This document shows, in pieces, positions 1 to 64,000 of a stretch of DNA of 64,000 nucleotides; position 1 is the first letter of the stretch; each line of letters starts with the position of its first letter. The DNA is taken from NCBI GenBank assembly GCA_938015875.1, contig CALLXE010000017.1:1-64000 (forward strand), read 5' to 3'. Source of the stretch: an uncultured Robiginitomaculum sp. (GTDB lineage: Bacteria; Pseudomonadota; Alphaproteobacteria; Caulobacterales; Maricaulaceae). The translations under genes and the position numbers were made by a program. The notes below the pieces were generated by a model, which was not told the DNA's origin, searched no databases, and saw only the letters and a program-made list of their open reading frames with translations.

Positions 1-2
1 TG

Positions 3-2099
3 CGAAAATGGGGAGAACATCCGACCGCCCTTAAAACAGCAGAAGTTTCATACCGTCTGTCACAACAAGACACGCTCGACGAGCAGGTCAAAGCCGGATA
101 TCGCTATGCGCAAACTTTGAATGAACTGGGGCAATATAGTCAGGCCGGAGTCGTCGCTATGCGGTCCATCTCACTGTCCGAACCCAATATTTGGCGATTG
201 AATTTACGGTCAGAACTGGCCCTTGCGCTCGCCGGTCAGGGCAAGGTCTCAATGAGCCGTAACGCCTTAAATGAACTGGCAGCCGAGCTAAAGCCGTCAC
301 CGAAGTATAAGGGCCGGTTTGACGGCCGCATTCGCGAAACAGAAGCTTTGATCGCTATTGCCCAAAACAGGCCGCAAGCGGTTTTCGACCTGATGCAGCA
401 GCACAGCCGGGCTTCCAATCGCCGGATTTTATCCAATGCGTCAAAAGAAACTCAAAAGTTAATGGGCACTTTGGCCAATGATAAAGAGGTGCAGCGCGCG
501 CGTGAAGCGGAATTGACCTCGCGCAATGCGCTGCAAACACAGCGGATTCTCGCACAAGACCGCGAAGGCCGTTTCATGCGGTTTATTATTTTCCTGTTGG
601 GCGCATTGGGACTGGGTTCAGGCTTATGGGCCATGCGCCAGAGCCGGTTTGCAAAAAGCGAAATTGTTCTAAAAGAGCGCGCTCACGCCGGCGAAAAGGC
701 CAAGCGGGATTTCCTGGCCGTAATGTCTCACGAACTGCGTACACCGTTGAACGGTATTATCGGCTTGGCTGAGATATTATCGCGCGAAGGCCCGACTGCT
801 GATGTCAGATTTAAGAATGGCGTCATTTACAAATCCGGCCTGAACCTCCTGGAGCTTTTGACCAATGTATTGGATATGTCAAAAATGGACGGCGGCAAAA
901 CTCAAATCGACCGCATGCCGACCGCGCTGCGCGAGATCACAGATAATCTGGCTACCCTTTGGCAGCCTGAGGCCGCCGGTAAAGGCTTGCCGTTGACGCT
1001 GTATGTATCAGATGATGTGCCGACCCTTTTGGATATTGACCCAATGCGTACGCGCCAATGTTTGGAAAACCTGATCTCCAACGCGATTAAGTTCACAAGC
1101 GAGGGGCGCGTTCATGTCCACATAACGTATACGCCGGCCGGCCGAAATGATGACGCCGGCTTGCTGACCGTTATTGTTGCCGATACAGGCGAAGGCATGA
1201 CTGAAGAAAAAGCGGCTGATATCTTTGAACCGTTTACACAGGCCGATGTTTCTATTCGCCGTAAATTTGGCGGCTCAGGCCTTGGCCTGGCCATTACCCG
1301 CAGCATAGCCCGATTGATGGACGGCGACGCAACGGTCGTTTCAGCGCCGGGTCGCGGATCTGAATTTACACTGACCTTGCGCGCAGCGGACCTGACGCAA
1401 ACTCAAATTGCCACCGGGGATGACGTCGGACGCATTGCGCTGCGGCCAACAATTAAAGAAAAATATATGTTGGCCGATTCCAAATTTAACGCCGGCAACC
1501 AGCCGAAGCCTGACCCGATTGCACCGGCAGCGCAGGACATGGCGGCAAGCGCAGCAGCGGCGTCTGTGGCCGCTCCGCCTGCGGCGCAAGTTTTACCCGG
1601 ACCGCCGCCAATGCCGCAAAGACCGCCTGCTTCCGCAAAGCCAAAAGATGCCGCCCGCGCGGCCTTGAACGGCCTGCGTGTTTTGGTCGCTGAAGACCTG
1701 GCGACCAATCGTGATGTTTTGAAAATATTCTTAAGTCCGCCCGGATGCATTGTGACAATGGCAGAAAATGGCGCGCAAGCCCTCGATTGTCTGTCACAGC
1801 AGGAATTTGATATTGTCCTTATGGATGTGCACATGCCTGTCATGGACGGGGTTGAGGCTATGACGGCCATACGCGCGGGAAGCGCCGTTAATGCCGGCGT
1901 TCCCATTATCGCGCTGACCGCGGACGCCTCGCCGCAAAGCAATGCACGATGCATGGCCGCCGGCGCGGATGTATTTCTGACCAAGCCTGTGGTCGCCGAC
2001 GAGTTATTCAGCGCAATGGCCATTCTTCGCAGCCGCGCCCTGCGCCGCGCCGCAAGCCCGGACGTCTTAAATTACCAAGACGGCGCCGCCGTCGCGTGA
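3..2099 (+). CDS. Hybrid sensor histidine kinase with C-terminal receiver domain, 5'-truncated by window edge
   Basis: Frame stays open to the window edge upstream of the listed Met at 117. H-box (FLAVMSHELRTPLNGIIG), N/G boxes (NLISNAIKF, FGGSGLGLAI), receiver (VLVAEDLATN...DIVLMDVHMPVMDG...LTKP). Confidence 0.93.
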   Translation, partial: RKWGEHPTALKTAEVSYRLSQQDTLDEQVKAGYRYAQTLNELGQYSQAGVVAMRSISLSEPNIWRLNLRSELALALAGQGKVSMSRNALNELAAELKPSPKYKGRFDGRIRETEALIAIAQNRPQAVFDLMQQHSRASNRRILSNASKETQKLMGTLANDKEVQRAREAELTSRNALQTQRILAQDREGRFMRFIIFLLGALGLGSGLWAMRQSRFAKSEIVLKERAHAGEKAKRDFLAVMSHELRTPLNGIIGLAEILSREGPTADVRFKNGVIYKSGLNLLELLTNVLDMSKMDGGKTQIDRMPTALREITDNLATLWQPEAAGKGLPLTLYVSDDVPTLLDIDPMRTRQCLENLISNAIKFTSEGRVHVHITYTPAGRNDDAGLLTVIVADTGEGMTEEKAADIFEPFTQADVSIRRKFGGSGLGLAITRSIARLMDGDATVVSAPGRGSEFTLTLRAADLTQTQIATGDDVGRIALRPTIKEKYMLADSKFNAGNQPKPDPIAPAAQDMAASAAAASVAAPPAAQVLPGPPPMPQRPPASAKPKDAARAALNGLRVLVAEDLATNRDVLKIFLSPPGCIVTMAENGAQALDCLSQQEFDIVLMDVHMPVMDGVEAMTAIRAGSAVNAGVPIIALTADASPQSNARCMAAGADVFLTKPVVADELFSAMAILRSRALRRAASPDVLNYQDGAAVA

Positions 2100-2112
2100 T
2101 ACTCACAATGGC

Positions 2113-2949
2113 ATGAAACATCGTGCCCCTCTGATACAATACCAAATTGACGCCTTTGCAGATCGCCCGTTTACGGGCAATCCGGCAGCGGTCATCCTGA
2201 CCCCGGCCGCGCTTGATGCCGGCCTGATGCAAAATCTGGCAATGGAAAACAATTTGTCTGAGACAGCTTTTCTGACAGCCCGCGCGCAGTCCGGTCATTA
2301 TGATCTGCGCTGGTTTACCCCGACGGCGGAGATCGGGTTTTGTGGCCATGCGACGATTGCGGGCGCGCATGCTTTGATGACAGAACATGCCGCGCCTTTA
2401 ACCGCAAACGGCGAGCTTGTCTTTCACGGAAAAATCGGCGCTTTGCCTGTGCGCAAAGACGCCGGCCGGTATATCCTGCGCGCCCCCATAGCGCCTGCGG
2501 CAGCCACAGTCGTGACGCCGCAAATGCGCGCCGCGTTTCCCGCCCCAATAGAGTGCGCCTTTCGCGCGGAGGATAATCTTTATGTTGTGTTTGAAACGCC
2601 GGAGGACATTAAGCGATACGCACCTGATTTCTCGGCCATTCTTCCCCTCTCCCCGCGCGGCGTCGGGATTACGGCGCGCGCCGCAGATAACAGGCAGGAT
2701 TATGACTGCGTTTCAAGGTTCTTTGTCCCGGCCGAAGGTATAAATGAAGATCCGGTCACAGGCTCTGCCCACGCCGCCATTGGCCCTTATTGGGCCCGGC
2801 GCCTTGGCAAAACATCACTGACGGCCTATCAGGCGTCGGCGCGCGGCGGAACTTTACGCCTGACCTTAGACGGTGATCACATCGATATAGCGGGGCCGGC
2901 CGTAACGGTCATGAAAACCGAAATTTATTTGCCGGACGCGCCTATTTAA
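2113..2949 (+). CDS. PhzF family isomerase/epimerase
   Basis: YQIDAFADRPFTGNPAAV N-terminus, GFCGHATIAGAH and EDPVTGSAHAAIGPYW motifs. Confidence 0.92.
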   Translation: MKHRAPLIQYQIDAFADRPFTGNPAAVILTPAALDAGLMQNLAMENNLSETAFLTARAQSGHYDLRWFTPTAEIGFCGHATIAGAHALMTEHAAPLTANGELVFHGKIGALPVRKDAGRYILRAPIAPAAATVVTPQMRAAFPAPIECAFRAEDNLYVVFETPEDIKRYAPDFSAILPLSPRGVGITARAADNRQDYDCVSRFFVPAEGINEDPVTGSAHAAIGPYWARRLGKTSLTAYQASARGGTLRLTLDGDHIDIAGPAVTVMKTEIYLPDAPI

Positions 2950-4975
2950 TCCGCGCCCGAAAACTAAGCGTGAACTGCGGATCGGGAGAGCCGCTTTCAA
3001 AAACGCCTTTGGGATTAAAGCAGATATAACGCACGGCGGCGTCATAGCCGGGGCTTGGCGTATATGTGCATCCGGCAAAGGATGTCGGCTTTACCGCTGT
3101 GTTCCAATAGCCAACATCTGTGGCGTAATTAAAGGTCAGGGACGGCGTTCCCGTCCGGGTAAAGAACACAGGATCGGTAGGCCCATCGCCGTCATAAATA
3201 TCGCCGTTAAAAAATTCAATTTCCTCCGGCATGACGTCAATCAACACCATAGAATTAGGGTCGACGGATCCGTCCCCGGAATTGCTGACCGTAAAGGTGT
3301 AAACAATATCGTTGCCGGGAATAGCATAGAGACCCTCGGACAGCGGATCGTAAACCGTATTGGTCTTTACGGCCGCAACGTCCGGTAATGTGCGCGCGCA
3401 TGTTGATACGTCATGAATAGAGATGGCCTGTTGGCCGGGATTGACCGGCGTATTCGGGCCGGTGCCGCTGCCATAACGGATGACGAACTGATCTATCGGG
3501 CTTTGGAAGGTGACATAGACTGTCCCCAAATTTCCGTTATTGGCCGCCGCAGCCGTCCCCAATGCCGTGCCGCCGGACACTGTGTTTGACGGCCCGCGCG
3601 TTAAAGTCGGCAATACGGGATTACCGCCTAAAGATCCCGTCATAGTGATTTTATCTTCAAACTGACCGGTGCCGAAATCGACATCAAAAAGGGCAAATTG
3701 CGCCTCGTCTACGCCCGTTCCCGCAACACCCACATCAACCGTTGTAATAATTTCTGAACTGCGATTTGTATAATCAGTCAGCAATAATAATGCATTTTCT
3801 GTCGGAACAAGACCGCCGCTGTCATAATCCGAAAGGGCCGGCAGCGCGCCGCCACCCGGGTCGGGGTTTGCCTGAAGCGCGGCGGTCGCGCCGGTCAGTG
3901 TCCATACAATCGTCTCTCCGGATGTCGTATATGTATTGGTCAAATCTCCGCCGGGCCAGGCATTGCTGTCCCAATCGTGAATAAGCGGCGCAGCGCATGT
4001 CAGAGACGGCGGCGCTGTGACGGCCGGCGTAATGGAGCGGGTCACGTCATCATCTTCGCCGATCACGCCATTTCCGGGTGTACTGTCATCATCGCCTTGT
4101 CCGGCGGCTGTGATCTCTCCCGTAACGGTATAATCCCCGGTAAAATTCATCGTCGCAACAATGGTAATGGCTTGCGAGTTGCCGGAGGCCAAGCTTGTCC
4201 CCGGTGTCCATGTCACCACACCGCCACTATGGGTGGCCCCGCCGGTCGCCGATACAAATGTAAACCCGGTCGGGAGATTAATTTGCGTCGTTCGGCCGGT
4301 CGAGGCGGCAGGACCGTTATTGGTCACGGTCGCCGTAAATGTAACATTTGTGCCTTGAGCCGGTGTTGTCGGTGTGTGCGCCAAAGCCAGCGACAAATCA
4401 GCATCTGTCGGTGACGGGAAAAGAAGTTCGGCCCGCAGGAACGTGCCGTCGTCCAATCCGTTATAATTATCGCACATCGTGAAGACCCAGTTCCCACTTG
4501 CATTTTGGCCGTTAAAGGCTGACAGGGCGGCGTTTGGCTGCACGGCGTTTTCATAGGGGGGGGCAACCAATCCGTCATTGGTTGTATGGCCACCGGTATT
4601 AATGGGAGCCGCCGCGGAGTCATCAAGACGGACATTGTAGTTCGCACGAGCGCCGCCGCCGGCAAAATTTGACGCAATAATGCGCCGGGTGACCCCGCCA
4701 TGGGTCAGATCGACTTGGATATCACCGCGATATTCGTGGGATGCCAAAAACCCGACATCAAGACCCGCCACTGTGAAACTGTCCGGAACGTTAATGGTGC
4801 GGGTAAAGCCGGCGACGCCGCATGTCACCGTGTCATCAATCGGAGCAGGTGACGTATTCGTGTAGGGGCCCGTCTGCGCCATAACGGTCTGCGCGCCCAA
4901 GCTTGTGACAAGCGCGCAGGCGGTCAGACGCGCGAAAGCCGTCAGGCGCTCTGCTATTGTTGTGATCCCGCCCAT
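2942..4975 (-). CDS. Exported protein with proprotein-convertase-type P domain and DUF11-like repeats
   Basis: Start placed at internal Met (MGGITTIAERL...) giving a signal peptide. P-domain-like N region (DVGFLASHEYRGDIQVDLTHGG...NASGNWVFTMCDNY); DUF11-like segments (DLSLALAHTPTTPAQGTNVTFTATVTNNGPA; DVAAVKTNTVYDPLSEGLYAIPGNDIVYTFTVSNSG). Confidence 0.8.
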   Translation of the reverse strand: MGGITTIAERLTAFARLTACALVTSLGAQTVMAQTGPYTNTSPAPIDDTVTCGVAGFTRTINVPDSFTVAGLDVGFLASHEYRGDIQVDLTHGGVTRRIIASNFAGGGARANYNVRLDDSAAAPINTGGHTTNDGLVAPPYENAVQPNAALSAFNGQNASGNWVFTMCDNYNGLDDGTFLRAELLFPSPTDADLSLALAHTPTTPAQGTNVTFTATVTNNGPAASTGRTTQINLPTGFTFVSATGGATHSGGVVTWTPGTSLASGNSQAITIVATMNFTGDYTVTGEITAAGQGDDDSTPGNGVIGEDDDVTRSITPAVTAPPSLTCAAPLIHDWDSNAWPGGDLTNTYTTSGETIVWTLTGATAALQANPDPGGGALPALSDYDSGGLVPTENALLLLTDYTNRSSEIITTVDVGVAGTGVDEAQFALFDVDFGTGQFEDKITMTGSLGGNPVLPTLTRGPSNTVSGGTALGTAAAANNGNLGTVYVTFQSPIDQFVIRYGSGTGPNTPVNPGQQAISIHDVSTCARTLPDVAAVKTNTVYDPLSEGLYAIPGNDIVYTFTVSNSGDGSVDPNSMVLIDVMPEEIEFFNGDIYDGDGPTDPVFFTRTGTPSLTFNYATDVGYWNTAVKPTSFAGCTYTPSPGYDAAVRYICFNPKGVFESGSPDPQFTLSFRARIK

Positions 4976-5015
4976 CTTCCTTGTTTTCGCCTTATTTTTG
5001 GCGGAAACCCCTTGC

Positions 5016-8000
5016 CTAGCGCCCCGTCGGTGAAATTCTCTTAAGAAGCTTACCCGCAGTGTCTTGATCAAACTTTAACCTTAATTTGACGTAGGCACCG
5101 TCGCGGCTGTACTCTGCAGCTTCAAAATCGTCATCTGTATAGCCCTCAACATTATAGCCGAGGCTGATCCAAAGGTTCTCAGCCGGTGACACGCCGACAG
5201 ACGGACCATAGGCATAGGCGGTCGTGTCTCCGGTCGTAATCATTTGACCGTGGATACCGATATCAATGCGCGGCGTTACGTCGAACCGGGCTTCACCGCC
5301 AAGCAGGTTTGTCCAGTTTTCATAGCCCTGCCGGTCAATATCGGTCTCGACATGTTTCAGGCCCCAATAACCGGTAACCTGCGTGCGGTCATTGATCATC
5401 ACATTGGCAGACAGATTGTTAATCAGCTTCGTCGTTTTTGTATTATCTGTGGCGCGCTCATGTTTGTAATCAAACCGGTCCAGCACAACAATGCCTTCAC
5501 CGCGCGGACGCCATGCACCGCCGACGCGAATATCAGTCCGGTTTTCATTGCCGCCAAGGGCAAGGCTGTCGCCCTTACGCTCTTGAATTTGACTCCGCGC
5601 CGCGCCGGCAACGGAAAGCTCTTCAGACAGTTCACGGGCAATACCGGCACTGAGGATATAGGTCTCATTGCTTTGGGAATCGCGCGCTTCAATCCGGGCA
5701 GACGCAGAGGTTACGGCCGTGCGGTAACCGACGCCCAAATAGGTCGACAGATAATCTTCGCTGATATCAATCGGCGAGATTGCGTCATCGGGAGTCACTT
5801 CAAGTACTGTACTGCCAACGTCTTCTAAAATTCGGCGCTGCGAAATCCCTGTCGCCATGCTCCATTTTTCGTTCAGTTTAAATTGCTGGTCCACACCGAC
5901 GGTTGCGCCAAGGCGGCGGGCACTGTCTGCGGTCAGCATGTCGGTCTGCGCGCTGACATCTGTGCCGGCCCACGGCGTATAGGTCACGCCCAGCGTCGTA
6001 TTTTCACCGGAGGCATTTTGCCCCTCAAGTACTTCGTGACGCAGGCTGACAGCCGCTTTAGCCGTGATGGTTTTATCCAGACCCAGCGTTGTGCGCTGCG
6101 GGAAGGCCGAGCTCTCATCTTTGTCACCCAAAGGCTGCTCATGGGCGACAGACGCCGTAAAGCCATGCTTGGGTGATGTAAAGCGGGCCGAGCCCACAGC
6201 CAGAAAGCTTTCCCGCTGCTCTGCATCGGGCAGATTTTCTTTCACGTGACGCAGGCCAAGCTCAGCGCCGAAAATATCCCCGTCTTGGCTGACATTAATC
6301 TCGGTCAAGGTCCGCTTAGCGCCGGTCAGCAGACTTTCCTCCACATAGCTTTGGCCTTCAACACTGCGCATCATGCGGCGTCCGGTATCTTCCTGAATAT
6401 CTTCGGACAATGTATAGCTCGCGCCGGCGCCGTAACGGCGGATCCCGGATGTGCTGCTGCCCTGTTGCCCCACGCCAAAGCCGTCCTGCTCTTCGCGGAT
6501 ATAAGCTTGCGCCGAGAAATCATCGGATGTGTGAACGATTTCAGCCATATAAGCAGCAGCGTCTATAGTCTCGCCGCTGTCCTGTTTATCGGCAGAGACA
6601 GCATATTCCATACGCAGCTCTGTCGCTTCTGAAATGCGCGCAACCATATCAACGCCGACGACATCTTGCTTGCCGCCCGGACGATCGGCCCGGCCTTCTT
6701 CGTGAATATAGCTCGCTCCCAGCGTGACCTTGCCGTCTGCAAGTTTAACCGCCGCCCGCGCGCCATATGTCAGGTTACGCTCAGCGTCTTCTGATGTTTC
6801 ATAATCAACGACGATCACATTGGGGTTAAATTGCGTATCGGTCACATCCACAGGCAGACGGAAAATCAGCTCGCCTGTAAGGTAATCAATAGTGTAGTCC
6901 AAATGGCGACGCATAATTTTGGTTTCTAAAATTACGTCATTTCTGAATCGATCACGGGTTTCAACCGTCACCGTTTCCGTACCGCCCAAAATCGGAGAGA
7001 AGCGCGTGCGATACGGGCCTGACGTGCCATTGGCCGCCAGTTCGTCTTTGGCAAAACCCTGATTGGTCTCAGCCGCGAAAGCCACCAGATCAAACCGCTC
7101 ACCGGCATATTCGGTTTTAAACCCGGACAGACGGCGTGAATAACGGGTCAGCTCGCTGTCGATCAGATTGGTGTCATAATCCCCGAACATGGCATAGAAC
7201 GTATTGCGCTCAAGTTTCAGATAGACCGGATAGCGGCTGCGCGCTTCCTGCTCCTGATAGCTGCGGTCGCCATACAGCGTGTAATATGCGTTGGGATCAA
7301 TCTCTTCAAACAGATCACCATCGCGGCCGCTGCGGCGCTTGGACGTATCCACAGCCATAGTCATCAACCAGTCGCCTTTGATCATGCCTTTGGCAAAGAA
7401 TGCCAGGCGGCCTTCGACGATGTCATTGCCGTTATCGCTCAAATCAATTTTATTACCCTGAATTTCTTCAAGTCCGGCGGAGCCTTCGGCCAAACCGATA
7501 ATGATCCAGTCGCGTTTCTCCGGCTTTAAATACATAGACACATCAATCGTGCGGCCATCATCCAAGGTTACGGTCACAGTCGCGGTGCCGGTTTGCAGTG
7601 TCGGTTGCAGACGGATCAGCGCAATACCGTTAGCGCCCACAGAGGCATCAGCCCGCGAGGCCAAGGGCGCAACAAGTTCGTTACGGCTTTCCAAACGATC
7701 GGATGTCTCAAGGCGATAAGGCTCTTTGATGTCGACTTCCAAACGGCGGCCGGAATGCACCGGACGGCCCGCTTCATCTTCAATACGAATAGCAATCACC
7801 GGGCGCGTCCGGCCATCAGCAACCAGCACGGACTGATCCGGCGCAGGGATTGCGCGGGCAACAGTTTTAATAAAGTAAACTTCGCGGCGAATGGTTTTAA
7901 CGATGCGGCCCCCTGCATCTTTAACCTTAGCGATAAAGACGTTTTGGCCGTCCATCACATCAACACCCCGCCAGCGGCTCATCATAACCGTGCGCGCTTT

Positions 8001-10100
8001 ATTACTGTCGCGGGCCTGGAAGTTGAGCATAGGCACAGCATGACCGTTCAGCTCCAAGCTGACAGTTTGGCCTTTTGCGTGCTTGATACCGATATTGACA
8101 GACGGGGTAGACGGCGTCTTTCCCTCTTGCGGATAGACCCATTTGGCTTCATCCGTTTGAGTCTCGAGCCACTCACCGTCAAAGCTCAGATATTCCGTAA
8201 TATCTTTAAAAGCCTCATCTCCGGTGCCGGTGTCAATCTCGCCTGTGCGGGCCAAATAGAAATTTGCGCGCCAAATGCCGCCCCCTTTATTGTCGATAAA
8301 TTTCGACGTTTTAAGCCGCGCATATTGGCTGTTTTCTTCGCACATCATGGCGCTGTAACCTTGCGGCAAAGTTTCTTCATCGACCTGCACAACATGGGTG
8401 CCGGGCTTCACGCCTTCAAAATGATAAAGCCCATCTTCATCAGTAACGGTATAGTCACCGGTTTCCATATAAAGACGCACGCCGGAAACACCGGTGCCGT
8501 CCAAAATTTCTTTGGCCCAGTCCTCATCACCGTCACAGGCATATTCAGCCACGCGGCCGATAATTGTATTGGTCGACCGCAAAAGGTCTTCGCGCACGGT
8601 CACGGCCGCTCTGGCAATATTAGAGCTTTGTTCACCGTCACCGTTCAAAACAACAGCCGAGTTAACATAGTCTCCCTGCTGCAGGCTCGCGCCGATCTGC
8701 ATGATATACTTCAGCGTAAAACTCTCACCCGGCTGCAAAACAGGCAGGGTATAAGTCAGTTCCTGACCGTTGCCGGAGACTTCAGGGTCGGCAATTTTCA
8801 GCGCCCCAAGATAAGACGAGCCGCGCACGAACCGAAAGCCGCGGGGCATAACATCATGCACGCGCATAGTGGACGCAGCCTTGCCGGCATTTTGAACATT
8901 GACAGTGTAGCGAATAAAATCGCCAACATCACCAATGGTCGGAGAGGCTGTTTTTGTCAGGACAATATCTGTCTCAGGATCAATCGGCACGTCAAAATGC
9001 ATCGGTCCGAGCGCAGGCTGCGTAAACGCTTCGCCGTAAGAGCCATCATCCTCAATCGTGTAAGGCCCATTGGCAATATTTAAAAACTGCTCAGGTTTAT
9101 AGACAGAGCTGTAGGTAAAGCCGTCCGGCGTTTGAACCTTAAGATAATAATTACCGGGCTTTAAGATCGGAAATTTAAACTCACCGCTGCGAATTTCATA
9201 CGCGTAGCCACTGGCATCTTCGGTATCTTTACCGGACATGACGGCAGACGGATATGAGGACACACCATCAACGCCCAGCACGTCAGCCTCCTGTCCGGTC
9301 GCTTGATCAAAGATTGTCACCATAGCGCCGTCGATCAAATCCCCGGTCAGGGAATTAAACACACGGCAATAAGGATCAACCAAGGCTGTGTCGACGGACA
9401 CTTCCGTTGCGTCAAACGCATCAATATAAGTCGCGGTCAGGCGGGTTTCAGATTCGGTCGTAAGGCGATTATCATGTTGCGGGGTCGGGTCACGGTCCGT
9501 CGGAACGTAAGCCCAAAACTCACCCGTATCAGGGCCGCTCTCATAGAGACGCAGGATAATTTCATCAGCGCCGGAGGTCGCGATTGTAATCGTGACTGTC
9601 TCGATCAGGTTTGGATTCCCGTTCTGGCCGGGGTCACTCACCTTGACAAACATCAGCTCGCCTGTGGCGTAAAGCTCTGCCGGTGTCAGCGGAACTTCTC
9701 CTGACAGATCAATCTCATTTCCGATGCCGGTAACAGGGTTGCCGATATATTCAAACGGGCCGACTGCTTTACCGCCGGGCGAAAAATCAGAGCCGTTAAT
9801 CTTAACCGCATCAGCGCCGGGGACAGTCGGGGCAAAGCGGAAGAACTCAATCGTAGAGTCTGTCCGGCGCGCCACAACTGTAAACACCGCCGGGTTAGAC
9901 CTGATTGTAAGATCGCCGAATTCCGTCGAATAGCTGATCGAAGCAATATTGGTAACAGTACGTCCGAGGCTTGAGGCGTCTTGCGCCTCCGAATTGCCGA
10001 AGGACGCGAGCGTCAAAATTGCCACAGCGAAGCACTTTACCCAAATTTGGATAAATGAATTCACGTTAGACCCCACCTGATTTCCATTTCGTATCAGCAC
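5016..10100 (-). CDS. Very large exported protein (1694 aa): DUF11/CnaB-like N-terminal modules plus predicted outer-membrane beta-barrel C-terminus
   Basis: Continuous ORF; signal peptide (CFAVAILTLASFGNSEAQ); DUF11-like (DIVLTKTASPTIGDVGDFIRYTVNVQNAGKA); CnaB/SdrD-like (GVSGVRLYMETGDYTVTDEDGLYHFEGVKPGTHVVQVDE); C-terminal ~800 aa of alternating hydrophobic strands ending GAYVKLRLKF. Confidence 0.85.
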   Translation of the reverse strand: MLIRNGNQVGSNVNSFIQIWVKCFAVAILTLASFGNSEAQDASSLGRTVTNIASISYSTEFGDLTIRSNPAVFTVVARRTDSTIEFFRFAPTVPGADAVKINGSDFSPGGKAVGPFEYIGNPVTGIGNEIDLSGEVPLTPAELYATGELMFVKVSDPGQNGNPNLIETVTITIATSGADEIILRLYESGPDTGEFWAYVPTDRDPTPQHDNRLTTESETRLTATYIDAFDATEVSVDTALVDPYCRVFNSLTGDLIDGAMVTIFDQATGQEADVLGVDGVSSYPSAVMSGKDTEDASGYAYEIRSGEFKFPILKPGNYYLKVQTPDGFTYSSVYKPEQFLNIANGPYTIEDDGSYGEAFTQPALGPMHFDVPIDPETDIVLTKTASPTIGDVGDFIRYTVNVQNAGKAASTMRVHDVMPRGFRFVRGSSYLGALKIADPEVSGNGQELTYTLPVLQPGESFTLKYIMQIGASLQQGDYVNSAVVLNGDGEQSSNIARAAVTVREDLLRSTNTIIGRVAEYACDGDEDWAKEILDGTGVSGVRLYMETGDYTVTDEDGLYHFEGVKPGTHVVQVDEETLPQGYSAMMCEENSQYARLKTSKFIDNKGGGIWRANFYLARTGEIDTGTGDEAFKDITEYLSFDGEWLETQTDEAKWVYPQEGKTPSTPSVNIGIKHAKGQTVSLELNGHAVPMLNFQARDSNKARTVMMSRWRGVDVMDGQNVFIAKVKDAGGRIVKTIRREVYFIKTVARAIPAPDQSVLVADGRTRPVIAIRIEDEAGRPVHSGRRLEVDIKEPYRLETSDRLESRNELVAPLASRADASVGANGIALIRLQPTLQTGTATVTVTLDDGRTIDVSMYLKPEKRDWIIIGLAEGSAGLEEIQGNKIDLSDNGNDIVEGRLAFFAKGMIKGDWLMTMAVDTSKRRSGRDGDLFEEIDPNAYYTLYGDRSYQEQEARSRYPVYLKLERNTFYAMFGDYDTNLIDSELTRYSRRLSGFKTEYAGERFDLVAFAAETNQGFAKDELAANGTSGPYRTRFSPILGGTETVTVETRDRFRNDVILETKIMRRHLDYTIDYLTGELIFRLPVDVTDTQFNPNVIVVDYETSEDAERNLTYGARAAVKLADGKVTLGASYIHEEGRADRPGGKQDVVGVDMVARISEATELRMEYAVSADKQDSGETIDAAAYMAEIVHTSDDFSAQAYIREEQDGFGVGQQGSSTSGIRRYGAGASYTLSEDIQEDTGRRMMRSVEGQSYVEESLLTGAKRTLTEINVSQDGDIFGAELGLRHVKENLPDAEQRESFLAVGSARFTSPKHGFTASVAHEQPLGDKDESSAFPQRTTLGLDKTITAKAAVSLRHEVLEGQNASGENTTLGVTYTPWAGTDVSAQTDMLTADSARRLGATVGVDQQFKLNEKWSMATGISQRRILEDVGSTVLEVTPDDAISPIDISEDYLSTYLGVGYRTAVTSASARIEARDSQSNETYILSAGIARELSEELSVAGAARSQIQERKGDSLALGGNENRTDIRVGGAWRPRGEGIVVLDRFDYKHERATDNTKTTKLINNLSANVMINDRTQVTGYWGLKHVETDIDRQGYENWTNLLGGEARFDVTPRIDIGIHGQMITTGDTTAYAYGPSVGVSPAENLWISLGYNVEGYTDDDFEAAEYSRDGAYVKLRLKFDQDTAGKLLKRISPTGR

Positions 10101-10160
10101 GCCCGACTGTCGAAATTTGTAAAACCGGCTTTCAAATATTAAAAAAGAGAGAGAGTTTTA

Positions 10161-10189
10161 GCTGCGGCGGCATTCATCTCCGCCGCAGC
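10161..10189 (-). terminator. Intergenic hairpin between the 398-aa DUF11 gene and the 1694-aa gene (possible partial terminator or processing site)
   Basis: 10-bp perfect stem GCTGCGGCGG/CCGCCGCAGC with 9-nt loop; poor U-tract on the minus strand. Confidence 0.55.
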
Positions 10190-10207
10190 CGGTTTTTGTA
10201 TCAGCGC

Positions 10208-11389
10208 TTACTTAATCAAGGCGCGGATAACGACTGTACCGGTTTGACCGAAGTCAAGTGTGGCGTCAGTCACTTCGACGACACAAGCATCAGCAGCACA
10301 ATCCAAAGGATATGGACCGGCCGGAACTGACAAGTCAGCGGCGTCAAATGTTGTGACCTGAGCCGCAACAAACTCAAGGTCTGCCGGCAGCGTATCGGAA
10401 AAATCGATATCGGTTACATTTGATCCTGCGTTTGCGCCATTGTTTGTCACTGTAATGACATACTCAACACAAGCGCCCGGGATAGCCAGCGCACCGGCCG
10501 TTGCTGTTGCAGCAAAGTCGCCACAATCAGTGTCGTCTTGAGCGAAGACCTCGACTTCTTTAACAGCGTCCAAATCCGGATTAGCAACAACATATGTGCC
10601 TGTTGCAGCATATTGACCGTCATTTGCGCCGTCATTCGTGCCTGCACCATCGGAATCGATATCCGCAAGAACGTTTTCAGCCGCGCCGGTCAACGTGTTA
10701 CCGCCTGTATCAGCAACAGCCAAAACAGCCGTTGCGCCGGTTGTGCCGTCATTGGCTGTATCAGCAATCAATGTAACGTCAGCTTCGTCCAAATCGTCAA
10801 TCGCGCCCGGAACATCGCTGTCAATGACAACCCAAACCTGCGGTGATGTCGCTGACGGATCAATGCTGCCGGTCGGGGAGATCGTTTCCGTGTTAACGCC
10901 GGAGCCCGGCGTATATGTATAGGCTGTGCCGGCAATATCACCCGGGCCAAAGCCGGGAACGCCATCATCAAAGTAATATGTGATGTTCAGGCCTGTTGTA
11001 TCAAAGTCATCGTCGGTTGCGCTGACGAGGGAAAGGACGTAATCCTGTACGTCATTACCTTCATTGGTCAGCAAAAAGACTAATTCTTGGTCTGTAGAGC
11101 CCGGAACCACTGTCGTCGGCGCCGCCGGCGCAGTGATGGTCAGATCGATCAAACGGTCAACGGTAAAATCCGTCGGCGTGCCTGAACAATCCGTTGTCGG
11201 ACCGGCGACACATGTATCGCTGGTGTCGATAACCGGCTGCGGCGTTGTGCCGACCGTGTATTCAAGGGTAAATGTGTTTTGCACATTCGTACCTGCTGCA
11301 GTACCTGCGGCGTGAGCCGTGCCTGCTGAAAAGGCTGCAAGAGCGGACGCGCCCAACAGACATTTCAAAGTTCTAGATAAGTTTCCCAT
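10208..11389 (-). CDS. Exported DUF11-like protein
   Basis: Start at MGNLSRTLKCLLGASALAAFSAGTAHA with SD AAGGAAAG upstream; repeat-like segments incl. AVKEVEVFAQDD...CVEYVITVTNNGANAGSNVTDIDFSDTLP. Confidence 0.82.
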   Translation of the reverse strand: MGNLSRTLKCLLGASALAAFSAGTAHAAGTAAGTNVQNTFTLEYTVGTTPQPVIDTSDTCVAGPTTDCSGTPTDFTVDRLIDLTITAPAAPTTVVPGSTDQELVFLLTNEGNDVQDYVLSLVSATDDDFDTTGLNITYYFDDGVPGFGPGDIAGTAYTYTPGSGVNTETISPTGSIDPSATSPQVWVVIDSDVPGAIDDLDEADVTLIADTANDGTTGATAVLAVADTGGNTLTGAAENVLADIDSDGAGTNDGANDGQYAATGTYVVANPDLDAVKEVEVFAQDDTDCGDFAATATAGALAIPGACVEYVITVTNNGANAGSNVTDIDFSDTLPADLEFVAAQVTTFDAADLSVPAGPYPLDCAADACVVEVTDATLDFGQTGTVVIRALIK

Positions 11390-11731
11390 TGCACTTTCCT
11401 TCATTAGTGATGGGAAAATATAGCAAAGGGGCTTTAAATAATTCCAAACAACCGTGGTAAACAGACGGTTTACACACCCTACAAGCGTGGGGTGTTTGAA
11501 AGAAATGTAAAAAACCGTCGTGAATTTACGCAGTTTTCGGATTTATGTTGAGGGGTCTCTCGTCTCTCTTGCCGGTGACTTAAGCAAAGGATCAGGTGAT
11601 GTCACGCAAAAATCAGAAGCGCGGTTAGCACTTTCTTTGCAGACGCCCTTAACAGTTTGTAAAAACACCCGTGCCTTCAGACATTACGCCTGACCCCGCA
11701 ACTTTAATCGCGCCTGATACATAACGGCATT

Positions 11732-11761
11732 TATAAAATGCTCTTCTATAAAATGCTTTTC
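11732..11761. repeat. Tandem 15-mer x2 in intergenic region
   Basis: TATAAAATGCTCTTC followed directly by TATAAAATGCTTTTC (14/15 identical). Confidence 0.7.
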
Positions 11762-12514
11762 CGTGCAATCTGCCGCGCAAGGCTTTAGGCCCCATAAGCC
11801 CTGAAAATTTCAAAGATAAGATCGATTGTGCAATCTCTGTCAGAGCGCGCAAATTTATTTTCCCGGGCTTAGGGCCGATTTAAACGCCAAATTATGGACA
11901 AGAAAAGCTTAACCGATTTTACGCTGTTAAGATTTGATAAGGTTAATAAACATCCGGTTAAAGTCCCTGCCCCGTCTGATAATTTTGTAAATTCGGGAAG
12001 CCTAAATCTTAATGAAATATAAGCGAGATATTAACGTCGCAGCGAAGGATTCAGAAAGTTTTAAACATTGTGGAGACAGTCTGAAGTTTATAACCGCCGT
12101 AAATTTACGATTCACCATACAAAAAACTGTACCAAAAAGAGACGATTTACGCCTTGTTAAGAGGCCTCGATTCTCAGGCCGCAAATTTATTTTAAGCGGG
12201 CCAAACGCTATCTGCGCCGCCTCAGTTTTAAGTCAGATTCCTTGGGAAATTTCGAAACTTAAGTGATGTCATATGACGGTGCCATTGCGCACTCTCCATA
12301 CGTAAAACAGCAGAACGCCGGGCATTACAAGGCGTGCCATCCACGGCAGAGCCGGGGGCATATAGAAGGGCTTGCGCGCTGAAATTAAGGGCATATGCAT
12401 TAAGCGTCCCATTGCATAAGGCAGAGCTTCAGGGCTTTTAATAAATAGCACGTCGCCACGCAATGGAGCGCAGACCTCAAAGTTTGCAATCGACCCGATC
12501 AGTTAAAACGACAC

Positions 12515-12549
12515 AAAAAACCCGGCGCGAAAATCAATTCGCGCCGGGT
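12515..12549 (-). terminator. Rho-independent terminator of the 12573-13049 gene
   Basis: 11-bp perfect stem ACCCGGCGCGA/TCGCGCCGGGT, followed on the minus strand by a T-run. Confidence 0.85.
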
Positions 12550-12572
12550 CAAAATTGTGATCTTTAAAAAAG

Positions 12573-13049
12573 CTACTTAAGCAGGCCCTTAAAAGAGAGC
12601 TCGCCGCGCTCGCTTGGCGCAATCTCTTTTGTGACTGTCCAGCGAATATGCGTCAACTCTTCGGCCTTCGCCGGACGCAAACTGCCGTCAACATCAATAG
12701 TCATGACCGTCTCACGCTCTGAAAACGTGCTGCCATTATCCGCAGAGTAAAGCAGAGAGGCGATCTGCGTTTCCGCAGAACCTTCAATATAGGCCACATC
12801 AGAGGGGATCGGCATTGTCAGAACAATGTCGCCGGCCGGCTCGGATTTATCATTTAGATACTGCAGGGCGTAAATCACCTTTTCGCCGGGCGTGACCAAT
12901 TTGGCCTCTTCGCGGGTCAGGACAACTTCACCTGCGGGGTTTTGTGTTCTGACTTCTTTATAAACCTTTTGCTCTGCCGTGAGGGCCGTCGCGCTGACGC
13001 CAAACGCCATAGCGGCAATCACCGCGCTCGTTGAAATTATTCGCAACAT
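12573..13049 (-). CDS. Small exported protein with a single DUF11-like domain
   Basis: Signal peptide MLRIISTSAVIAAMAFGVSATALTA; LVTPGEKVIYALQYLNDKSEPAGDIVLTMPIPSDVAYIEGSA resembles a DUF11 fold. Confidence 0.75.
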   Translation of the reverse strand: MLRIISTSAVIAAMAFGVSATALTAEQKVYKEVRTQNPAGEVVLTREEAKLVTPGEKVIYALQYLNDKSEPAGDIVLTMPIPSDVAYIEGSAETQIASLLYSADNGSTFSERETVMTIDVDGSLRPAKAEELTHIRWTVTKEIAPSERGELSFKGLLK

Positions 13050-13148
13050 AATGATGCTCCTTTCATATCCTGACTAAAGGATAAAAGGGCAGTCTTAATT
13101 TTGTGTAAGCGCCGCTGCTATTTTTAAAGCGCGGCGGGGCTGTCGGGA

Positions 13149-13775
13149 TCAATCAACGGGTCCGGAAGGGCTCGAAAATCCGGCCGACTTTCTCGGCGCG
13201 CGGGCGGCGCGGAGCGCGGAGCCTGCTGAGGCTGCAAAACTTTCAGAGCGGCTGAACTGATTAACGCTTAAGACCGGCGCATCTCCGGTTTTTAGGCTGA
13301 TCGTCATCAACGACCCGAAATCACGGCTTTGCTCCGGTGCGGGACGCTCCCATACATATAGCCGATCCTCATCGCCCAAATTATAAGCCGCCAAAGGCGC
13401 ACCCATTTGCGTTTTTAACCGCGATTCCAACCGCAGGCTTTCATCCGGACCGACAGGCGCATAATCAATAGCGATAAGCCGTCCCGAGCCAAAACTGTTT
13501 TCCAGCTCCCCTATTTTAAGGGTCAGGCGGTCGCCGCGGTCAGTGTCAAAACGGCGCGCAGGCGCAGGAACAATTGCGGCTTTTCCACTGCGGCGCCGCG
13601 TCTCATTTAACGGTTTAAAATCTGTTTCCGATAGGACAGCACTGCTGTCTGCGACCGATTGCCCGATATAAAGGCCCATAATGCTGAACGCATTTTCAGG
13701 CGCGCTTGACTGTGCGGCCGGCATAAAAGCGGCAGCAGCAGCGAATAGTAAAACAGCTGATAGTTTAAATCTCAT
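13149..13775 (-). CDS. Hypothetical exported protein
   Basis: Start at internal Met (MRFKLSAVLLFAAAAAFMPAAQSSA) giving a signal peptide; divergent from cpaB. Confidence 0.6.
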   Translation of the reverse strand: MRFKLSAVLLFAAAAAFMPAAQSSAPENAFSIMGLYIGQSVADSSAVLSETDFKPLNETRRRSGKAAIVPAPARRFDTDRGDRLTLKIGELENSFGSGRLIAIDYAPVGPDESLRLESRLKTQMGAPLAAYNLGDEDRLYVWERPAPEQSRDFGSLMTISLKTGDAPVLSVNQFSRSESFAASAGSALRAARAPRKSAGFSSPSGPVD

Positions 13776-13840
13776 ATCTCCGGATAGCCCGGAAAGTTTA
13801 AAATTTAGCCAATAGTTGCGTAAGTTTTTAACTAAAAATT

Positions 13841-13855
13841 TTAACCGACTGTTAA
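13841..13855. promoter_or_regulatory. Putative CtrA binding box
   Basis: TTAACCGACTGTTAA fits TTAA-N7-TTAA exactly; lies 70 bp upstream of the cpaB ATG. Confidence 0.6.
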
Positions 13856-13924
13856 TGGCAAACCTAAACCCGGCCTTCAAATCTTGTGTGCAAAGCTGCA
13901 ACCAAATCGGGATTTGGGATAATC

Positions 13925-14911
13925 ATGCGCATCAATACAATCGTCACCTTAGGGGCTTCGGCAGCATTCGGCATTATGTCGATATTTTTAGCGCGCAGCT
14001 GGATTAATGATGCGGTGTCCGCCCGTTTTGCGGGAGCTCCTGCCGCGCCGACGTTTAAAGCCCCGCCAAGCATTGAAACAGTTTCAATACTGGTCGCGGA
14101 TATGGATTTGAATTTTGGCGATCGTCTCGAGCCTCAACATCTGCGTCTTGTTAATATGCCCCAAGCGCTGGTTCCGGTCGGCAGTTTTACGGATTTCAAT
14201 TCCATGTTCGGTGATGGCGGTCGCCCGGCCGTTGTCCTGACTCAAATGCGCGCCAATGAACCGATCTTGGATTACAAAATAAGCGGCCCCGGCGGACGCG
14301 GCTCTTTATCCGCCTTGATTAAGGACGGTTATCGCGCGGCGTCTATACGCGTCAATGCCGTCGCCGGCGTATCCGGCTTTGTTCTTCCCGGCGATCACGT
14401 TGACGTGATTTTAACCCGCGATTTGGCAACAGGAGAGCAAGAGCGCCGCCTGACCTCAGACGTTCTTTTACAGAATGTCAAAGTCCTGGGCGCGGATCAA
14501 AGCGCTGACACAACGTCCGGCCAAGTCAAAGTCGCCGGCACGGTCACCCTTGAAGTTTTACCGGCCCAAGCACAAAAACTGGCGCTGGCCACCGATATTG
14601 GCTCCCTGTCATTGACGCTGCGTCAAAACGGCGAAACGCAAATTATGCCAATAACAAGCTTGTCTGAAAAACATCTGACAAGCCCGGTCAAAGCTGCGCC
14701 GGCGCGGGGGCGTTACGCAGCTTCGAAACCGGCGGCAACACGCCCTTACCGCGCGGCGGTTCCTGCCGGCGTTCCGACCGCTAAGGTCAATATTATTCGT
14801 AGCGGCGCCCGCGAAAGCGTCAGCGTCCGCAAAGAAATAATTGAAAAAAACCCTGAAGACTTTGAAGCCCAAACACTGACGCCGGCCCTCGCCGGCGCGG
14901 CAAAAGGATAG
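13925..14911 (+). CDS. cpaB: Flp pilus assembly protein CpaB (RcpC)
   Basis: Start at MRINTIVTLGASAAFG; SAF-like region, YRAASIRVNAVAGVSGFVLPGDHVDVILTRD motif; position in tad locus. Confidence 0.92.
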   Translation: MRINTIVTLGASAAFGIMSIFLARSWINDAVSARFAGAPAAPTFKAPPSIETVSILVADMDLNFGDRLEPQHLRLVNMPQALVPVGSFTDFNSMFGDGGRPAVVLTQMRANEPILDYKISGPGGRGSLSALIKDGYRAASIRVNAVAGVSGFVLPGDHVDVILTRDLATGEQERRLTSDVLLQNVKVLGADQSADTTSGQVKVAGTVTLEVLPAQAQKLALATDIGSLSLTLRQNGETQIMPITSLSEKHLTSPVKAAPARGRYAASKPAATRPYRAAVPAGVPTAKVNIIRSGARESVSVRKEIIEKNPEDFEAQTLTPALAGAAKG

Positions 14912-14914
14912 ATC

Positions 14915-16243
14915 ATGACCGCCAAGTTTTTATCTGCGCTGCTGCTGACATCAGCCTGTGTTTTTTCCGCGCCGGCCTCTGCCAAATCCTGGATTGAAAC
15001 CGCGCCGAGCGGGGAGCGCACCCAAGCCGATGTTACCACCGGCGCTCCGGTTGTGATGCGCACGGACGCAGCATTTTCCGATATTATGGTCGCTGACGCC
15101 AATGTTGCTGACGTTGTGGTTCTGACAGACCGGTCTTTTCACCTGATGGGTAAAACAAGCGGCAAAACAAATATCATGCTTTATGACACCCAAAAGCGGC
15201 TGATTGATATTGTTGATGTGAATGTCGGCTATGACGTCGCGGCGTTGAAAAAATCATTGTTTGAAACTTTCCCCGGCGAGCGCATTGAAGTGCGCCCAAT
15301 GGCGGGCGGCGTTTATCTGTCCGGTAAAGTGTCCGGCATGCCTGTCGCTGAGCGGGCGGTAAAAATCGCCCAAAGATTTGCGCCCAATGATGTCACCAAT
15401 GGCTTGATTATTAAAGACAGCCATCAGGTCTTGCTGGAAGTACGCTTTGTTGAAGCGTCCCGTGAAGCGGTTAAGGGCTTGGGCATCGGCCTTTTGGTCG
15501 GCAGCCCGGACGGCACGATCTCAACCAATCCAAGCGTCGGAACCGGCGGCGGCTTCGGTCAAGCCTTAGTCAACGCCGCCTCAGGAATTTATTCCATTGA
15601 TGTGGCCATAGACGCCCTTGAAGAAAAAGGCATTGTCCGCACGCTGGCCGAGCCCAACCTTGTGGCCATGTCAGGCGAGACGGCAAGTTTTCTGGCCGGC
15701 GGTGAATTTCCGGTTCCGGTTCCGGGCGATAACGGTCAGGTCGGTATTCAATTTCGCCAATTTGGCGTCGGTCTCGCCTTTACGCCGACTGTTCTGGATG
15801 ACGGCATCATCAATTTAAAAGTCAGCCCGGAAGTCAGCCAGCTTGATTATTCGCGCACAGTCGCCATTAACGGCACCGAAGTTCCGGCGCTGACCGTGCG
15901 CCGGGCTGATACTACGGTCGAGCTTCGCAATGACCAAAGCTTTGCCATTGCGGGCCTTTTGCAGAACACTTCATCTGATTCCAAAGCCCAAGTGCCTTGG
16001 CTGGGTGACGTGCCGATTTTAGGCAGCCTGTTTCGGTCAAGCCGTTACACCAAAAATGAAACCGAACTGGTCATTTTAATCACGCCGCGCCTCGTCGCGC
16101 CGGCGTCTGATATTTCTGATCTGGCAACGCCGCTGGATAATCTGTCGACGCCGTCAGACGGCAGTAAATTTCTGCTCGGCGCGCTGGAAGGCCCGGCCGT
16201 TACCGGCGGCCTGTCCGGCACATATGGTCATAGTTTTCAATAG
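14915..16243 (+). CDS. cpaC: Tad secretin CpaC (RcpA)
   Basis: Secretin motifs VPWLGDVPILGSLFRSSRYTKNETELVILITPRLV; BON-like N-terminal region. Confidence 0.94.
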   Translation: MTAKFLSALLLTSACVFSAPASAKSWIETAPSGERTQADVTTGAPVVMRTDAAFSDIMVADANVADVVVLTDRSFHLMGKTSGKTNIMLYDTQKRLIDIVDVNVGYDVAALKKSLFETFPGERIEVRPMAGGVYLSGKVSGMPVAERAVKIAQRFAPNDVTNGLIIKDSHQVLLEVRFVEASREAVKGLGIGLLVGSPDGTISTNPSVGTGGGFGQALVNAASGIYSIDVAIDALEEKGIVRTLAEPNLVAMSGETASFLAGGEFPVPVPGDNGQVGIQFRQFGVGLAFTPTVLDDGIINLKVSPEVSQLDYSRTVAINGTEVPALTVRRADTTVELRNDQSFAIAGLLQNTSSDSKAQVPWLGDVPILGSLFRSSRYTKNETELVILITPRLVAPASDISDLATPLDNLSTPSDGSKFLLGALEGPAVTGGLSGTYGHSFQ

Positions 16244-16252
16244 GAGTGCGGG

Positions 16253-16501
16253 ATGAGATATTTTAAATTAACGGCTGTCCTTGCCGCAACAATTACCGCC
16301 GGATGCGCTACCGCGCAGCCATCTATGCAGGCACATGTAAACAGCGCCGTTAAATCCAATATTGCGGCGCAAGAAATTACGCCGCCGGCTGCGCAAAAAG
16401 CCAACCGCAACATTCCGCAAGACCGCGCCCTGCGTGATGCAGCAAGGCAACGCTATAAGACGGATGCCGTGAAACCGCCAAGCCGAACGGGAACACAATA
16501 G
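16253..16501 (+). CDS. Short putative lipoprotein in the cpaD position
   Basis: 82 aa with lipobox ITAGC; located between cpaC and tadG-like gene. Confidence 0.65.
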   Translation: MRYFKLTAVLAATITAGCATAQPSMQAHVNSAVKSNIAAQEITPPAAQKANRNIPQDRALRDAARQRYKTDAVKPPSRTGTQ

Positions 16502-16569
16502 ACCAAACATATACCGGTCGGGAAACCGGAGGAAAGTTTAAAACGGCGGGGGCCGAAACGGGATATAAA

Positions 16570-18105
16570 ATGACTGACTTCAGAACTTCAAAATTTAAAA
16601 AACTTACCCGCGACACCTTTGGCGGCGTCGCAGTTTACGCCGCGATTACTGCTCCTGTTATGGTCGGCGGTGCGGCCCTATCCGTTGATGTTGCCCGCCT
16701 GCACAATTTGGATCAACAATTGCAAAGCGCGTCAGATGCCTATGCCCGCGCCGCTGCGGCAGAGCTTGACGGGCGCGCGGATTCCATTGCCCGCGCCAAT
16801 CGCGCAATCAACACTTTGGTAAAAAATGATCAAACCTATGCCGCAAGTAAATCAACGGTCAGCATAAGTGCTGCACGGTTTTTAAAAGAGTTGCCGCCCA
16901 ATGATTATGACGCCATTCCGGCAAGCTATGTCACTACCAATCCAAACGAAGCGAAATATGTCGAAATCTCTGTTGCGCCAACGCAGATTGACACGCTGTT
17001 TCCGGCAAAAATATCGCGCGGGATTACCGCGGTAACGCTGGACGCCAAATCCACAGCAGGTTTTGATTTCGGTGTATGCGGCGCGGCCCCTGTATTTGTC
17101 TGTAATCCGTATGAAGGCACGGGGATGAATCTTTACCAAGCGCTGGAGCAGCAATCAGAACGTCGCCGTCAAATTAAATTTCTGACCCCCGGCGGCGGGT
17201 GCGAAGAATTTGCGCCCGGCGTGTTCGGATTTCTTGACCCTTATTCTAAAAACGGCGTCAGCGGCGCAAATATTATCCGCGATAAAATAGCCATTGATAA
17301 AACAGACACGTGTTTTCAAAGTTCCGGTGTGAAACTGCGTCCCGGCCGCATCAGCTCTGTTGCCGATGCGGTGAATGTTCGCTTTGATATTTATAAAGGC
17401 CGTTACAAGCGCTCAAGCTACATGAATGACCCGGCCTTTGCGCCGGCGACGAATGTCACCAAAGGCTATGGCCCGAAATGGTCAAATCGTCACAAGAAAT
17501 ATATCAGTACGAAAAGCTGTGACATGGTGCCGAACGACACCGCCTTGGCTATGCCTCGTGACGCGTGTTTTGAAAATGGAACCTGCACGGATATGGGCGG
17601 CAATATGGGTAACGGAAATTGGGACTTTCTACGCTATATGGAAGTCAATCATAACCGTATGCGCACAATCACAATTGCAGACACGACCTATCATTTTAAT
17701 TATGGATCGCGCACGGTCACGCCGTCGAACCTGCCAAGCCGCTATGAAATGTATCGCTGGGAAATTGATAATGATTGCGTTCCGGGCGCGCTGACTTATG
17801 GCCGCAATGCAAAAACTCCGGAAGAGGGTCGGCCGACCTGCCATGCGACCGGAGCTTATGAGGGCGACATTGACCGCCGCGTCATCACAGTTGCGGTTTT
17901 AAACTGTGACGAACTTTCGATGAATTTTAATATGCATCAAGACTCCCGCGAGAAAGTTCCGGCCGAGGCCTTTATTGATGTCTTTATTACCGAACCGATG
18001 GCCCGCGGGAACGGCGGCAATGACGGTGGGTTTTACGGCGAAATGGTAGGTACGCTTAAGGGTGACAGCACACTGGCCCGTGACCGGATCGCGATGGCCC
18101 GTTAA
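16570..18105 (+). CDS. TadG-like pilus assembly protein (Tad N-terminal domain)
   Basis: FGGVAVYAAITAPVMVGGAALSVDVARLHNLDQQLQSASDAYARAAAAELDG. Confidence 0.85.
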   Translation: MTDFRTSKFKKLTRDTFGGVAVYAAITAPVMVGGAALSVDVARLHNLDQQLQSASDAYARAAAAELDGRADSIARANRAINTLVKNDQTYAASKSTVSISAARFLKELPPNDYDAIPASYVTTNPNEAKYVEISVAPTQIDTLFPAKISRGITAVTLDAKSTAGFDFGVCGAAPVFVCNPYEGTGMNLYQALEQQSERRRQIKFLTPGGGCEEFAPGVFGFLDPYSKNGVSGANIIRDKIAIDKTDTCFQSSGVKLRPGRISSVADAVNVRFDIYKGRYKRSSYMNDPAFAPATNVTKGYGPKWSNRHKKYISTKSCDMVPNDTALAMPRDACFENGTCTDMGGNMGNGNWDFLRYMEVNHNRMRTITIADTTYHFNYGSRTVTPSNLPSRYEMYRWEIDNDCVPGALTYGRNAKTPEEGRPTCHATGAYEGDIDRRVITVAVLNCDELSMNFNMHQDSREKVPAEAFIDVFITEPMARGNGGNDGGFYGEMVGTLKGDSTLARDRIAMAR

Positions 18106-18563
18106 TGATTTACCGTTTTCATAAAGATACGCGCGCCAGCATAAGCGTTGAAGCCGGGCTCGCCCTGCCCTTTCTTATCCTGTTAGGGATGGGCGCGGCG
18201 GACTATTCCAACATGCTGATTTCGCATCATAAAATGCAGGCAAGTCTGACCAATGCCGGCGCTTATCTTGCCCGTGCAGGCGCCGCGCCGGCGTTTGAAG
18301 ATCGTGCAAAAAATTTGGCCGTAACAGGAGCTTTGTCCGGGGGCACGGCAAAGCTTCCCGGCTGGACAAAAGACGACATTACGATTGCCTACAAGACAAC
18401 CGTTAACACCGGCGGCCAATATCGCGGCCTCGACGTCAAAGTCGTTCAAATCTCTACCGCGCTTGATTACCGCGGCTTTGGCCTGGTGAACGCGATTGTG
18501 CCCGGCCGCGTGACCATGACCGACAGTTTTGAAGCGCGTATAAACGGCGGCGGCACGTCATGA
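18105..18563 (+). CDS. TadE/TadG-like pseudopilin
   Basis: RASISVEAGLALPFLILLGMGAADYSNMLISHHKMQ hydrophobic N-terminal helix with conserved Glu. Confidence 0.85.
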   Translation: MIYRFHKDTRASISVEAGLALPFLILLGMGAADYSNMLISHHKMQASLTNAGAYLARAGAAPAFEDRAKNLAVTGALSGGTAKLPGWTKDDITIAYKTTVNTGGQYRGLDVKVVQISTALDYRGFGLVNAIVPGRVTMTDSFEARINGGGTS

Positions 18564-19174
18564 CCCGGCGCAATTTCACCCAAGATCAGTCCGGCATTGC
18601 ATCTGTTGAATTTGCGCTCCTGTCCGGGATTTTGATCGCAGTTACGCTCGGCGCGGTGGAACTGGGCCTTGGCTTTTTGCAATATAACAGCGTGCAGCAA
18701 GCGGCCCGCACCGGCGCGCGTCTGGCCGCCGTCTCTGATCCTGTGGCGTCCGATATGACCGTAATGACCGGCCTTGGCGGCGGAACGTCCGCCGGCGACG
18801 CCATGCCGGCCTATAGCCGGGTTTGCAGCGGAAAAACGCAGCGCTGCTCAGGCGGGCAATACAGCCGGGCGGCTATGAACGCGATTATTACCGGTCCGGA
18901 CAATGACGGAACCTGCGCCGCAACACAAAAAGCGCGGCGCGGACTTTGCGATGTAAAGCCCGGCATTACCCGCCAAAACGTCACCGTAACCTATACGGGA
19001 TCAGGTCTCGGAAAGGCCGGAAATCCTGCAATTTTAGCGCCGCTTGTGACCGTGAAGGTCAGCGATCTAACGTTTGATTTTATCGTTGCTGATGCCTTCT
19101 TGCCCGCAAGTTTTTTAAAAATTCCCGACATAGAAGTCTCGGTTATGGCCGAAGATCTGAGGACTCGATCATGA
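18560..19174 (+). CDS. TadE-like pseudopilin
   Basis: SGIASVEFALLSGILIAVTLGAVELGLGFLQYNSVQQAARTGARLAA. Confidence 0.87.
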   Translation: MTRRNFTQDQSGIASVEFALLSGILIAVTLGAVELGLGFLQYNSVQQAARTGARLAAVSDPVASDMTVMTGLGGGTSAGDAMPAYSRVCSGKTQRCSGGQYSRAAMNAIITGPDNDGTCAATQKARRGLCDVKPGITRQNVTVTYTGSGLGKAGNPAILAPLVTVKVSDLTFDFIVADAFLPASFLKIPDIEVSVMAEDLRTRS

Positions 19175-19980
19175 GCGCCCAAGCGACACAGCCAAATTGC
19201 CTCGCATTTATGGGTGCCATTGGCGGCGCCGGCGTAACAGGCGCCGTCATTGAAACGGGGTTTAGCATTTTAAAGGCAAAGCGCCCGGGCCATGCGGCTG
19301 CGCCGCGCGTTTGTCTGATGGATTTGGATTTTGAAAACGGCGCTTTGGCCGGCTATTTGGATGTTTTACCCGGCGTGGATACCGGCGTTTTGGCCGGCGA
19401 TCCCGCGCGCATTGACGGCGCGCTCGCCTCTGCCTTTGTCAGCAAGCATCCGAGCGGTCTTCGCGTCTTGTCTGCCCCCGGCCTTTTGGGCGGAAATAAC
19501 AGCGTCAACGCAGATTGCGTCTTGGCTTTAATGGACGCAGCAGCAAGTCTGTATGATGTCCTGATACTTGACGTGCCGCGCCTCTGGCAACCGTGGACCC
19601 AAGCTGCGCTTATGGCCTCTGATCGCAGCGTGTTGATCACAGAAATGAACATTCCTGCCCTGCATCATACCCGCGATCGCTTGGCTCAAATGGACGCAAT
19701 AATGCCCCAAAGCCCGCCGATTGAACTTGTTATAAACAAGCATGAGCGCCGCAGCTTTCGCGCCGCAATTACTGCCGACGATGCGCGGCAGGCCTTGGAG
19801 CGCGACATTACAGGCTTTGTTTGCATTGACGCCGCAACGCCGCGCAATGCCATGAATTGCGGTCAACCCGCCGGCAGTCTTCATCCGGACAGCCGCTATG
19901 TTAAAGATTGGGACGCGCTGTCCCGCAAACTCATGACCCCGGCCCGGACGCAATCTGCACCCGCGCAGGCGACAGGATAG
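19171..19980 (+). CDS. CpaE/TadZ-like atypical ParA-type ATPase
   Basis: MGAIGGAGVTGAVIETG (degenerate P-loop), CLMDLDFENGALAGYLD, YDVLILDVPRLWQPWTQAAL; located directly before cpaF. Confidence 0.82.
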   Translation: MSAQATQPNCLAFMGAIGGAGVTGAVIETGFSILKAKRPGHAAAPRVCLMDLDFENGALAGYLDVLPGVDTGVLAGDPARIDGALASAFVSKHPSGLRVLSAPGLLGGNNSVNADCVLALMDAAASLYDVLILDVPRLWQPWTQAALMASDRSVLITEMNIPALHHTRDRLAQMDAIMPQSPPIELVINKHERRSFRAAITADDARQALERDITGFVCIDAATPRNAMNCGQPAGSLHPDSRYVKDWDALSRKLMTPARTQSAPAQATG

Positions 19981-19989
19981 GCGGTAGAT

Positions 19990-21483
19990 ATGGGACGGTT
20001 TTCAGACGCCTTAAACGGAATTGCAGCGGGCCGGCCGGCGCAGGTACAGCCGGGCACGTCCAAAAATGACGGGCCGTTAATCGCGCCGGCGCTTGTCAAT
20101 ATCGCTGCGACCTCAGGACAAAGCCCTGCGCCCCAAGACAAGCGGGAAAACGGGCCGGCAGACGCGCGTATGGACGCGAAGATGAAAATTCACAGCCGGC
20201 TTATTGATGAAATCGATCTGTCCGCCCTCGACACCTTGACCGAGCCGCAACTGCGCGCGCGGGTACAGGACGTTGTCGCCGGCCTTGCGGCGGAAGAAAA
20301 ACTGGTCATGAACGCCGCTGAAATCCGCCAATTTGCGAGCGAGATATTTGACGAAATGACCGGTCTCGGCCCGCTGGAACCGCTGCTGAAAGATGACGCC
20401 ATTGCTGATATTTTGATCAATGGCCACGAGCAGGTTTATGTCGAGCGCGGCGGCGAGCTTGAAGTCACGCCGGTGCGGTTTCGCGATGAAGCCCATCTTT
20501 TGCGCATCATTAATCGCATTGTATCCCAAGTCGGCCGGCGCGTTGATGAGAGCATGCCATTATGTGACGCCCGCCTTCTCGACGGATCTCGGGTCAATGT
20601 TGCCATTGCGCCGATTGCCGTAGACGGGCCGCTGGTGTCTATTCGAAAGTTTTCCAAAAAGCCTTTCACGTTTGACAAATTGGTATCCTTTGGCGCCATG
20701 CCGCAGGAAATGGCGGATTTTCTTCACGCCGCCTGCAAGTCCCGCGTGACCATATTGATTTCCGGCGGGACCGGTTCCGGTAAGACAACGCTGCTGAACG
20801 CCCTGTCCCAAGCGATCAGCCACAAAGAACGGCTGATTACGATTGAGGATGCCGCAGAGCTTCAATTGCAACAACCCCATGTGGCGCGCATGGAAACCCG
20901 CCCGCCCAATGTCGAGGGCAAGGGCGAAATTCGCCAGCGCGAACTGGTGAAAAACGCCCTGCGTATGCGCCCCGACCGGGTCATATTGGGCGAGGTTCGG
21001 GGCGAAGAAGCGTTTGATATGCTGCAAGCGATGAACACAGGCCACGAAGGCTCTATGGCGACACTTCATGCCAATACGCCCCGCGACGCCATTACCCGCC
21101 TCGAGCAAATGGTGGCCATGGGTGATATGAAAATCACGCCGGAAGCCGTCGCCGGGCAAATCGCCTCCGCGATCGGGCTTATCGTTCAGGCGACTCGCAT
21201 GTCAGACGGACAGCGCAAGATTATTTCTGTGTCGGAAATCACCGGCATGGAAGGCGCGATCATCCAAATGCAGGAAATTTTTAATTACACAAAATTGGCG
21301 ACGGACGGTGACGGAAAAGTTATCGGAGAGCACCGCGCAACCGGTATTCGTCCGAAATGCCTGGATCATATTTTAACCCGCGGCATCCGCGTCCCGGCCG
21401 ATTTATTTCAGCCCCGCACACTGGGCCCGAAAGCCATCTTGCCACAATCCGAAGACGATCAAAACGGGACGCCGCATGACTGA
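19990..21483 (+). CDS. cpaF: CpaF/TadA secretion ATPase
   Basis: [22 protein letters not shown] Walker [41 protein letters not shown]. Confidence 0.97.
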
Positions 21484-22435
21484 TATTCCGGTTTTTGTCA
21501 TATATATTACGATCTTTGCCGCAGCCTTTTTAGGGATGCAGGCGATCATCGGCGCAGGTCAACAAACCGCCGTGCGCATGCGTTTGGCCAATGCACGCCT
21601 GCGTAAATTGTCCGGCAAAGAAAACGATATTGACGTTATTGCAAAACTTCGCAAAAGCCGCAGCCTAAACGCAGATGGCGACCTTGTTGTCATCGTCAAC
21701 CGTATTAATAAATTAGTGCTGCAATCCGGCGCGCCTTTGGGAAAATACGGTATTTACATCGCCATGCTGATTACGCCGATTGTGCTCGCGGGCGGGATTT
21801 TTATTGTAAAAGGTTATATCCTGCTGTCGGCGGCCGGATTTATCGCCGGTCTGATTTTGCCCTTACTCGTTTTAAAAAAGCTCGTCAGCCGGCGGCGTAA
21901 TAAAGTCGGAGAGCAGCTTCCGGAAGCGTTGGACGTTATCGTCCGCTCTTTATCGGCCGGTCATCCTGTACCCGTTGCCATGAATATGGTCGCCCGCGAA
22001 ATGGCAGATCCGATTGGCAGCGAATTTGGTTTGGCAACTGATGAGATCGCTTTTGGCACCGGTCTTGGCGAAGGCGTGCAGCGTATGGCCGACCGCATTG
22101 GTCAAGTTGATTTTGACCTGTTCGCCGCTACGGTTCGCCTTCAGGAACGCACAGGCGGCAATCTGGCAGAGCTGCTGCGCAGTAATTCCCACACTATTCG
22201 GGACCGTCAACGCATGCGCCTGAAAATTCAGGCAGCCTCATCAGAAGGCCGTATGTCCGCGTTGATTTTAAACATTGCGCCTGTCCTTTTATATATTGCC
22301 ATTCGCGTAACCGCCCCTGATTTCTACGGCGACGTCAAAGGTCACAAAGCCATGACTTACGGATTTTGGTTTGCCGGCATTTGGATGCTGCTTGGGAATT
22401 TGGTCATGCGCAAAATGATCAATTTTCGGATTTAA
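21476..22435 (+). CDS. tadB: TadB inner-membrane platform protein
   Basis: T2SF domain: QLPEALDVIVRSLSAGHPVPVAMNMVAREMADPIGSEFG...LQERTGGNLAELL. Confidence 0.93.
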   Translation: MTDIPVFVIYITIFAAAFLGMQAIIGAGQQTAVRMRLANARLRKLSGKENDIDVIAKLRKSRSLNADGDLVVIVNRINKLVLQSGAPLGKYGIYIAMLITPIVLAGGIFIVKGYILLSAAGFIAGLILPLLVLKKLVSRRRNKVGEQLPEALDVIVRSLSAGHPVPVAMNMVAREMADPIGSEFGLATDEIAFGTGLGEGVQRMADRIGQVDFDLFAATVRLQERTGGNLAELLRSNSHTIRDRQRMRLKIQAASSEGRMSALILNIAPVLLYIAIRVTAPDFYGDVKGHKAMTYGFWFAGIWMLLGNLVMRKMINFRI

Positions 22436-22443
22436 GGCGCGCT

Positions 22444-23364
22444 ATGACCCAATTTTCACTCTCCCCTGAAATGCAAATATCCGTTGCAATAATCTTTCTG
22501 GCTTTGTCCGCCGCACTGGTTGTGATCGCGATAAAAACAGCGCTGGATGAAGGCCGGCAGACTCAAAAGCGGTTGAGGCCGGCCGGCGCTGCCCCGCAAA
22601 CCGAACAGAATGCAGCGGCGTCTGCCTTTTCAAAATTTGCCGGACAAATCACCCTGCCGGACGCGCAGGAAATTTCCCGCATCCGGTATTTGCTATCCCA
22701 AGCCGGCTTCTTCTCTCCGAGCGCAGTGAGCATTTTTTATGCCGCTCGCGTACTCGCAATTATCGTTCCGCAGATAGTCTTAGTCTCGGCTTGGGGGTTA
22801 GTGCCGCATGATATGGACGCCAAGAATCTGCTGCTGGCATCGTCGGTTTTGGGTCTGGCGGGCATGATGGGGCCGCAAATATTGGTTACGCATCTGAAAA
22901 AGCACCGGACATATGCCTGCAAAGAAGGCTTCCCGGACATGATGGATTTGCTGGTCGCCTGTATTGAAGCCGGCTTGGGTTTGGACGCAGCCTTAGTGCG
23001 GGTCTCAGGCGAGCTTGCCCGCCGCTATCCGCCGCTTAAGACCGGTTTGGATTTGATGAATTTGGAGCTGCGCGCCGGCCGCGAGCGCCACGAAGCCCTT
23101 AAAAACTTTGCTGATCGCCTTGATCTGGAAGAGGCCAAAGCGCTCGCCGTTATGCTGAAACAATCCGAAGAAATGGGCAGTTCATTGGGCGATGCCCTGC
23201 GTACATTTTCAGAAGAAATGCGAAGCAAACGTATGCTTATGGCCGAAGAAAAGGCGCTCGCCCTGTCCGCAAAACTGACCGTCCCTCTGATCTTATTTAT
23301 CTTTCCGACGATTATGATCATGTTGCTCTTGCCGGCAGGAATACGCTTGGCAGAGGGGCTGTGA
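22444..23364 (+). CDS. tadC: TadC inner-membrane platform protein
   Basis: T2SF domain: GFPDMMDLLVACIEAGLGLDAALVRVSGEL...LKQSEEMGSSLGDALRTFSEEMRSKRM. Confidence 0.93.
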   Translation: MTQFSLSPEMQISVAIIFLALSAALVVIAIKTALDEGRQTQKRLRPAGAAPQTEQNAAASAFSKFAGQITLPDAQEISRIRYLLSQAGFFSPSAVSIFYAARVLAIIVPQIVLVSAWGLVPHDMDAKNLLLASSVLGLAGMMGPQILVTHLKKHRTYACKEGFPDMMDLLVACIEAGLGLDAALVRVSGELARRYPPLKTGLDLMNLELRAGRERHEALKNFADRLDLEEAKALAVMLKQSEEMGSSLGDALRTFSEEMRSKRMLMAEEKALALSAKLTVPLILFIFPTIMIMLLLPAGIRLAEGL

Positions 23365-24239
23365 TGCGCGCGGCTCTGTCGGTCATAATTTTAGGCGCAG
23401 GCCTTGCCTGCAACCCGCTTTGCGCCGCGCAGGACAGTGTTATCGTGCGCCCCGTCCTGACCCAAGGTTTGACAGAGGCTCAAATTGACGTGCTGATGAA
23501 GACCGGGAACTCTGCCATGACAGCGCGCAATTACGCGGCAGCTTATGACGCCTATTATCGGGTGTACATTGAGACCAAGTCTGAGCCGCCCGTCAATATC
23601 GATCTGAATATCAGTCTGGGAAATGCGTTGCTTGGCCTTGGCCATTATGCCCGCGCCCGTCCCTATTTTCAGTCCGCCCCGCGCAGCCCGCAAAGCTTTG
23701 CAGGGGAAATTCTTTGCCGCGCTGCGCTGAACGCTTCGGATGATATTGAGGTCGACTTAAACGCTGCGCTGGAGATTAATTTGACAGACACGCGGCTTTG
23801 GATCGCGCTGGGACAATTTTATGACGGGGCCGGACGCAGTCTTGAAGCGCAGTCAACTTATGTGCAGGCGTTAAAGGCCGGCGCAAACCACGCCGTGATC
23901 GTCAACAGCCTGGGTATGTCGCTCTTGAGCGCGGGACGGTTTGATGCCGCGCTGGAGAAATTTAAGCAGGCTAATGCCATCGCGCCGGATGCAGATTTAT
24001 TTGATAATAATCGGCGGCTGACCCTGGCTCTGATGGGGGATTATGACGGCGCGGTATCTGAGATTTCTGAAGCCCGCGCGGCCCATATTTATACGGACGC
24101 CGGCATCATTGCAGCCCGCGCCGGTCACAACAATACGGCCCGCGCGCTTTACAGTCGGGCGCTGACGGTCAGTCCGATCTGGTTTCCGAAAGCTCAGGAA
24201 AACTTGGATGCCTTGAGCACGGGCGCAAGGCCGTCTTAA
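23364..24239 (+). CDS. TadD-like TPR protein
   Basis: TPR-like repeats, signal peptide, last gene of the tad cluster, start overlaps tadC stop. Confidence 0.75.
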   Translation: MRAALSVIILGAGLACNPLCAAQDSVIVRPVLTQGLTEAQIDVLMKTGNSAMTARNYAAAYDAYYRVYIETKSEPPVNIDLNISLGNALLGLGHYARARPYFQSAPRSPQSFAGEILCRAALNASDDIEVDLNAALEINLTDTRLWIALGQFYDGAGRSLEAQSTYVQALKAGANHAVIVNSLGMSLLSAGRFDAALEKFKQANAIAPDADLFDNNRRLTLALMGDYDGAVSEISEARAAHIYTDAGIIAARAGHNNTARALYSRALTVSPIWFPKAQENLDALSTGARPS

Positions 24240-24838
24240 AACGGTAAATCAATTTTTCCGATCAGATCCGCTATGAAAAATGCCGAGGCCACGGATAATG
24301 AAAAGGCCAGCGCCATAACAACACCGTCGCGGGCCATAATGCCAAGACCAAACAGCCCGATCAAAAATCCGGGAATGACAACGCCAAACGGAACAGCGCC
24401 CAAGGGAAACATTGTCAGGGCCAGAACAATCGCAATTAAAGCGGCAAAAACAGTCGCAGGGCCTTTCGCCAGAAATTGTAACCGCGGGCGCAAAATACCG
24501 TCAATCGCGGACAGAACCGGACGAACAAATCGGCGGGCCTTATCCACGCGCTCTTTTTTGATTTTGACCCGGCGCAAAACTTCGGGCATCCACGGCGATT
24601 GTCTGGCCAGTAAAAGCTGGCCGGCAAAGGTGATGACAATAACCGCAAACGCAATCGGTACTCCGGGAATAGCGCCAAGCGGCGTCATCATAAAGAACCC
24701 GACCAAGGTCAGAATCGGCCCAAAAGCGCGATTACCGAAGGATTCAATAAGTGTTTTAAGATCCGTTTCGCCGTTTTCAACCGCGTCATCGACTTTCTTT
24801 AAAATACTTTGAAGCGGTTGTTTGCCGTCATCCGCCAA
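24236..24838 (-). CDS. exoD: ExoD family exopolysaccharide synthesis protein
   Basis: GNRAFGPILTLVGFFMMTPLGAIPGVP; FPLGAVPFGVVIPGFLIGLFGLGIMARDG. Confidence 0.9.
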   Translation of the reverse strand: MADDGKQPLQSILKKVDDAVENGETDLKTLIESFGNRAFGPILTLVGFFMMTPLGAIPGVPIAFAVIVITFAGQLLLARQSPWMPEVLRRVKIKKERVDKARRFVRPVLSAIDGILRPRLQFLAKGPATVFAALIAIVLALTMFPLGAVPFGVVIPGFLIGLFGLGIMARDGVVMALAFSLSVASAFFIADLIGKIDLPF

Positions 24839-25256
24839 GGGTCACCAACCCCATCCGGTACCGGATTAAGACGCGGCAGGCGCGAAGCGGCCCGGATTTT
24901 GGCGCCTGAAATCGCCATTTCTCAACGGCTTTTTCCGATGGCGTTGCGAACATTCCGCCGCCCGGAACCGCGCGCTGCACTGTCACATTTTGCGTATTGC
25001 CGTCAGCATCGACATCCAGTTGCACAATCGTCCAGCCTTGACGACCGCCTTTAAAGGCCCGTTTCGGATAGGCGGGCAGGTCGATATTTATGGCAGCCAA
25101 TTTTTCCCCGCCCAAGCAGTCTGTCTCCTGCGCGTACCCTTTGACCCACGGATCAACGGGATAATCAGAGCGCGGCATGAACGGGGCCGGCTCAGATGTT
25201 GCGCAAGCCGACAGAATAAGCCCCGCAGCAATCGCCAAACCGATAAGCCTGATCAT
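24828..25256 (-). CDS. Lipoprotein with TonB C-terminal-like domain
   Basis: Lipobox LSAC; PAYPKRAFKGGRQGWTIVQLDVDADGNTQNVTVQRAVPGGGMFATPSEKAVEKWRFQ. Confidence 0.8.
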   Translation of the reverse strand: MIRLIGLAIAAGLILSACATSEPAPFMPRSDYPVDPWVKGYAQETDCLGGEKLAAINIDLPAYPKRAFKGGRQGWTIVQLDVDADGNTQNVTVQRAVPGGGMFATPSEKAVEKWRFQAPKSGPLRACRVLIRYRMGLVTLGG

Positions 25257-25552
25257 TCGTCTTCTCCGAAGCGGTTATTGACCAAAGCCGTTAACGCTTC
25301 TACGGCCGCATTCGCTTCGACGCCGGTGGCGCAAATTGTAATATCTTCGCCGCAAGCACTGCCGAGCATTAAAAGCTCCATGATCGAATCCGCGACAACC
25401 GTTTCGGCGTGATCACTGTGGCTCGTCACCGTGATATGCGCATCATAGGCAACGACAGTTTTGACAAATTTATTAGACGCACGGGCGTGCAGGCCGCGCT
25501 TATTGGTCAGCTTAACTCTTGCAATTACCGCATCATTGACAGAGCCGCTCAT
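25253..25552 (-). CDS. ptsH: HPr phosphocarrier protein
   Basis: KRGLHARASNKFV active-site His; DSIMELLMLGSACGEDI retains the regulatory-site Ser. Confidence 0.93.
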   Translation of the reverse strand: MSGSVNDAVIARVKLTNKRGLHARASNKFVKTVVAYDAHITVTSHSDHAETVVADSIMELLMLGSACGEDITICATGVEANAAVEALTALVNNRFGEDE

Positions 25553-25555
25553 GAT

Positions 25556-25954
25556 CTATCCGGCCAAAATTTCCGACGCAATCGCGATATAGCGCTGCCC
25601 GGCATCTTTGGCTTTCAGGGCGGCATCTTTCAAATCTGATATTTGGCGGGCTTCAGAAAGTTTGATGAGCATTGGCAGATTCACCCCGGCGATGACTTCG
25701 ACTGCGCCGTCTTTCAGCATAGAGATAGCCAGATTGGACGGCGTGCCGCCAAACATGTCGGTCAGCAAAATAACGCCACTGCCGCTGTCGACGGATTGAA
25801 CGCCTGCGCGAATTTCATCGCGGCGCTTTTCCATGTCATCATCCGGCCCGATACAGACAGTTTCGACCTGGTTTTGGGGGCCAACCACATGTTCTGCGGC
25901 GCGGCGCAGCTCTGTGGCAAGCTGTCCGTGGGTGACAATTACAAGTCCGATCAC
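25556..25954 (-). CDS. PTS EIIA component (mannose family)
   Basis: MIGLVIVTHGQLATELRRAAEHVVG; GVILLTDMFGGTPSNLA. Confidence 0.93.
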   Translation of the reverse strand: MIGLVIVTHGQLATELRRAAEHVVGPQNQVETVCIGPDDDMEKRRDEIRAGVQSVDSGSGVILLTDMFGGTPSNLAISMLKDGAVEVIAGVNLPMLIKLSEARQISDLKDAALKAKDAGQRYIAIASEILAG

Positions 25955-26040
25955 TATGTGTGCCTCGCGTGAATTAAACCGTGATTAAATCAACATTCCA
26001 AAGCTTTGTGAACCGGGAAAATGCATCTTACAGTGAATAA

Positions 26041-27879
26041 TTAACTGTGACGCCAAAGTGGTATTTCAACGGTGAATTTTGCGCCCATAACCGTTTCACC
26101 GTCTGCAGCGAGGCGATTTTCCGCCCGTATTATGCCTTTATGAGCGCGAATAATTTGCCGGCAGATCGCAAGGCCCAATCCGGAGTGCGATCCGAAGGCC
26201 ATACCTTTGGGCCGCTCTGTATAAAACCGGTCAAAGATCGATTCCAGATTATCGGGCGGAATGCCGGGGCCGTCATCATCAACCGTTAAAACAGCTATAT
26301 CAGTATTGTCGCCCTGCCCGGTGGCTTGTCCTTGGCGCACGCGCACGCGAACTTCGCCGCCGCCAGGCGAAAACGTCAGGGCATTGTCGATGAGGTTTCG
26401 CACGACTTGGCCCATTTTTTCTCCGGACCCCCGCACAACCAGCGCGACTTGCGACGGTTCGTCAGATGTTACATAGCGCACAGCCGGCGCATCGTCTGCG
26501 CTCGTCTGGGTGTAAAAATCGGCCATATCCGTGAGCAGTTTTTCGAGGTCAACCGGCTCGCCTTCTGCCCGCGCCAATTCGGCATCCATACGTGAGGCGC
26601 GCGAAATATCCGTAATCAACCGGTCCATACGCCCGACATCGTTTTGAATAATGCTCAGTAATTTTTCGCGTTGCTCTTTCGTTTTGGCGTGTTGAAAGGT
26701 TTCCGTCGCGCTGCGCAGGGACGTCAGCGGGTTTTTAATCTCATGGGCGACGTCAGCGGCAAAATTGGCAATGTCATCAATACGGTCATAAAGCCCGGCC
26801 GTCATCGACCGAAGCGCCACAGATAAATCGCCGATCTCATCACGCCGGCCGGACAGATCGGGAATGGCGTTTCGATTTTCTGAGCTGCGCTGCACGACTT
26901 CTGCCGCTTTGGCCAAACGGCGGATCGGCAGGGCAATAAACAGCGTCAGAGCCAGCGATGTCAGCAAGGTCATAAAGAAAGCCAAAAGCGCAATCGGAGC
27001 CAGCGCCCGGCGTTCATTGGATAAAATCGCTTCTACGTCATTACTCTCCAAGGTCACGACGCCAAGAACGGCCTGCACCCGTTTCACCGGCAGACTGACA
27101 GCGACGATTAAGCTGTCATCTGCATTATACTGCTCTCCGATCACCGGGTCGCCCAGCAGGGCCCGGCGAACGTCTTGGTCAATATTGCGCCGCAGCCGGT
27201 CGCGGCGCTGCCTGAAACTCGGAATTGCCCGCACAGCAGATACAATGGCTGCCTCGGCCCGCTCCCCCAAACTTTGGGATGGGCGGGATGACGGCCGCGG
27301 CCTTTCAGGGCGCGGATAGCCGGCCTCGCCCGGCGGGACATAGCGCGGCGCAGGAGAGTTTGCGTCATCGACGCTGCCGGCTTCAGAGCTGCCCTGCGCC
27401 GGAGTTTCGGGGCCCGCCACAGGCGGGTCCAAGGGCTCGACATCAATAGCGCCGTCAGAAATCGCGCTGTCAACGATCAGGTTCGCGTCCAAGTCATACA
27501 AGCGAACGCGGGAGCCGGCCGGCAAACCGACCCGGCGCATTGTGCGCCGGGCGGCATCAATATCCAATGTCGGAATCAGGCCGTCTCCGGTCGCGTCACT
27601 GGCCAGAATGTTGGTAATCAGTTCGGCCTGAGAATACAGGTTTTGCAGCTTGGCATCGATCAGGCCGCGCCGCACTTCATTCAAGGTCAACGCACCGACA
27701 ACCAATATCAGCAGCCCCACCATATTGGAGATAAAAATGGCCCTGGCCAGGGACGAAAACGCAATAGAGCGGCTGCGCGAGCGCCGCTCCGGTCTGCGTT
27801 TTACCGCCTGTCCGGCGGAAGCCATATCAGGCTTCTTTGTATTTATATCCGACGCCATAGAGTGTTTCGATACCATCAA
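26041..27879 (-). CDS. chvG: ChvG-type sensor histidine kinase
   Basis: [24 protein letters not shown]-box, Pro-rich periplasmic segment, adjacent ChvI-like regulator. Start site uncertain. Confidence 0.87.
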
Positions 27880-28534
27880 ACGTCTTATCCGTCTTGCGGA
27901 ACTTTTTGCGCAAACGCTTTATGTGACTGTCAATCGTGCGGTCATCGACATAAACCTGATCATCATAGGCCGCGTCCATTAACTGGTCGCGCGATTTTAC
28001 ATAGCCGGGCCTCAGGGCCAAAGCCTGCAAAATCAAAAACTCCGTCACAGTCAGGCGGACCGGCTCGCCGTCCCAGCTACAGGCATGACGGTTCGGGTCG
28101 AGCACAAGTTTGGAACGGCGAATGACTTTATCATCCCCTTCCTGCGGGGCCGGCATTTCAACATTGGTCAGTCGCGCCCGGCGCAAAACGGCTTTGATAC
28201 GCTCACCCAACAGGCGCTGAGAAAACGGCTTGGTGATGTAATCATCCGCGCCCATGTTCAGGCCAATCGCCTCGTCAAATTCATCATCTTTTGACGTAAG
28301 AAAAATCACAGGCAAATTGCTGCTTTGGCGCAGCCGGCGTAAAAGCTCCAGCCCGTCCATTTGCGGCATCTTCACATCAAACACCGCAATATCCGGCGGG
28401 TTTTTAGTTAAGGCTTTCAGGGCGCTGACCCCTTCATGATAGGTGCGGACCTCATAGCCCTCCCCTTCCAGAAACATCGAAACCGATGTCAGTATGTTTT
28501 CGTCATCATCGACAAGTGCAATTGAAGTGGCCAT
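27827..28534 (-). CDS. chvI: ChvI-type OmpR-family response regulator
   Basis: [71 protein letters not shown]. Confidence 0.92.
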
Positions 28535-28660
28535 TTTGAGCTCCCAACCCGGCGGTTATCATCAGGGTTATGTATGGAGACCACTTTAGGCAGCACTAAG
28601 ACCACCGCAAGACAAAACACGCCTTATTTCGTTCACTTATTGTTCTGAAAGAATAAAGCG

Positions 28661-29479
28661 TTAGCTGTTCAGGCCCAAAACATCGGTCATGTCAAATATA
28701 CCTTTGCCCTGTTTTGAGGCCCAGATTGCTGCTTGGAGCGCGCCGGCAGCAAAGACGCTGCGGTCAAAGGCCATATGGGACAGGGTGATCATTTCCAGAT
28801 CAGCCGCAAGGCGCACTTCATGGTCACCGATAACGCCGCCGCCGCGAAGGGCGGCAAAGCCAATATCGCCGGGCCGTCTGGCACCGGTGACGCCTTTACG
28901 CGCCTGAACCGCATTATCGTAGAAATCAACACCGCGGCCGGCGGCCACTGATTTGCCGAGCATCAATGCCGTGCCGGAGGGGGCGTCAACTTTTTGATTA
29001 TGATGCATTTCCAAAATTTCGGCGTCCCATCCTACATTCAGCGCTTTGGAGGCCCGTTCAACCAAGGCGGTCAAAACATTGACGCCGGGAGAGAAATTCC
29101 AAGACTGCACCAAACAGACCGACTCCCCTGCAACATCCAGCGCTCGGTCTTCGCTTTCGGAAAAGCCTGTGGTGCCGGAAACCATCGCCCGGCAGCGCAC
29201 GCTTTGCATCATCACAGCGGCGTCAATCGCGGCTTTGGGTGAGGAAAAATCGATCAGCACATCACAACGGTCCAAAGCGCCGCGTAAATCCGTCGAGACC
29301 TGCACGCCAAAATCATGCAGGCCGGCGAGCTCGCCCAGATCGCGCCCGACATTGGGGGATTTGGGCGCGGTGACTCCGGCCGTTAATTGGGTTTCAGGAT
29401 GGTTTAAGACCTGACGCACAAGCTCTTGCCCCATGCGTCCGTCAGCCCCAAGCAGGGCAATGCGAAGTGGATCTGTCAT
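28661..29479 (-). CDS. dapB: 4-hydroxy-tetrahydrodipicolinate reductase
   Basis: IALLGADGRMGQELVRQV; EMHHNQKVDAPSGTALMLGK; ARKGVTGARRPGDIGFAALRGG. Confidence 0.96.
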   Translation of the reverse strand: MTDPLRIALLGADGRMGQELVRQVLNHPETQLTAGVTAPKSPNVGRDLGELAGLHDFGVQVSTDLRGALDRCDVLIDFSSPKAAIDAAVMMQSVRCRAMVSGTTGFSESEDRALDVAGESVCLVQSWNFSPGVNVLTALVERASKALNVGWDAEILEMHHNQKVDAPSGTALMLGKSVAAGRGVDFYDNAVQARKGVTGARRPGDIGFAALRGGGVIGDHEVRLAADLEMITLSHMAFDRSVFAAGALQAAIWASKQGKGIFDMTDVLGLNS

Positions 29480-29510
29480 AAAACCCGTTTACGCGCTCCC
29501 GCCGGCCGGG

Positions 29511-30422
29511 TCAAAGCTTAAGCCGCCTTGCGACGCCCGCAGCCAGTTTTTGGGCGCCCTGATTATCGCCGCCTTCGCCTTCCGCAAAGCCTAAGTACAA
29601 ATACGGCTCGATCATCTCAAGCTCGATAAGGTTCAACTTCCCGTCAAGGCCGCGCAGTAAATCGACTCGCGCATAAAGCGGGGTTTGCGGCAGATAGGAT
29701 AGTATGGTTTGCGCCGTTTCAAGTTCGGTCGCTTTCGGGCTGTAGGGCAGCTCTCTGCCGCCATACATGGACTGAATGCGGTAATCTCCGTCTTTCGGAC
29801 GCTTATTGACCGCATGAGAAAACTGCCCGTCAAAATACAAAAATGAATATTCCCCCTCGGTCAGAACCGATGGCAGGAATGGCTGGATAATCGCGCGAGC
29901 CGGAGGCAAAGCCTCTTCGTCCGGCCAAGGCTCTCCCTTTGTCAGCAAGGCTTGCCGCCAAGCACCGCCGCCGATCTGCGGCTTTACAACAATCTTATCA
30001 CAGCAAAATTGCGCAAAAGCCTGATCGGCAATTTGCGGCGTCACTCTATCAGTCGTCACAGCCGCAATCACCGGCGCGCCGCGCGCCTCCAAATCTTCAA
30101 GGTAAGATTTATCGCTGTTATAATTTAAAATATCGAGCGGGTTTAAAACGCATGTTTTTTGCGCCGCTATAACCATTTGTTCCAAAAACTTCGGCGGGTT
30201 CCCGGTTTCAAAATAGTCCCAAACAACCAAGGGCAGCATAGCCGCAAATTCCCCGGCCCGCTTGCCGGCGTCATTCCACAAGACAATCTCTGTCTCCAAA
30301 CCGACCGCTGCAAAAGCCGGCGCTAATTTCGCTATCTGCTCTTCAAGCTCAAAATAATCAAAGCGAAGCCCGGACGCGGACGGCATCATATTGGCCGACG
30401 CAAGCACAGCAATTTTTTTCAT
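29511..30422 (-). CDS. ATP-grasp domain protein (DcsG/RimK-like)
   Basis: NSDKSYLEDLEARGAPVIAAV; KIVVKPQIGGGAWRQ; YARVDLLRGLDGKLNLIELEMIEPYLYL. Confidence 0.83.
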   Translation of the reverse strand: MKKIAVLASANMMPSASGLRFDYFELEEQIAKLAPAFAAVGLETEIVLWNDAGKRAGEFAAMLPLVVWDYFETGNPPKFLEQMVIAAQKTCVLNPLDILNYNSDKSYLEDLEARGAPVIAAVTTDRVTPQIADQAFAQFCCDKIVVKPQIGGGAWRQALLTKGEPWPDEEALPPARAIIQPFLPSVLTEGEYSFLYFDGQFSHAVNKRPKDGDYRIQSMYGGRELPYSPKATELETAQTILSYLPQTPLYARVDLLRGLDGKLNLIELEMIEPYLYLGFAEGEGGDNQGAQKLAAGVARRLKL

Positions 30423-30492
30423 ACAGACCTACCTTTTATCTGCGGGTCATAGCGTGATTGGACAGCGCGGCGCAATCCGGTAAAGTGCATGC

Positions 30493-30600
30493 GGGCCTAT
30501 TGTGGTAATGGCCCTGATCTGCGCGAGCCTCCCCGGCGAGCGCAGGATCGGGAGAGCCGCTTTGTGCCGGCTTTGCGCCGGTCATAAAGCGGCTCTTTTG
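30493..30600 (+). ncRNA. Candidate trans-acting small RNA (~107 nt) with Rho-independent terminator
   Basis: Promoter-like TTGGAC-N17-TAAAGT (30458-30486); hairpin 1 GGGCC/GGCCC; hairpin 2 GATCTGCGC/GCGCAgGATC with C-rich apical loop (CCTCCCC); terminator stem AGAGCCGCTTT/AAAGCGGCTCT (11 bp) plus TTTT; no upstream + strand gene for this terminator to serve. Confidence 0.55.
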
Positions 30601-30678
30601 ATTGTCAGACCTGCCGCTCCCTCTTGAATAGAGCACCTTAAGCGCCCACTTTAAGAGCTGAAATACAGGAGCCCAACC

Positions 30679-31248
30679 ATGAACCCTTCACAAGATTACG
30701 CCGATGCAAGCCTTTGGCGCGGCACAACGATTTTATCTGTGCGTAAAAACGGCAAAGTTATCATTATTGGTGACGGGCAAGTCAGCGCCGGCAATACTGT
30801 CATGAAAGGCAATGCCCGCAAAGTCCGCCGCATTGCCGGCGGCGAGGTTATCACGGGGTTTGCCGGCGCAACAGCGGACGCATTTGCCCTGCTTGAACGT
30901 CTGGAAGCAAAATTAGAGCAATTCCCCGGCCAGCTTGCCCGCGCCTGCGTCGAGCTTGCCAAAGATTGGCGCACAGATAAATATTTGCGCCAATTGCAGG
31001 CTATGCTGATTGTGGCCGATAAATCAGAGACTTACGTCCTGACCGGGAATGGTGATGTTGTTGAGCCGCAAGACGGCATTATTGCCATCGGCTCCGGCGG
31101 CAACTTTGCCTATGCGGCCGCTCTGGCGATGACCGATTACGAAGAAGACGCCGAGACTTTGGCCCGAAAAGCCATGGCCATAGCAGATAAAATCTGCGTG
31201 TTTACAAACGGTAATGTGGTGGTCGAAAGCCTTAAGAGCGCGAACTAA
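30679..31248 (+). CDS. hslV: ATP-dependent protease peptidase subunit HslV (ClpQ)
   Basis: [53 protein letters not shown]. Confidence 0.96.
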
Positions 31249-31349
31249 GCACATGACGAAGAAATTATGGTATCAACCGAGTTGCCCCACACCGGCTGAA
31301 ACCATGCTTATTTTTTATAATATCTGCACGGGCAATTCCATCCCATAAA

Positions 31350-33296
31350 CTAGGGGGCCGCGCGGCCCGGCAAATCAATCAAAACCCGGGTTCCGCCTCC
31401 TGCCGCAGGCAAAAACTCAGCCGTTCCGCCCAAAGCTTTAGCGCGGATTTTTATATTCGACAGGCCTTTCCCGGGCGTCACATCATCCGCAAAGCCCGCG
31501 CCGTCATCAGTGATCACAATCCTGATGCGCGCAAGCACAAGGCAGGTTTTAACCGTCAAGGTGCGCGCGCCTGCGTGACGTATGGCGTTGCTCACAGACT
31601 CTTGGATCATGCGGTAAATGGACAGAACATCGCGCGGACCATAGTCGGGCTGCGGCCCCAGCTCGCCGGCCTCCCAATGCAACTCCATACCGGCGTCATG
31701 AATAAGCGGCTCAATGCGGCCGCGCAGAGCGCCCAGCGCAATATCAAGTTCTCCGTCCGCCGTATCCATCGAGTCGATAATCAGCCGTAATTCCTGAAGG
31801 CTGTCATCCAGTTCGGCTTTCAATAAGTCCGGCCCCAACCGCCCGTTTTTAGCCTTAAGTGATAACGCCAAAAGCCGGCCTCCGACACCGTCATGCATGT
31901 CACGCATAATGCGTTTACGTTCTTCAACCAAAGCCGCTTCGCGCACTTCAGCTTCGCGCTGTCGATAGACCACTGCGATTTCAGCTTCGCGGGCCGCAAG
32001 CTCGGTTGAGAGTTTTTCGTTCACACTTGTCAGCGCGCGGCGGCTCTCCCTGAACAAGCGCACAAAACCGGCCACAATTGTCAGGCTTAGTAAAATTGAA
32101 AGCGTCGGGCCATAGAGCAGCGACATGCCTGTATTGGGCCAAATAAGATAACCGATACTGCGCGATGTCGTGATTAAAACATCAACCATCACAGCCCAAA
32201 TGCACAGCAAAAAGATAAAGCTCTCAAGCAGAGGCGGACGCTCCCGCCGCGCCAAATAGAAAAACATTTGAACGCCCATAACCAATACGCAAGCGGCCGC
32301 GATCACATCTGCAACGGACAAAACTTTAACCCATCCGTCCATATCAAGAAAATAAATCGGCAGCAATAAGCCCGTCAAAACCGCCGCTGAAACGGGCACT
32401 AAAAGATTGCGAATGACCGGGGTGCGAAATGTCCATTCATTAACAAAGTTCAGCGATGCCACGATCATCAAGAACGATGCCATGGAATATACAAACCGAT
32501 AGAAATTTGTCTCCAACGTCGTCAAAGGCCCCGCATAGGCTAAATTTACAATCACCCAGCACAGCATTAATCCGGCAAAACTCAGCGTCACGCGCCGCAG
32601 ATTTTTATCCAAACTCAAAGCCGCTGAAATGACTGTACTCATCAGGGCAATCGCCACAGCGATGACGATTGAATAGACGCCAAAAAATTGCCGCCACATA
32701 AAGGCCCGTTCCAAATCTTCAGTATTGCCGATATAAACCCGGCGTATGTACGGAATGGAGTCTCGCGAAACAGCGCGAACCTTTAAGACGCCGTCGCCGG
32801 GCTTTATCCCCGAAAGATCGAAAAAATGCGGCTGCATTGGCCGGTAAAACCGAACGTCAGACCGTACGCCTACCTCAGCAATCGTCACGCCGTCTACATC
32901 CAAAGACACAGCCCGCCGGGCCATAGTGATCAGAATTGCCGGCTGCTCATAGCGCTCCAGCGCAGCGGAGATATCATGGCGAAACTCAATAATGTCCGCC
33001 GTCTTTATGCCGGTTTTATATCCGTAGTTTTTTGTCTCAACCTCGAAGACGCCGACTTGCCCCGGCAAGGTCGCTGAAAATTCAGTCAGGCGTTCTGCTT
33101 TCGCCGGCGCGCCCAAAGTTTCACTGCCCAAAATCAATAGATACAAAAAAATCGGTGCCAGCAAAAAAACGCAGCTCGCCGCCCAGAGATTTATATTTCT
33201 CCGCCCGGCCTCAGGCGGTAAGGCGATGCCGGCGCGAACCGTATTACCGCGTTGGATATCAGCCTGCCCTAAGTTTTTTTTGAGACGTCCGCTCAT
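31350..33296 (-). CDS. 7TM-type sensor histidine kinase (HisKA_3 family)
   Basis: Multiple TM segments, ERKRIMRDMHDGVGGRLLALSLKAK, C-terminal HATPase (ITDDGAGFADDVTPGKGLSNIKIRAKALGGTAEF). Confidence 0.9.
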   Translation of the reverse strand: MSGRLKKNLGQADIQRGNTVRAGIALPPEAGRRNINLWAASCVFLLAPIFLYLLILGSETLGAPAKAERLTEFSATLPGQVGVFEVETKNYGYKTGIKTADIIEFRHDISAALERYEQPAILITMARRAVSLDVDGVTIAEVGVRSDVRFYRPMQPHFFDLSGIKPGDGVLKVRAVSRDSIPYIRRVYIGNTEDLERAFMWRQFFGVYSIVIAVAIALMSTVISAALSLDKNLRRVTLSFAGLMLCWVIVNLAYAGPLTTLETNFYRFVYSMASFLMIVASLNFVNEWTFRTPVIRNLLVPVSAAVLTGLLLPIYFLDMDGWVKVLSVADVIAAACVLVMGVQMFFYLARRERPPLLESFIFLLCIWAVMVDVLITTSRSIGYLIWPNTGMSLLYGPTLSILLSLTIVAGFVRLFRESRRALTSVNEKLSTELAAREAEIAVVYRQREAEVREAALVEERKRIMRDMHDGVGGRLLALSLKAKNGRLGPDLLKAELDDSLQELRLIIDSMDTADGELDIALGALRGRIEPLIHDAGMELHWEAGELGPQPDYGPRDVLSIYRMIQESVSNAIRHAGARTLTVKTCLVLARIRIVITDDGAGFADDVTPGKGLSNIKIRAKALGGTAEFLPAAGGGTRVLIDLPGRAAP

Positions 33297-33320
33297 ACAG
33301 TCTGCATCTTTTATCCGCCC

Positions 33321-33998
33321 CTAAAGATCGATTAACCCGTCCTTAAGGGCTTGATACACGGCCTCGCCGCGGGATGTCACGGCCATTTTGCGATATATGG
33401 TTTTGACGTGATCCCCGACGGTATAGGGTGATATTTCGAGCTTTCGCGCAACTTCTTTATAAGAGCGCCCCCGCGCCAGATCGGACAGGACTTCAATTTC
33501 CCGCGCCGATAATTGATTGGCCGGGTCAACCGATTTTGCCGGCGTCGGCGCAACGCTGCGCACACGGCGCAATAAATGCCCGGCGACGGCCGCGCTTATC
33601 GGCGCGCCGCCGTCCAGCACCATCGAAATTGAATTGACCATTTCGGCGTCAGATCCGGATTTAAGCAGATAGCCGTCTGCTCCGGCTTCGACGGCGCGGA
33701 CAACGCTTTGCACGTCGCCGAATACAGTGATCACCATAGAACGGCGCGGATTCTCACCGGCTCTGTCAGTTCCGCCGGATACCCATGTTTCAATTAAATC
33801 TGCGCCGTCTCCGTCACCCAGTTGTAAATCTGTCAGCAATAAATCGAATCGATCATTATCCGGCGTCAGTTGGGCCAAAGCCTCAGCGTAGGAATTGGCC
33901 GTGCCGACAAGGTCAAGGCGCGGATGATCCCGCACAATCTGAGCGCAGCGCTCAAAGGCGTTCTCTTCATCCTCTACAAGTAAGACCCGGCTTTTCAT
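33321..33998 (-). CDS. LuxR/NarL-family response regulator
   Basis: VLLVEDEENAF; LTDLQLGDGDG; LSAREIEVLSDLARGRSYKEVARKLEISPYTVGDHVKTIYRKM. Confidence 0.93.
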   Translation of the reverse strand: MKSRVLLVEDEENAFERCAQIVRDHPRLDLVGTANSYAEALAQLTPDNDRFDLLLTDLQLGDGDGADLIETWVSGGTDRAGENPRRSMVITVFGDVQSVVRAVEAGADGYLLKSGSDAEMVNSISMVLDGGAPISAAVAGHLLRRVRSVAPTPAKSVDPANQLSAREIEVLSDLARGRSYKEVARKLEISPYTVGDHVKTIYRKMAVTSRGEAVYQALKDGLIDL

Positions 33999-34059
33999 AA
34001 AAACTATAGTGCGCCCGGCGCGCGCGCCTCACAACCCCCGAAAATACGGGGCCGGTGAA

Positions 34060-34296
34060 TTACTCTGCCGCGTCGCGAATATCATCCGAGTCTTCCGGTA
34101 CATATTCCAAAATGTCAGAGGGCTGGCAATTAAGCGCCCGGCACAGCGCTTCGAGCGTGGAAAACCGCACGGCTTTCGCCTTCCCGGTCTTTAAAATCGA
34201 CAAATTTGCAAGCGTAATTCCGACCCGATCTGCGAGCTGCGTTAAAGACATGCGGCGCTCTAACAGAACGCGGTCAAGATTAACTTTAATGGCCAT
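34060..34296 (-). CDS. XRE/Cro-CI family helix-turn-helix regulator (YozG-like)
   Basis: MAIKVNLDRVLLERRMSLTQLADRVGITLANLSILKTGKAKAVRFSTLEALCRALNCQPSDILEYV. Confidence 0.92.
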   Translation of the reverse strand: MAIKVNLDRVLLERRMSLTQLADRVGITLANLSILKTGKAKAVRFSTLEALCRALNCQPSDILEYVPEDSDDIRDAAE

Positions 34297-34835
34297 CAGA
34301 CGGTCAGCCGGGCCTCGGCGCGCAGCCGGGCTCCCTCCCTGAACACTTGCGCCAATACAATCAGTACCAAAATGAAAAACCAAACATGAGCCCGCACATT
34401 TATCGTCAGCGCCGCGCCGGGATCAACCCGTTCCAGAAATGGCTGCAAAATTGTCCGTGCCAACTCCCCGATTGCAACGGCAATCCAAATATACCGCAGA
34501 CGCAAAGCATTTTGCGGAACAAACGGATCGCCCGCCCGAAGGGTTGCCACCAATTTACGCAATTGCCAAACCACCACAATCATCACCAAAAGGTTGCCGG
34601 CAGCATAAAAAATCGCGGCCATATATCCGCCGGGCGACGCCTCTTTTGTTTCAAATATTTCAGTATCAACCGGCCCAAAGAGCGCGGCGAGCGCTAAGCC
34701 AAGCAGAAATATCAGGGCCGCGACCAAGGCCATTTGAACCAGAAACAAGATGACGCCCAGCGCTTTGGCGGGACGGCTGTCAGGGGGCGGCGGGATGTCC
34801 GCGGATTCAAAGCTGTCATTGGCAGGGTTTATCAT
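34296..34835 (-). CDS. DUF2975 family membrane protein
   Basis: Multiple TM helices, length and coupling to an XRE regulator typical of the DUF2975/HTH pair. Confidence 0.82.
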   Translation of the reverse strand: MINPANDSFESADIPPPPDSRPAKALGVILFLVQMALVAALIFLLGLALAALFGPVDTEIFETKEASPGGYMAAIFYAAGNLLVMIVVVWQLRKLVATLRAGDPFVPQNALRLRYIWIAVAIGELARTILQPFLERVDPGAALTINVRAHVWFFILVLIVLAQVFREGARLRAEARLTV

Positions 34836-34850
34836 AACTTATCGATAAAC
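34827..34850. promoter_or_regulatory. Putative operator of the DUF2975/XRE operon
   Basis: GTTTATCataactTATCGATAAAC: 7-bp inverted repeat GTTTATC/GATAAAC overlapping the palindrome TTATCGATAA (34839-34848), at the DUF2975 start. Confidence 0.45.
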
Positions 34851-34989
34851 AATAATTCACGAGACTGCAAGCCATCGCGTCATCAGGCGCGGCGATTGGC
34901 CTGCTTCAAATTTGTATGCCGGCGTTTACCTGAGCCCCGCCGCAGTCTAAGTCATTAGTCGATCAAGTTGATTGACGAATGAGGACACT

Positions 34990-35607
34990 ATGCCCGCTTT
35001 TTCTAAAATTGTTGTCGCCTCTCATAATGAAGGCAAAGTACGCGAAATCCGCGACCTTCTGGCCCCGTTCGGGATTGAGACCGTCAGCGCGTCAGAGTTG
35101 AATTTACCTGACGTTGAGGAAACCGAAGTGACCTTTGAAGGCAATGCCGAGCTTAAGGCGCGGGCGGCCTGCGCGGCGTCCGGCCTGCCCGCCTTGTCTG
35201 ATGACAGCGGCCTTGCCGTGGACAGCCTTGAAGGCGCGCCCGGAATTTACTCGGCCCGCTGGAGCGAGGACGAGACCGGCGCGCGCAATTGGAAGCTTGG
35301 CATGACGCGGGTTCACGAGGCGATGACGGAAGACGCGGACGGCGTGAAAACGGCGCGGTTCATTTGCGCGCTGACTTTGGCCGTGCCGTCAGAAAACGGG
35401 ACAATGCAGACGCATACATATTTGGGTAAAGTTGAGGGGAAAATTGTTTGGCCGCCGCGCGGCGATAAAGGCTTTGGTTATGACCCGATCTTTCAACCGC
35501 TCGGCCATGACATCACCTTTGGAGAAATGGAGTCTGAGGCTAAACATGCCATGAGCCACCGCTCCGATGCGTTTACCCAATTGATTACGGCGCAGTTTAA
35601 ATCGTGA
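34990..35607 (+). CDS. rdgB: XTP/dITP diphosphatase (RdgB/HAM1)
   Basis: KIVVASHNEGKVREIRDLLAPFGIE; LPALSDDSGLAVDSLEGAPGIYSARWSE; GDKGFGYDPIFQP. Confidence 0.95.
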   Translation: MPAFSKIVVASHNEGKVREIRDLLAPFGIETVSASELNLPDVEETEVTFEGNAELKARAACAASGLPALSDDSGLAVDSLEGAPGIYSARWSEDETGARNWKLGMTRVHEAMTEDADGVKTARFICALTLAVPSENGTMQTHTYLGKVEGKIVWPPRGDKGFGYDPIFQPLGHDITFGEMESEAKHAMSHRSDAFTQLITAQFKS

Positions 35608-35617
35608 GCCGAAAACC

Positions 35618-36760
35618 ATGAGCGGGGCGCCGTTTGGGATTTACGTGCATTGGCCGTATTGCAGCCGCATATGCCCCTATTGTGACTTTAATATCTACAA
35701 GCACAAAGGCGAGAGCGGCGATGATCTGACGGATGCGATTATTCGCGATATGGGGTATTGGCGCGAAGCGACAGGGCCGCGCACAGCGAAATCTCTGCAT
35801 TTTGGCGGCGGCACGCCAAGCCTGATGCGCGCCGATCAAACAGAGCGCATTATTGAAGCCGCCGGCAAATTTTGGGATTTTGATCCCGACATTGAAATTG
35901 CGCTGGAGGCCAATCCTGCCGATGCCGATATTGCGCTCTGGAACCTTTATGCCGGGGCCGGCATTAATCGTCTGTCTTTGGGCATTCAAAGCTTTGACGA
36001 CGCGGTTTTAAAATTTCTGGGCCGCGACCATGACGGGACGCAGGCCGCACGGGCGCTCGATATTGCGGTCTCAATTTTCCCCCGCGTCTCGGCAGATTTG
36101 ATCTTTGGCCATAAAGGGCAAACCTTAAAGGATTGGGAAGCAGATATCCGCCGCGCCCTAAGCTCGGGCGCAGGCCATATCTCTGCCTATCAATTGACCA
36201 TCGAAGCACAAACCGCCTTTGGCCGCGCCGCAAAACGCGGAGATGACAAGGCCGTCGACGGCGACAACAGCGCTGCGTTATATGAACATAGCCGGGACAT
36301 GATAAGCGCCGCCGGGTTTGAGCCTTATGAAGTGTCAAATTTTGCAAAACCCGGTCAACAAAGCCGGCACAATAAAATCTATTGGCAAAGCGGCGACTAC
36401 GCCGGCGTCGGGCCGGGCGCGCACGGACGCCTGACCGGCAACGGAGACCGCCGCGCCACAGTTTCCCACATGACACCGGCCGATTATATTGCCGGCAGCA
36501 TGGGCGGCATGAGCCTTTGCGAATCAGAAGTGCTGTCTCCCGAAGATCACGCAGCAGAATATTTAATGATGGGCCTGCGCCTGACCGCCGGCATCTCGAT
36601 AAAGCGCTATGCCGAAATATCGGGCAAGCCTTTAGCGCCGCAAACCCTGCAGGGTTTGGGCGATATGGATTTAATCACAGTTCACGGCGACGCCCTGTCT
36701 GCCACGCCGGACGGGCGACTTTTGCTGGACAGTCTTATTCGGCAACTTTTAGGGGCTTAA
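35618..36760 (+). CDS. hemW: Radical SAM heme chaperone HemW
   Basis: YVHWPYCSRICPYCDFNIY (CxxxCxxC); FGGGTPSLM; RLSLGIQSFDD. Confidence 0.95.
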   Translation: MSGAPFGIYVHWPYCSRICPYCDFNIYKHKGESGDDLTDAIIRDMGYWREATGPRTAKSLHFGGGTPSLMRADQTERIIEAAGKFWDFDPDIEIALEANPADADIALWNLYAGAGINRLSLGIQSFDDAVLKFLGRDHDGTQAARALDIAVSIFPRVSADLIFGHKGQTLKDWEADIRRALSSGAGHISAYQLTIEAQTAFGRAAKRGDDKAVDGDNSAALYEHSRDMISAAGFEPYEVSNFAKPGQQSRHNKIYWQSGDYAGVGPGAHGRLTGNGDRRATVSHMTPADYIAGSMGGMSLCESEVLSPEDHAAEYLMMGLRLTAGISIKRYAEISGKPLAPQTLQGLGDMDLITVHGDALSATPDGRLLLDSLIRQLLGA

Positions 36761-36761
36761 A

Positions 36762-38105
36762 TTAAAGCCCTAAATCCTCAGCGGATTTAGGCGCCGGGTC
36801 AATAACGTTAAACCGGCCGGCCTGCACTTCGTATACGGCAAGACCCCGATGCGGCGTGCCGTCCGGGCGAAACCGTACAAAGCCGTCCACGCCGTAAAAT
36901 CCTTCCGGATCAATCAGACGGGCCGTGCGAGTGCGCGCATTCCCGTCAGCTACCAGCGCGCCAATATTGACCGCATCATAGGCCAGAGAGGCGAGCCGGG
37001 AAGAATCGCGCCCATAAGTCACTTTGTAATCGGCATTAAAAGCCTTGCGACCTTCTTGGTCGGGGCCGGCGAAAATTCCGCCGCGCAGAGCAGGCTCAAG
37101 GGCCGCATCAGGGTCGTTCCAACGCCCTGTGCCAAGCTTTTGCACCAAGGCCATCTCGCTGGAATAATAAGTGAGCAGCGGCGCAACGGATCGCAGCGCC
37201 GTGCCGCCTTCAGGCAGCAAAATGGCATCAAACAAAGGCGTATCTGTTGTCTCAAGCGCGGCATTATATTCGCTCGCAAGGTCGCGGGCCGGGCCCTGCA
37301 TGGCCGTAATATCAGAGGTGGCGTAAGATTTACTTGCCGTCAAAGAGCCGCCCTGCCCGCGCACGGCGCGACCGAAGGCGGAATTTACGACTCGGCCATA
37401 ACCGCTGTCCGGGCCGAAAAAGGCAAAACTGCGCGCGCCCTGATCGGCGGCATATTGGGTAATACGCTCAACCTCGGCATCCGGCGGGAAGCTGAGCAAA
37501 TAAACGCCGTTACCCGCCACGCTCTGATCGGTAGAAAATCCGATAACCGGCGTGCGCGACCGGCGCGCAGCATTGCCCGACGCCTTCACATTGGGGCCCA
37601 GCAGCGGGCCAAGAATAACATCCGCGCCGTTTTTAATCGCGGCTTGCGTCGCGGCCTTTGCGCCGCCGGCATTGCCGGCCGTGTCCATCGCCATCAACAA
37701 GACATCGGAAGTCTCGCGGTCAAATACAGCCATCTCAGCCGCTTTAAGCATAGAGGCCGCTTCGTCGCGCAACACCGGGTTCGGGGATGAGAACGGCAAA
37801 AGTAACGCCAAGCGCTGAATATCGCGGCCCGTCATATGCGGCGGCGTTAAGCCGTCGCGGGGGGCGGGCTTTGTTTCCGCCTTATCTTTGGGGTCAGGCG
37901 TTTGCGGCTTTGGATCCGGCTTTGGTTCAGTTTTGGGATCGGGCGTTTTAACGTCCGGCGTATGCGGCGCAGGCGCAGGGACAGCCGGGCCTTGGCGAAT
38001 GGGCGCGCCGTAAGGGTCGGTCGTCGCGCACGCACTCATCAGTAATGCTGCGGCCAAACCGAATGCGACGCCGCGCGTCTTGTGTGCCCAATTAAATTTC
38101 ATCAT
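36762..38105 (-). CDS. Penicillin-binding protein activator / LppC-like lipoprotein
   Basis: Lipobox MSAC, Pro-rich linker, periplasmic binding fold (LALLLPFSSPNPVLRDEAASMLKAAEMAVFD; GADVILGPLLGPNVKASG). Confidence 0.85.
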   Translation of the reverse strand: MMKFNWAHKTRGVAFGLAAALLMSACATTDPYGAPIRQGPAVPAPAPHTPDVKTPDPKTEPKPDPKPQTPDPKDKAETKPAPRDGLTPPHMTGRDIQRLALLLPFSSPNPVLRDEAASMLKAAEMAVFDRETSDVLLMAMDTAGNAGGAKAATQAAIKNGADVILGPLLGPNVKASGNAARRSRTPVIGFSTDQSVAGNGVYLLSFPPDAEVERITQYAADQGARSFAFFGPDSGYGRVVNSAFGRAVRGQGGSLTASKSYATSDITAMQGPARDLASEYNAALETTDTPLFDAILLPEGGTALRSVAPLLTYYSSEMALVQKLGTGRWNDPDAALEPALRGGIFAGPDQEGRKAFNADYKVTYGRDSSRLASLAYDAVNIGALVADGNARTRTARLIDPEGFYGVDGFVRFRPDGTPHRGLAVYEVQAGRFNVIDPAPKSAEDLGL

Positions 38106-38138
38106 AGCCTCGAACTAAATTGGCCGTTAGGAAAGCGT

Positions 38139-39083
38139 ATGCCTTCTGACCGTAAATCATCTTTTGCAGACCGTAATCGCGCCCGCGAAGATGCGCAATC
38201 TTTTCCCGCATCAAGGGAAAAATTTGCGCACGAAAATTCGGGCGCCCAAACCTTGACCCCCGGACTTTATCTCGTTGCCACCCCTATCGGTAATCTGCGG
38301 GATATCACATTGCGGGCGCTCGATATTCTGGCCGGCGCGGATCGGGTTTATGCCGAAGATACGCGCCAGACGGGAAAATTGCTCGCCGCTTATGACATCA
38401 AGGCAGGCTTAACGGCCTATCATGACCATAATGTGGCGAGGCGCATCCCGGCCATTGTCGCGCAAATCAAAGAGGGCCAAGCCGTCGCCCTGGTCAGCGA
38501 CGCCGGAACGCCGCTTGTGTCTGATCCGGGGTTTAAACTGGCCCGGGCCGTGGCAGACGCAGGCCTTGAAATTATTCCGATCCCCGGCGCGAGCGCGGCT
38601 TTGGCCGGGCTTTTAACATCAGCGCTTCCCAGTGACCGGTTTTTCTTTGCCGGATTTTTGCCGGCCAAATCTGCGGCGCGTAAAACCGCCTTATCGGAAA
38701 TCGCAAATGTCCCGGCCACACTGATATTTTTTGAAGCGGGATCGCGTATTGATAAAACGCTGACGGATATGCACGCCGTTTTGGGCGACCGCCCCGCCGC
38801 CTTAGCCAGAGAGCTTACCAAAACGTTTGAAGAAACGCGGCGTGGGACGCTCTCAGAGCTTTTGGCCGGCGCGCTGGATGATCCGCCGCGCGGCGAAATT
38901 GTGCTGATTGTCGGCGGGGCTTCGGCGCAGGTCTGGGATGACGCCGCCATCGACGCAGCCCTGATTGATCACATAGGCGAAGGCGTCAAGCGCGCCGCCG
39001 CTACGGTCGCCGATCTGTCCGGCCGGCCCAAACGCGACGTTTATGCCCGCGCGCAACGCCTGAAAGATTCCAAAAGCCAATGA
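38139..39083 (+). CDS. rsmI: 16S rRNA (cytidine(1402)-2'-O)-methyltransferase
   Basis: GLYLVATPIGNLRDITLRALDILAGADRVYAEDTRQTGKLL; GTPLVSDPG. Confidence 0.95.
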   Translation: MPSDRKSSFADRNRAREDAQSFPASREKFAHENSGAQTLTPGLYLVATPIGNLRDITLRALDILAGADRVYAEDTRQTGKLLAAYDIKAGLTAYHDHNVARRIPAIVAQIKEGQAVALVSDAGTPLVSDPGFKLARAVADAGLEIIPIPGASAALAGLLTSALPSDRFFFAGFLPAKSAARKTALSEIANVPATLIFFEAGSRIDKTLTDMHAVLGDRPAALARELTKTFEETRRGTLSELLAGALDDPPRGEIVLIVGGASAQVWDDAAIDAALIDHIGEGVKRAAATVADLSGRPKRDVYARAQRLKDSKSQ

Positions 39084-39436
39084 GCGAAAAACGCCGCAAA
39101 GCCGAAAAAGCCGGCCGCCGCGGCGAGGCGCTGGCCGCGATAGCGTACAGGCTGCGCGGCTACACTATCTTAGAAACTCGATTTAAAACCAAGGTCGGCG
39201 AGATTGATCTGATTGCCCGTAAGAAAAACGTCATTGTATTTATTGAAGTTAAGCACCGCGCTACCATCGACGCCGGCGTTTACAGCGTTACAAACGCTCA
39301 AAGCCGGCGCATAGACGGCGCGGCCAATTTGTTCATGGCAAAGATGCGAGCCCTTGATCATTGTGAGCGCCGCAATGACATTGTCATCACGGGCGCGACG
39401 CGGTGGCCGCACATTATCAAAGACGCTTGGCGTTAG
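39080..39436 (+). CDS. YraN/UPF0102 family endonuclease-like protein
   Basis: RRGEALAAIAYRLRGYTILETRFKTKVGEIDLIARKKNVIVFIEVKHR. Confidence 0.93.
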   Translation: MSEKRRKAEKAGRRGEALAAIAYRLRGYTILETRFKTKVGEIDLIARKKNVIVFIEVKHRATIDAGVYSVTNAQSRRIDGAANLFMAKMRALDHCERRNDIVITGATRWPHIIKDAWR

Positions 39437-39538
39437 AGCGGCGCGCCTTAAAGGCGTTGACTACAAGATAACACTTTTGTGTGCTGACGCCGCCGCAAGG
39501 CAAGGCTATCACCCCTTAAAGTTTATTTGAGGGTCTTC

Positions 39539-40363
39539 ATGAAAACGACTGCCTTTTGCCTGTTATCCGCTTTGACACTGGTCGGTTGCAGCAAGCCTGA
39601 CACATTAAGCGTATCCGGGTCATCAACGGTTTTGCCGGTCGTCTCCAAGGCCGCCGAAGTTTACAGCGCGCAATCAGGCAAAGCTGTCATTGTGAACGCC
39701 GGCGGCTCCGGCGCCGGGTTTTCGCAACTCGCCCAAGGCCTGACAGATATCGGTATGATGTCGCGCGATATTACGGCCGCCGAACGCGCGCAATATCCCG
39801 ACGTTAATATTAAAGCTGTCGCCATTGGCCGCGACGCTGTTATCCCCGTTGTCAGCAGCGAGATTTTTGATGCGGGCGTCACGCATTTAAGCCTTGCGCA
39901 AATTGCGGGCATATATCGCGGTGACATTCAAAACTGGCAAGAGCTTGGCGGGCCGGACACGGATATTTTGGTTATCGACAAAGAAGCAAGTCGGGGCACG
40001 CGGCATATTTTTATGCAGGCCGTCATGGGGGTAAAAGAACCTGAGGCCAAAGGGGCAGACCTTGTGCTCGGCTCTAATAATGAAGAACAAACCGCCTTAA
40101 CCCAAAGCGACAGCGCCATCGGCATGCTCTCTATTGCCTGGCTCAATGATGATATTAAGGGCGTCACGCTGAGCATGGATGGCCCCCCCATTGCGCCGAC
40201 ACTGGAAAATGTCAAAGCCGGCCGCTACCCGATAGCGCGCGATTTAAATATTGTTGTGCGCGATGACATATCGCCGGCCACGCAAGCCTTCGTCGACTTC
40301 CTGCGCTCCCCCGAAGGCCAAGAACAGGTTGAGGCCGCCGGATATATTCAGGTCACCAAGTGA
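39539..40363 (+). CDS. pstS: Phosphate ABC transporter substrate-binding lipoprotein PstS
   Basis: Lipobox LVGC; VSGSSTVLPVVSKAAE; SRGTRHIFMQAVMG; upstream of pstC. Confidence 0.92.
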   Translation: MKTTAFCLLSALTLVGCSKPDTLSVSGSSTVLPVVSKAAEVYSAQSGKAVIVNAGGSGAGFSQLAQGLTDIGMMSRDITAAERAQYPDVNIKAVAIGRDAVIPVVSSEIFDAGVTHLSLAQIAGIYRGDIQNWQELGGPDTDILVIDKEASRGTRHIFMQAVMGVKEPEAKGADLVLGSNNEEQTALTQSDSAIGMLSIAWLNDDIKGVTLSMDGPPIAPTLENVKAGRYPIARDLNIVVRDDISPATQAFVDFLRSPEGQEQVEAAGYIQVTK

Positions 40364-41295
40364 GCCATACGGCAGTGTTAAACTCAGGAGCGCAAATTGA
40401 TTGCCCGCAAAGCCCGGTCAAAGGCCGGCTGTTTACCGCCTATATTACAGGATCGGCGTGGCTGTCGGCCGGATTTGCTGCAATTATATTTGCGACCCTG
40501 GCCGTGCAAAGCGCGCCCGGCATTATCAGCGCCGGGGGTACATTTATGTCCACCTCATGGCTGCCGTCCCAAGGGCAATATGGTATGCTGCCTATGATAT
40601 TCGGATCTGTTATCGTTATGATGATTGCTATGGTCGTCGCTTTGCCGGTCGGCGTTTTGGCCGCCATCGCAATTTCGCAAATCCGCTCGCCCAAATTGCG
40701 CCGCGCGGTCAAAGCTCTGCTCGAAGCGCTTGCCGGGATTCCGTCCATTGTTTACGGCCTGATCGGGGTGAGTTTTTTGTCAGTCTTTGTGGCTGATATT
40801 TTTGATCTGCAAACCGGGCGGGTGATTTTGACGGCGGGGCTTTTGCTGTCAGTGATGATACTCCCGACTATTTTAACGCTCACGGAAGACGCAATTTCCG
40901 ACGTGCCCAAAGCGATAACGCAAAACGCAGCGGCGCTGGGGCTATACCGTTATGAGGTTTTTAAAGACGCCGTCCTGCCGGTAGCCGGGCCGCATATTGC
41001 CGGCGCTGCCTTGCTGGCGCTCGGCCGGGCACTGGGCGAGACAATGGCGGTTATGCTTGTTATCGGTTCGCTCGATCGCCTGCCTGACCCTATATATAAC
41101 GTGCTGTCGTCCGGACAAACCATCACATCAAAGTTGGGCCGCGAAGTTGGCGAGAGCGCCTTTGGATCGGTCCATTTCAGCGCGTTGATATTTGCATCGC
41201 TTATCCTTGTTACGATTACCCTGTCTCTCACGATTGCCTCGCAAATCATTTTCTCGCGCCGCGCGAAATCATCAGTCGGCATGCGTCATGTTTAG
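40360..41295 (+). CDS. pstC: Phosphate ABC transporter permease PstC
   Basis: EALAGIPSIVYGLIGV; ALGLYRYEVFKDAVLPVAGPHIAGAALLALGRALGETMAVMLVIG. Confidence 0.94.
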   Translation: MSHTAVLNSGAQIDCPQSPVKGRLFTAYITGSAWLSAGFAAIIFATLAVQSAPGIISAGGTFMSTSWLPSQGQYGMLPMIFGSVIVMMIAMVVALPVGVLAAIAISQIRSPKLRRAVKALLEALAGIPSIVYGLIGVSFLSVFVADIFDLQTGRVILTAGLLLSVMILPTILTLTEDAISDVPKAITQNAAALGLYRYEVFKDAVLPVAGPHIAGAALLALGRALGETMAVMLVIGSLDRLPDPIYNVLSSGQTITSKLGREVGESAFGSVHFSALIFASLILVTITLSLTIASQIIFSRRAKSSVGMRHV

Positions 41296-42145
41296 CCGAA
41301 CCATGAAAGATAAGCTTTTCACTGCTGCCCTGCGCGCAGCTTTGGGCCTGTGTTTGGCCGTGCTGGCGGTTTTGATCCTTGCCATTATTGTGGCCGGAGC
41401 CAAAGCTATAAGCTTTGAGTTTTTATTTTCCCCTGCCCGCGATTTCGGCGCGTCCGGCGGAATAATATATCAAATCACCGGCACGGTTTTAATCGGGATA
41501 ACGGCAAGCCTTTTGGTTCTGCCCTTTGCCACGTCATTGGCGATATATCGCGCAGATTTTGTAAAATCAGATCGGGTCAAGCGCATGATTGATACTTCAA
41601 TTTACAGCCTCAACGGCATACCCTCCATCGCTTACGGCCTGTTCGGCTTAATATTTTTTGTCAATATTTTAGGTACAGGACTCAGCTGGTTTGTCGGCGC
41701 AATTATCCTTGCGCTCATGATGCTGCCGACGGTAACCCTGTGCGCTGTTGCTGCCATGAAGAGCCTGCCACGCGGCTACCGCGAAAACGGCTACGCGCTG
41801 GGATTATCGCGTAAAGACGTCGTCATCCGGATCACATTGCCACAGAGCCTGCACGGCATTGTCACCGGCCTCATGCTCGGCCTTGCGCGCGCCGTCGGGG
41901 AAACCGCGCCGATCATGTTTATCGCTACAGCCTTTTCCGGCGTCACCCTGCCCGGCAGTTTCCGAGAGCCGGTGTCCACATTGCCGACGCATATTCTGGC
42001 GCTGGCGCAGCAAGCCACCAATCCGGACGCGCTCGCCAATGCGTGGGGCGCGAGCCTGACCCTCGTCTTTCTCGTTTTCGTTTTGTCCGCTCTGGCCTTT
42101 ATCGCCAGAATCCGGCTGTCCCCTTTAAGTGAGCGCCATACATAA
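41288..42145 (+). CDS. pstA: Phosphate ABC transporter permease PstA
   Basis: SLNGIPSIAYGLFGLIFF; ALGLSRKDVVIRITLPQSLHGIVTGLMLGLARAVGETAPIMFIA; start chosen to overlap the pstC stop. Confidence 0.94.
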   Translation: MFSRTMKDKLFTAALRAALGLCLAVLAVLILAIIVAGAKAISFEFLFSPARDFGASGGIIYQITGTVLIGITASLLVLPFATSLAIYRADFVKSDRVKRMIDTSIYSLNGIPSIAYGLFGLIFFVNILGTGLSWFVGAIILALMMLPTVTLCAVAAMKSLPRGYRENGYALGLSRKDVVIRITLPQSLHGIVTGLMLGLARAVGETAPIMFIATAFSGVTLPGSFREPVSTLPTHILALAQQATNPDALANAWGASLTLVFLVFVLSALAFIARIRLSPLSERHT

Positions 42146-42942
42146 TGACCCAACCTCAACTGCATCTTGTCGGCGCGCCGGCGCCAATTCCCGCGATAGA
42201 ACTGCGTAATTTCTCGGCCTGTTATGGTGATCTTCGCGTTCTCAAAGATGTCAGCCTGTCCGTTCCGGCGCGCAGCGTAACCTGCCTGCTCGGCCCGTCC
42301 GGCAGCGGGAAATCCACGCTCATCCGCAGCCTCAACCGGATTAATGATGCTCTGCCCGGTTTCACCACAAACGGCCAAGTCGATATTCACGGCGAATGCT
42401 GCATGACCGATTTTAATGACATTACCCGACTGCGCGCCAAGGTCGGCATGGTGTTTCAAACGCCCTGCGTCTTTCCGTGCTCCATTGCGCAAAACGTGCT
42501 GTTTGGCGTGCGCAATCGCAAATTATCCAAAATTGAAAAATCAGCCTTGGTCGAGAAAAGCCTGCGCAGCGCAGCGCTGTGGCAGGATGTATCCGATCGC
42601 CTCGACGCGCCGGCCGGCGCATTGTCCGTAGGACAGCAGCAGCGCCTGTGCATTGCCCGCGCCTTGGCCGTCACGCCGGATATATTATTATTGGACGAAC
42701 CCACGGCCTCCGTTGACCCTGTCTCAGCCCGAAACATTGAAGCGCTGATCAGCGAATTAAAGAAAGACTATACCATCGTTATGGTCACCCATGATGTGCG
42801 CCAAGCCGGCCGGGTCGCCGATCACGCTATATTTTTATGTGACGGCGAAATTATTGAGCAAGGGACACGAGACCATATGTTTTCCAAAGCCGCTCTGCCC
42901 AAAACGCGGACATATTTGCTCGAAGAGTTCTGCGATTGTTAA
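42145..42942 (+). CDS. pstB: Phosphate ABC transporter ATP-binding protein PstB
   Basis: CLLGPSGSGKSTLIRSLNRINDALPGF; LSVGQQQRLCIARALAVTPDILLLDEPTASVDP. Confidence 0.95.
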   Translation: MTQPQLHLVGAPAPIPAIELRNFSACYGDLRVLKDVSLSVPARSVTCLLGPSGSGKSTLIRSLNRINDALPGFTTNGQVDIHGECCMTDFNDITRLRAKVGMVFQTPCVFPCSIAQNVLFGVRNRKLSKIEKSALVEKSLRSAALWQDVSDRLDAPAGALSVGQQQRLCIARALAVTPDILLLDEPTASVDPVSARNIEALISELKKDYTIVMVTHDVRQAGRVADHAIFLCDGEIIEQGTRDHMFSKAALPKTRTYLLEEFCDC

Positions 42943-42952
42943 GCCGGCGTGA

Positions 42953-43627
42953 TTAAGCCGGCCCTGTCGATACGGCCACCATAGCAGCGCGCAAGGTTCT
43001 GTCGCCCAGCGTAAAGCCGGTTTGCATAACATTGGCCACATCGCCCTTCGCCTCAGAAGACGGGACTTGCGCCACGGCCTGATGCAGTTTGGGGTCAAAT
43101 TTCGAGCCGACACCGGGGACGGCTTTAATGCCATGACGGGCAAAAACTGCCATCAGTTCTTTTTCGGTCAGTTCAATGCCCTCAAGAAGGCTCTTGGCAT
43201 TTGCGCCCATATCTTCGCGGGCTTTGTCATCAAGCCCCAGAAGCGCACGGCCCAGATTGTCAGAAATAGACAGCATATCGACCGCAAAGCGCTCAACGGC
43301 GTAAGCCCGCGCCGCGACCATTTCGCGCTCGGCGCGTTTTTTAACATTCTCGGCATCGGCCATAGCGCGCAGAGCCTGATCCTTCATGGCAGCCATTTCG
43401 GTTTCCAATTCAGCAATGCGCGCAACCAGAGCCGGCCCCGCGTCAGGATTATCATCCTGCGCATCCGAGGGCGCTTCTTTGGCAGCGTCCATATCTTTTT
43501 CGGCTTCCTGCGCCGCGAGCGCCTCCGGCGATGCTTTGCCCTTCAGCACATCATCAATTTGCGCCTGCAGCGCATCAAGTTCGGCGTCAGACGGAAGGCC
43601 GGCAGTGTCTTTGGGGTCAATGCTCAT
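42953..43627 (-). CDS. grpE: Nucleotide exchange factor GrpE
   Basis: ALRAMADAENVKKRAEREM; GIKAVPGVGSKFDPKLHQAVAQVP. Confidence 0.95.
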   Translation of the reverse strand: MSIDPKDTAGLPSDAELDALQAQIDDVLKGKASPEALAAQEAEKDMDAAKEAPSDAQDDNPDAGPALVARIAELETEMAAMKDQALRAMADAENVKKRAEREMVAARAYAVERFAVDMLSISDNLGRALLGLDDKAREDMGANAKSLLEGIELTEKELMAVFARHGIKAVPGVGSKFDPKLHQAVAQVPSSEAKGDVANVMQTGFTLGDRTLRAAMVAVSTGPA

Positions 43628-43653
43628 GATTAAATCTCTTTATAATGTGTCAT

Positions 43654-44748
43654 TTATTTATGTTTCAAATTCGAACCGCCCAAGAGCCGTCCGACCAGTT
43701 GCGCGGTGTAATCCACCATCGGAATGACCCGCGCATAATTTAAGCGCGTCGGACCGATGACGCCGACCGCGCCGATTATGTTTTGCTGCCCGTCTTTATA
43801 CGGCGCAACGACGACGCTGCTGCCGGACAGGCTGAACAGCGGGTTTTCCGCGCCGATAAAGATTTTGACGCCGTCAGCGGTTTCCGCGCGGTCAAGCAAA
43901 GCAATCATGTCTTCTTTGCGCTCCAAATCTTCAAACAGGCGTTGAACGCGCTCTAAATCGGTTTGGGCGTCCGGATTGTCAAGGAGCCTTGAGCGTCCCC
44001 GGACAATTAAACTGCGCTTTTGACCCATTAGCCCCGACCAATCGGCCATACCGGCAGCAATCAGGCCCTGCGCCGCCTTATCCAGCGCTGCTTGGCCGGC
44101 CTGTATCTCGGCCAAAATGCCCGAGCGCGCATCGTCCAGCGTGCGCCCGCGCAGCCGCGCCGACAGATAATTGCCCGCTTGCTCCAAAGTGGCAGGCAAA
44201 GTTCCGGCCGGAAGCGCCATCAGGCGGTTTTCAACATGACCGTCTTCAAACACGATAACGGCTACGGCGCGGCCTTCTGCAAGGCTGATAAACTCCACAT
44301 GACGGAGCGCGCTTTGGTATGAGGGCGCCAGCACAAGCCCGGCGCCGCCGGCGAGACCGGACAGAGCATCAGACGCCATATTCAGGACATGTTCGGGGTC
44401 TGCATCATCAGCGGCAATCTGCGCTTCGATCTTTTTGCGCTCCGCCTTTGACAGATCGCCGATTTCCAAAAGCCCGTCGACAAACAGGCGCAATCCCATA
44501 TGGGTTGGCTTTCGCCCTGCGCTGATGTGATCGCTGTCGAGCAGGCCAAGACCGGCCAAATCCGCCATAGTGCTCCGAATAGACGCCGGGGATAAATCCA
44601 GTCCTCCCGCCTTGGACAAGGTTCGCGAACCTACCGGACTACCGGTATCCAGATAGCTTTCGACCACGCTTCGAAAAACCTCACGCGCGCGGGCGTCAAG
44701 CTCAGTCAGGGGCAAAGAGGATGTAATCGGTAAAAGCGCCATAGACAT
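43654..44748 (-). CDS. hrcA: Heat-inducible transcription repressor HrcA
   Basis: FRSVVESYLDTGSPVGSRTLSKAGGLDLSPASIRSTMADLAGLGLLD; VGVIGPTRLNYARVIPMVDYTAQLV. Confidence 0.95.
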   Translation of the reverse strand: MSMALLPITSSLPLTELDARAREVFRSVVESYLDTGSPVGSRTLSKAGGLDLSPASIRSTMADLAGLGLLDSDHISAGRKPTHMGLRLFVDGLLEIGDLSKAERKKIEAQIAADDADPEHVLNMASDALSGLAGGAGLVLAPSYQSALRHVEFISLAEGRAVAVIVFEDGHVENRLMALPAGTLPATLEQAGNYLSARLRGRTLDDARSGILAEIQAGQAALDKAAQGLIAAGMADWSGLMGQKRSLIVRGRSRLLDNPDAQTDLERVQRLFEDLERKEDMIALLDRAETADGVKIFIGAENPLFSLSGSSVVVAPYKDGQQNIIGAVGVIGPTRLNYARVIPMVDYTAQLVGRLLGGSNLKHK

Positions 44749-44781
44749 ATATATAGGAAAGACGCGCTGTGATTAAAAGCC

Positions 44782-44877
44782 TTGCGCGCGCGCAATCCGG
44801 CGCATATAAGGCCCTTAATTACGAAGTCTGAAGCACCGCGCTGACGGCGGCTCCCAAATCCGGGGGCCGTTTTTTTA
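44782..44877 (+). promoter_or_regulatory. Putative promoter plus transcription attenuator in the rimP-nusA leader
   Basis: TTGCGC-N17-TATAAG (44782-44810); terminator stem CGGCTCCC/GGGGGCCG (44848-44869, one G.U) plus T7; competing hairpin CCGC (44836-44839)/GCGG (44847-44850). Confidence 0.6.
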
Positions 44878-44935
44878 GTGGCCCGATTCAGGCAGAATTT
44901 ATTGCGCATGCAAGACAGAAATTAAGAGAAGCCTT

Positions 44936-45490
44936 TTGAAAACGAAAACCGACATGGATGCCCGCATCCTCGCCATTGCAGAGCCTTTAGCTGACGATAT
45001 GGGCTATGATATCGTGCGCGTGCGCGTCATGGCCAATAAACGCACCACGGTTCAGATTATGGCAGAGCGAAAATCTGACGGCACAATGAAAGTTGAAGAT
45101 TGCGCCAAGCTGTCCCGCGAACTGTCTGCCGTATTGGAAGTCGAAGACCCATTGCGCGACCCTTACGCCCTTGAAGTGTCATCACCCGGCGTTGACCGCC
45201 CCCTGACAAGCCTTGAGCAATTTGCGCGCTATGAAGGATTTGAAGTCAAGATCGAGCTTGATCGCCTGGTTGAAGGGCGCAAACGCTTTCGCGGAACGCT
45301 GGCCGGAAATGACGGCGACATGATCGGCATTGATTTGGACGATGAAGACCAGACGGCCTTCATTCCGTTTGAGTGGATGGCCGAGGCAAAAATCATCGTC
45401 ACCGACGAAATGATCGAAGCCATACAGGAACAACGGGCTCTTGAAAAACAAGACCCGGCAAATTTAAAACAAGAAAATTTCGACGTTTAG
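44936..45490 (+). CDS. rimP: Ribosome maturation factor RimP
   Basis: YALEVSSPGVDRPLTSLEQFARYEGFEVKIEL; TTG start or ATG at 44954; upstream of nusA. Confidence 0.94.
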   Translation: MKTKTDMDARILAIAEPLADDMGYDIVRVRVMANKRTTVQIMAERKSDGTMKVEDCAKLSRELSAVLEVEDPLRDPYALEVSSPGVDRPLTSLEQFARYEGFEVKIELDRLVEGRKRFRGTLAGNDGDMIGIDLDDEDQTAFIPFEWMAEAKIIVTDEMIEAIQEQRALEKQDPANLKQENFDV

Positions 45491-45538
45491 ACATTAAGAA
45501 AGGCCCCCTGATTTATTGGGGGCGAAAAGGAGAGCCTC

Positions 45539-47194
45539 ATGGCAGCAACAGGTATAAGTGCAAACCGTTTAGAGCTTTTGCAAATCGCAAACGCGGTCGC
45601 GCAGGAAAAATCTATCGATAAATCAATCGTCCTTGAGGCAATTGAAGAGGCGATTCAAAAAGCGGCGAAATCACGCTATGGCAGCGAGAACGATATTCGC
45701 GCCACGCTTGACCCTGTGACCGGTGAAATGGATTTGAAAAAAGTCATTACCGTTGTTGCCGAAGTTGAAAACGATTCGACGGAAGTCGGCCTTCTGACCG
45801 CCCAGCTTGATAATCCTGACGCGCAAATCGGAGACGAAATTTCCGAAGCCTTGCCGCCGATTGAATTTGGCCGCGTTGCCTCTCAAACTGCCAAACAGGT
45901 TATCATGCAAAAAGTTCGCGACGCAGAACGTGAGCGCCAGTTCCTTGAGTATAAAGACCGCGTCGGCGAGATCATTAACGGCATCGTTAAGCGCGTTGAG
46001 TATGGCCACATCATTGTTGACTTGGGCCGCGCCGAAGGCGTTATCCGCCGCGAGCAGGCTCTGCCGCGCGAGAACGTGAAAAACGGCGATCGCATCCGCG
46101 CTTATATTTATGACGTGCGCCAGGAAATTCGCGGCAGCCAAATCTTCCTGTCCCGCGCTCATCCGCAATTTATGGCGCAATTGTTTGCCCAAGAAGTTCC
46201 GGAAGTTTACGACGGCATTATTGAAATCGTTGCCGTAGCCCGTGACCCGGGCTCACGCGCAAAAATCGGCGTGCGCTCCAATGACGGCTCTATTGACCCT
46301 GTCGGCGCCTGCGTCGGTATGCGCGGCTCTCGCGTTCAGGCCGTGGTCAACGAGCTTCAGGGCGAGCGTATCGACATCATTCCTTATAACGATGACGCCG
46401 CGACGTTTATTGTCAACGCCCTGCAGCCGGCCGAAGTCGCCAAGGTTGTCATGGACGAGCAAAACGTCCGCATTGAAGTTGTTGTCCCCGACGATCAGCT
46501 GTCTCTGGCGATCGGTCGCCGCGGCCAAAACGTGCGCCTTGCATCACAACTGTCCGGCTGGGCCATTGATATTATGACGGAAGAACAAGAATCCGAACGT
46601 CGCCAAAAAGAGTTTCAAGAGAAATCTGAGCTGTTTATGGAAGCGCTGGATGTGGACGAAATGATCGCCCAGCTTCTGGTCTCCGAAGGCTTTGAAACCC
46701 TCACAGAAGTCGGTTACGTTGCCCAAGACGAGTTGGCCTCAATTGACGGCTTTGATGACGATACAGCCGAAGAGCTGCAGGCCCGCGCCCGTGAGTTCCT
46801 TGAGAAACAAGCCAAAGAGCAAGACGCAGCCCGTAAGAAAGCCGGCGTTGAAGACAGTGTTTTGGAAATCGAAGGCGTCACTTTGGCCATGTCTGTTATC
46901 TTTGGTAACAATGACATCAAAACCGTTGAAGACGTGGCGGGCCTTGTCCCGGATGATCTTTTGGGTTGGGACGAAGTGAAGGACGGCGAAACCGTCCACG
47001 AAGCCGGCATGATTGAGCATATGGGTATGGCGGCTGAAGACGCGCAAATGCTCATTATGCAAGCCCGCGTTAAAGCCGGCTGGATTGACGCTTCTGCGCT
47101 CGAAGAGCCTGAAGAAGAAGAGGCTGAAGGTGAAGACGGCGAAACCACAGCGTCCGAAGGTGCAGCACTGGCAGATGAGGTCTTTCAGGCTTAA
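45539..47194 (+). CDS. nusA: Transcription termination/antitermination factor NusA
   Basis: S1/KH domains: [74 protein letters not shown]. Confidence 0.97.
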
Positions 47195-47196
47195 TA

Positions 47197-47907
47197 ATGA
47201 CAAATGCGGCCCCATCTTGTGAAGACAGTTCTGATTTAAGCGCGCTTGAATCAGGCAGTCGCGGCGCGAAGTTTCGCGAACGCCGCGACATCGTCACCGG
47301 AGCCGTTATGGATGAGCCAAAGCTTATCCGCTTTGTTATCGGCCCGGGCGGCCTTGTCGTGCCGGATATTGCCGCCAAATTGCCCGGCCGGGGCATTTGG
47401 GTCGCCGCTGACCGGGTCAGCGTTGACACAGCGATAAAAAAGGGCGCGTTTTCGCGCTCTGCCAAAACCAAGGCGATTGCGCCGGATGATTTGGCCGATC
47501 AGGTTGACGCCTTGCTCGCGCGGTCCGTATTGGGCCTTATGGGCATGGCTAATCGCAGCGGCCAAATCGAGAGCGGATTTGACAAGGTTCGCGCTTACAT
47601 TCAGGTCGACCCGCCGGCTTGGCGGATCTGTGCCAAAGAGGCCGCGCGCGACGGCCGTAATAAAATCCGGGTGGCCTCTAAGGCCGCTTGGGAAGCCACG
47701 CCGCTGATCGCGTGCTTTGGCTCTGATGAACTGGGCAAGGCTTTGGGACGCGAAGACGTGACCCACGCCGTTTTAAAGCCCGGTCGGTTGGCCAAAAAAT
47801 TTAAAGTCGAAGCTCGCCGCCTTGGCGGATTTCGCGCCCTTATCCCAAGCGATTGGGAGACCGAACTTGAAGACGCAAAAAGCCTTATGAGCCCTTTGCG
47901 TAATTGA
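47197..47907 (+). CDS. YlxR (DUF448)/L7Ae-like RNA-binding protein
   Basis: RRDIVTGAVMDEPKLIRFVIGPGGLVVPDIAAKLPGRGIWVAADRVSVDTAIKKGAFSR; between nusA and infB. Confidence 0.9.
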   Translation: MTNAAPSCEDSSDLSALESGSRGAKFRERRDIVTGAVMDEPKLIRFVIGPGGLVVPDIAAKLPGRGIWVAADRVSVDTAIKKGAFSRSAKTKAIAPDDLADQVDALLARSVLGLMGMANRSGQIESGFDKVRAYIQVDPPAWRICAKEAARDGRNKIRVASKAAWEATPLIACFGSDELGKALGREDVTHAVLKPGRLAKKFKVEARRLGGFRALIPSDWETELEDAKSLMSPLRN

Positions 47908-47997
47908 GTTGATTATTAAGCAAGCGGCGTTAGGTTACGCCGATTATTGAAAATCCCGTTTACGGGCCGGTGAGATGAAAGCCGGATGAAAGACATT

Positions 47998-50580
47998 ATG
48001 AGCGATACGAACGATAAAGACGGTAAATCATCTGCAGGCGGACGCCGTCCCCTGAGCCTTAAGCCATCCGGCGGCACTGTCCGCCAGAGCTTTTCTCATG
48101 GGCGCAGCAAGGCCGTTGTTGTTGAAAAGAAAAAGCGGCGCATCATTGGCGGGCCGGGCGTTACGCCTGCGACCGAGCCGGAGAGCAAAGCTGCCGGCAA
48201 GCCGGCGGCGAAAGCTGTTGACGTCGATGCGATCAACGCCCGCAAGCTTGGTCTGTCCAAAGCGGAATATGTAAAGCGTAAAGTCGCCGTTGAAGCGGCT
48301 CAGGCTGCGGCCGGCAAACGCGAAGCGGAAAAAGAAGCCGCTGAAACCGAACGCCAGCAGCGCGCCAAAGAAGAGCAGATTGCTCTGGAGCGTAAGCAGC
48401 AGCAGGACGAAGAGTCTGCCGCCGCGATCAAAGAGGCCGAAGCCCGCGCCGCCGATAACAAGGCCGCGTCTGACGCCGTTGCTCCGCCGGAAGAGCCAAA
48501 GAAGAAAGTTTCCGCCCGCGGAACCAGCGCTCTGACGGGACGCAGCGAACCGACCCCGGAACTTGTTGCCAAGAAAAAGGCTGAAAGCCCTGCGCGCAGC
48601 GTCGCTGACATGGGTGGCCGTGTAAAACGCGCCAAGACCGATGATAATAAATCCCGCAGCTCCGGCAAAGGCGAGCCTAAGCGCCGCCGCGGGAAGCTGA
48701 CCATTGTTTCGGCTCTGGCCGGCAATGAAGATCGTCAACGCTCGCTCGCCTCCGTAAAGCGCGCACGTCAACGCGAAAAAGATCGCCGGGGCGGCGGGGC
48801 CACGACTAAAGAAAAAGTCATGCGCGAAGTTGTCATTCCGGAGGCCATTACGGTCGCCGATCTGGCCAACCGTATGACCGAGCGCGCCGCTGATGTTGTG
48901 AAATACCTGATGAAACAGGGCACAATGGCGAAAATGAATGATGTACTGGATCCGGATACGGCCCAGTTGATCGTGGAAGATTTCGGCCATACCGTTAAAC
49001 GCGTGGCAGAGTCTGATGTCGAGGATGTCTTTATTCTTGATGATGACGACACGCCGGAAGATATGACGCCGCGCGCACCTGTGATCGCGATTATGGGCCA
49101 TGTTGATCACGGTAAGACATCCCTGCTTGATGCTCTGCGTACGACAGACGTGGCGGCAGGCGAAGCCGGCGGGATTACCCAGCATATCGGTGCTTATCAG
49201 TTGCAACTGAAATCAGGCCAAAAACTGACCGTTCTTGATACACCGGGACATGCCGCATTCTCTGAGATGCGGACCCGCGGCGCTGCTGCTGTGGATATTG
49301 TTATCCTGGTTGTCGCCGCCGATGACGGCATCATGCCGCAAACCATCGAGTCGATTAAGCATGCCCGCGCAGCCGAAACGCCGATTATTGTGGCGATCAA
49401 TAAAATGGATGTCCCGGGAGCCGATCCGAAAAAAGTCGAAATGGATCTTTTGCAGCATGATATTGTTGTCGAAGCCATGTCCGGCGATGTTCAAACCGTT
49501 GAGGTTTCAGCAAAAGCCAAGACCGGTCTGACCGAGCTGACCGACGCGATTATGCTACAGGCTGAAATTCTTGATTTGAAAGCCAATGCCAAACGCGACG
49601 CGGACGGCCTTGTCATCGAATCCAAGATCGAAAAAGGCCGCGGCCCTGTCTCCACCATGCTTGTGAAGCGCGGCACCTTGAAGCGCGGCGATATTGTTGT
49701 GGCAGGCGATTTCTGGGGTAAAGCCAAAGCGCTGCTCGACGAGCGTAACGCGCAGCTGAAAACAGCGACGCCCTCACAACCTGTCGAAGTCATGGGTCTG
49801 GACGGTGCACCTGCGCCGGGCGAGCCGTTTATCGTGGTTGAAAGCGAAGGCAAAGCCCGCGAGATTACGGAATATCGTCAACGCAAGCGCCGCCAATCAG
49901 CAAGCACGCCGAACGCGTCTGCTTCTATGGAAACGCTCATGGCGCGCCTGCAAGATAAATCAACGTCGGAATTCCCGATGCTGGTTAAAGGCGATGTTCA
50001 GGGCTCTGTTGAAGCCATTAAATCTTCCGTTGAAGGTCTGGGTAATGATGAAGTGAAAGCCCGCGTTATTCATTCCGGCGCCGGCGGCATCTCCGAGAGC
50101 GATATTATGCTGGCCAAAGCCTCGCAGGCTCCGGTTATCGCGTTTAACGTTCGGGCCAATCGCCAAGCCAAGGATTTGGCCGAGCGCGAGGGCGTAGAAA
50201 TTCGCTACTACTCAATCATCTATGATTTGATTGACGATGTGAAAGGCGTGCTCGAGGGCATGTTGTCACCGGAGCGGGTTGAAACCTTCCTCGGTTACGC
50301 CAAAGTGCTCGAAGTCTTCGATATTTCCAAGCTGGGCAATATTGCCGGCTGTATTATCACCGAAGGTAAGGTTGAGCGCGGTTCCGGCGTGCGCTTGCTG
50401 CGAGACGATGTGGTTATCCATGAGGGCGAGCTGTCAACGCTCAAACGCTTTAAAGACGAAGTGTCTTCCGTTGTCTCCGGCACGGAATGCGGTATGGGCT
50501 TTAAAGGGTATCACGATATCCGCAAGGGTGACCAAATTGAGTGTTTCAGCGTCGCGTTCAAAGACCGCACACTGGATTAA
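47998..50580 (+). CDS. infB: Translation initiation factor IF-2
   Basis: [61 protein letters not shown]. Confidence 0.98.
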
Positions 50581-50652
50581 ATAATCGCGCCTTGCGCTGA
50601 AGTTTCGCCGTCATCGCTATGCGGTGGCGGCATTTTTATAAGAAAGACTATC

Positions 50653-51060
50653 ATGGCCAAACATAAAGCCCCGTCACAACGTCAACTGCGCGCCGGTGAA
50701 CTCGTGCGCCGCGCCGTTGTTGATATTATTGCGCAGAGCAGTTTTCGGGATCCGGATTTGCAAAACGTCTCCGTGACCATATCCGAAGTGCGTACCTCGC
50801 CGGATATGAAACACGCGACCGTTTTCTGCGCGCCGCTTTTAACGACGGGGTCTGATCCCGACGGTTTGGAGCGCACTGTTGCCGCGCTTAAACGCAGCGC
50901 GTCATTTATCCGCGGGAAGCTGGGTAAAGAGATGGAAATGAAGTTTACGCCGCGCCTGCATTTTGTCGCCGATGAAAGTTTTGATGTCGCCTCTGATATG
51001 GCAAGTCTTTTAGCGCGTCCGGAGGTCGCCCGCGACCTTGCGCGCGACGAAGAAGAATAG
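50653..51060 (+). CDS. rbfA: Ribosome-binding factor A
   Basis: SQRQLRAGELVRRAVVDIIAQSSFRDPDLQNVSVTISEVRTSPDMKHATVF. Confidence 0.95.
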   Translation: MAKHKAPSQRQLRAGELVRRAVVDIIAQSSFRDPDLQNVSVTISEVRTSPDMKHATVFCAPLLTTGSDPDGLERTVAALKRSASFIRGKLGKEMEMKFTPRLHFVADESFDVASDMASLLARPEVARDLARDEEE

Positions 51061-51062
51061 GC

Positions 51063-51497
51063 TCAGCCGCCGTTTTTTTTCAGGCATAAGGCCATCGCCT
51101 CTACGGCGCCGTCCCATGCCAGCAGGGTGCTTTGGTGGCGGGCCGGGTAATCCGCTACGCCGGATAATAATGTCAGATCAGAAAACCGGCCTTCAGGGGC
51201 GGTCCCGCCCTCTTTCAGCATAGCCCGCAGCGCGTCCCGGGCCCGCGTAACATCTTCCAAATTTGCGCCTATAATGCCGGCTTTTAGGATCGCCGCGCTC
51301 GCTTGACCCAGAGCGCAAGCCTGAACCCGCAGAGCGCATTCTGTCACAAACCCGCCGTCCATATTAACATCGATTTCCAGCTCTGAGCCGCACAGCTTAG
51401 CAACGACGCGCGCCCGCCCGCAAAGATCCGGCAGAGCTTCATTACGAAGCGCCGAGGCAAGGGTCAGAATATCCGTATTGTAAAGTGCGCCGAGCAT
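51063..51497 (-). CDS. NifU/IscU-like iron-sulfur scaffold family protein
   Basis: RARVVAKLCGSELEIDVNMDGGFVTECALRVQACALGQASAAILKAGIIG. Confidence 0.82.
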   Translation of the reverse strand: MLGALYNTDILTLASALRNEALPDLCGRARVVAKLCGSELEIDVNMDGGFVTECALRVQACALGQASAAILKAGIIGANLEDVTRARDALRAMLKEGGTAPEGRFSDLTLLSGVADYPARHQSTLLAWDGAVEAMALCLKKNGG

Positions 51498-51542
51498 AGA
51501 GCGTATATAAGGACGGTTGCCTGCAAATGCCGGCCCTGAATT

Positions 51543-53357
51543 TTACAGCCAGCCTAAAACGCTTGCGCCCTCTTCAGCGCCCGAGATAACCGCCCTTTGA
51601 TTGGCAAACATATTCATGCCGAGCGCGGCATTATCATGCACCGGCGCAGGAGCGCGTGAGCGTGTTTCCATATCAGCCAAGACATCGAGCGTCCCTTTGG
51701 TCGCGTCAAGACGCACCATATCGCCGTCCTGAATATAGGCGAGCGGGCCGCCGTGCAGCGCTTCGGGGCACATGTGAATAGCGGCAGGGACTTTGCCGGA
51801 TGCGCCGGACATGCGCCCGTCGGTGACCAGCGCAACCTTAAAGCCGCGGTCCTGCAAAAGTCCCAGGACAGGGGTGAGTTTATGCAGCTCCGGCATGCCG
51901 TTGGCCGCCGGACCTTGGAAGCGAATGACGGCAATCATATCCTGATCACAGGTTCCGGCTTCAAAGGCTGCCATCAAATCATTTTGATCATCAAAAACCC
52001 GGGCCGGGGCTTCGATGACATGGAACTCGCGCTTGACTGCAGAAATTTTCATCACGCCACGTCCCAGATTACCCTCCATGAGTGCAAGCCCGCCATCCGG
52101 CCGAAACGGCACTTTAACTGTTGCCAGAATTTCGGGATCACCACTGGTAACCGGCGCTTTCTCATAAGTAATCTCGCCGGAGGCGTCGAGTTTAGGCTCA
52201 TGCGTGTAAGGCTCCAAACCTTTACCGCCGGCAACAGTGACCACATCATTATGCAGCAAGCCCTCAGACAGCAATTCTCCGATAAGGTAACCCATACCGC
52301 CCGCCGCATGGAAATGGTTCACATCCGCCAGGCCGTTCGGGTAAATTTTTGAAATTAAGGGCACGGCGTGAGACATGTCGCTCATATCATCCCAATTGAT
52401 AATAATCCCGGCCGCGCGCGCCATTGCAATCAAATGGATCGCCAGATTTGTCGATCCGCCGGTTGCCATAAGGCCGGCAATACCGTTGACGATGGCTTTT
52501 TCCGTAATCACGTCAGCTGCCGGCGTGAATTCACGGCCCATAGCCGTAATTCGGGCAGCGCGCTTGGCCGTTAAACCGGTCATCGCTTCACGCAGCGGCG
52601 TATTCGGATTGATAAAACTGCTGCCCGGTAATTGCAGACCCATTATCTCCATGAGCATTTGATTGGTATTGGCTGTGCCGTAAAATGTGCACGTGCCGGC
52701 GCTGTGATAGCTGGCAGCCTCGGCTTTGAGCAGTTCATCACGGCCGACTTTACCCTCGGCAAATAGTTGGCGTATCCGCGCTTTTTCAGAATTGGGCAGT
52801 CCCGATGGCATCGGCCCGGCAGGAGCAAAAATCGCCGGAAGCCAACCAAAGCGCAGCGCGCCCATGACCAGACCCGGCACGATTTTATCACACACACCCA
52901 AATGAACAGCCGCATCAAATGTATCATGAGACAGGGCCACAGCCGTCGACATCGCGATCACGTCCCGCGATAAAAGCGACAATTCCATGCCGTCCTGACC
53001 TTGGGTAACGCCGTCACACATAGCCGGCGTACCGCCCGCAACTTGCGCCGTGGCGCCGGCCTTACGCGCGGCGGCTTTTATAATGTTGGGATAAGTCTCA
53101 AACGGCTGATGGGCCGAAAGCATGTCATTAAAAGACGTGACAATCCCCAAATTTGGCCACGTATTGCCAAACAGGCTTTGTTTATCGTGAACCGGGCAGG
53201 CCGCCGTTGCATGGGCCAGATTGCCTTCGGTCAGGCGAACGCGGCGCGGCCCGTCGCGATATTGGCTTTTCACCGCCGCCATATAAGCGGAGCGGGTCGG
53301 TTTTGAGCGCTCAATAATACGGGCGGTAATATCGGCAATTTTTGGCGTTACTGTCAT
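51543..53357 (-). CDS. edd: Phosphogluconate dehydratase
   Basis: IlvD/Edd family: [88 protein letters not shown]. Confidence 0.96.
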
Positions 53358-53370
53358 GGGGGTGCAGTCC

Positions 53371-54141
53371 TTAATCGGTCAGGATAACGGTAAGTTTTTC
53401 GGCGGCTTCAAGCAGGGCGGCGACCGGCAAGTCTGTCAGATTACCGGCTTCATAATTTTGCATGGCTTTATAGAAAACCTCGCGTTTGGCATCGCCCGGA
53501 ATGAACAGCACGATCATATCTGCTGCCAATATGGCCGGGCGCGTGAGGGTAATGCGGTCTTTTATTTCGCCCGCGCCGTCGCAGCCATGTGCATCAATGG
53601 CCATAACCAATTTGTCAGTGTTCAAATCAAGGGCCTCCGGCAGATCAGGACTGCCCGGGAACCAAGAGGCCGTGTGGCCGTCGCCGCCCATGCCCATGAC
53701 GCAAATATCATAAGGCAGGCCCATAGACAGATAATTTGCGCTGATGGCCTGCGCGCCGCGCGCGACACGGCCGGCATCATCGCTGTTTACATCATCATTG
53801 GTCATCGGCATGAGCGGCGTATCTTTGGCCTTATGTTGCAAAAGCGCCCCGCGCAGAAAACTTGCATTAGACGCGCTGTGACCTTCGGGAACGCGGCGCT
53901 CATCGATCAGACCGCAAACCACTTGCGCCCAATCCAAATCACATTGTGACAACGCCTCATATACCGGTTTCGGAGATCCGCCGCCGGACAGCATCAGTCG
54001 CGCTGTGCCGCGCTTTTCGATCACCAGATCAAGCTGCGCGCGCAGAATATCGACAGCAAATTCCACAGCCTCTTCCGCTGAGCGGGCACGGGCTATTCTG
54101 TATTGGGGCGCGCCTTGGCTCACCGGCTTGCATCCCACCAT
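53371..54141 (-). CDS. pgl: 6-phosphogluconolactonase
   Basis: [71 protein letters not shown]. Confidence 0.94.
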
Positions 54142-55727
54142 TCGCGGCCATCACGATCGATCAAAAGACCGGACGCCAGCGGACCGGTAGAGCCGGCGGG
54201 ATAATCTTTGACGGGCTGCTTTTTCACGGTCCAGGCATCATGAATGGAATCAACCCATCGCCACGCAGCCTCAACTTCATCACGGCGCATAAACAAGGTC
54301 AGGCGTCCGCGCACCACATCCATCAGCAAGCGCTCATAGGCATCGGGATAGCGCGTCGTAAACGCTTCATCATAGGTCAAATCCAGTGGCCAGCTTTTCA
54401 GGCGAAGGCCCCCGGCGCCGGGCTCTTTTATCTCAACCCACAAATTGACGGACTCATCCGGTTGCAGGCGAATAACCAAACGGTTGGCCGATAAATGGGC
54501 GTCTTTGCCAAAGACAGAATGCGGAACGGGTTTAAATTGTACCACGATCTCTGACCAGCGCTGCGCCATACGTTTTCCGGTGCGCAGATAAATCGGAACG
54601 CCCGCCCAGCGCCAATTATCAATCTGGGTTTTCAGAGCCACAAATGTCTCGGTTTCAGTTTCAGAAATATCAGCGGTCTCTGACAGCTCTTCGGTAAAGC
54701 CGGCAACGGCCTCGCCTTCGACGACGCCCGGCGTGTATTGACCACGCACCGTATGAGTGGCTGCTGTTTCGGGCGTGATTTTATGAAGCGCCTGCAAAAC
54801 TTTAATTTTTTCTGTCCGGATATCATCACCGTCCAGCGTGGCCGGGGCCTCCATACAGGTCAGGCACAAAAGCTGGAGCAAATGATTTTGGACCATGTCG
54901 CGCAGTGCGCCTGATTTATTATAATAAGCCTCCCGGCCCGCGACACCGATCGACTCGGCTGCGGTGATTTGAACATGGTCAATATGCTCGCGCGACCAAA
55001 GCGGTTCAAACAGAACATTGGCAAAGCGCAGAACCATGAGATTTTGCACCGTCTCTTTGCCCAGATAATGGTCGATCCGGTAAATCCGATCTTCGTCAAA
55101 AACTTTGCCGACACCATTGTTAATTTTTTCGGCAGACTCAAAATCTTTACCGATTGGTTTTTCAAGCACGACGCGGGACGTGTCCGTCGCCAGACCGGAG
55201 CGTTTCAGTCCCTCACACGTATCTGCGTACATTCCGGGCGGCATGGCCAAATAGAAAATTCGAACGCGATCCTCTTTGCGTCTTTTTTTGTTGGTGTTTT
55301 TCACCTCAGACTTAGCTTGGGTTTTGCAATTTCCTGAGCTGACGGCTGCCTCAAGCGCGGGCCAATCAGCGGCATCATCATAAACATCAATCGATACATA
55401 ATCGACCATGCAACAAAATTCCGCCCAATCATGGTCGTCATAGGCCTCGTCTTTGGCAAATTTTTTGTACGCTTCCGTTATCATTTCCAAATAGGTATCC
55501 CGCGACAGCTTGCTTCGGGAGACGGCTACAATTTTAGATCGGGCATCAAACTGACCGTCGAGAAAACGGTGGTAAAGCGCCGGAATCAATTTACGGCGCG
55601 CCAGATCACCGGTGCCGCCGAATACAACAATTTCAAACGGATTGACCGGGACAAAACCCGAGCCGTCTTTCGCTTTGCTGACCTTCGCCGCAGCGTGGGC
55701 CTGTTTTGCATTGGTATTGGCAGTCAT
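54120..55727 (-). CDS. zwf: Glucose-6-phosphate dehydrogenase
   Basis: FGGTGDLARRKLIPALYHRFLDGQ; RIYRIDHYLGKETVQNLMVLRFANVLFEPLWSREHIDHVQIT. Confidence 0.97.
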   Translation of the reverse strand: MTANTNAKQAHAAAKVSKAKDGSGFVPVNPFEIVVFGGTGDLARRKLIPALYHRFLDGQFDARSKIVAVSRSKLSRDTYLEMITEAYKKFAKDEAYDDHDWAEFCCMVDYVSIDVYDDAADWPALEAAVSSGNCKTQAKSEVKNTNKKRRKEDRVRIFYLAMPPGMYADTCEGLKRSGLATDTSRVVLEKPIGKDFESAEKINNGVGKVFDEDRIYRIDHYLGKETVQNLMVLRFANVLFEPLWSREHIDHVQITAAESIGVAGREAYYNKSGALRDMVQNHLLQLLCLTCMEAPATLDGDDIRTEKIKVLQALHKITPETAATHTVRGQYTPGVVEGEAVAGFTEELSETADISETETETFVALKTQIDNWRWAGVPIYLRTGKRMAQRWSEIVVQFKPVPHSVFGKDAHLSANRLVIRLQPDESVNLWVEIKEPGAGGLRLKSWPLDLTYDEAFTTRYPDAYERLLMDVVRGRLTLFMRRDEVEAAWRWVDSIHDAWTVKKQPVKDYPAGSTGPLASGLLIDRDGREWWDASR

Positions 55728-55803
55728 AATCTCTCATTTCTTTGCAATCGCGCTTTAATACCGCGCAAATACAATGTCAGTCATTTGGCGTGTGATGGCC
55801 CGG

Positions 55804-55821
55804 ATTGACAGCGCTGTCAAT
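55804..55821. promoter_or_regulatory. Putative LacI-type operator upstream of zwf
   Basis: 18-bp perfect palindrome ATTGACAGCGCTGTCAAT. Confidence 0.75.
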
Positions 55822-55849
55822 ATTTCGCTGCCGGATCCGATAGTCGCTG

Positions 55850-56872
55850 TCAGGATTTAAAGGCTCGGGTCGAGCCGCGAATAACAATTTTATAATCGAC
55901 AGACAGGCGCTCATCCTCCCGCACGCCCTCTTTACCGGTCATACGGTCAATCAAAAGCTGTGCGGCCAAGGCCCCGGTGTCAGAAATCGGCTGACTTACC
56001 GTTGTCAAAGGCGGGTAAATCATCGACGCCAGCGCCGTATCATCAAATCCGCAAACCGATAAATCATCAGGCACTTTAAGGCCCATCGCCCCCGCGCCGG
56101 CAATTGCGCCCGCGGCCATATCATCATTACTGGCAACGATTGCAGACGGCTGGGTTCTGCCGGACAAGAGCGCGCGCGCGCCGTCCACGCCGGCCTGAAA
56201 TGTGTAATCCCCATCCGCAATCCGCGCGGGATCAAGCTCAAGGTCCGCCGCCTTGAGGGCCCGGCGGAAACCCTTTTCCCGCAAATGGGACGATTCATGA
56301 GACGCCGCCCCGCGAATAAACCCGATATCGGTATGCCCCGCCTCGATCAAATAGGTCGTCATATCAAACGCGGCGGCTGCGTCGTCCAAATTCAGCGAGG
56401 GCGCGGTTGTCATTTCTGAATTTCGCGGACAAATCCGCACCATCGGAATTCTGGCTTTTTCCAAGGCTGAAACAATGCGTCGACTGTCACAAATCGGCGG
56501 CGACAAGATGACCCCATCAACAGGCAGGCGGCCCAGCAAGACCTCAATGTCATTGGTCAAATCGCCCGTGTCCCAATCAACCGGCTCGACAACCAAATGA
56601 TACCCCCGGTCACGGCAGGCCTGCGTAGCACCTTTTTGAAGATGGGTTATGTATTCAACAGAGGGATTGTCATATACCATGGCCAGCAGGTAAGATTTAT
56701 TTCCGGCCAAAGACCGGGCCGAAAAGTTTGGCCTGTATTGAAGTTCTTTTGCAGCCGCGCGCACTTTTTCGCGGGTTTTGGCAGTAACATTCGGCTCATC
56801 ATTTAAAACCCGGGAAACGGTCTTAATCGAAACCCCGGCGTGGCGCGCAACATCTGTAATTGTGGATTTCAC
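55850..56872 (-). CDS. LacI-family transcriptional regulator (predicted Entner-Doudoroff/gap regulator)
   Basis: MKSTITDVARHAGVSIKTVSRVLNDEPNVTAKTREKVRAAAKELQYRPNFSARSL. Confidence 0.95.
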   Translation of the reverse strand: MKSTITDVARHAGVSIKTVSRVLNDEPNVTAKTREKVRAAAKELQYRPNFSARSLAGNKSYLLAMVYDNPSVEYITHLQKGATQACRDRGYHLVVEPVDWDTGDLTNDIEVLLGRLPVDGVILSPPICDSRRIVSALEKARIPMVRICPRNSEMTTAPSLNLDDAAAAFDMTTYLIEAGHTDIGFIRGAASHESSHLREKGFRRALKAADLELDPARIADGDYTFQAGVDGARALLSGRTQPSAIVASNDDMAAGAIAGAGAMGLKVPDDLSVCGFDDTALASMIYPPLTTVSQPISDTGALAAQLLIDRMTGKEGVREDERLSVDYKIVIRGSTRAFKS

Positions 56873-56947
56873 GATGGCCGGCCCTTCTTTGCCTTTTCTC
56901 AGTGATAAGCCGGCAAGAAATCATGCGCAAGGGGTGGCCTTTGAATT

Positions 56948-56961
56948 TGACAGCGCTGTCA
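56948..56961. promoter_or_regulatory. Putative LacI-type operator between the regulator and gapA
   Basis: 14-bp perfect palindrome TGACAGCGCTGTCA, identical to the core of 55804-55821. Confidence 0.75.
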
Positions 56962-57037
56962 TGCATGCCTATAAATTGCTGCGACTCCGCCCTGCTGACT
57001 TATGGGGCTTTACCGATATTTTACAAAGGATTTTCTG

Positions 57038-58042
57038 ATGACAATTAAACTTGCCATAAACGGCTTCGGACGCATTGGTCGCAATGTTTTGCGCGCCCTT
57101 CACGAAAGCCCGCGCACGGATTTGGAAATTGTCGCCATTAACGATCTGGCCCCGGCGCCTGCTCTGGCTCACTTATTGCGCTACGATTCCGTGCACGGTC
57201 GCTTCCCCGGCGCGATCACAGCCACAGACACAACGCTGGATATTGGCCAAGGCCCGATCACAGTTACCGCGCAGCGCAATCCCGCCGATTTGCCGTGGGG
57301 CGAAATGGGTGTTGATATTGTTCTCGAATGTACAGGGTTTTTCACCAAAGCCGAAGACGCCAAAAAGCACATTGATGCCGGCGCTAAAAAAGTTTTGATC
57401 TCCGCGCCGGGCAAGGGCGATTTGAAAACAATCGTTTTCGGCGTCAATCACGAAGACCTGACGGCAGACGATCTGATTGTCTCCAATGCATCCTGCACGA
57501 CTAATTGCCTGGCTCCGGCCGCAATGGTGCTCGAAAAAGAATTCGGCATTGATAACGGTTTCATGACCACGGTTCATGCCTATACCGGCGATCAGCCAAC
57601 CCTTGATGCGGTTCATAAAGATCCGTATCGCGGCCGGGCGGCAGCGCTGTCTATGATCCCGACCACCACAGGCGCTGCCAAGGCGGTCTCGCTGGTTCTG
57701 CCAAGCCTTGAGGGCAAAATTAACGGCGTCGCCATTCGCGTACCGACTCCGAACGTGTCTTGCGTTGATTTGGTTGTGACGTTGAAAAAAGATGTCACCG
57801 TCGATGCCGTCAACGCTGCGTTTACAAAATATGCAGACGGGCCGCTTAAAGGCGTTATGTCCGCAGACGATGCAGACCTGGTCTCGATTGATTTTAACCA
57901 CGACCCTCACTCCAGCGCCGTGCAGTTGAAACAGACTTATGTCACAGACGGGAATTTGGTTCGCATCATGTCATTTTATGACAATGAGTGGGGCTTCTCA
58001 AACCGCATGCTCGACGTTGCGAGCCTGATGGCAAAGCTTTAA
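57038..58042 (+). CDS. gap: Type I glyceraldehyde-3-phosphate dehydrogenase
   Basis: KLAINGFGRIGRNVLRAL; SNASCTTNCLAP; ATG at 57038. Confidence 0.97.
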   Translation: MTIKLAINGFGRIGRNVLRALHESPRTDLEIVAINDLAPAPALAHLLRYDSVHGRFPGAITATDTTLDIGQGPITVTAQRNPADLPWGEMGVDIVLECTGFFTKAEDAKKHIDAGAKKVLISAPGKGDLKTIVFGVNHEDLTADDLIVSNASCTTNCLAPAAMVLEKEFGIDNGFMTTVHAYTGDQPTLDAVHKDPYRGRAAALSMIPTTTGAAKAVSLVLPSLEGKINGVAIRVPTPNVSCVDLVVTLKKDVTVDAVNAAFTKYADGPLKGVMSADDADLVSIDFNHDPHSSAVQLKQTYVTDGNLVRIMSFYDNEWGFSNRMLDVASLMAKL

Positions 58043-58121
58043 TTTAAATCTCGCGCAAAAATACATTCCGGTCAGGGTTTATTAAACCCGGCCGGCTATG
58101 TCCCTGCGCCGGGAGTGCGGG

Positions 58122-58628
58122 ATGACAATTTACGTTTTAATGGGTGTTTCAGGCACCGGGAAATCTACTGTCGGACGGGCAGCGGCCGAGGCGCTGGGTG
58201 TGCCGTTTGTGGATGCAGATGACCTGCACAGCCCCTTGGCAATTGCCAAAATGAGCTCAGGCGTGCCGCTGACCGCAGATGACCGCGAGCCGTGGGGCGA
58301 CGCGATCGCGCAAAAAATGCTGGCCTTAAAGCGGGAAAACCCCCGGCAACCGATTTTGCTGGCCTGCTCTGCGCTGGAGCTTAAGTTTCGCAAACGGTTT
58401 CGCAGCGCGGTGGGCGGCGATGCTGTATTTCTTCACTTGCACGGCGATGTCATCACGCTGAAACGCCGACTGTCATCACGCAAAAATCATTTCTTCAAAG
58501 CTGACATGCTGGCCGGGCAGTTCGCCGCTCTGGAAATGCCAAAGCGCGCAATAACTTTGGACATCGCGCAGCCGCTCAACGCGCAGGTAGACGCGATCCG
58601 CGAAATCATCGAAACCCGGCAACGATAA
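58122..58628 (+). CDS. gntK: Gluconokinase
   Basis: MTIYVLMGVSGTGKSTVGRAAAEALGVPFVDADDLHSPLAIAKMSSGVPLTADDREPW. Confidence 0.94.
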   Translation: MTIYVLMGVSGTGKSTVGRAAAEALGVPFVDADDLHSPLAIAKMSSGVPLTADDREPWGDAIAQKMLALKRENPRQPILLACSALELKFRKRFRSAVGGDAVFLHLHGDVITLKRRLSSRKNHFFKADMLAGQFAALEMPKRAITLDIAQPLNAQVDAIREIIETRQR

Positions 58629-58703
58629 ATCCGGCTCTAAAAACATTGCATATTCCCGCCGTCCGGACTTTACTGACGGACATAATAACAAACGGGATTT
58701 TAT

Positions 58704-60524
58704 ATGACTTTGACCTATGCAGCCGGTGAGCCCTTACCGCGTTCCGCCGGAAAAACCGTCTTTGACTTTTTGAAAATCCAGATGACGGACAGGCCGGACA
58801 AGCCTGTTTATTATACCAAAGACTCCGCAGGCTGGACGCCGCTGACATGGCAAAGCTATGGCGAAACAATTCTGAATGCAGCCCGCGCACTGGCGTCCCT
58901 GGGCATGAAGAAATCAGATGTCGTTTGTATTCTGGGTTTTAACCGGACGGAGTGGTGCGCCATGGACATGGCTGCCATGATGGCCGGCGGCATGAGCGCC
59001 GGAGTTTATCAAACCAATTCCCCGCAAGAAATTGAGTATATTCTCAATCATTCCGAAGCACCGTTCATTGTTTGTGAAAACGAGCTTTATTTGGAAAATG
59101 TTGCCGCCATTGCTGATAATTGCCCAAATCTGAAGCATATTATTATGATGGACGGATCGACTGCCCCCCACCCCTTAGCCATAACGTGGCAGGATTTTCT
59201 GTCCCGCGCCGACCAAACGCCCGCCGCCGATATACACGAACGGGTAGCGGCGTTGACAGAGGAGGACTTGGCAGGACTAATCTATACGTCAGGTACCACA
59301 GGAAAGCCGAAAGCCGTCGCGCTGTCCCATTACGCAGTGTTTTCAATCTGCGATAATTCAAACGGATTTTTGGGCTTAAAAGACGCAGACCGGTTGATTT
59401 CTTATTTGCCGTTATCTCATATCGCTGAAAAAGCCCTGACGATCTATGGCCCTTTATGCGGCCGGCAGTCCGTTTATTTTGCCCGATCCATGGAAACTTT
59501 AATGGAGGATATCGCAGATGTTCGCCCCACCCTATTTTTCGGTGTTCCGCGCGTTTGGGAAAAGCTGCAAGCGGGCCTGTCTTTGAAATTTGCGCAAGCC
59601 GATGACAAAAAAACCAAAATTATCAAAGGTGCAATGGAAACCGGCAAAGCAATATTTGCTCATGAACGCGCCGGAACAAAAGCGCCGCTGGCTTTGCGGT
59701 TGAAATATAAGCTTTATAACAAACTGTTTTACAGCAAAGTTCAGGCCGCCATCGGGCTGGATAAAATGCGTACCGGATATAGCGGCGCGGCGGCGATTGC
59801 CAAAGAAACGCCGGCGTTCTTTAACGGTATCGGTCTTCAGATTGCCAATGTTTACGGCCTGTCTGAAAATGGCGGCGGCGCAACGGCTGATTTGCCCCAC
59901 AGTCCTGTCCGGCTTGGCTCTGTCGGCAGAGTGGTCAATAATTTCGAAATCCGCATTTCCGGTGAAGACGAAATTGAGATGAAGGGCAATTCCATGTTCT
60001 CGCAATATCTCAAAAACCCTGAGGCCACCGCAGAGGTTCTGTCGGGCGAAGGTTGGTTTAAAACCGGCGATATGGGGCATATTGATGATGACGGGTATTT
60101 GTTCATTACCGGCCGCAAGAAAGATTTAATCATAACCTCCGGCGGGAAAAACATTACGCCCTCCAATCTGGAAGGCGAAATGATGAGCTTGCCTTACATT
60201 GAACATGCCGTCGCTGTCGGAGACGGATTTAACTTTCTCTCCGCATTGATCACTTTGGATGTAGAGGCCTGCCAAAAAGGCCTGATGGAAGGCGCGGATT
60301 ACGAATCTTTGCGCAAATCGGCTGCCGTGCGTGATGCTATTCGAAGCGGCATAGACGCCGTCAATGAGAACCACGCGCGGGCGTCGCAAATCCGTGAGTT
60401 TCGGATTTTGCCGGCGCCCCTGAGCATTGAGGCCGGTTTTCTGACCCCGACAATGAAGGTCAAGCGTGCCAAAATTATTGCCGCCTATCAGGGTTTGGTC
60501 GATGATATTTACGGGCAAAAATAA
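58704..60524 (+). CDS. Long-chain acyl-CoA synthetase (AMP-dependent ligase)
   Basis: LAGLIYTSGTTGKPKAVALSHYA; GWFKTGDMGHIDDDGYLFITGRKKDLIITSGGKNITPSNLE. Confidence 0.95.
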   Translation: MTLTYAAGEPLPRSAGKTVFDFLKIQMTDRPDKPVYYTKDSAGWTPLTWQSYGETILNAARALASLGMKKSDVVCILGFNRTEWCAMDMAAMMAGGMSAGVYQTNSPQEIEYILNHSEAPFIVCENELYLENVAAIADNCPNLKHIIMMDGSTAPHPLAITWQDFLSRADQTPAADIHERVAALTEEDLAGLIYTSGTTGKPKAVALSHYAVFSICDNSNGFLGLKDADRLISYLPLSHIAEKALTIYGPLCGRQSVYFARSMETLMEDIADVRPTLFFGVPRVWEKLQAGLSLKFAQADDKKTKIIKGAMETGKAIFAHERAGTKAPLALRLKYKLYNKLFYSKVQAAIGLDKMRTGYSGAAAIAKETPAFFNGIGLQIANVYGLSENGGGATADLPHSPVRLGSVGRVVNNFEIRISGEDEIEMKGNSMFSQYLKNPEATAEVLSGEGWFKTGDMGHIDDDGYLFITGRKKDLIITSGGKNITPSNLEGEMMSLPYIEHAVAVGDGFNFLSALITLDVEACQKGLMEGADYESLRKSAAVRDAIRSGIDAVNENHARASQIREFRILPAPLSIEAGFLTPTMKVKRAKIIAAYQGLVDDIYGQK

Positions 60525-60550
60525 AACGCGTTCGCCCCGAAAAACTAAAA

Positions 60551-60578
60551 AGGCCCCGCCCGTATTTGGGCGAGGCCT
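60551..60578 (-). terminator. Rho-independent terminator of the EF-hand gene
   Basis: 11-bp stem AGGCCCCGCCC/GGGCGAGGCCT (one wobble), T-run on the minus strand. Confidence 0.8.
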
Positions 60579-60583
60579 GAACT

Positions 60584-61042
60584 TCAGTAAGCTTCAGGCT
60601 TCGGGAATTTGTCATCTTTGCGCGTTTCTGTTTCGCTCTGAATTTCCGGCGCAATAGCTGCGGGCGTAATCATAACTTCGTCATATGTTACGACGCCGTC
60701 CGCATTGACGTCCGCTGCGGCAAAGCCCTCGGCATATTCGCCTGATGTCTGCACCGCTTCCATATCCGCGTCACCGCGTTCTGCGAGCGTATCGGCAAAC
60801 AATGAAAACTCGTTCGGTGTTAAGCCGCCGTCACTGTTCAGGTCCGCTGCTGCAAAGTAATCAGCACGGCCGGGCACCGGCGCCGCTTGCCAATCAGTTT
60901 GCGGCGTATGGTCTTGCATATCGGCCGGTTTATCAGCCGCATCAGGGCCGCTTAAGGCCGAGGCCGTCATTGGCAGGCACGCACCGATAATCAGTGCAGA
61001 CGTAATTTTAAGAGCGTTTAAAGTCAAAGTGTGTTGAGCCAT
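60584..61042 (-). CDS. Exported EF-hand domain protein
   Basis: Signal peptide; two EF-hand loops DLNSDGGLTPNEF and DVNADGVVTYDEV. Confidence 0.85.
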   Translation of the reverse strand: MAQHTLTLNALKITSALIIGACLPMTASALSGPDAADKPADMQDHTPQTDWQAAPVPGRADYFAAADLNSDGGLTPNEFSLFADTLAERGDADMEAVQTSGEYAEGFAAADVNADGVVTYDEVMITPAAIAPEIQSETETRKDDKFPKPEAY

Positions 61043-61179
61043 TATGGCCTCCTTCATGTCGCTCCCCCAAGGCTATGAAGCGCTGCGCCGCCCGTTTTCT
61101 CAAGTGACAAAATGCCAATGCGCGTGCCATCATTATGGCGCAATTAAGGCCCGCCGCAGGCATAGCCGTTAAATAACAA

Positions 61180-61206
61180 AAGGCTGCCCCGGGACGAAGC
61201 AGCCTT
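61180..61206 (-). terminator. Terminator downstream of the ferredoxin gene (possibly bidirectional)
   Basis: 8-bp perfect stem AAGGCTGC/GCAGCCTT with T-rich flanks on both strands. Confidence 0.7.
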
Positions 61207-61265
61207 GTTTTGGCCTTAATAGCCTAAATGATGTTTTGGTAACCCGCCGGAAAGGCGAGACGCGC

Positions 61266-61595
61266 CTATTGCGCTTCGGGAGTCGTGACTGTGAGGCCAT
61301 CCAGATCGTCGCTCATCATAATTTGGCACGACAGGCGGGAATTATCCTGAACGTCATCAGCGAAATCAAGCATGGACTCTTCCATATCATCCTTGGCTTT
61401 AAGCTTATCATTCCACCCGTCAGCAATATAGACATGACAGGTCGCGCAAGCGCAGGCGCCGCCGCAATCGGCATCAATACCGGGAATCAGGTTTTGAACC
61501 GCTGCTTCCATAACGCTTTGACCTTTTTTGGCCTCGACTTCGCGTGATGTGCCGGCGGCGTCGATAAAGATAATTTTGGCCAAAATGCCCTCCAT
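61266..61595 (-). CDS. Adrenodoxin-type 2Fe-2S ferredoxin
   Basis: [17 protein letters not shown] cysteine cluster; [17 protein letters not shown]-terminus. Confidence 0.93.
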
Positions 61596-61712
61596 ATTTG
61601 CAGAGCCCGCCATTGGTGCGAGCCATCAGAATTGTATGTAAGACCCGGCGTCTCATTTGCAAGGCATAATGACTTGCAAGTCTGTATGTCACAGCTTTAT
61701 GACTGTACCCAT

Positions 61713-62183
61713 ATGAGCCCTGAAGCCCTGAAAACAGAAATGGCGTTTGACCTTAAAAACGATGCCGCAACCCGCGCCTTTGGCGCGCGGCTGTCCGCAT
61801 ATCTGAACGCCGGAGACACGCTCTGCCTGACCGGAGATCTGGGCGCGGGAAAAACAACGCTGTCGCGCGGCTTGATCCGGTCTCTTAGCCCGAAGACGAC
61901 AGAGGTTCCCAGCCCGACTTACACGCTTCTGCAAACTTACAGCGCGCCGGATTTCGACATTTGGCATTTTGACCTCTACCGTCTCAAAACGCCCTCTGAG
62001 ATTTGGGAACTGGGCATGGAAGACGCCATTTATGACGGCCTGACTCTGATTGAATGGCCTGAGCAAATGGGCAACCTGCTGCCGGACGGGACGCTGGATA
62101 TTGATATTCGGTTTGCCGGCGCGGGCCGTAAAGCCCTTTTAAGTCTGACCCCGGCATGGAAGGCCCGTCTGCATGACCTGTGA
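61713..62183 (+). CDS. tsaE: tRNA threonylcarbamoyladenosine biosynthesis protein TsaE
   Basis: LCLTGDLGAGKTTLSRGLIRSL; EVPSPTYTLLQTY; WHFDLYRL. Start uncertain (61713 or 61740). Confidence 0.94.
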   Translation: MSPEALKTEMAFDLKNDAATRAFGARLSAYLNAGDTLCLTGDLGAGKTTLSRGLIRSLSPKTTEVPSPTYTLLQTYSAPDFDIWHFDLYRLKTPSEIWELGMEDAIYDGLTLIEWPEQMGNLLPDGTLDIDIRFAGAGRKALLSLTPAWKARLHDL

Positions 62184-63210
62184 ACGTGAGACACAAATCA
62201 GCGCCTTTCTTCGCGCCGCCGGATGGGACAAAGCCGCGCGCACGGCCTTGCCGGGCGACGCTTCGGCGCGGCGCTATGAAAAGTTAAATTTAAAAGGGGC
62301 GCGCGCCATATTGATGGACGCACCGCATATTGCGTCCGGGGTACCCGCCGGCGATTACGCGGACATTGCTAAATTGTCTGACGGGCGCATGGTTGCCTTT
62401 ACCGCTGTTTGCGAGGCCTTAACACAAAGAGGCTTTTCAGCCCCAAAAATACTGGCCGCCGACATTGAGGCGGGCCTGCTGTTATCCGAAGATTTGGGCG
62501 ATGACGCAGTCGCGCAAGTTTTGGAAAAAAACCCCGCCGCAGAGCGTGAGATTTACAGCGCCGCAATGGATACGCTGGGCGCGATTTATCGCAGCAGCTT
62601 TAATCCCGACGCCTTAAGTTTCGGGCAAGACTGGACGATCCGAAATTACGACGCACCCGCCATGCAGGCCGAAGTGGATTTGATGCGGCAATGGTATTGC
62701 CCGTACAAAGACATCATTTTGACGGAGACGCAAAAAGACCGCTGGACACAAATTTGGGAAAAACTATTTGAGCGCCTGACCGGCCACGTGCCCGGATTAG
62801 TTCTGCGCGATTTTCATGCTGAAAATATTTTCTGGCTGCCGGAGCGCGAGGCCACGTCCAAAATCGGGTTGATTGATTTTCAGGACGCGCTGCTGGGTCA
62901 CCCCGCCTATGACGTGGTGTCTCTGATTGAAGATGCGCGCCGCGATGTTGATCCTGCGGTAACAGACGCCTTGATTGCCCGGTTTTGTGCCGCCGCGAAA
63001 ATTGAAAACAACGAAAGCTTTAAGGCCGCCTATGCCATAATAGGCGCGCAGCGAAATGCGAAAATATTGGGCATATTTGTTCGCCTTGCGCAGCGTGACG
63101 GCAAACCGCATTATCTTAACCTGCTCGGCCGGGTCGAGGCCCATTTTCAAAACAATCTGGCTCATCCCGCTATGGCAGAGCTTCGCGCCTTTCTGAAAGA
63201 CATCACATGA
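62173..63210 (+). CDS. amgK: Aminosugar kinase of the AmgK (APH-fold) family
   Basis: PGDASARRYEKLNL; VPGLVLRDFHAENIFWLPER; IGLIDFQDALLGHPAYDVVSL; coupled to murU. Confidence 0.85.
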   Translation: MTCERETQISAFLRAAGWDKAARTALPGDASARRYEKLNLKGARAILMDAPHIASGVPAGDYADIAKLSDGRMVAFTAVCEALTQRGFSAPKILAADIEAGLLLSEDLGDDAVAQVLEKNPAAEREIYSAAMDTLGAIYRSSFNPDALSFGQDWTIRNYDAPAMQAEVDLMRQWYCPYKDIILTETQKDRWTQIWEKLFERLTGHVPGLVLRDFHAENIFWLPEREATSKIGLIDFQDALLGHPAYDVVSLIEDARRDVDPAVTDALIARFCAAAKIENNESFKAAYAIIGAQRNAKILGIFVRLAQRDGKPHYLNLLGRVEAHFQNNLAHPAMAELRAFLKDIT

Positions 63211-63926
63211 TAAAAACAGCCATGGTCATGGCCGCCGGTTTGGGCACGCGCATGCGGCCCCTCACAGATGATCGCTGCAAAGCGCTGGTAGAGCTGGGCG
63301 GAAAAACATTGATTGATCATACGCTCGACCGCCTTGCGGATGCGGGCATTGAGCGGGCGATTGTCAATGTGCACGCCTTTGCCGATGAGCTTGAAGCGCA
63401 TTTGCGGACGCGAACATCCGGGCCGGAGATTATCATTTCCGATGAGCGCAGCGCACTTTTGGAAACCGGCGGCGGCGTTGTAAAAGCCCTCCCGCTGCTC
63501 GGCGATGAGCCGGTTTTGATTTGCAATATTGACGCGATCTGGCTTGAATTTGCCCCGGTCTTGCCGGCCTTAATGGCGCGGTGGAACGCCCGCGCCATGG
63601 ACGAGCTGTTTCTGCTTGCACCGCGGCGCGATTGCCTCGGTTACAGCGGCGCGGGAGATTTTGATCGCGACAGCTTCGGGCGCATAACCCGCAGCACCGG
63701 CGATCAGGCCGATTGGGTTTACGCCGGCGTCGAGATTTTTAAACCGAGCCTTGCGCGCAGCTATGACGTTTCTGCATTTTCACGCAATAAAATCTGGGAC
63801 AAAACTCTGGCCAAAGGGTCGGTCTATGGCATGCCCCTGCCCGCATATTGGATGCATGTAGGCGACCCCGAGGCCAGAGCCGCCGCGCAGGCTATCTTGG
63901 ACGCCCATAAAGACGTCAATGTCTGA
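63207..63926 (+). CDS. murU: MurNAc-1-P uridylyltransferase-like nucleotidyltransferase
   Basis: TAMVMAAGLGTRMRPLTDDRCKALVELGGKTLIDHTLDRLADAGIE; coupled to amgK. Confidence 0.87.
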   Translation: MIKTAMVMAAGLGTRMRPLTDDRCKALVELGGKTLIDHTLDRLADAGIERAIVNVHAFADELEAHLRTRTSGPEIIISDERSALLETGGGVVKALPLLGDEPVLICNIDAIWLEFAPVLPALMARWNARAMDELFLLAPRRDCLGYSGAGDFDRDSFGRITRSTGDQADWVYAGVEIFKPSLARSYDVSAFSRNKIWDKTLAKGSVYGMPLPAYWMHVGDPEARAAAQAILDAHKDVNV

Positions 63927-64000
63927 TCGGCTTTTTGACAGGCCCGGCAGCGCCAATGTCCTGACCATGCCGGCAGGCGCGCCGTTTCTGACTGTGCTGG
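63919..64000 (+). CDS. addB: AddB-like double-strand break repair protein, N-terminal fragment cut by window edge
   Basis: Start overlaps the murU stop; translation MSDRLFDRPGSANVLTMPAGAPFLTVL resembles AddB N-termini and follows the usual tsaE-amgK-murU-addB order. Confidence 0.6.
   Translation, partial: MSDRLFDRPGSANVLTMPAGAPFLTVL

Follow-up and report, generated by a model that had tools for sequence, protein, structure and literature searches.

Our analysis of the window, a 64,000-nucleotide stretch of DNA from an uncultured Robiginitomaculum, suggests that four of its genes specify an adhesive surface fibre. In this fibre, which the sequences make fairly probable in our judgement, the subunits would be linked through their DUF11 (CLIPPER) domains by donor-strand complementation, possibly with covalent sealing, and a barrel protein would form the base. 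The first-pass annotation had described four co-oriented genes for exported DUF11-type proteins, and the set is indeed present (Table 1). What we add is a likely joining principle: C-terminal DUF11 domains are cut short and retain Lys and Asp, and N-terminal strands that bear Asn could complete them. The length of P0003 is counted from an ATG with a Shine-Dalgarno sequence and that of P0001 from a GTG behind AGGTGGGG, an upstream GTG giving 1694 aa; the four signal peptides were assessed by eye.

Table 1. Coordinates of the genes, domains and RNA structures of the DUF11 cluster
Feature	Position	Strand	Description
P0002, ~677 aa	2942..4975	-	Predicted to be exported; P-domain-like head, DUF11, truncated C-terminal DUF11
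P0002 C-terminal truncated DUF11	2945..3366 (approximate limits)	-	Has Lys and Asp, lacks the last hairpin
P0001, ~1682 aa, family A1	5016..10064	-	Predicted to be exported; multi-domain, C-terminal outer-membrane barrel (predicted)
P0001 C-terminal barrel region	5076..6773	-	~30 predicted long antiparallel strands, last strand beta-signal-like
P0001 complete DUF11	8562..8984	-	Lys370, Asp403, Asn467 invariant (14/14)
P0001 N-terminal hairpin, residues 33-62 from GTG	9876..9965	-	N38 invariant in 14 family members
Hairpin between P0003 and P0001	10160..10190	-	Strong; -23.1 kcal/mol, z -4.8
P0003, 393 aa, family A2	10208..11389	-	Predicted to be exported; proposed N-terminal donor strand, C-terminal truncated DUF11
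P0003 C-terminal DUF11 without last hairpin, residues 268-393	10211..10588	-	K277 (10559-10561) and D332 (10394-10396) invariant
P0003 donor strand GTNVQNTFTLEYTV, residues 33-46	11252..11293	-	Proposed; alternating conserved residues
Intrinsic terminator 3' of P0004	12519..12550	-	13-bp stem, T-run; -26.5 kcal/mol, z -6.5
P0004, 158 aa, family A3	12573..13049	-	Predicted to be exported; single truncated DUF11-like domain

DUF11 matches exceed the Pfam cut-off in P0001 (9e-14, residues 378-499, profile positions 1-113 of 114 and hence nearly the whole domain), P0002 (2e-18) and P0003 (1e-5, profile 15-61), and the sole DUF11-type match of P0004 is to NCBIfam TIGR01451, below its cut-off (22.2 vs 24 bits). 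From N to C terminus, P0001 consists of a putative donor hairpin, Ig/CnaB-like modules, the complete DUF11, an SdrD_B domain, two Ig-like domains, a conserved module and the barrel. The DUF11/CnaB-like modules that the annotation had placed in its N-terminal part are borne out by Pfam, the CnaB-like matches being SdrD_B (3e-9) and CarboxypepD_reg (1.5e-9). The annotation had also read a large outer-membrane barrel in the C-terminal part and had proposed structure prediction as a check. AlphaFold2 run on residues 604-1681 predicts two Ig-like domains followed by ~30 long strands, the majority of them at pLDDT 70-89, so that this reading is not refuted; the stretch in between (244-507 of the model) lies mostly below pLDDT 50, and the model has a mean of 64 and pTM 0.36. 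The final strand carries the beta-signal-like motif RDGAYVKLRLKF, and the predicted structure of P0001 combines the long antiparallel strands and the C-terminal beta-signal by which outer-membrane barrels are recognised. Paralogues of P0001 have C-termini of the GWFINAIAKF type and include giant proteins with 20-29 DUF11 repeats ahead of a related barrel. The giants would be too long for the periplasm, which counts in favour of a surface fibre. They match well the fibrillar-adhesin pattern of a long protein with stalk repeats and an anchor, P0001 itself having several Ig/CnaB-like modules and the barrel. We infer surface rather than periplasmic exposure, and favour the barrel protein as the anchor of a surface fibre.

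A PDB sequence search with the P0001 barrel gave no match. Foldseek matched it to generic large barrels only, among them PapC, FimD, SlpA and the Deinococcus SDBC complex, with query TM-scores of at most 0.24 for all barrels listed, and P0003 to generic Ig folds only; we assigned no family from Foldseek for this reason. SlpA and the SDBC complex, together with the DUF11 domains of archaeal proteins proposed as part of S-layers (PMC12617251), might point to a structural envelope layer connected to the outer membrane, whether S-layer-like or a periplasmic scaffold, instead of an adhesive fibre. We regard this as very improbable: those TM-scores are low, Pfam scans revealed no SLH or other S-layer hallmark, and the varied adhesion-type heads of P0002-like proteins fit display better than a layer.

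An indication for the fibre comes from the C-terminal DUF11 domains of P0003 and P0002, which end at the strand before the hairpin YVNSAVV...SNIARAAVTV of the complete DUF11 of P0001 (the final residues of P0002 are FTLSFRARIK). The hairpin absent from these domains is the part that bears the Asn of the DUF11 Lys-Asp-Asn isopeptide bond. The full triad occurs within one domain only in the internal DUF11 of P0001, where the CLIPPER isopeptide triad is present in cis (14/14); the C-terminal domains have no Asn. Both Lys and Asp are retained in 71 of 73 truncated C-terminal domains, the 158-aa family being counted apart. Both residues are lost in three of four unlinked paralogues and in all of the 158-aa proteins except three distant ones, which retain Asp; P0004, a truncated domain that has neither, would be an acceptor only. 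In a general DUF11 control, most matches listed were full-length or nearly so. Among the matches listed, those that run into the stop codon come mostly from genomes with A1 or a related barrel (G302, G629, G643, G521, G570, G204) and one from a genome without such a barrel (G639), so that a tie between stop-codon-reaching DUF11 and A1-type barrels is only suggested by them.

A candidate for the complementary part, an Asn-bearing strand similar to what the truncated domains lack, is found at the mature N-termini of P0003 and P0001 but not in P0002 or P0004. In P0003, V36, N38, F40, L42, Y44 and V46 alternate and are invariant, or nearly so, in 33 sequences. A donor regular expression, composed after the sequences had been seen, matched 54 of 58 A2 and 19 of 24 A1 proteins (shuffle expectation 1.6 and 0.5), and none of 22 A3 or 17 P2 proteins (0.2 and 0.4). 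P2 proteins have Lys and Asp without the donor motif, so that any Asn strand would need to be supplied to them by a different chain. In some distant A1 proteins the donor Asn is replaced by Ser or the motif is missing. Direct homology between the donor N-termini and the missing hairpin is weak. A family-specific HMM of the tail, made from the DUF11 of P0001, failed to recognise the donor N-termini (median p 0.64 for A2, 0.10 for A1), and hhalign aligned the donor with the final strand of DUF11, scoring higher than each of 100 column shuffles, yet with 3% probability. Joining the P0001 N-terminus to the P0003 C-terminus raised the Pfam score by +5.5 bits, where a single shuffled control gained +0.7; P0003's own N-terminus brought no Pfam gain in the same position.

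The AlphaFold2 monomer of P0003 has its C-terminal domain at ~pLDDT 95 without a partner chain and residues 30-60 at 77-85; the packing site of the N-terminus is not visible in this model. Along with the weak donor-tail homology and the usual place of DUF11 in the stalks of monomeric fibrillar adhesins (PMC12617251), this speaks for non-polymeric surface adhesins, an explanation that we consider unlikely. P0001 would then be a self-contained, barrel-anchored fibrillar adhesin and the small DUF11 proteins separate, secreted or outer-membrane-associated products, their C-terminal DUF11 domains being compact but complete variants and the N-terminal hairpin packing on its own first domain. Such adhesins give no account of Lys and Asp being kept without the Asn strand in nearly all truncated domains, of the restriction of this strand to A1 and A2, or of the strict co-occurrence of the families.

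This co-occurrence was surveyed in 137 genomes of the family, 49 of which have the full barrel protein A1. All 49 also contain A2 and 43 contain A3, with Fisher values of 1e-36 and 2e-29 that are uncorrected for phylogeny and, the genomes being related, overstate independence. Neither A2 nor A3 was found in family genomes without any barrel match, and A2 lies immediately upstream of A1 and co-oriented in 45/49. Outside the family, A2 matches occur in 24 of 32 A1-positive (11 of the 24 strong) and 0 of 30 A1-negative genomes. The order A2'-A3-A2-A1 recurs in distant loci, and the same gene order is found in further alphaproteobacteria and in other lineages that appear to be gammaproteobacterial. 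The gene set is no chance assembly. A single-protein scan of genome contigs gave one locus, in an uncultured Robiginitomaculum MAG. The annotation had named a lack of co-conservation of the four genes as a refutation. Its reading withstands this check, as co-conservation is strict for A1, A2 and A3. The fourth protein, P0002 (677 aa), belongs to a looser class with varied heads (P domain, GEVED, ice-binding) on a common C-terminal domain, encoded within the cluster and also away from it, and its gene adjoins the other three in some genomes only. The P domain attributed to it is clear in relatives (Pfam, down to 7.5e-10) but sub-threshold in P0002 itself (0.05).

The presence of one C-terminal domain on unrelated heads, matched in no genome that lacks an A1-type barrel, and the very large size of the P0001 barrel would also suit an export system, with the barrel as translocon and the truncated DUF11 as a docking or sorting tag, by the logic of T9SS C-terminal signals and with no fibre required. 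We judge this quite unlikely: it leaves the donor-like plus acceptor-like ends of P0003 unexplained, and the model, with its low pLDDT at 244-507, shows no assessable plug or pore. Export and fibre models could, however, both hold. We reject membership of the T9SS itself: Pfam scans found no sorting domain, and instead of SprA or PorV components there was only a sub-threshold PorP match (13 vs 90.6 bits).

In the fibre that we favour, P0001 would be the base: the barrel at its C-terminus would lie in the outer membrane, and the strand at its N-terminus would complete the truncated C-terminal domain of the nearest P0003, the first in the chain. P0003 would be the main subunit, each N-terminus, behind the signal peptide, supplying as a strand or hairpin the piece missing from the next subunit. 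The chain would be ended by acceptor-only proteins: P0002-type proteins, with their various heads, as tip or cargo, and P0004, with its similar truncated single domain, as cap or initiator. A less likely role of P0004, as a periplasmic chaperone, is not supported by its single truncated domain. With Lys and Asp kept by the acceptors and Asn carried by the donors, a Lys-Asn bond that forms spontaneously between chains may seal many of the joints. A further-reaching version, which we advance tentatively and with some doubt, is a natural covalent, self-assembling Gram-negative fibre in which DUF11 is split into a C-terminal Lys/Asp 'catcher' and an N-terminal Asn 'tag', with a barrel base and exchangeable adhesive heads and without chaperone, usher or sortase.

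Several known systems resemble parts of this scheme. The joint proposed here would be like that of chaperone-usher pili (type 1 and P pili), which complete an incomplete Ig-like domain with the N-terminal strand of the next subunit and have an accept-only tip protein and an outer-membrane barrel partner (PMC9715654 and general knowledge). Here, by contrast, the pilin domain would be DUF11 and the Lys, Asp and Asn of the isopeptide triad appear divided among subunits. P0001 has no match to the usher family in Pfam or NCBIfam, and we reject usher membership; the window genes scanned (117 to 27879) include no PapD-like periplasmic chaperone. Archaeal threads (Saci_0406), compared here through their published description, are donor-strand fibres for which an isopeptide bond between subunits is proposed and whose putative cap is encoded close by (PMC9715654). 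The bond reported for them links Asn to the N-terminal Asp two subunits off, as opposed to the Lys-Asn bond that would form in the completed domain here; the description mentions no DUF11, and they have no outer-membrane anchor. The CLIPPER adhesin B9T28_05395 of Acinetobacter silvestris (PDB 9IFR) forms a Lys715-Asp748-Asn806 isopeptide bond (PMC12617251). It shares the domain family with the cluster, and the internal DUF11 of P0001 keeps the triad; however, the bond of CLIPPER adhesins lies in one domain of one chain and their anchor is OmpA-like, whereas here C-terminal domains have no Asn strand and the anchor would be a large barrel. SpyTag/SpyCatcher and related split isopeptide domains likewise consist of a Lys part and a partner-residue strand that could join spontaneously (PMC5487036, PMC6539128), but they are engineered and SpyTag is CnaB-type. 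The split proposed here would have arisen naturally, in a DUF11 domain that is CnaA-like, and would be repeated along a polymer. Type V autotransporters also have an exported N-terminal region and a C-terminal outer-membrane barrel, but of about 12 strands instead of ~30 predicted ones and without the separate partner proteins seen here. Their barrel family has no P0001 match in Pfam or NCBIfam, and we reject autotransporter membership on both strand number and family.

Two RNA structures accompany the genes. P0004 is probably a transcription unit of its own because of the strong terminator at 12550-12519. The hairpin between P0003 and P0001 recurs at locus L016, and we propose that it is an attenuator or mRNA-end structure. 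An Rfam search of the window gave no match.

In the literature searched, which comprised open-licence papers, no account of a system of this kind came to light. The pattern provides a simple rule for finding putative tip proteins, a C-terminal DUF11 with Lys and Asp and without the Asn hairpin; those seen here have P-domain, GEVED and ice-binding heads. If our reading is true, the cluster would represent a further class of donor-strand fibre across alphaproteobacteria and other, apparently gammaproteobacterial, lineages. It would explain the joint role of one set of 'DUF11 domain-containing' proteins that are widespread, and would offer natural counterparts to SpyTag/SpyCatcher chemistry.

We propose that the DUF11 cluster, which lies on contig 17 of a draft genome of 1.83 Mb (68% complete), encodes a fibre with P0001 as its base, P0003 as its chain subunit and a P0002-type protein or P0004 as its end. 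Each joint would be a DUF11 domain completed in trans, possibly locked by a Lys-Asn bond, and the P0001 barrel is a candidate passage of subunits through the outer membrane. The four DUF11-like genes that the first-pass annotation had placed on one strand are indeed all found on the minus strand (see table). Pfam and NCBIfam models matched DUF11 in P0001, P0002 and P0003, additionally SdrD_B/CarboxypepD_reg in P0001, and a DUF11-type repeat in P0004 at sub-threshold level only.

Features of the DUF11 cluster and its surroundings
Feature	Position	Strand	Description
Hybrid histidine kinase	117-2099
P0002	2942-4975	minus	~677 aa, family P2
P0001	5016-10064	minus	~1682 aa, family A1
Hairpin between P0003 and P0001	10160-10190		strong, with short T-run, -23.1 kcal/mol
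P0003	10208-11389	minus	393 aa, family A2
P0004-P0003 gap	11405-12572		about 1.17 kb, no plausible gene
P0004	12573-13049	minus	158 aa, family A3
Exported-looking protein	13149-13901		250 aa, no family match
Flp/Tad pilus cluster	13886-24239	divergent from DUF11 cluster	CpaB, CpaC-like secretin, TadE/TadG-like, T2SSE ATPase, two T2SSF proteins, TPR protein

That these genes belong to one surface system, as first suggested, agrees with their conserved neighbourhood. Among 137 genomes of the family, A1 (the barrel protein) has a strong match in 49; A2 is present in all 49, plus one weak match, and A3 in 43, and genomes without a barrel match had no A2 or A3 match. The Fisher values for co-occurrence with A1 (1e-36 for A2, 2e-29 for A3) both ignore phylogeny. 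In 45 of the 49, A2 is the gene immediately upstream of A1, and the order A3-A2-A1 is found in 31, absent adjacency being partly due to contig breaks. Outside the family, the A2 profile matched 24 of 32 A1-positive genomes, some weakly, versus 0 of 30 A1-negative ones. The order A2'-A3-A2-A1, frequently with a P2 gene beside it, occurs in loci of other alphaproteobacteria and of lineages outside the class, which we would guess to be gammaproteobacterial. In some species, the N-terminal half and the barrel of A1 are two separate neighbouring genes. As for the surroundings, family relatives of the histidine kinase adjoin the cluster in several compared loci (8 in the cluster count), the exported-looking protein is kept among these loci only in L016, and the CpaB and secretin genes are adjacent also in L016, L018 and L025.

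In DUF11, now called CLIPPER, an intramolecular bond links a first-strand Lys to an Asn near the end of the domain, with an Asp as catalyst, the triad in 9IFR being Lys715, Asp748 and Asn806 (PMC12617251). Alignments were built from 14 A1, 14 A2 and 11 A3 sequences. An internal DUF11 of P0001 carries the complete triad (K370, D403 and N467, invariant in 14/14), and in A2, P2 and A3 the C-terminal DUF11 domain ends, in an alignment, at the strand preceding the Asn-bearing hairpin. These truncated domains have no conserved Asn and retain both Lys and Asp in 71 of 73 A2 and P2 sequences (near A2 31/31, distant A2 20/21, near P2 16/17, distant P2 4/4), at positions taken from one alignment; P0002 itself lies outside this count and, judged by eye, has both residues. 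Lys is absent in 22/22 A3, with Asp retained in three distant ones, and both residues are gone in 3 of 4 unlinked A2 paralogues.

Mature A2 and A1 proteins both start with a strand, examples being GTNVQNTFTLEYTV and GRTVTNIASISY. Across 33 A2 sequences, V36, N38, F40, L42, Y44 and V46 alternate and are invariant or nearly so. The proposed donor motif, derived from the very sequences in which it was counted, occurs in 54/58 A2, 19/24 A1, 0/22 A3 and 0/17 P2 (shuffle expectations 1.6, 0.5, 0.2 and 0.4). Because such a strand is missing from P2 proteins, which nevertheless retain both Lys and Asp, any Asn strand would need to be supplied by a different chain. When the P0001 N-terminus was appended to the P0003 C-terminus, the Pfam DUF11 match rose from 29.9 to 35.4 bits and reached profile position 113; the one shuffled control gave 30.6 bits, and P0003's own N-terminus brought no gain. 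In a profile-profile comparison the donor aligned with the last strand of DUF11 (score 15.2 versus a shuffle maximum of 14.5, probability 3%), and a tail HMM of A1's own DUF11 failed on the donor N-termini (A2, median shuffle p 0.64; A1, 0.10). The case for the donor strand, weak in these direct tests, is one of sequence pattern, not of homology. A monomer model of P0003 (mean pLDDT 81.6) has a C-terminal domain at about 95 and an N-terminal stretch with short bridges only.

The large barrel predicted earlier for the largest protein reappears in an AlphaFold2 model of P0001 residues 604-1681 (14 sequences), which contains a pair of Ig-like domains and some 30 long strands (pLDDT mostly 70-89), the last with a beta-signal-like motif; paralogue C-termini are of the GWFINAIAKF type. 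The stretch between the Ig-like domains and the strands is mostly below pLDDT 50 (whole-model pTM 0.36) and is well kept in distant relatives. Foldseek ranked the barrel among large ones (TonB receptors, LptD, ushers, SlpA, SprA) with low TM-scores. An outer-membrane barrel, of no assigned kind, is well supported. In giant relatives, 20-29 DUF11 repeats precede a related barrel in the sequence parts covered; because these would hardly fit the periplasm, the N-terminal region of the barrel protein is, by analogy, likely extracellular. Such giant ORFs, about 5000-7000 aa long, occur in L029, L030, L064 and other relatives and are probably fibrillar adhesins with a similar anchor. The window's own genome encodes a second barrel paralogue, distantly related and 1165 aa long (L033:11505-15002, G000:C51).

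The heads of P2 proteins are P-domain, GEVED or ice-binding, all on one shared C-terminal domain type whose matches were confined to genomes that have an A1-type barrel. At L125:609-1817, in a distant genome, an ice-binding-like domain (PF11999, 2e-60) sits on a truncated DUF11-type C-terminus and adjoins A1.

A 13-bp terminator 3' of P0004 and the hairpin between P0003 and P0001 both recur in L016, and hairpins occupy the latter position in some further loci. The hairpin between P0003 and P0001 is possibly an attenuator, and this arrangement would fit higher expression of P0003 than of P0001, but the general terminator count across the region is near chance (16 versus a shuffle mean of 14.1). 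The P0004-P0003 gap, patchily conserved and with no Rfam match, is also long in L016 and spans 75-384 bp in the other genomes measured.

The proposed fibre shares its polarity with chaperone-usher pili, the acceptor being on the tip side and the donor entering from below, and no chaperone or usher was present among the window genes scanned. The donor-strand joint is common to these pili, to archaeal threads and to the proposed fibre; for the threads an isopeptide bond has likewise been proposed, but of a different kind from the Lys-Asn bond considered here (PMC9715654). Tag/Catcher pairs are engineered (PMC5487036). We found no description of DUF11 donor-strand fibres in the open-licence literature. 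Placed in none of the compared families, the cluster would represent, by function, a new variant of donor-strand fibre.
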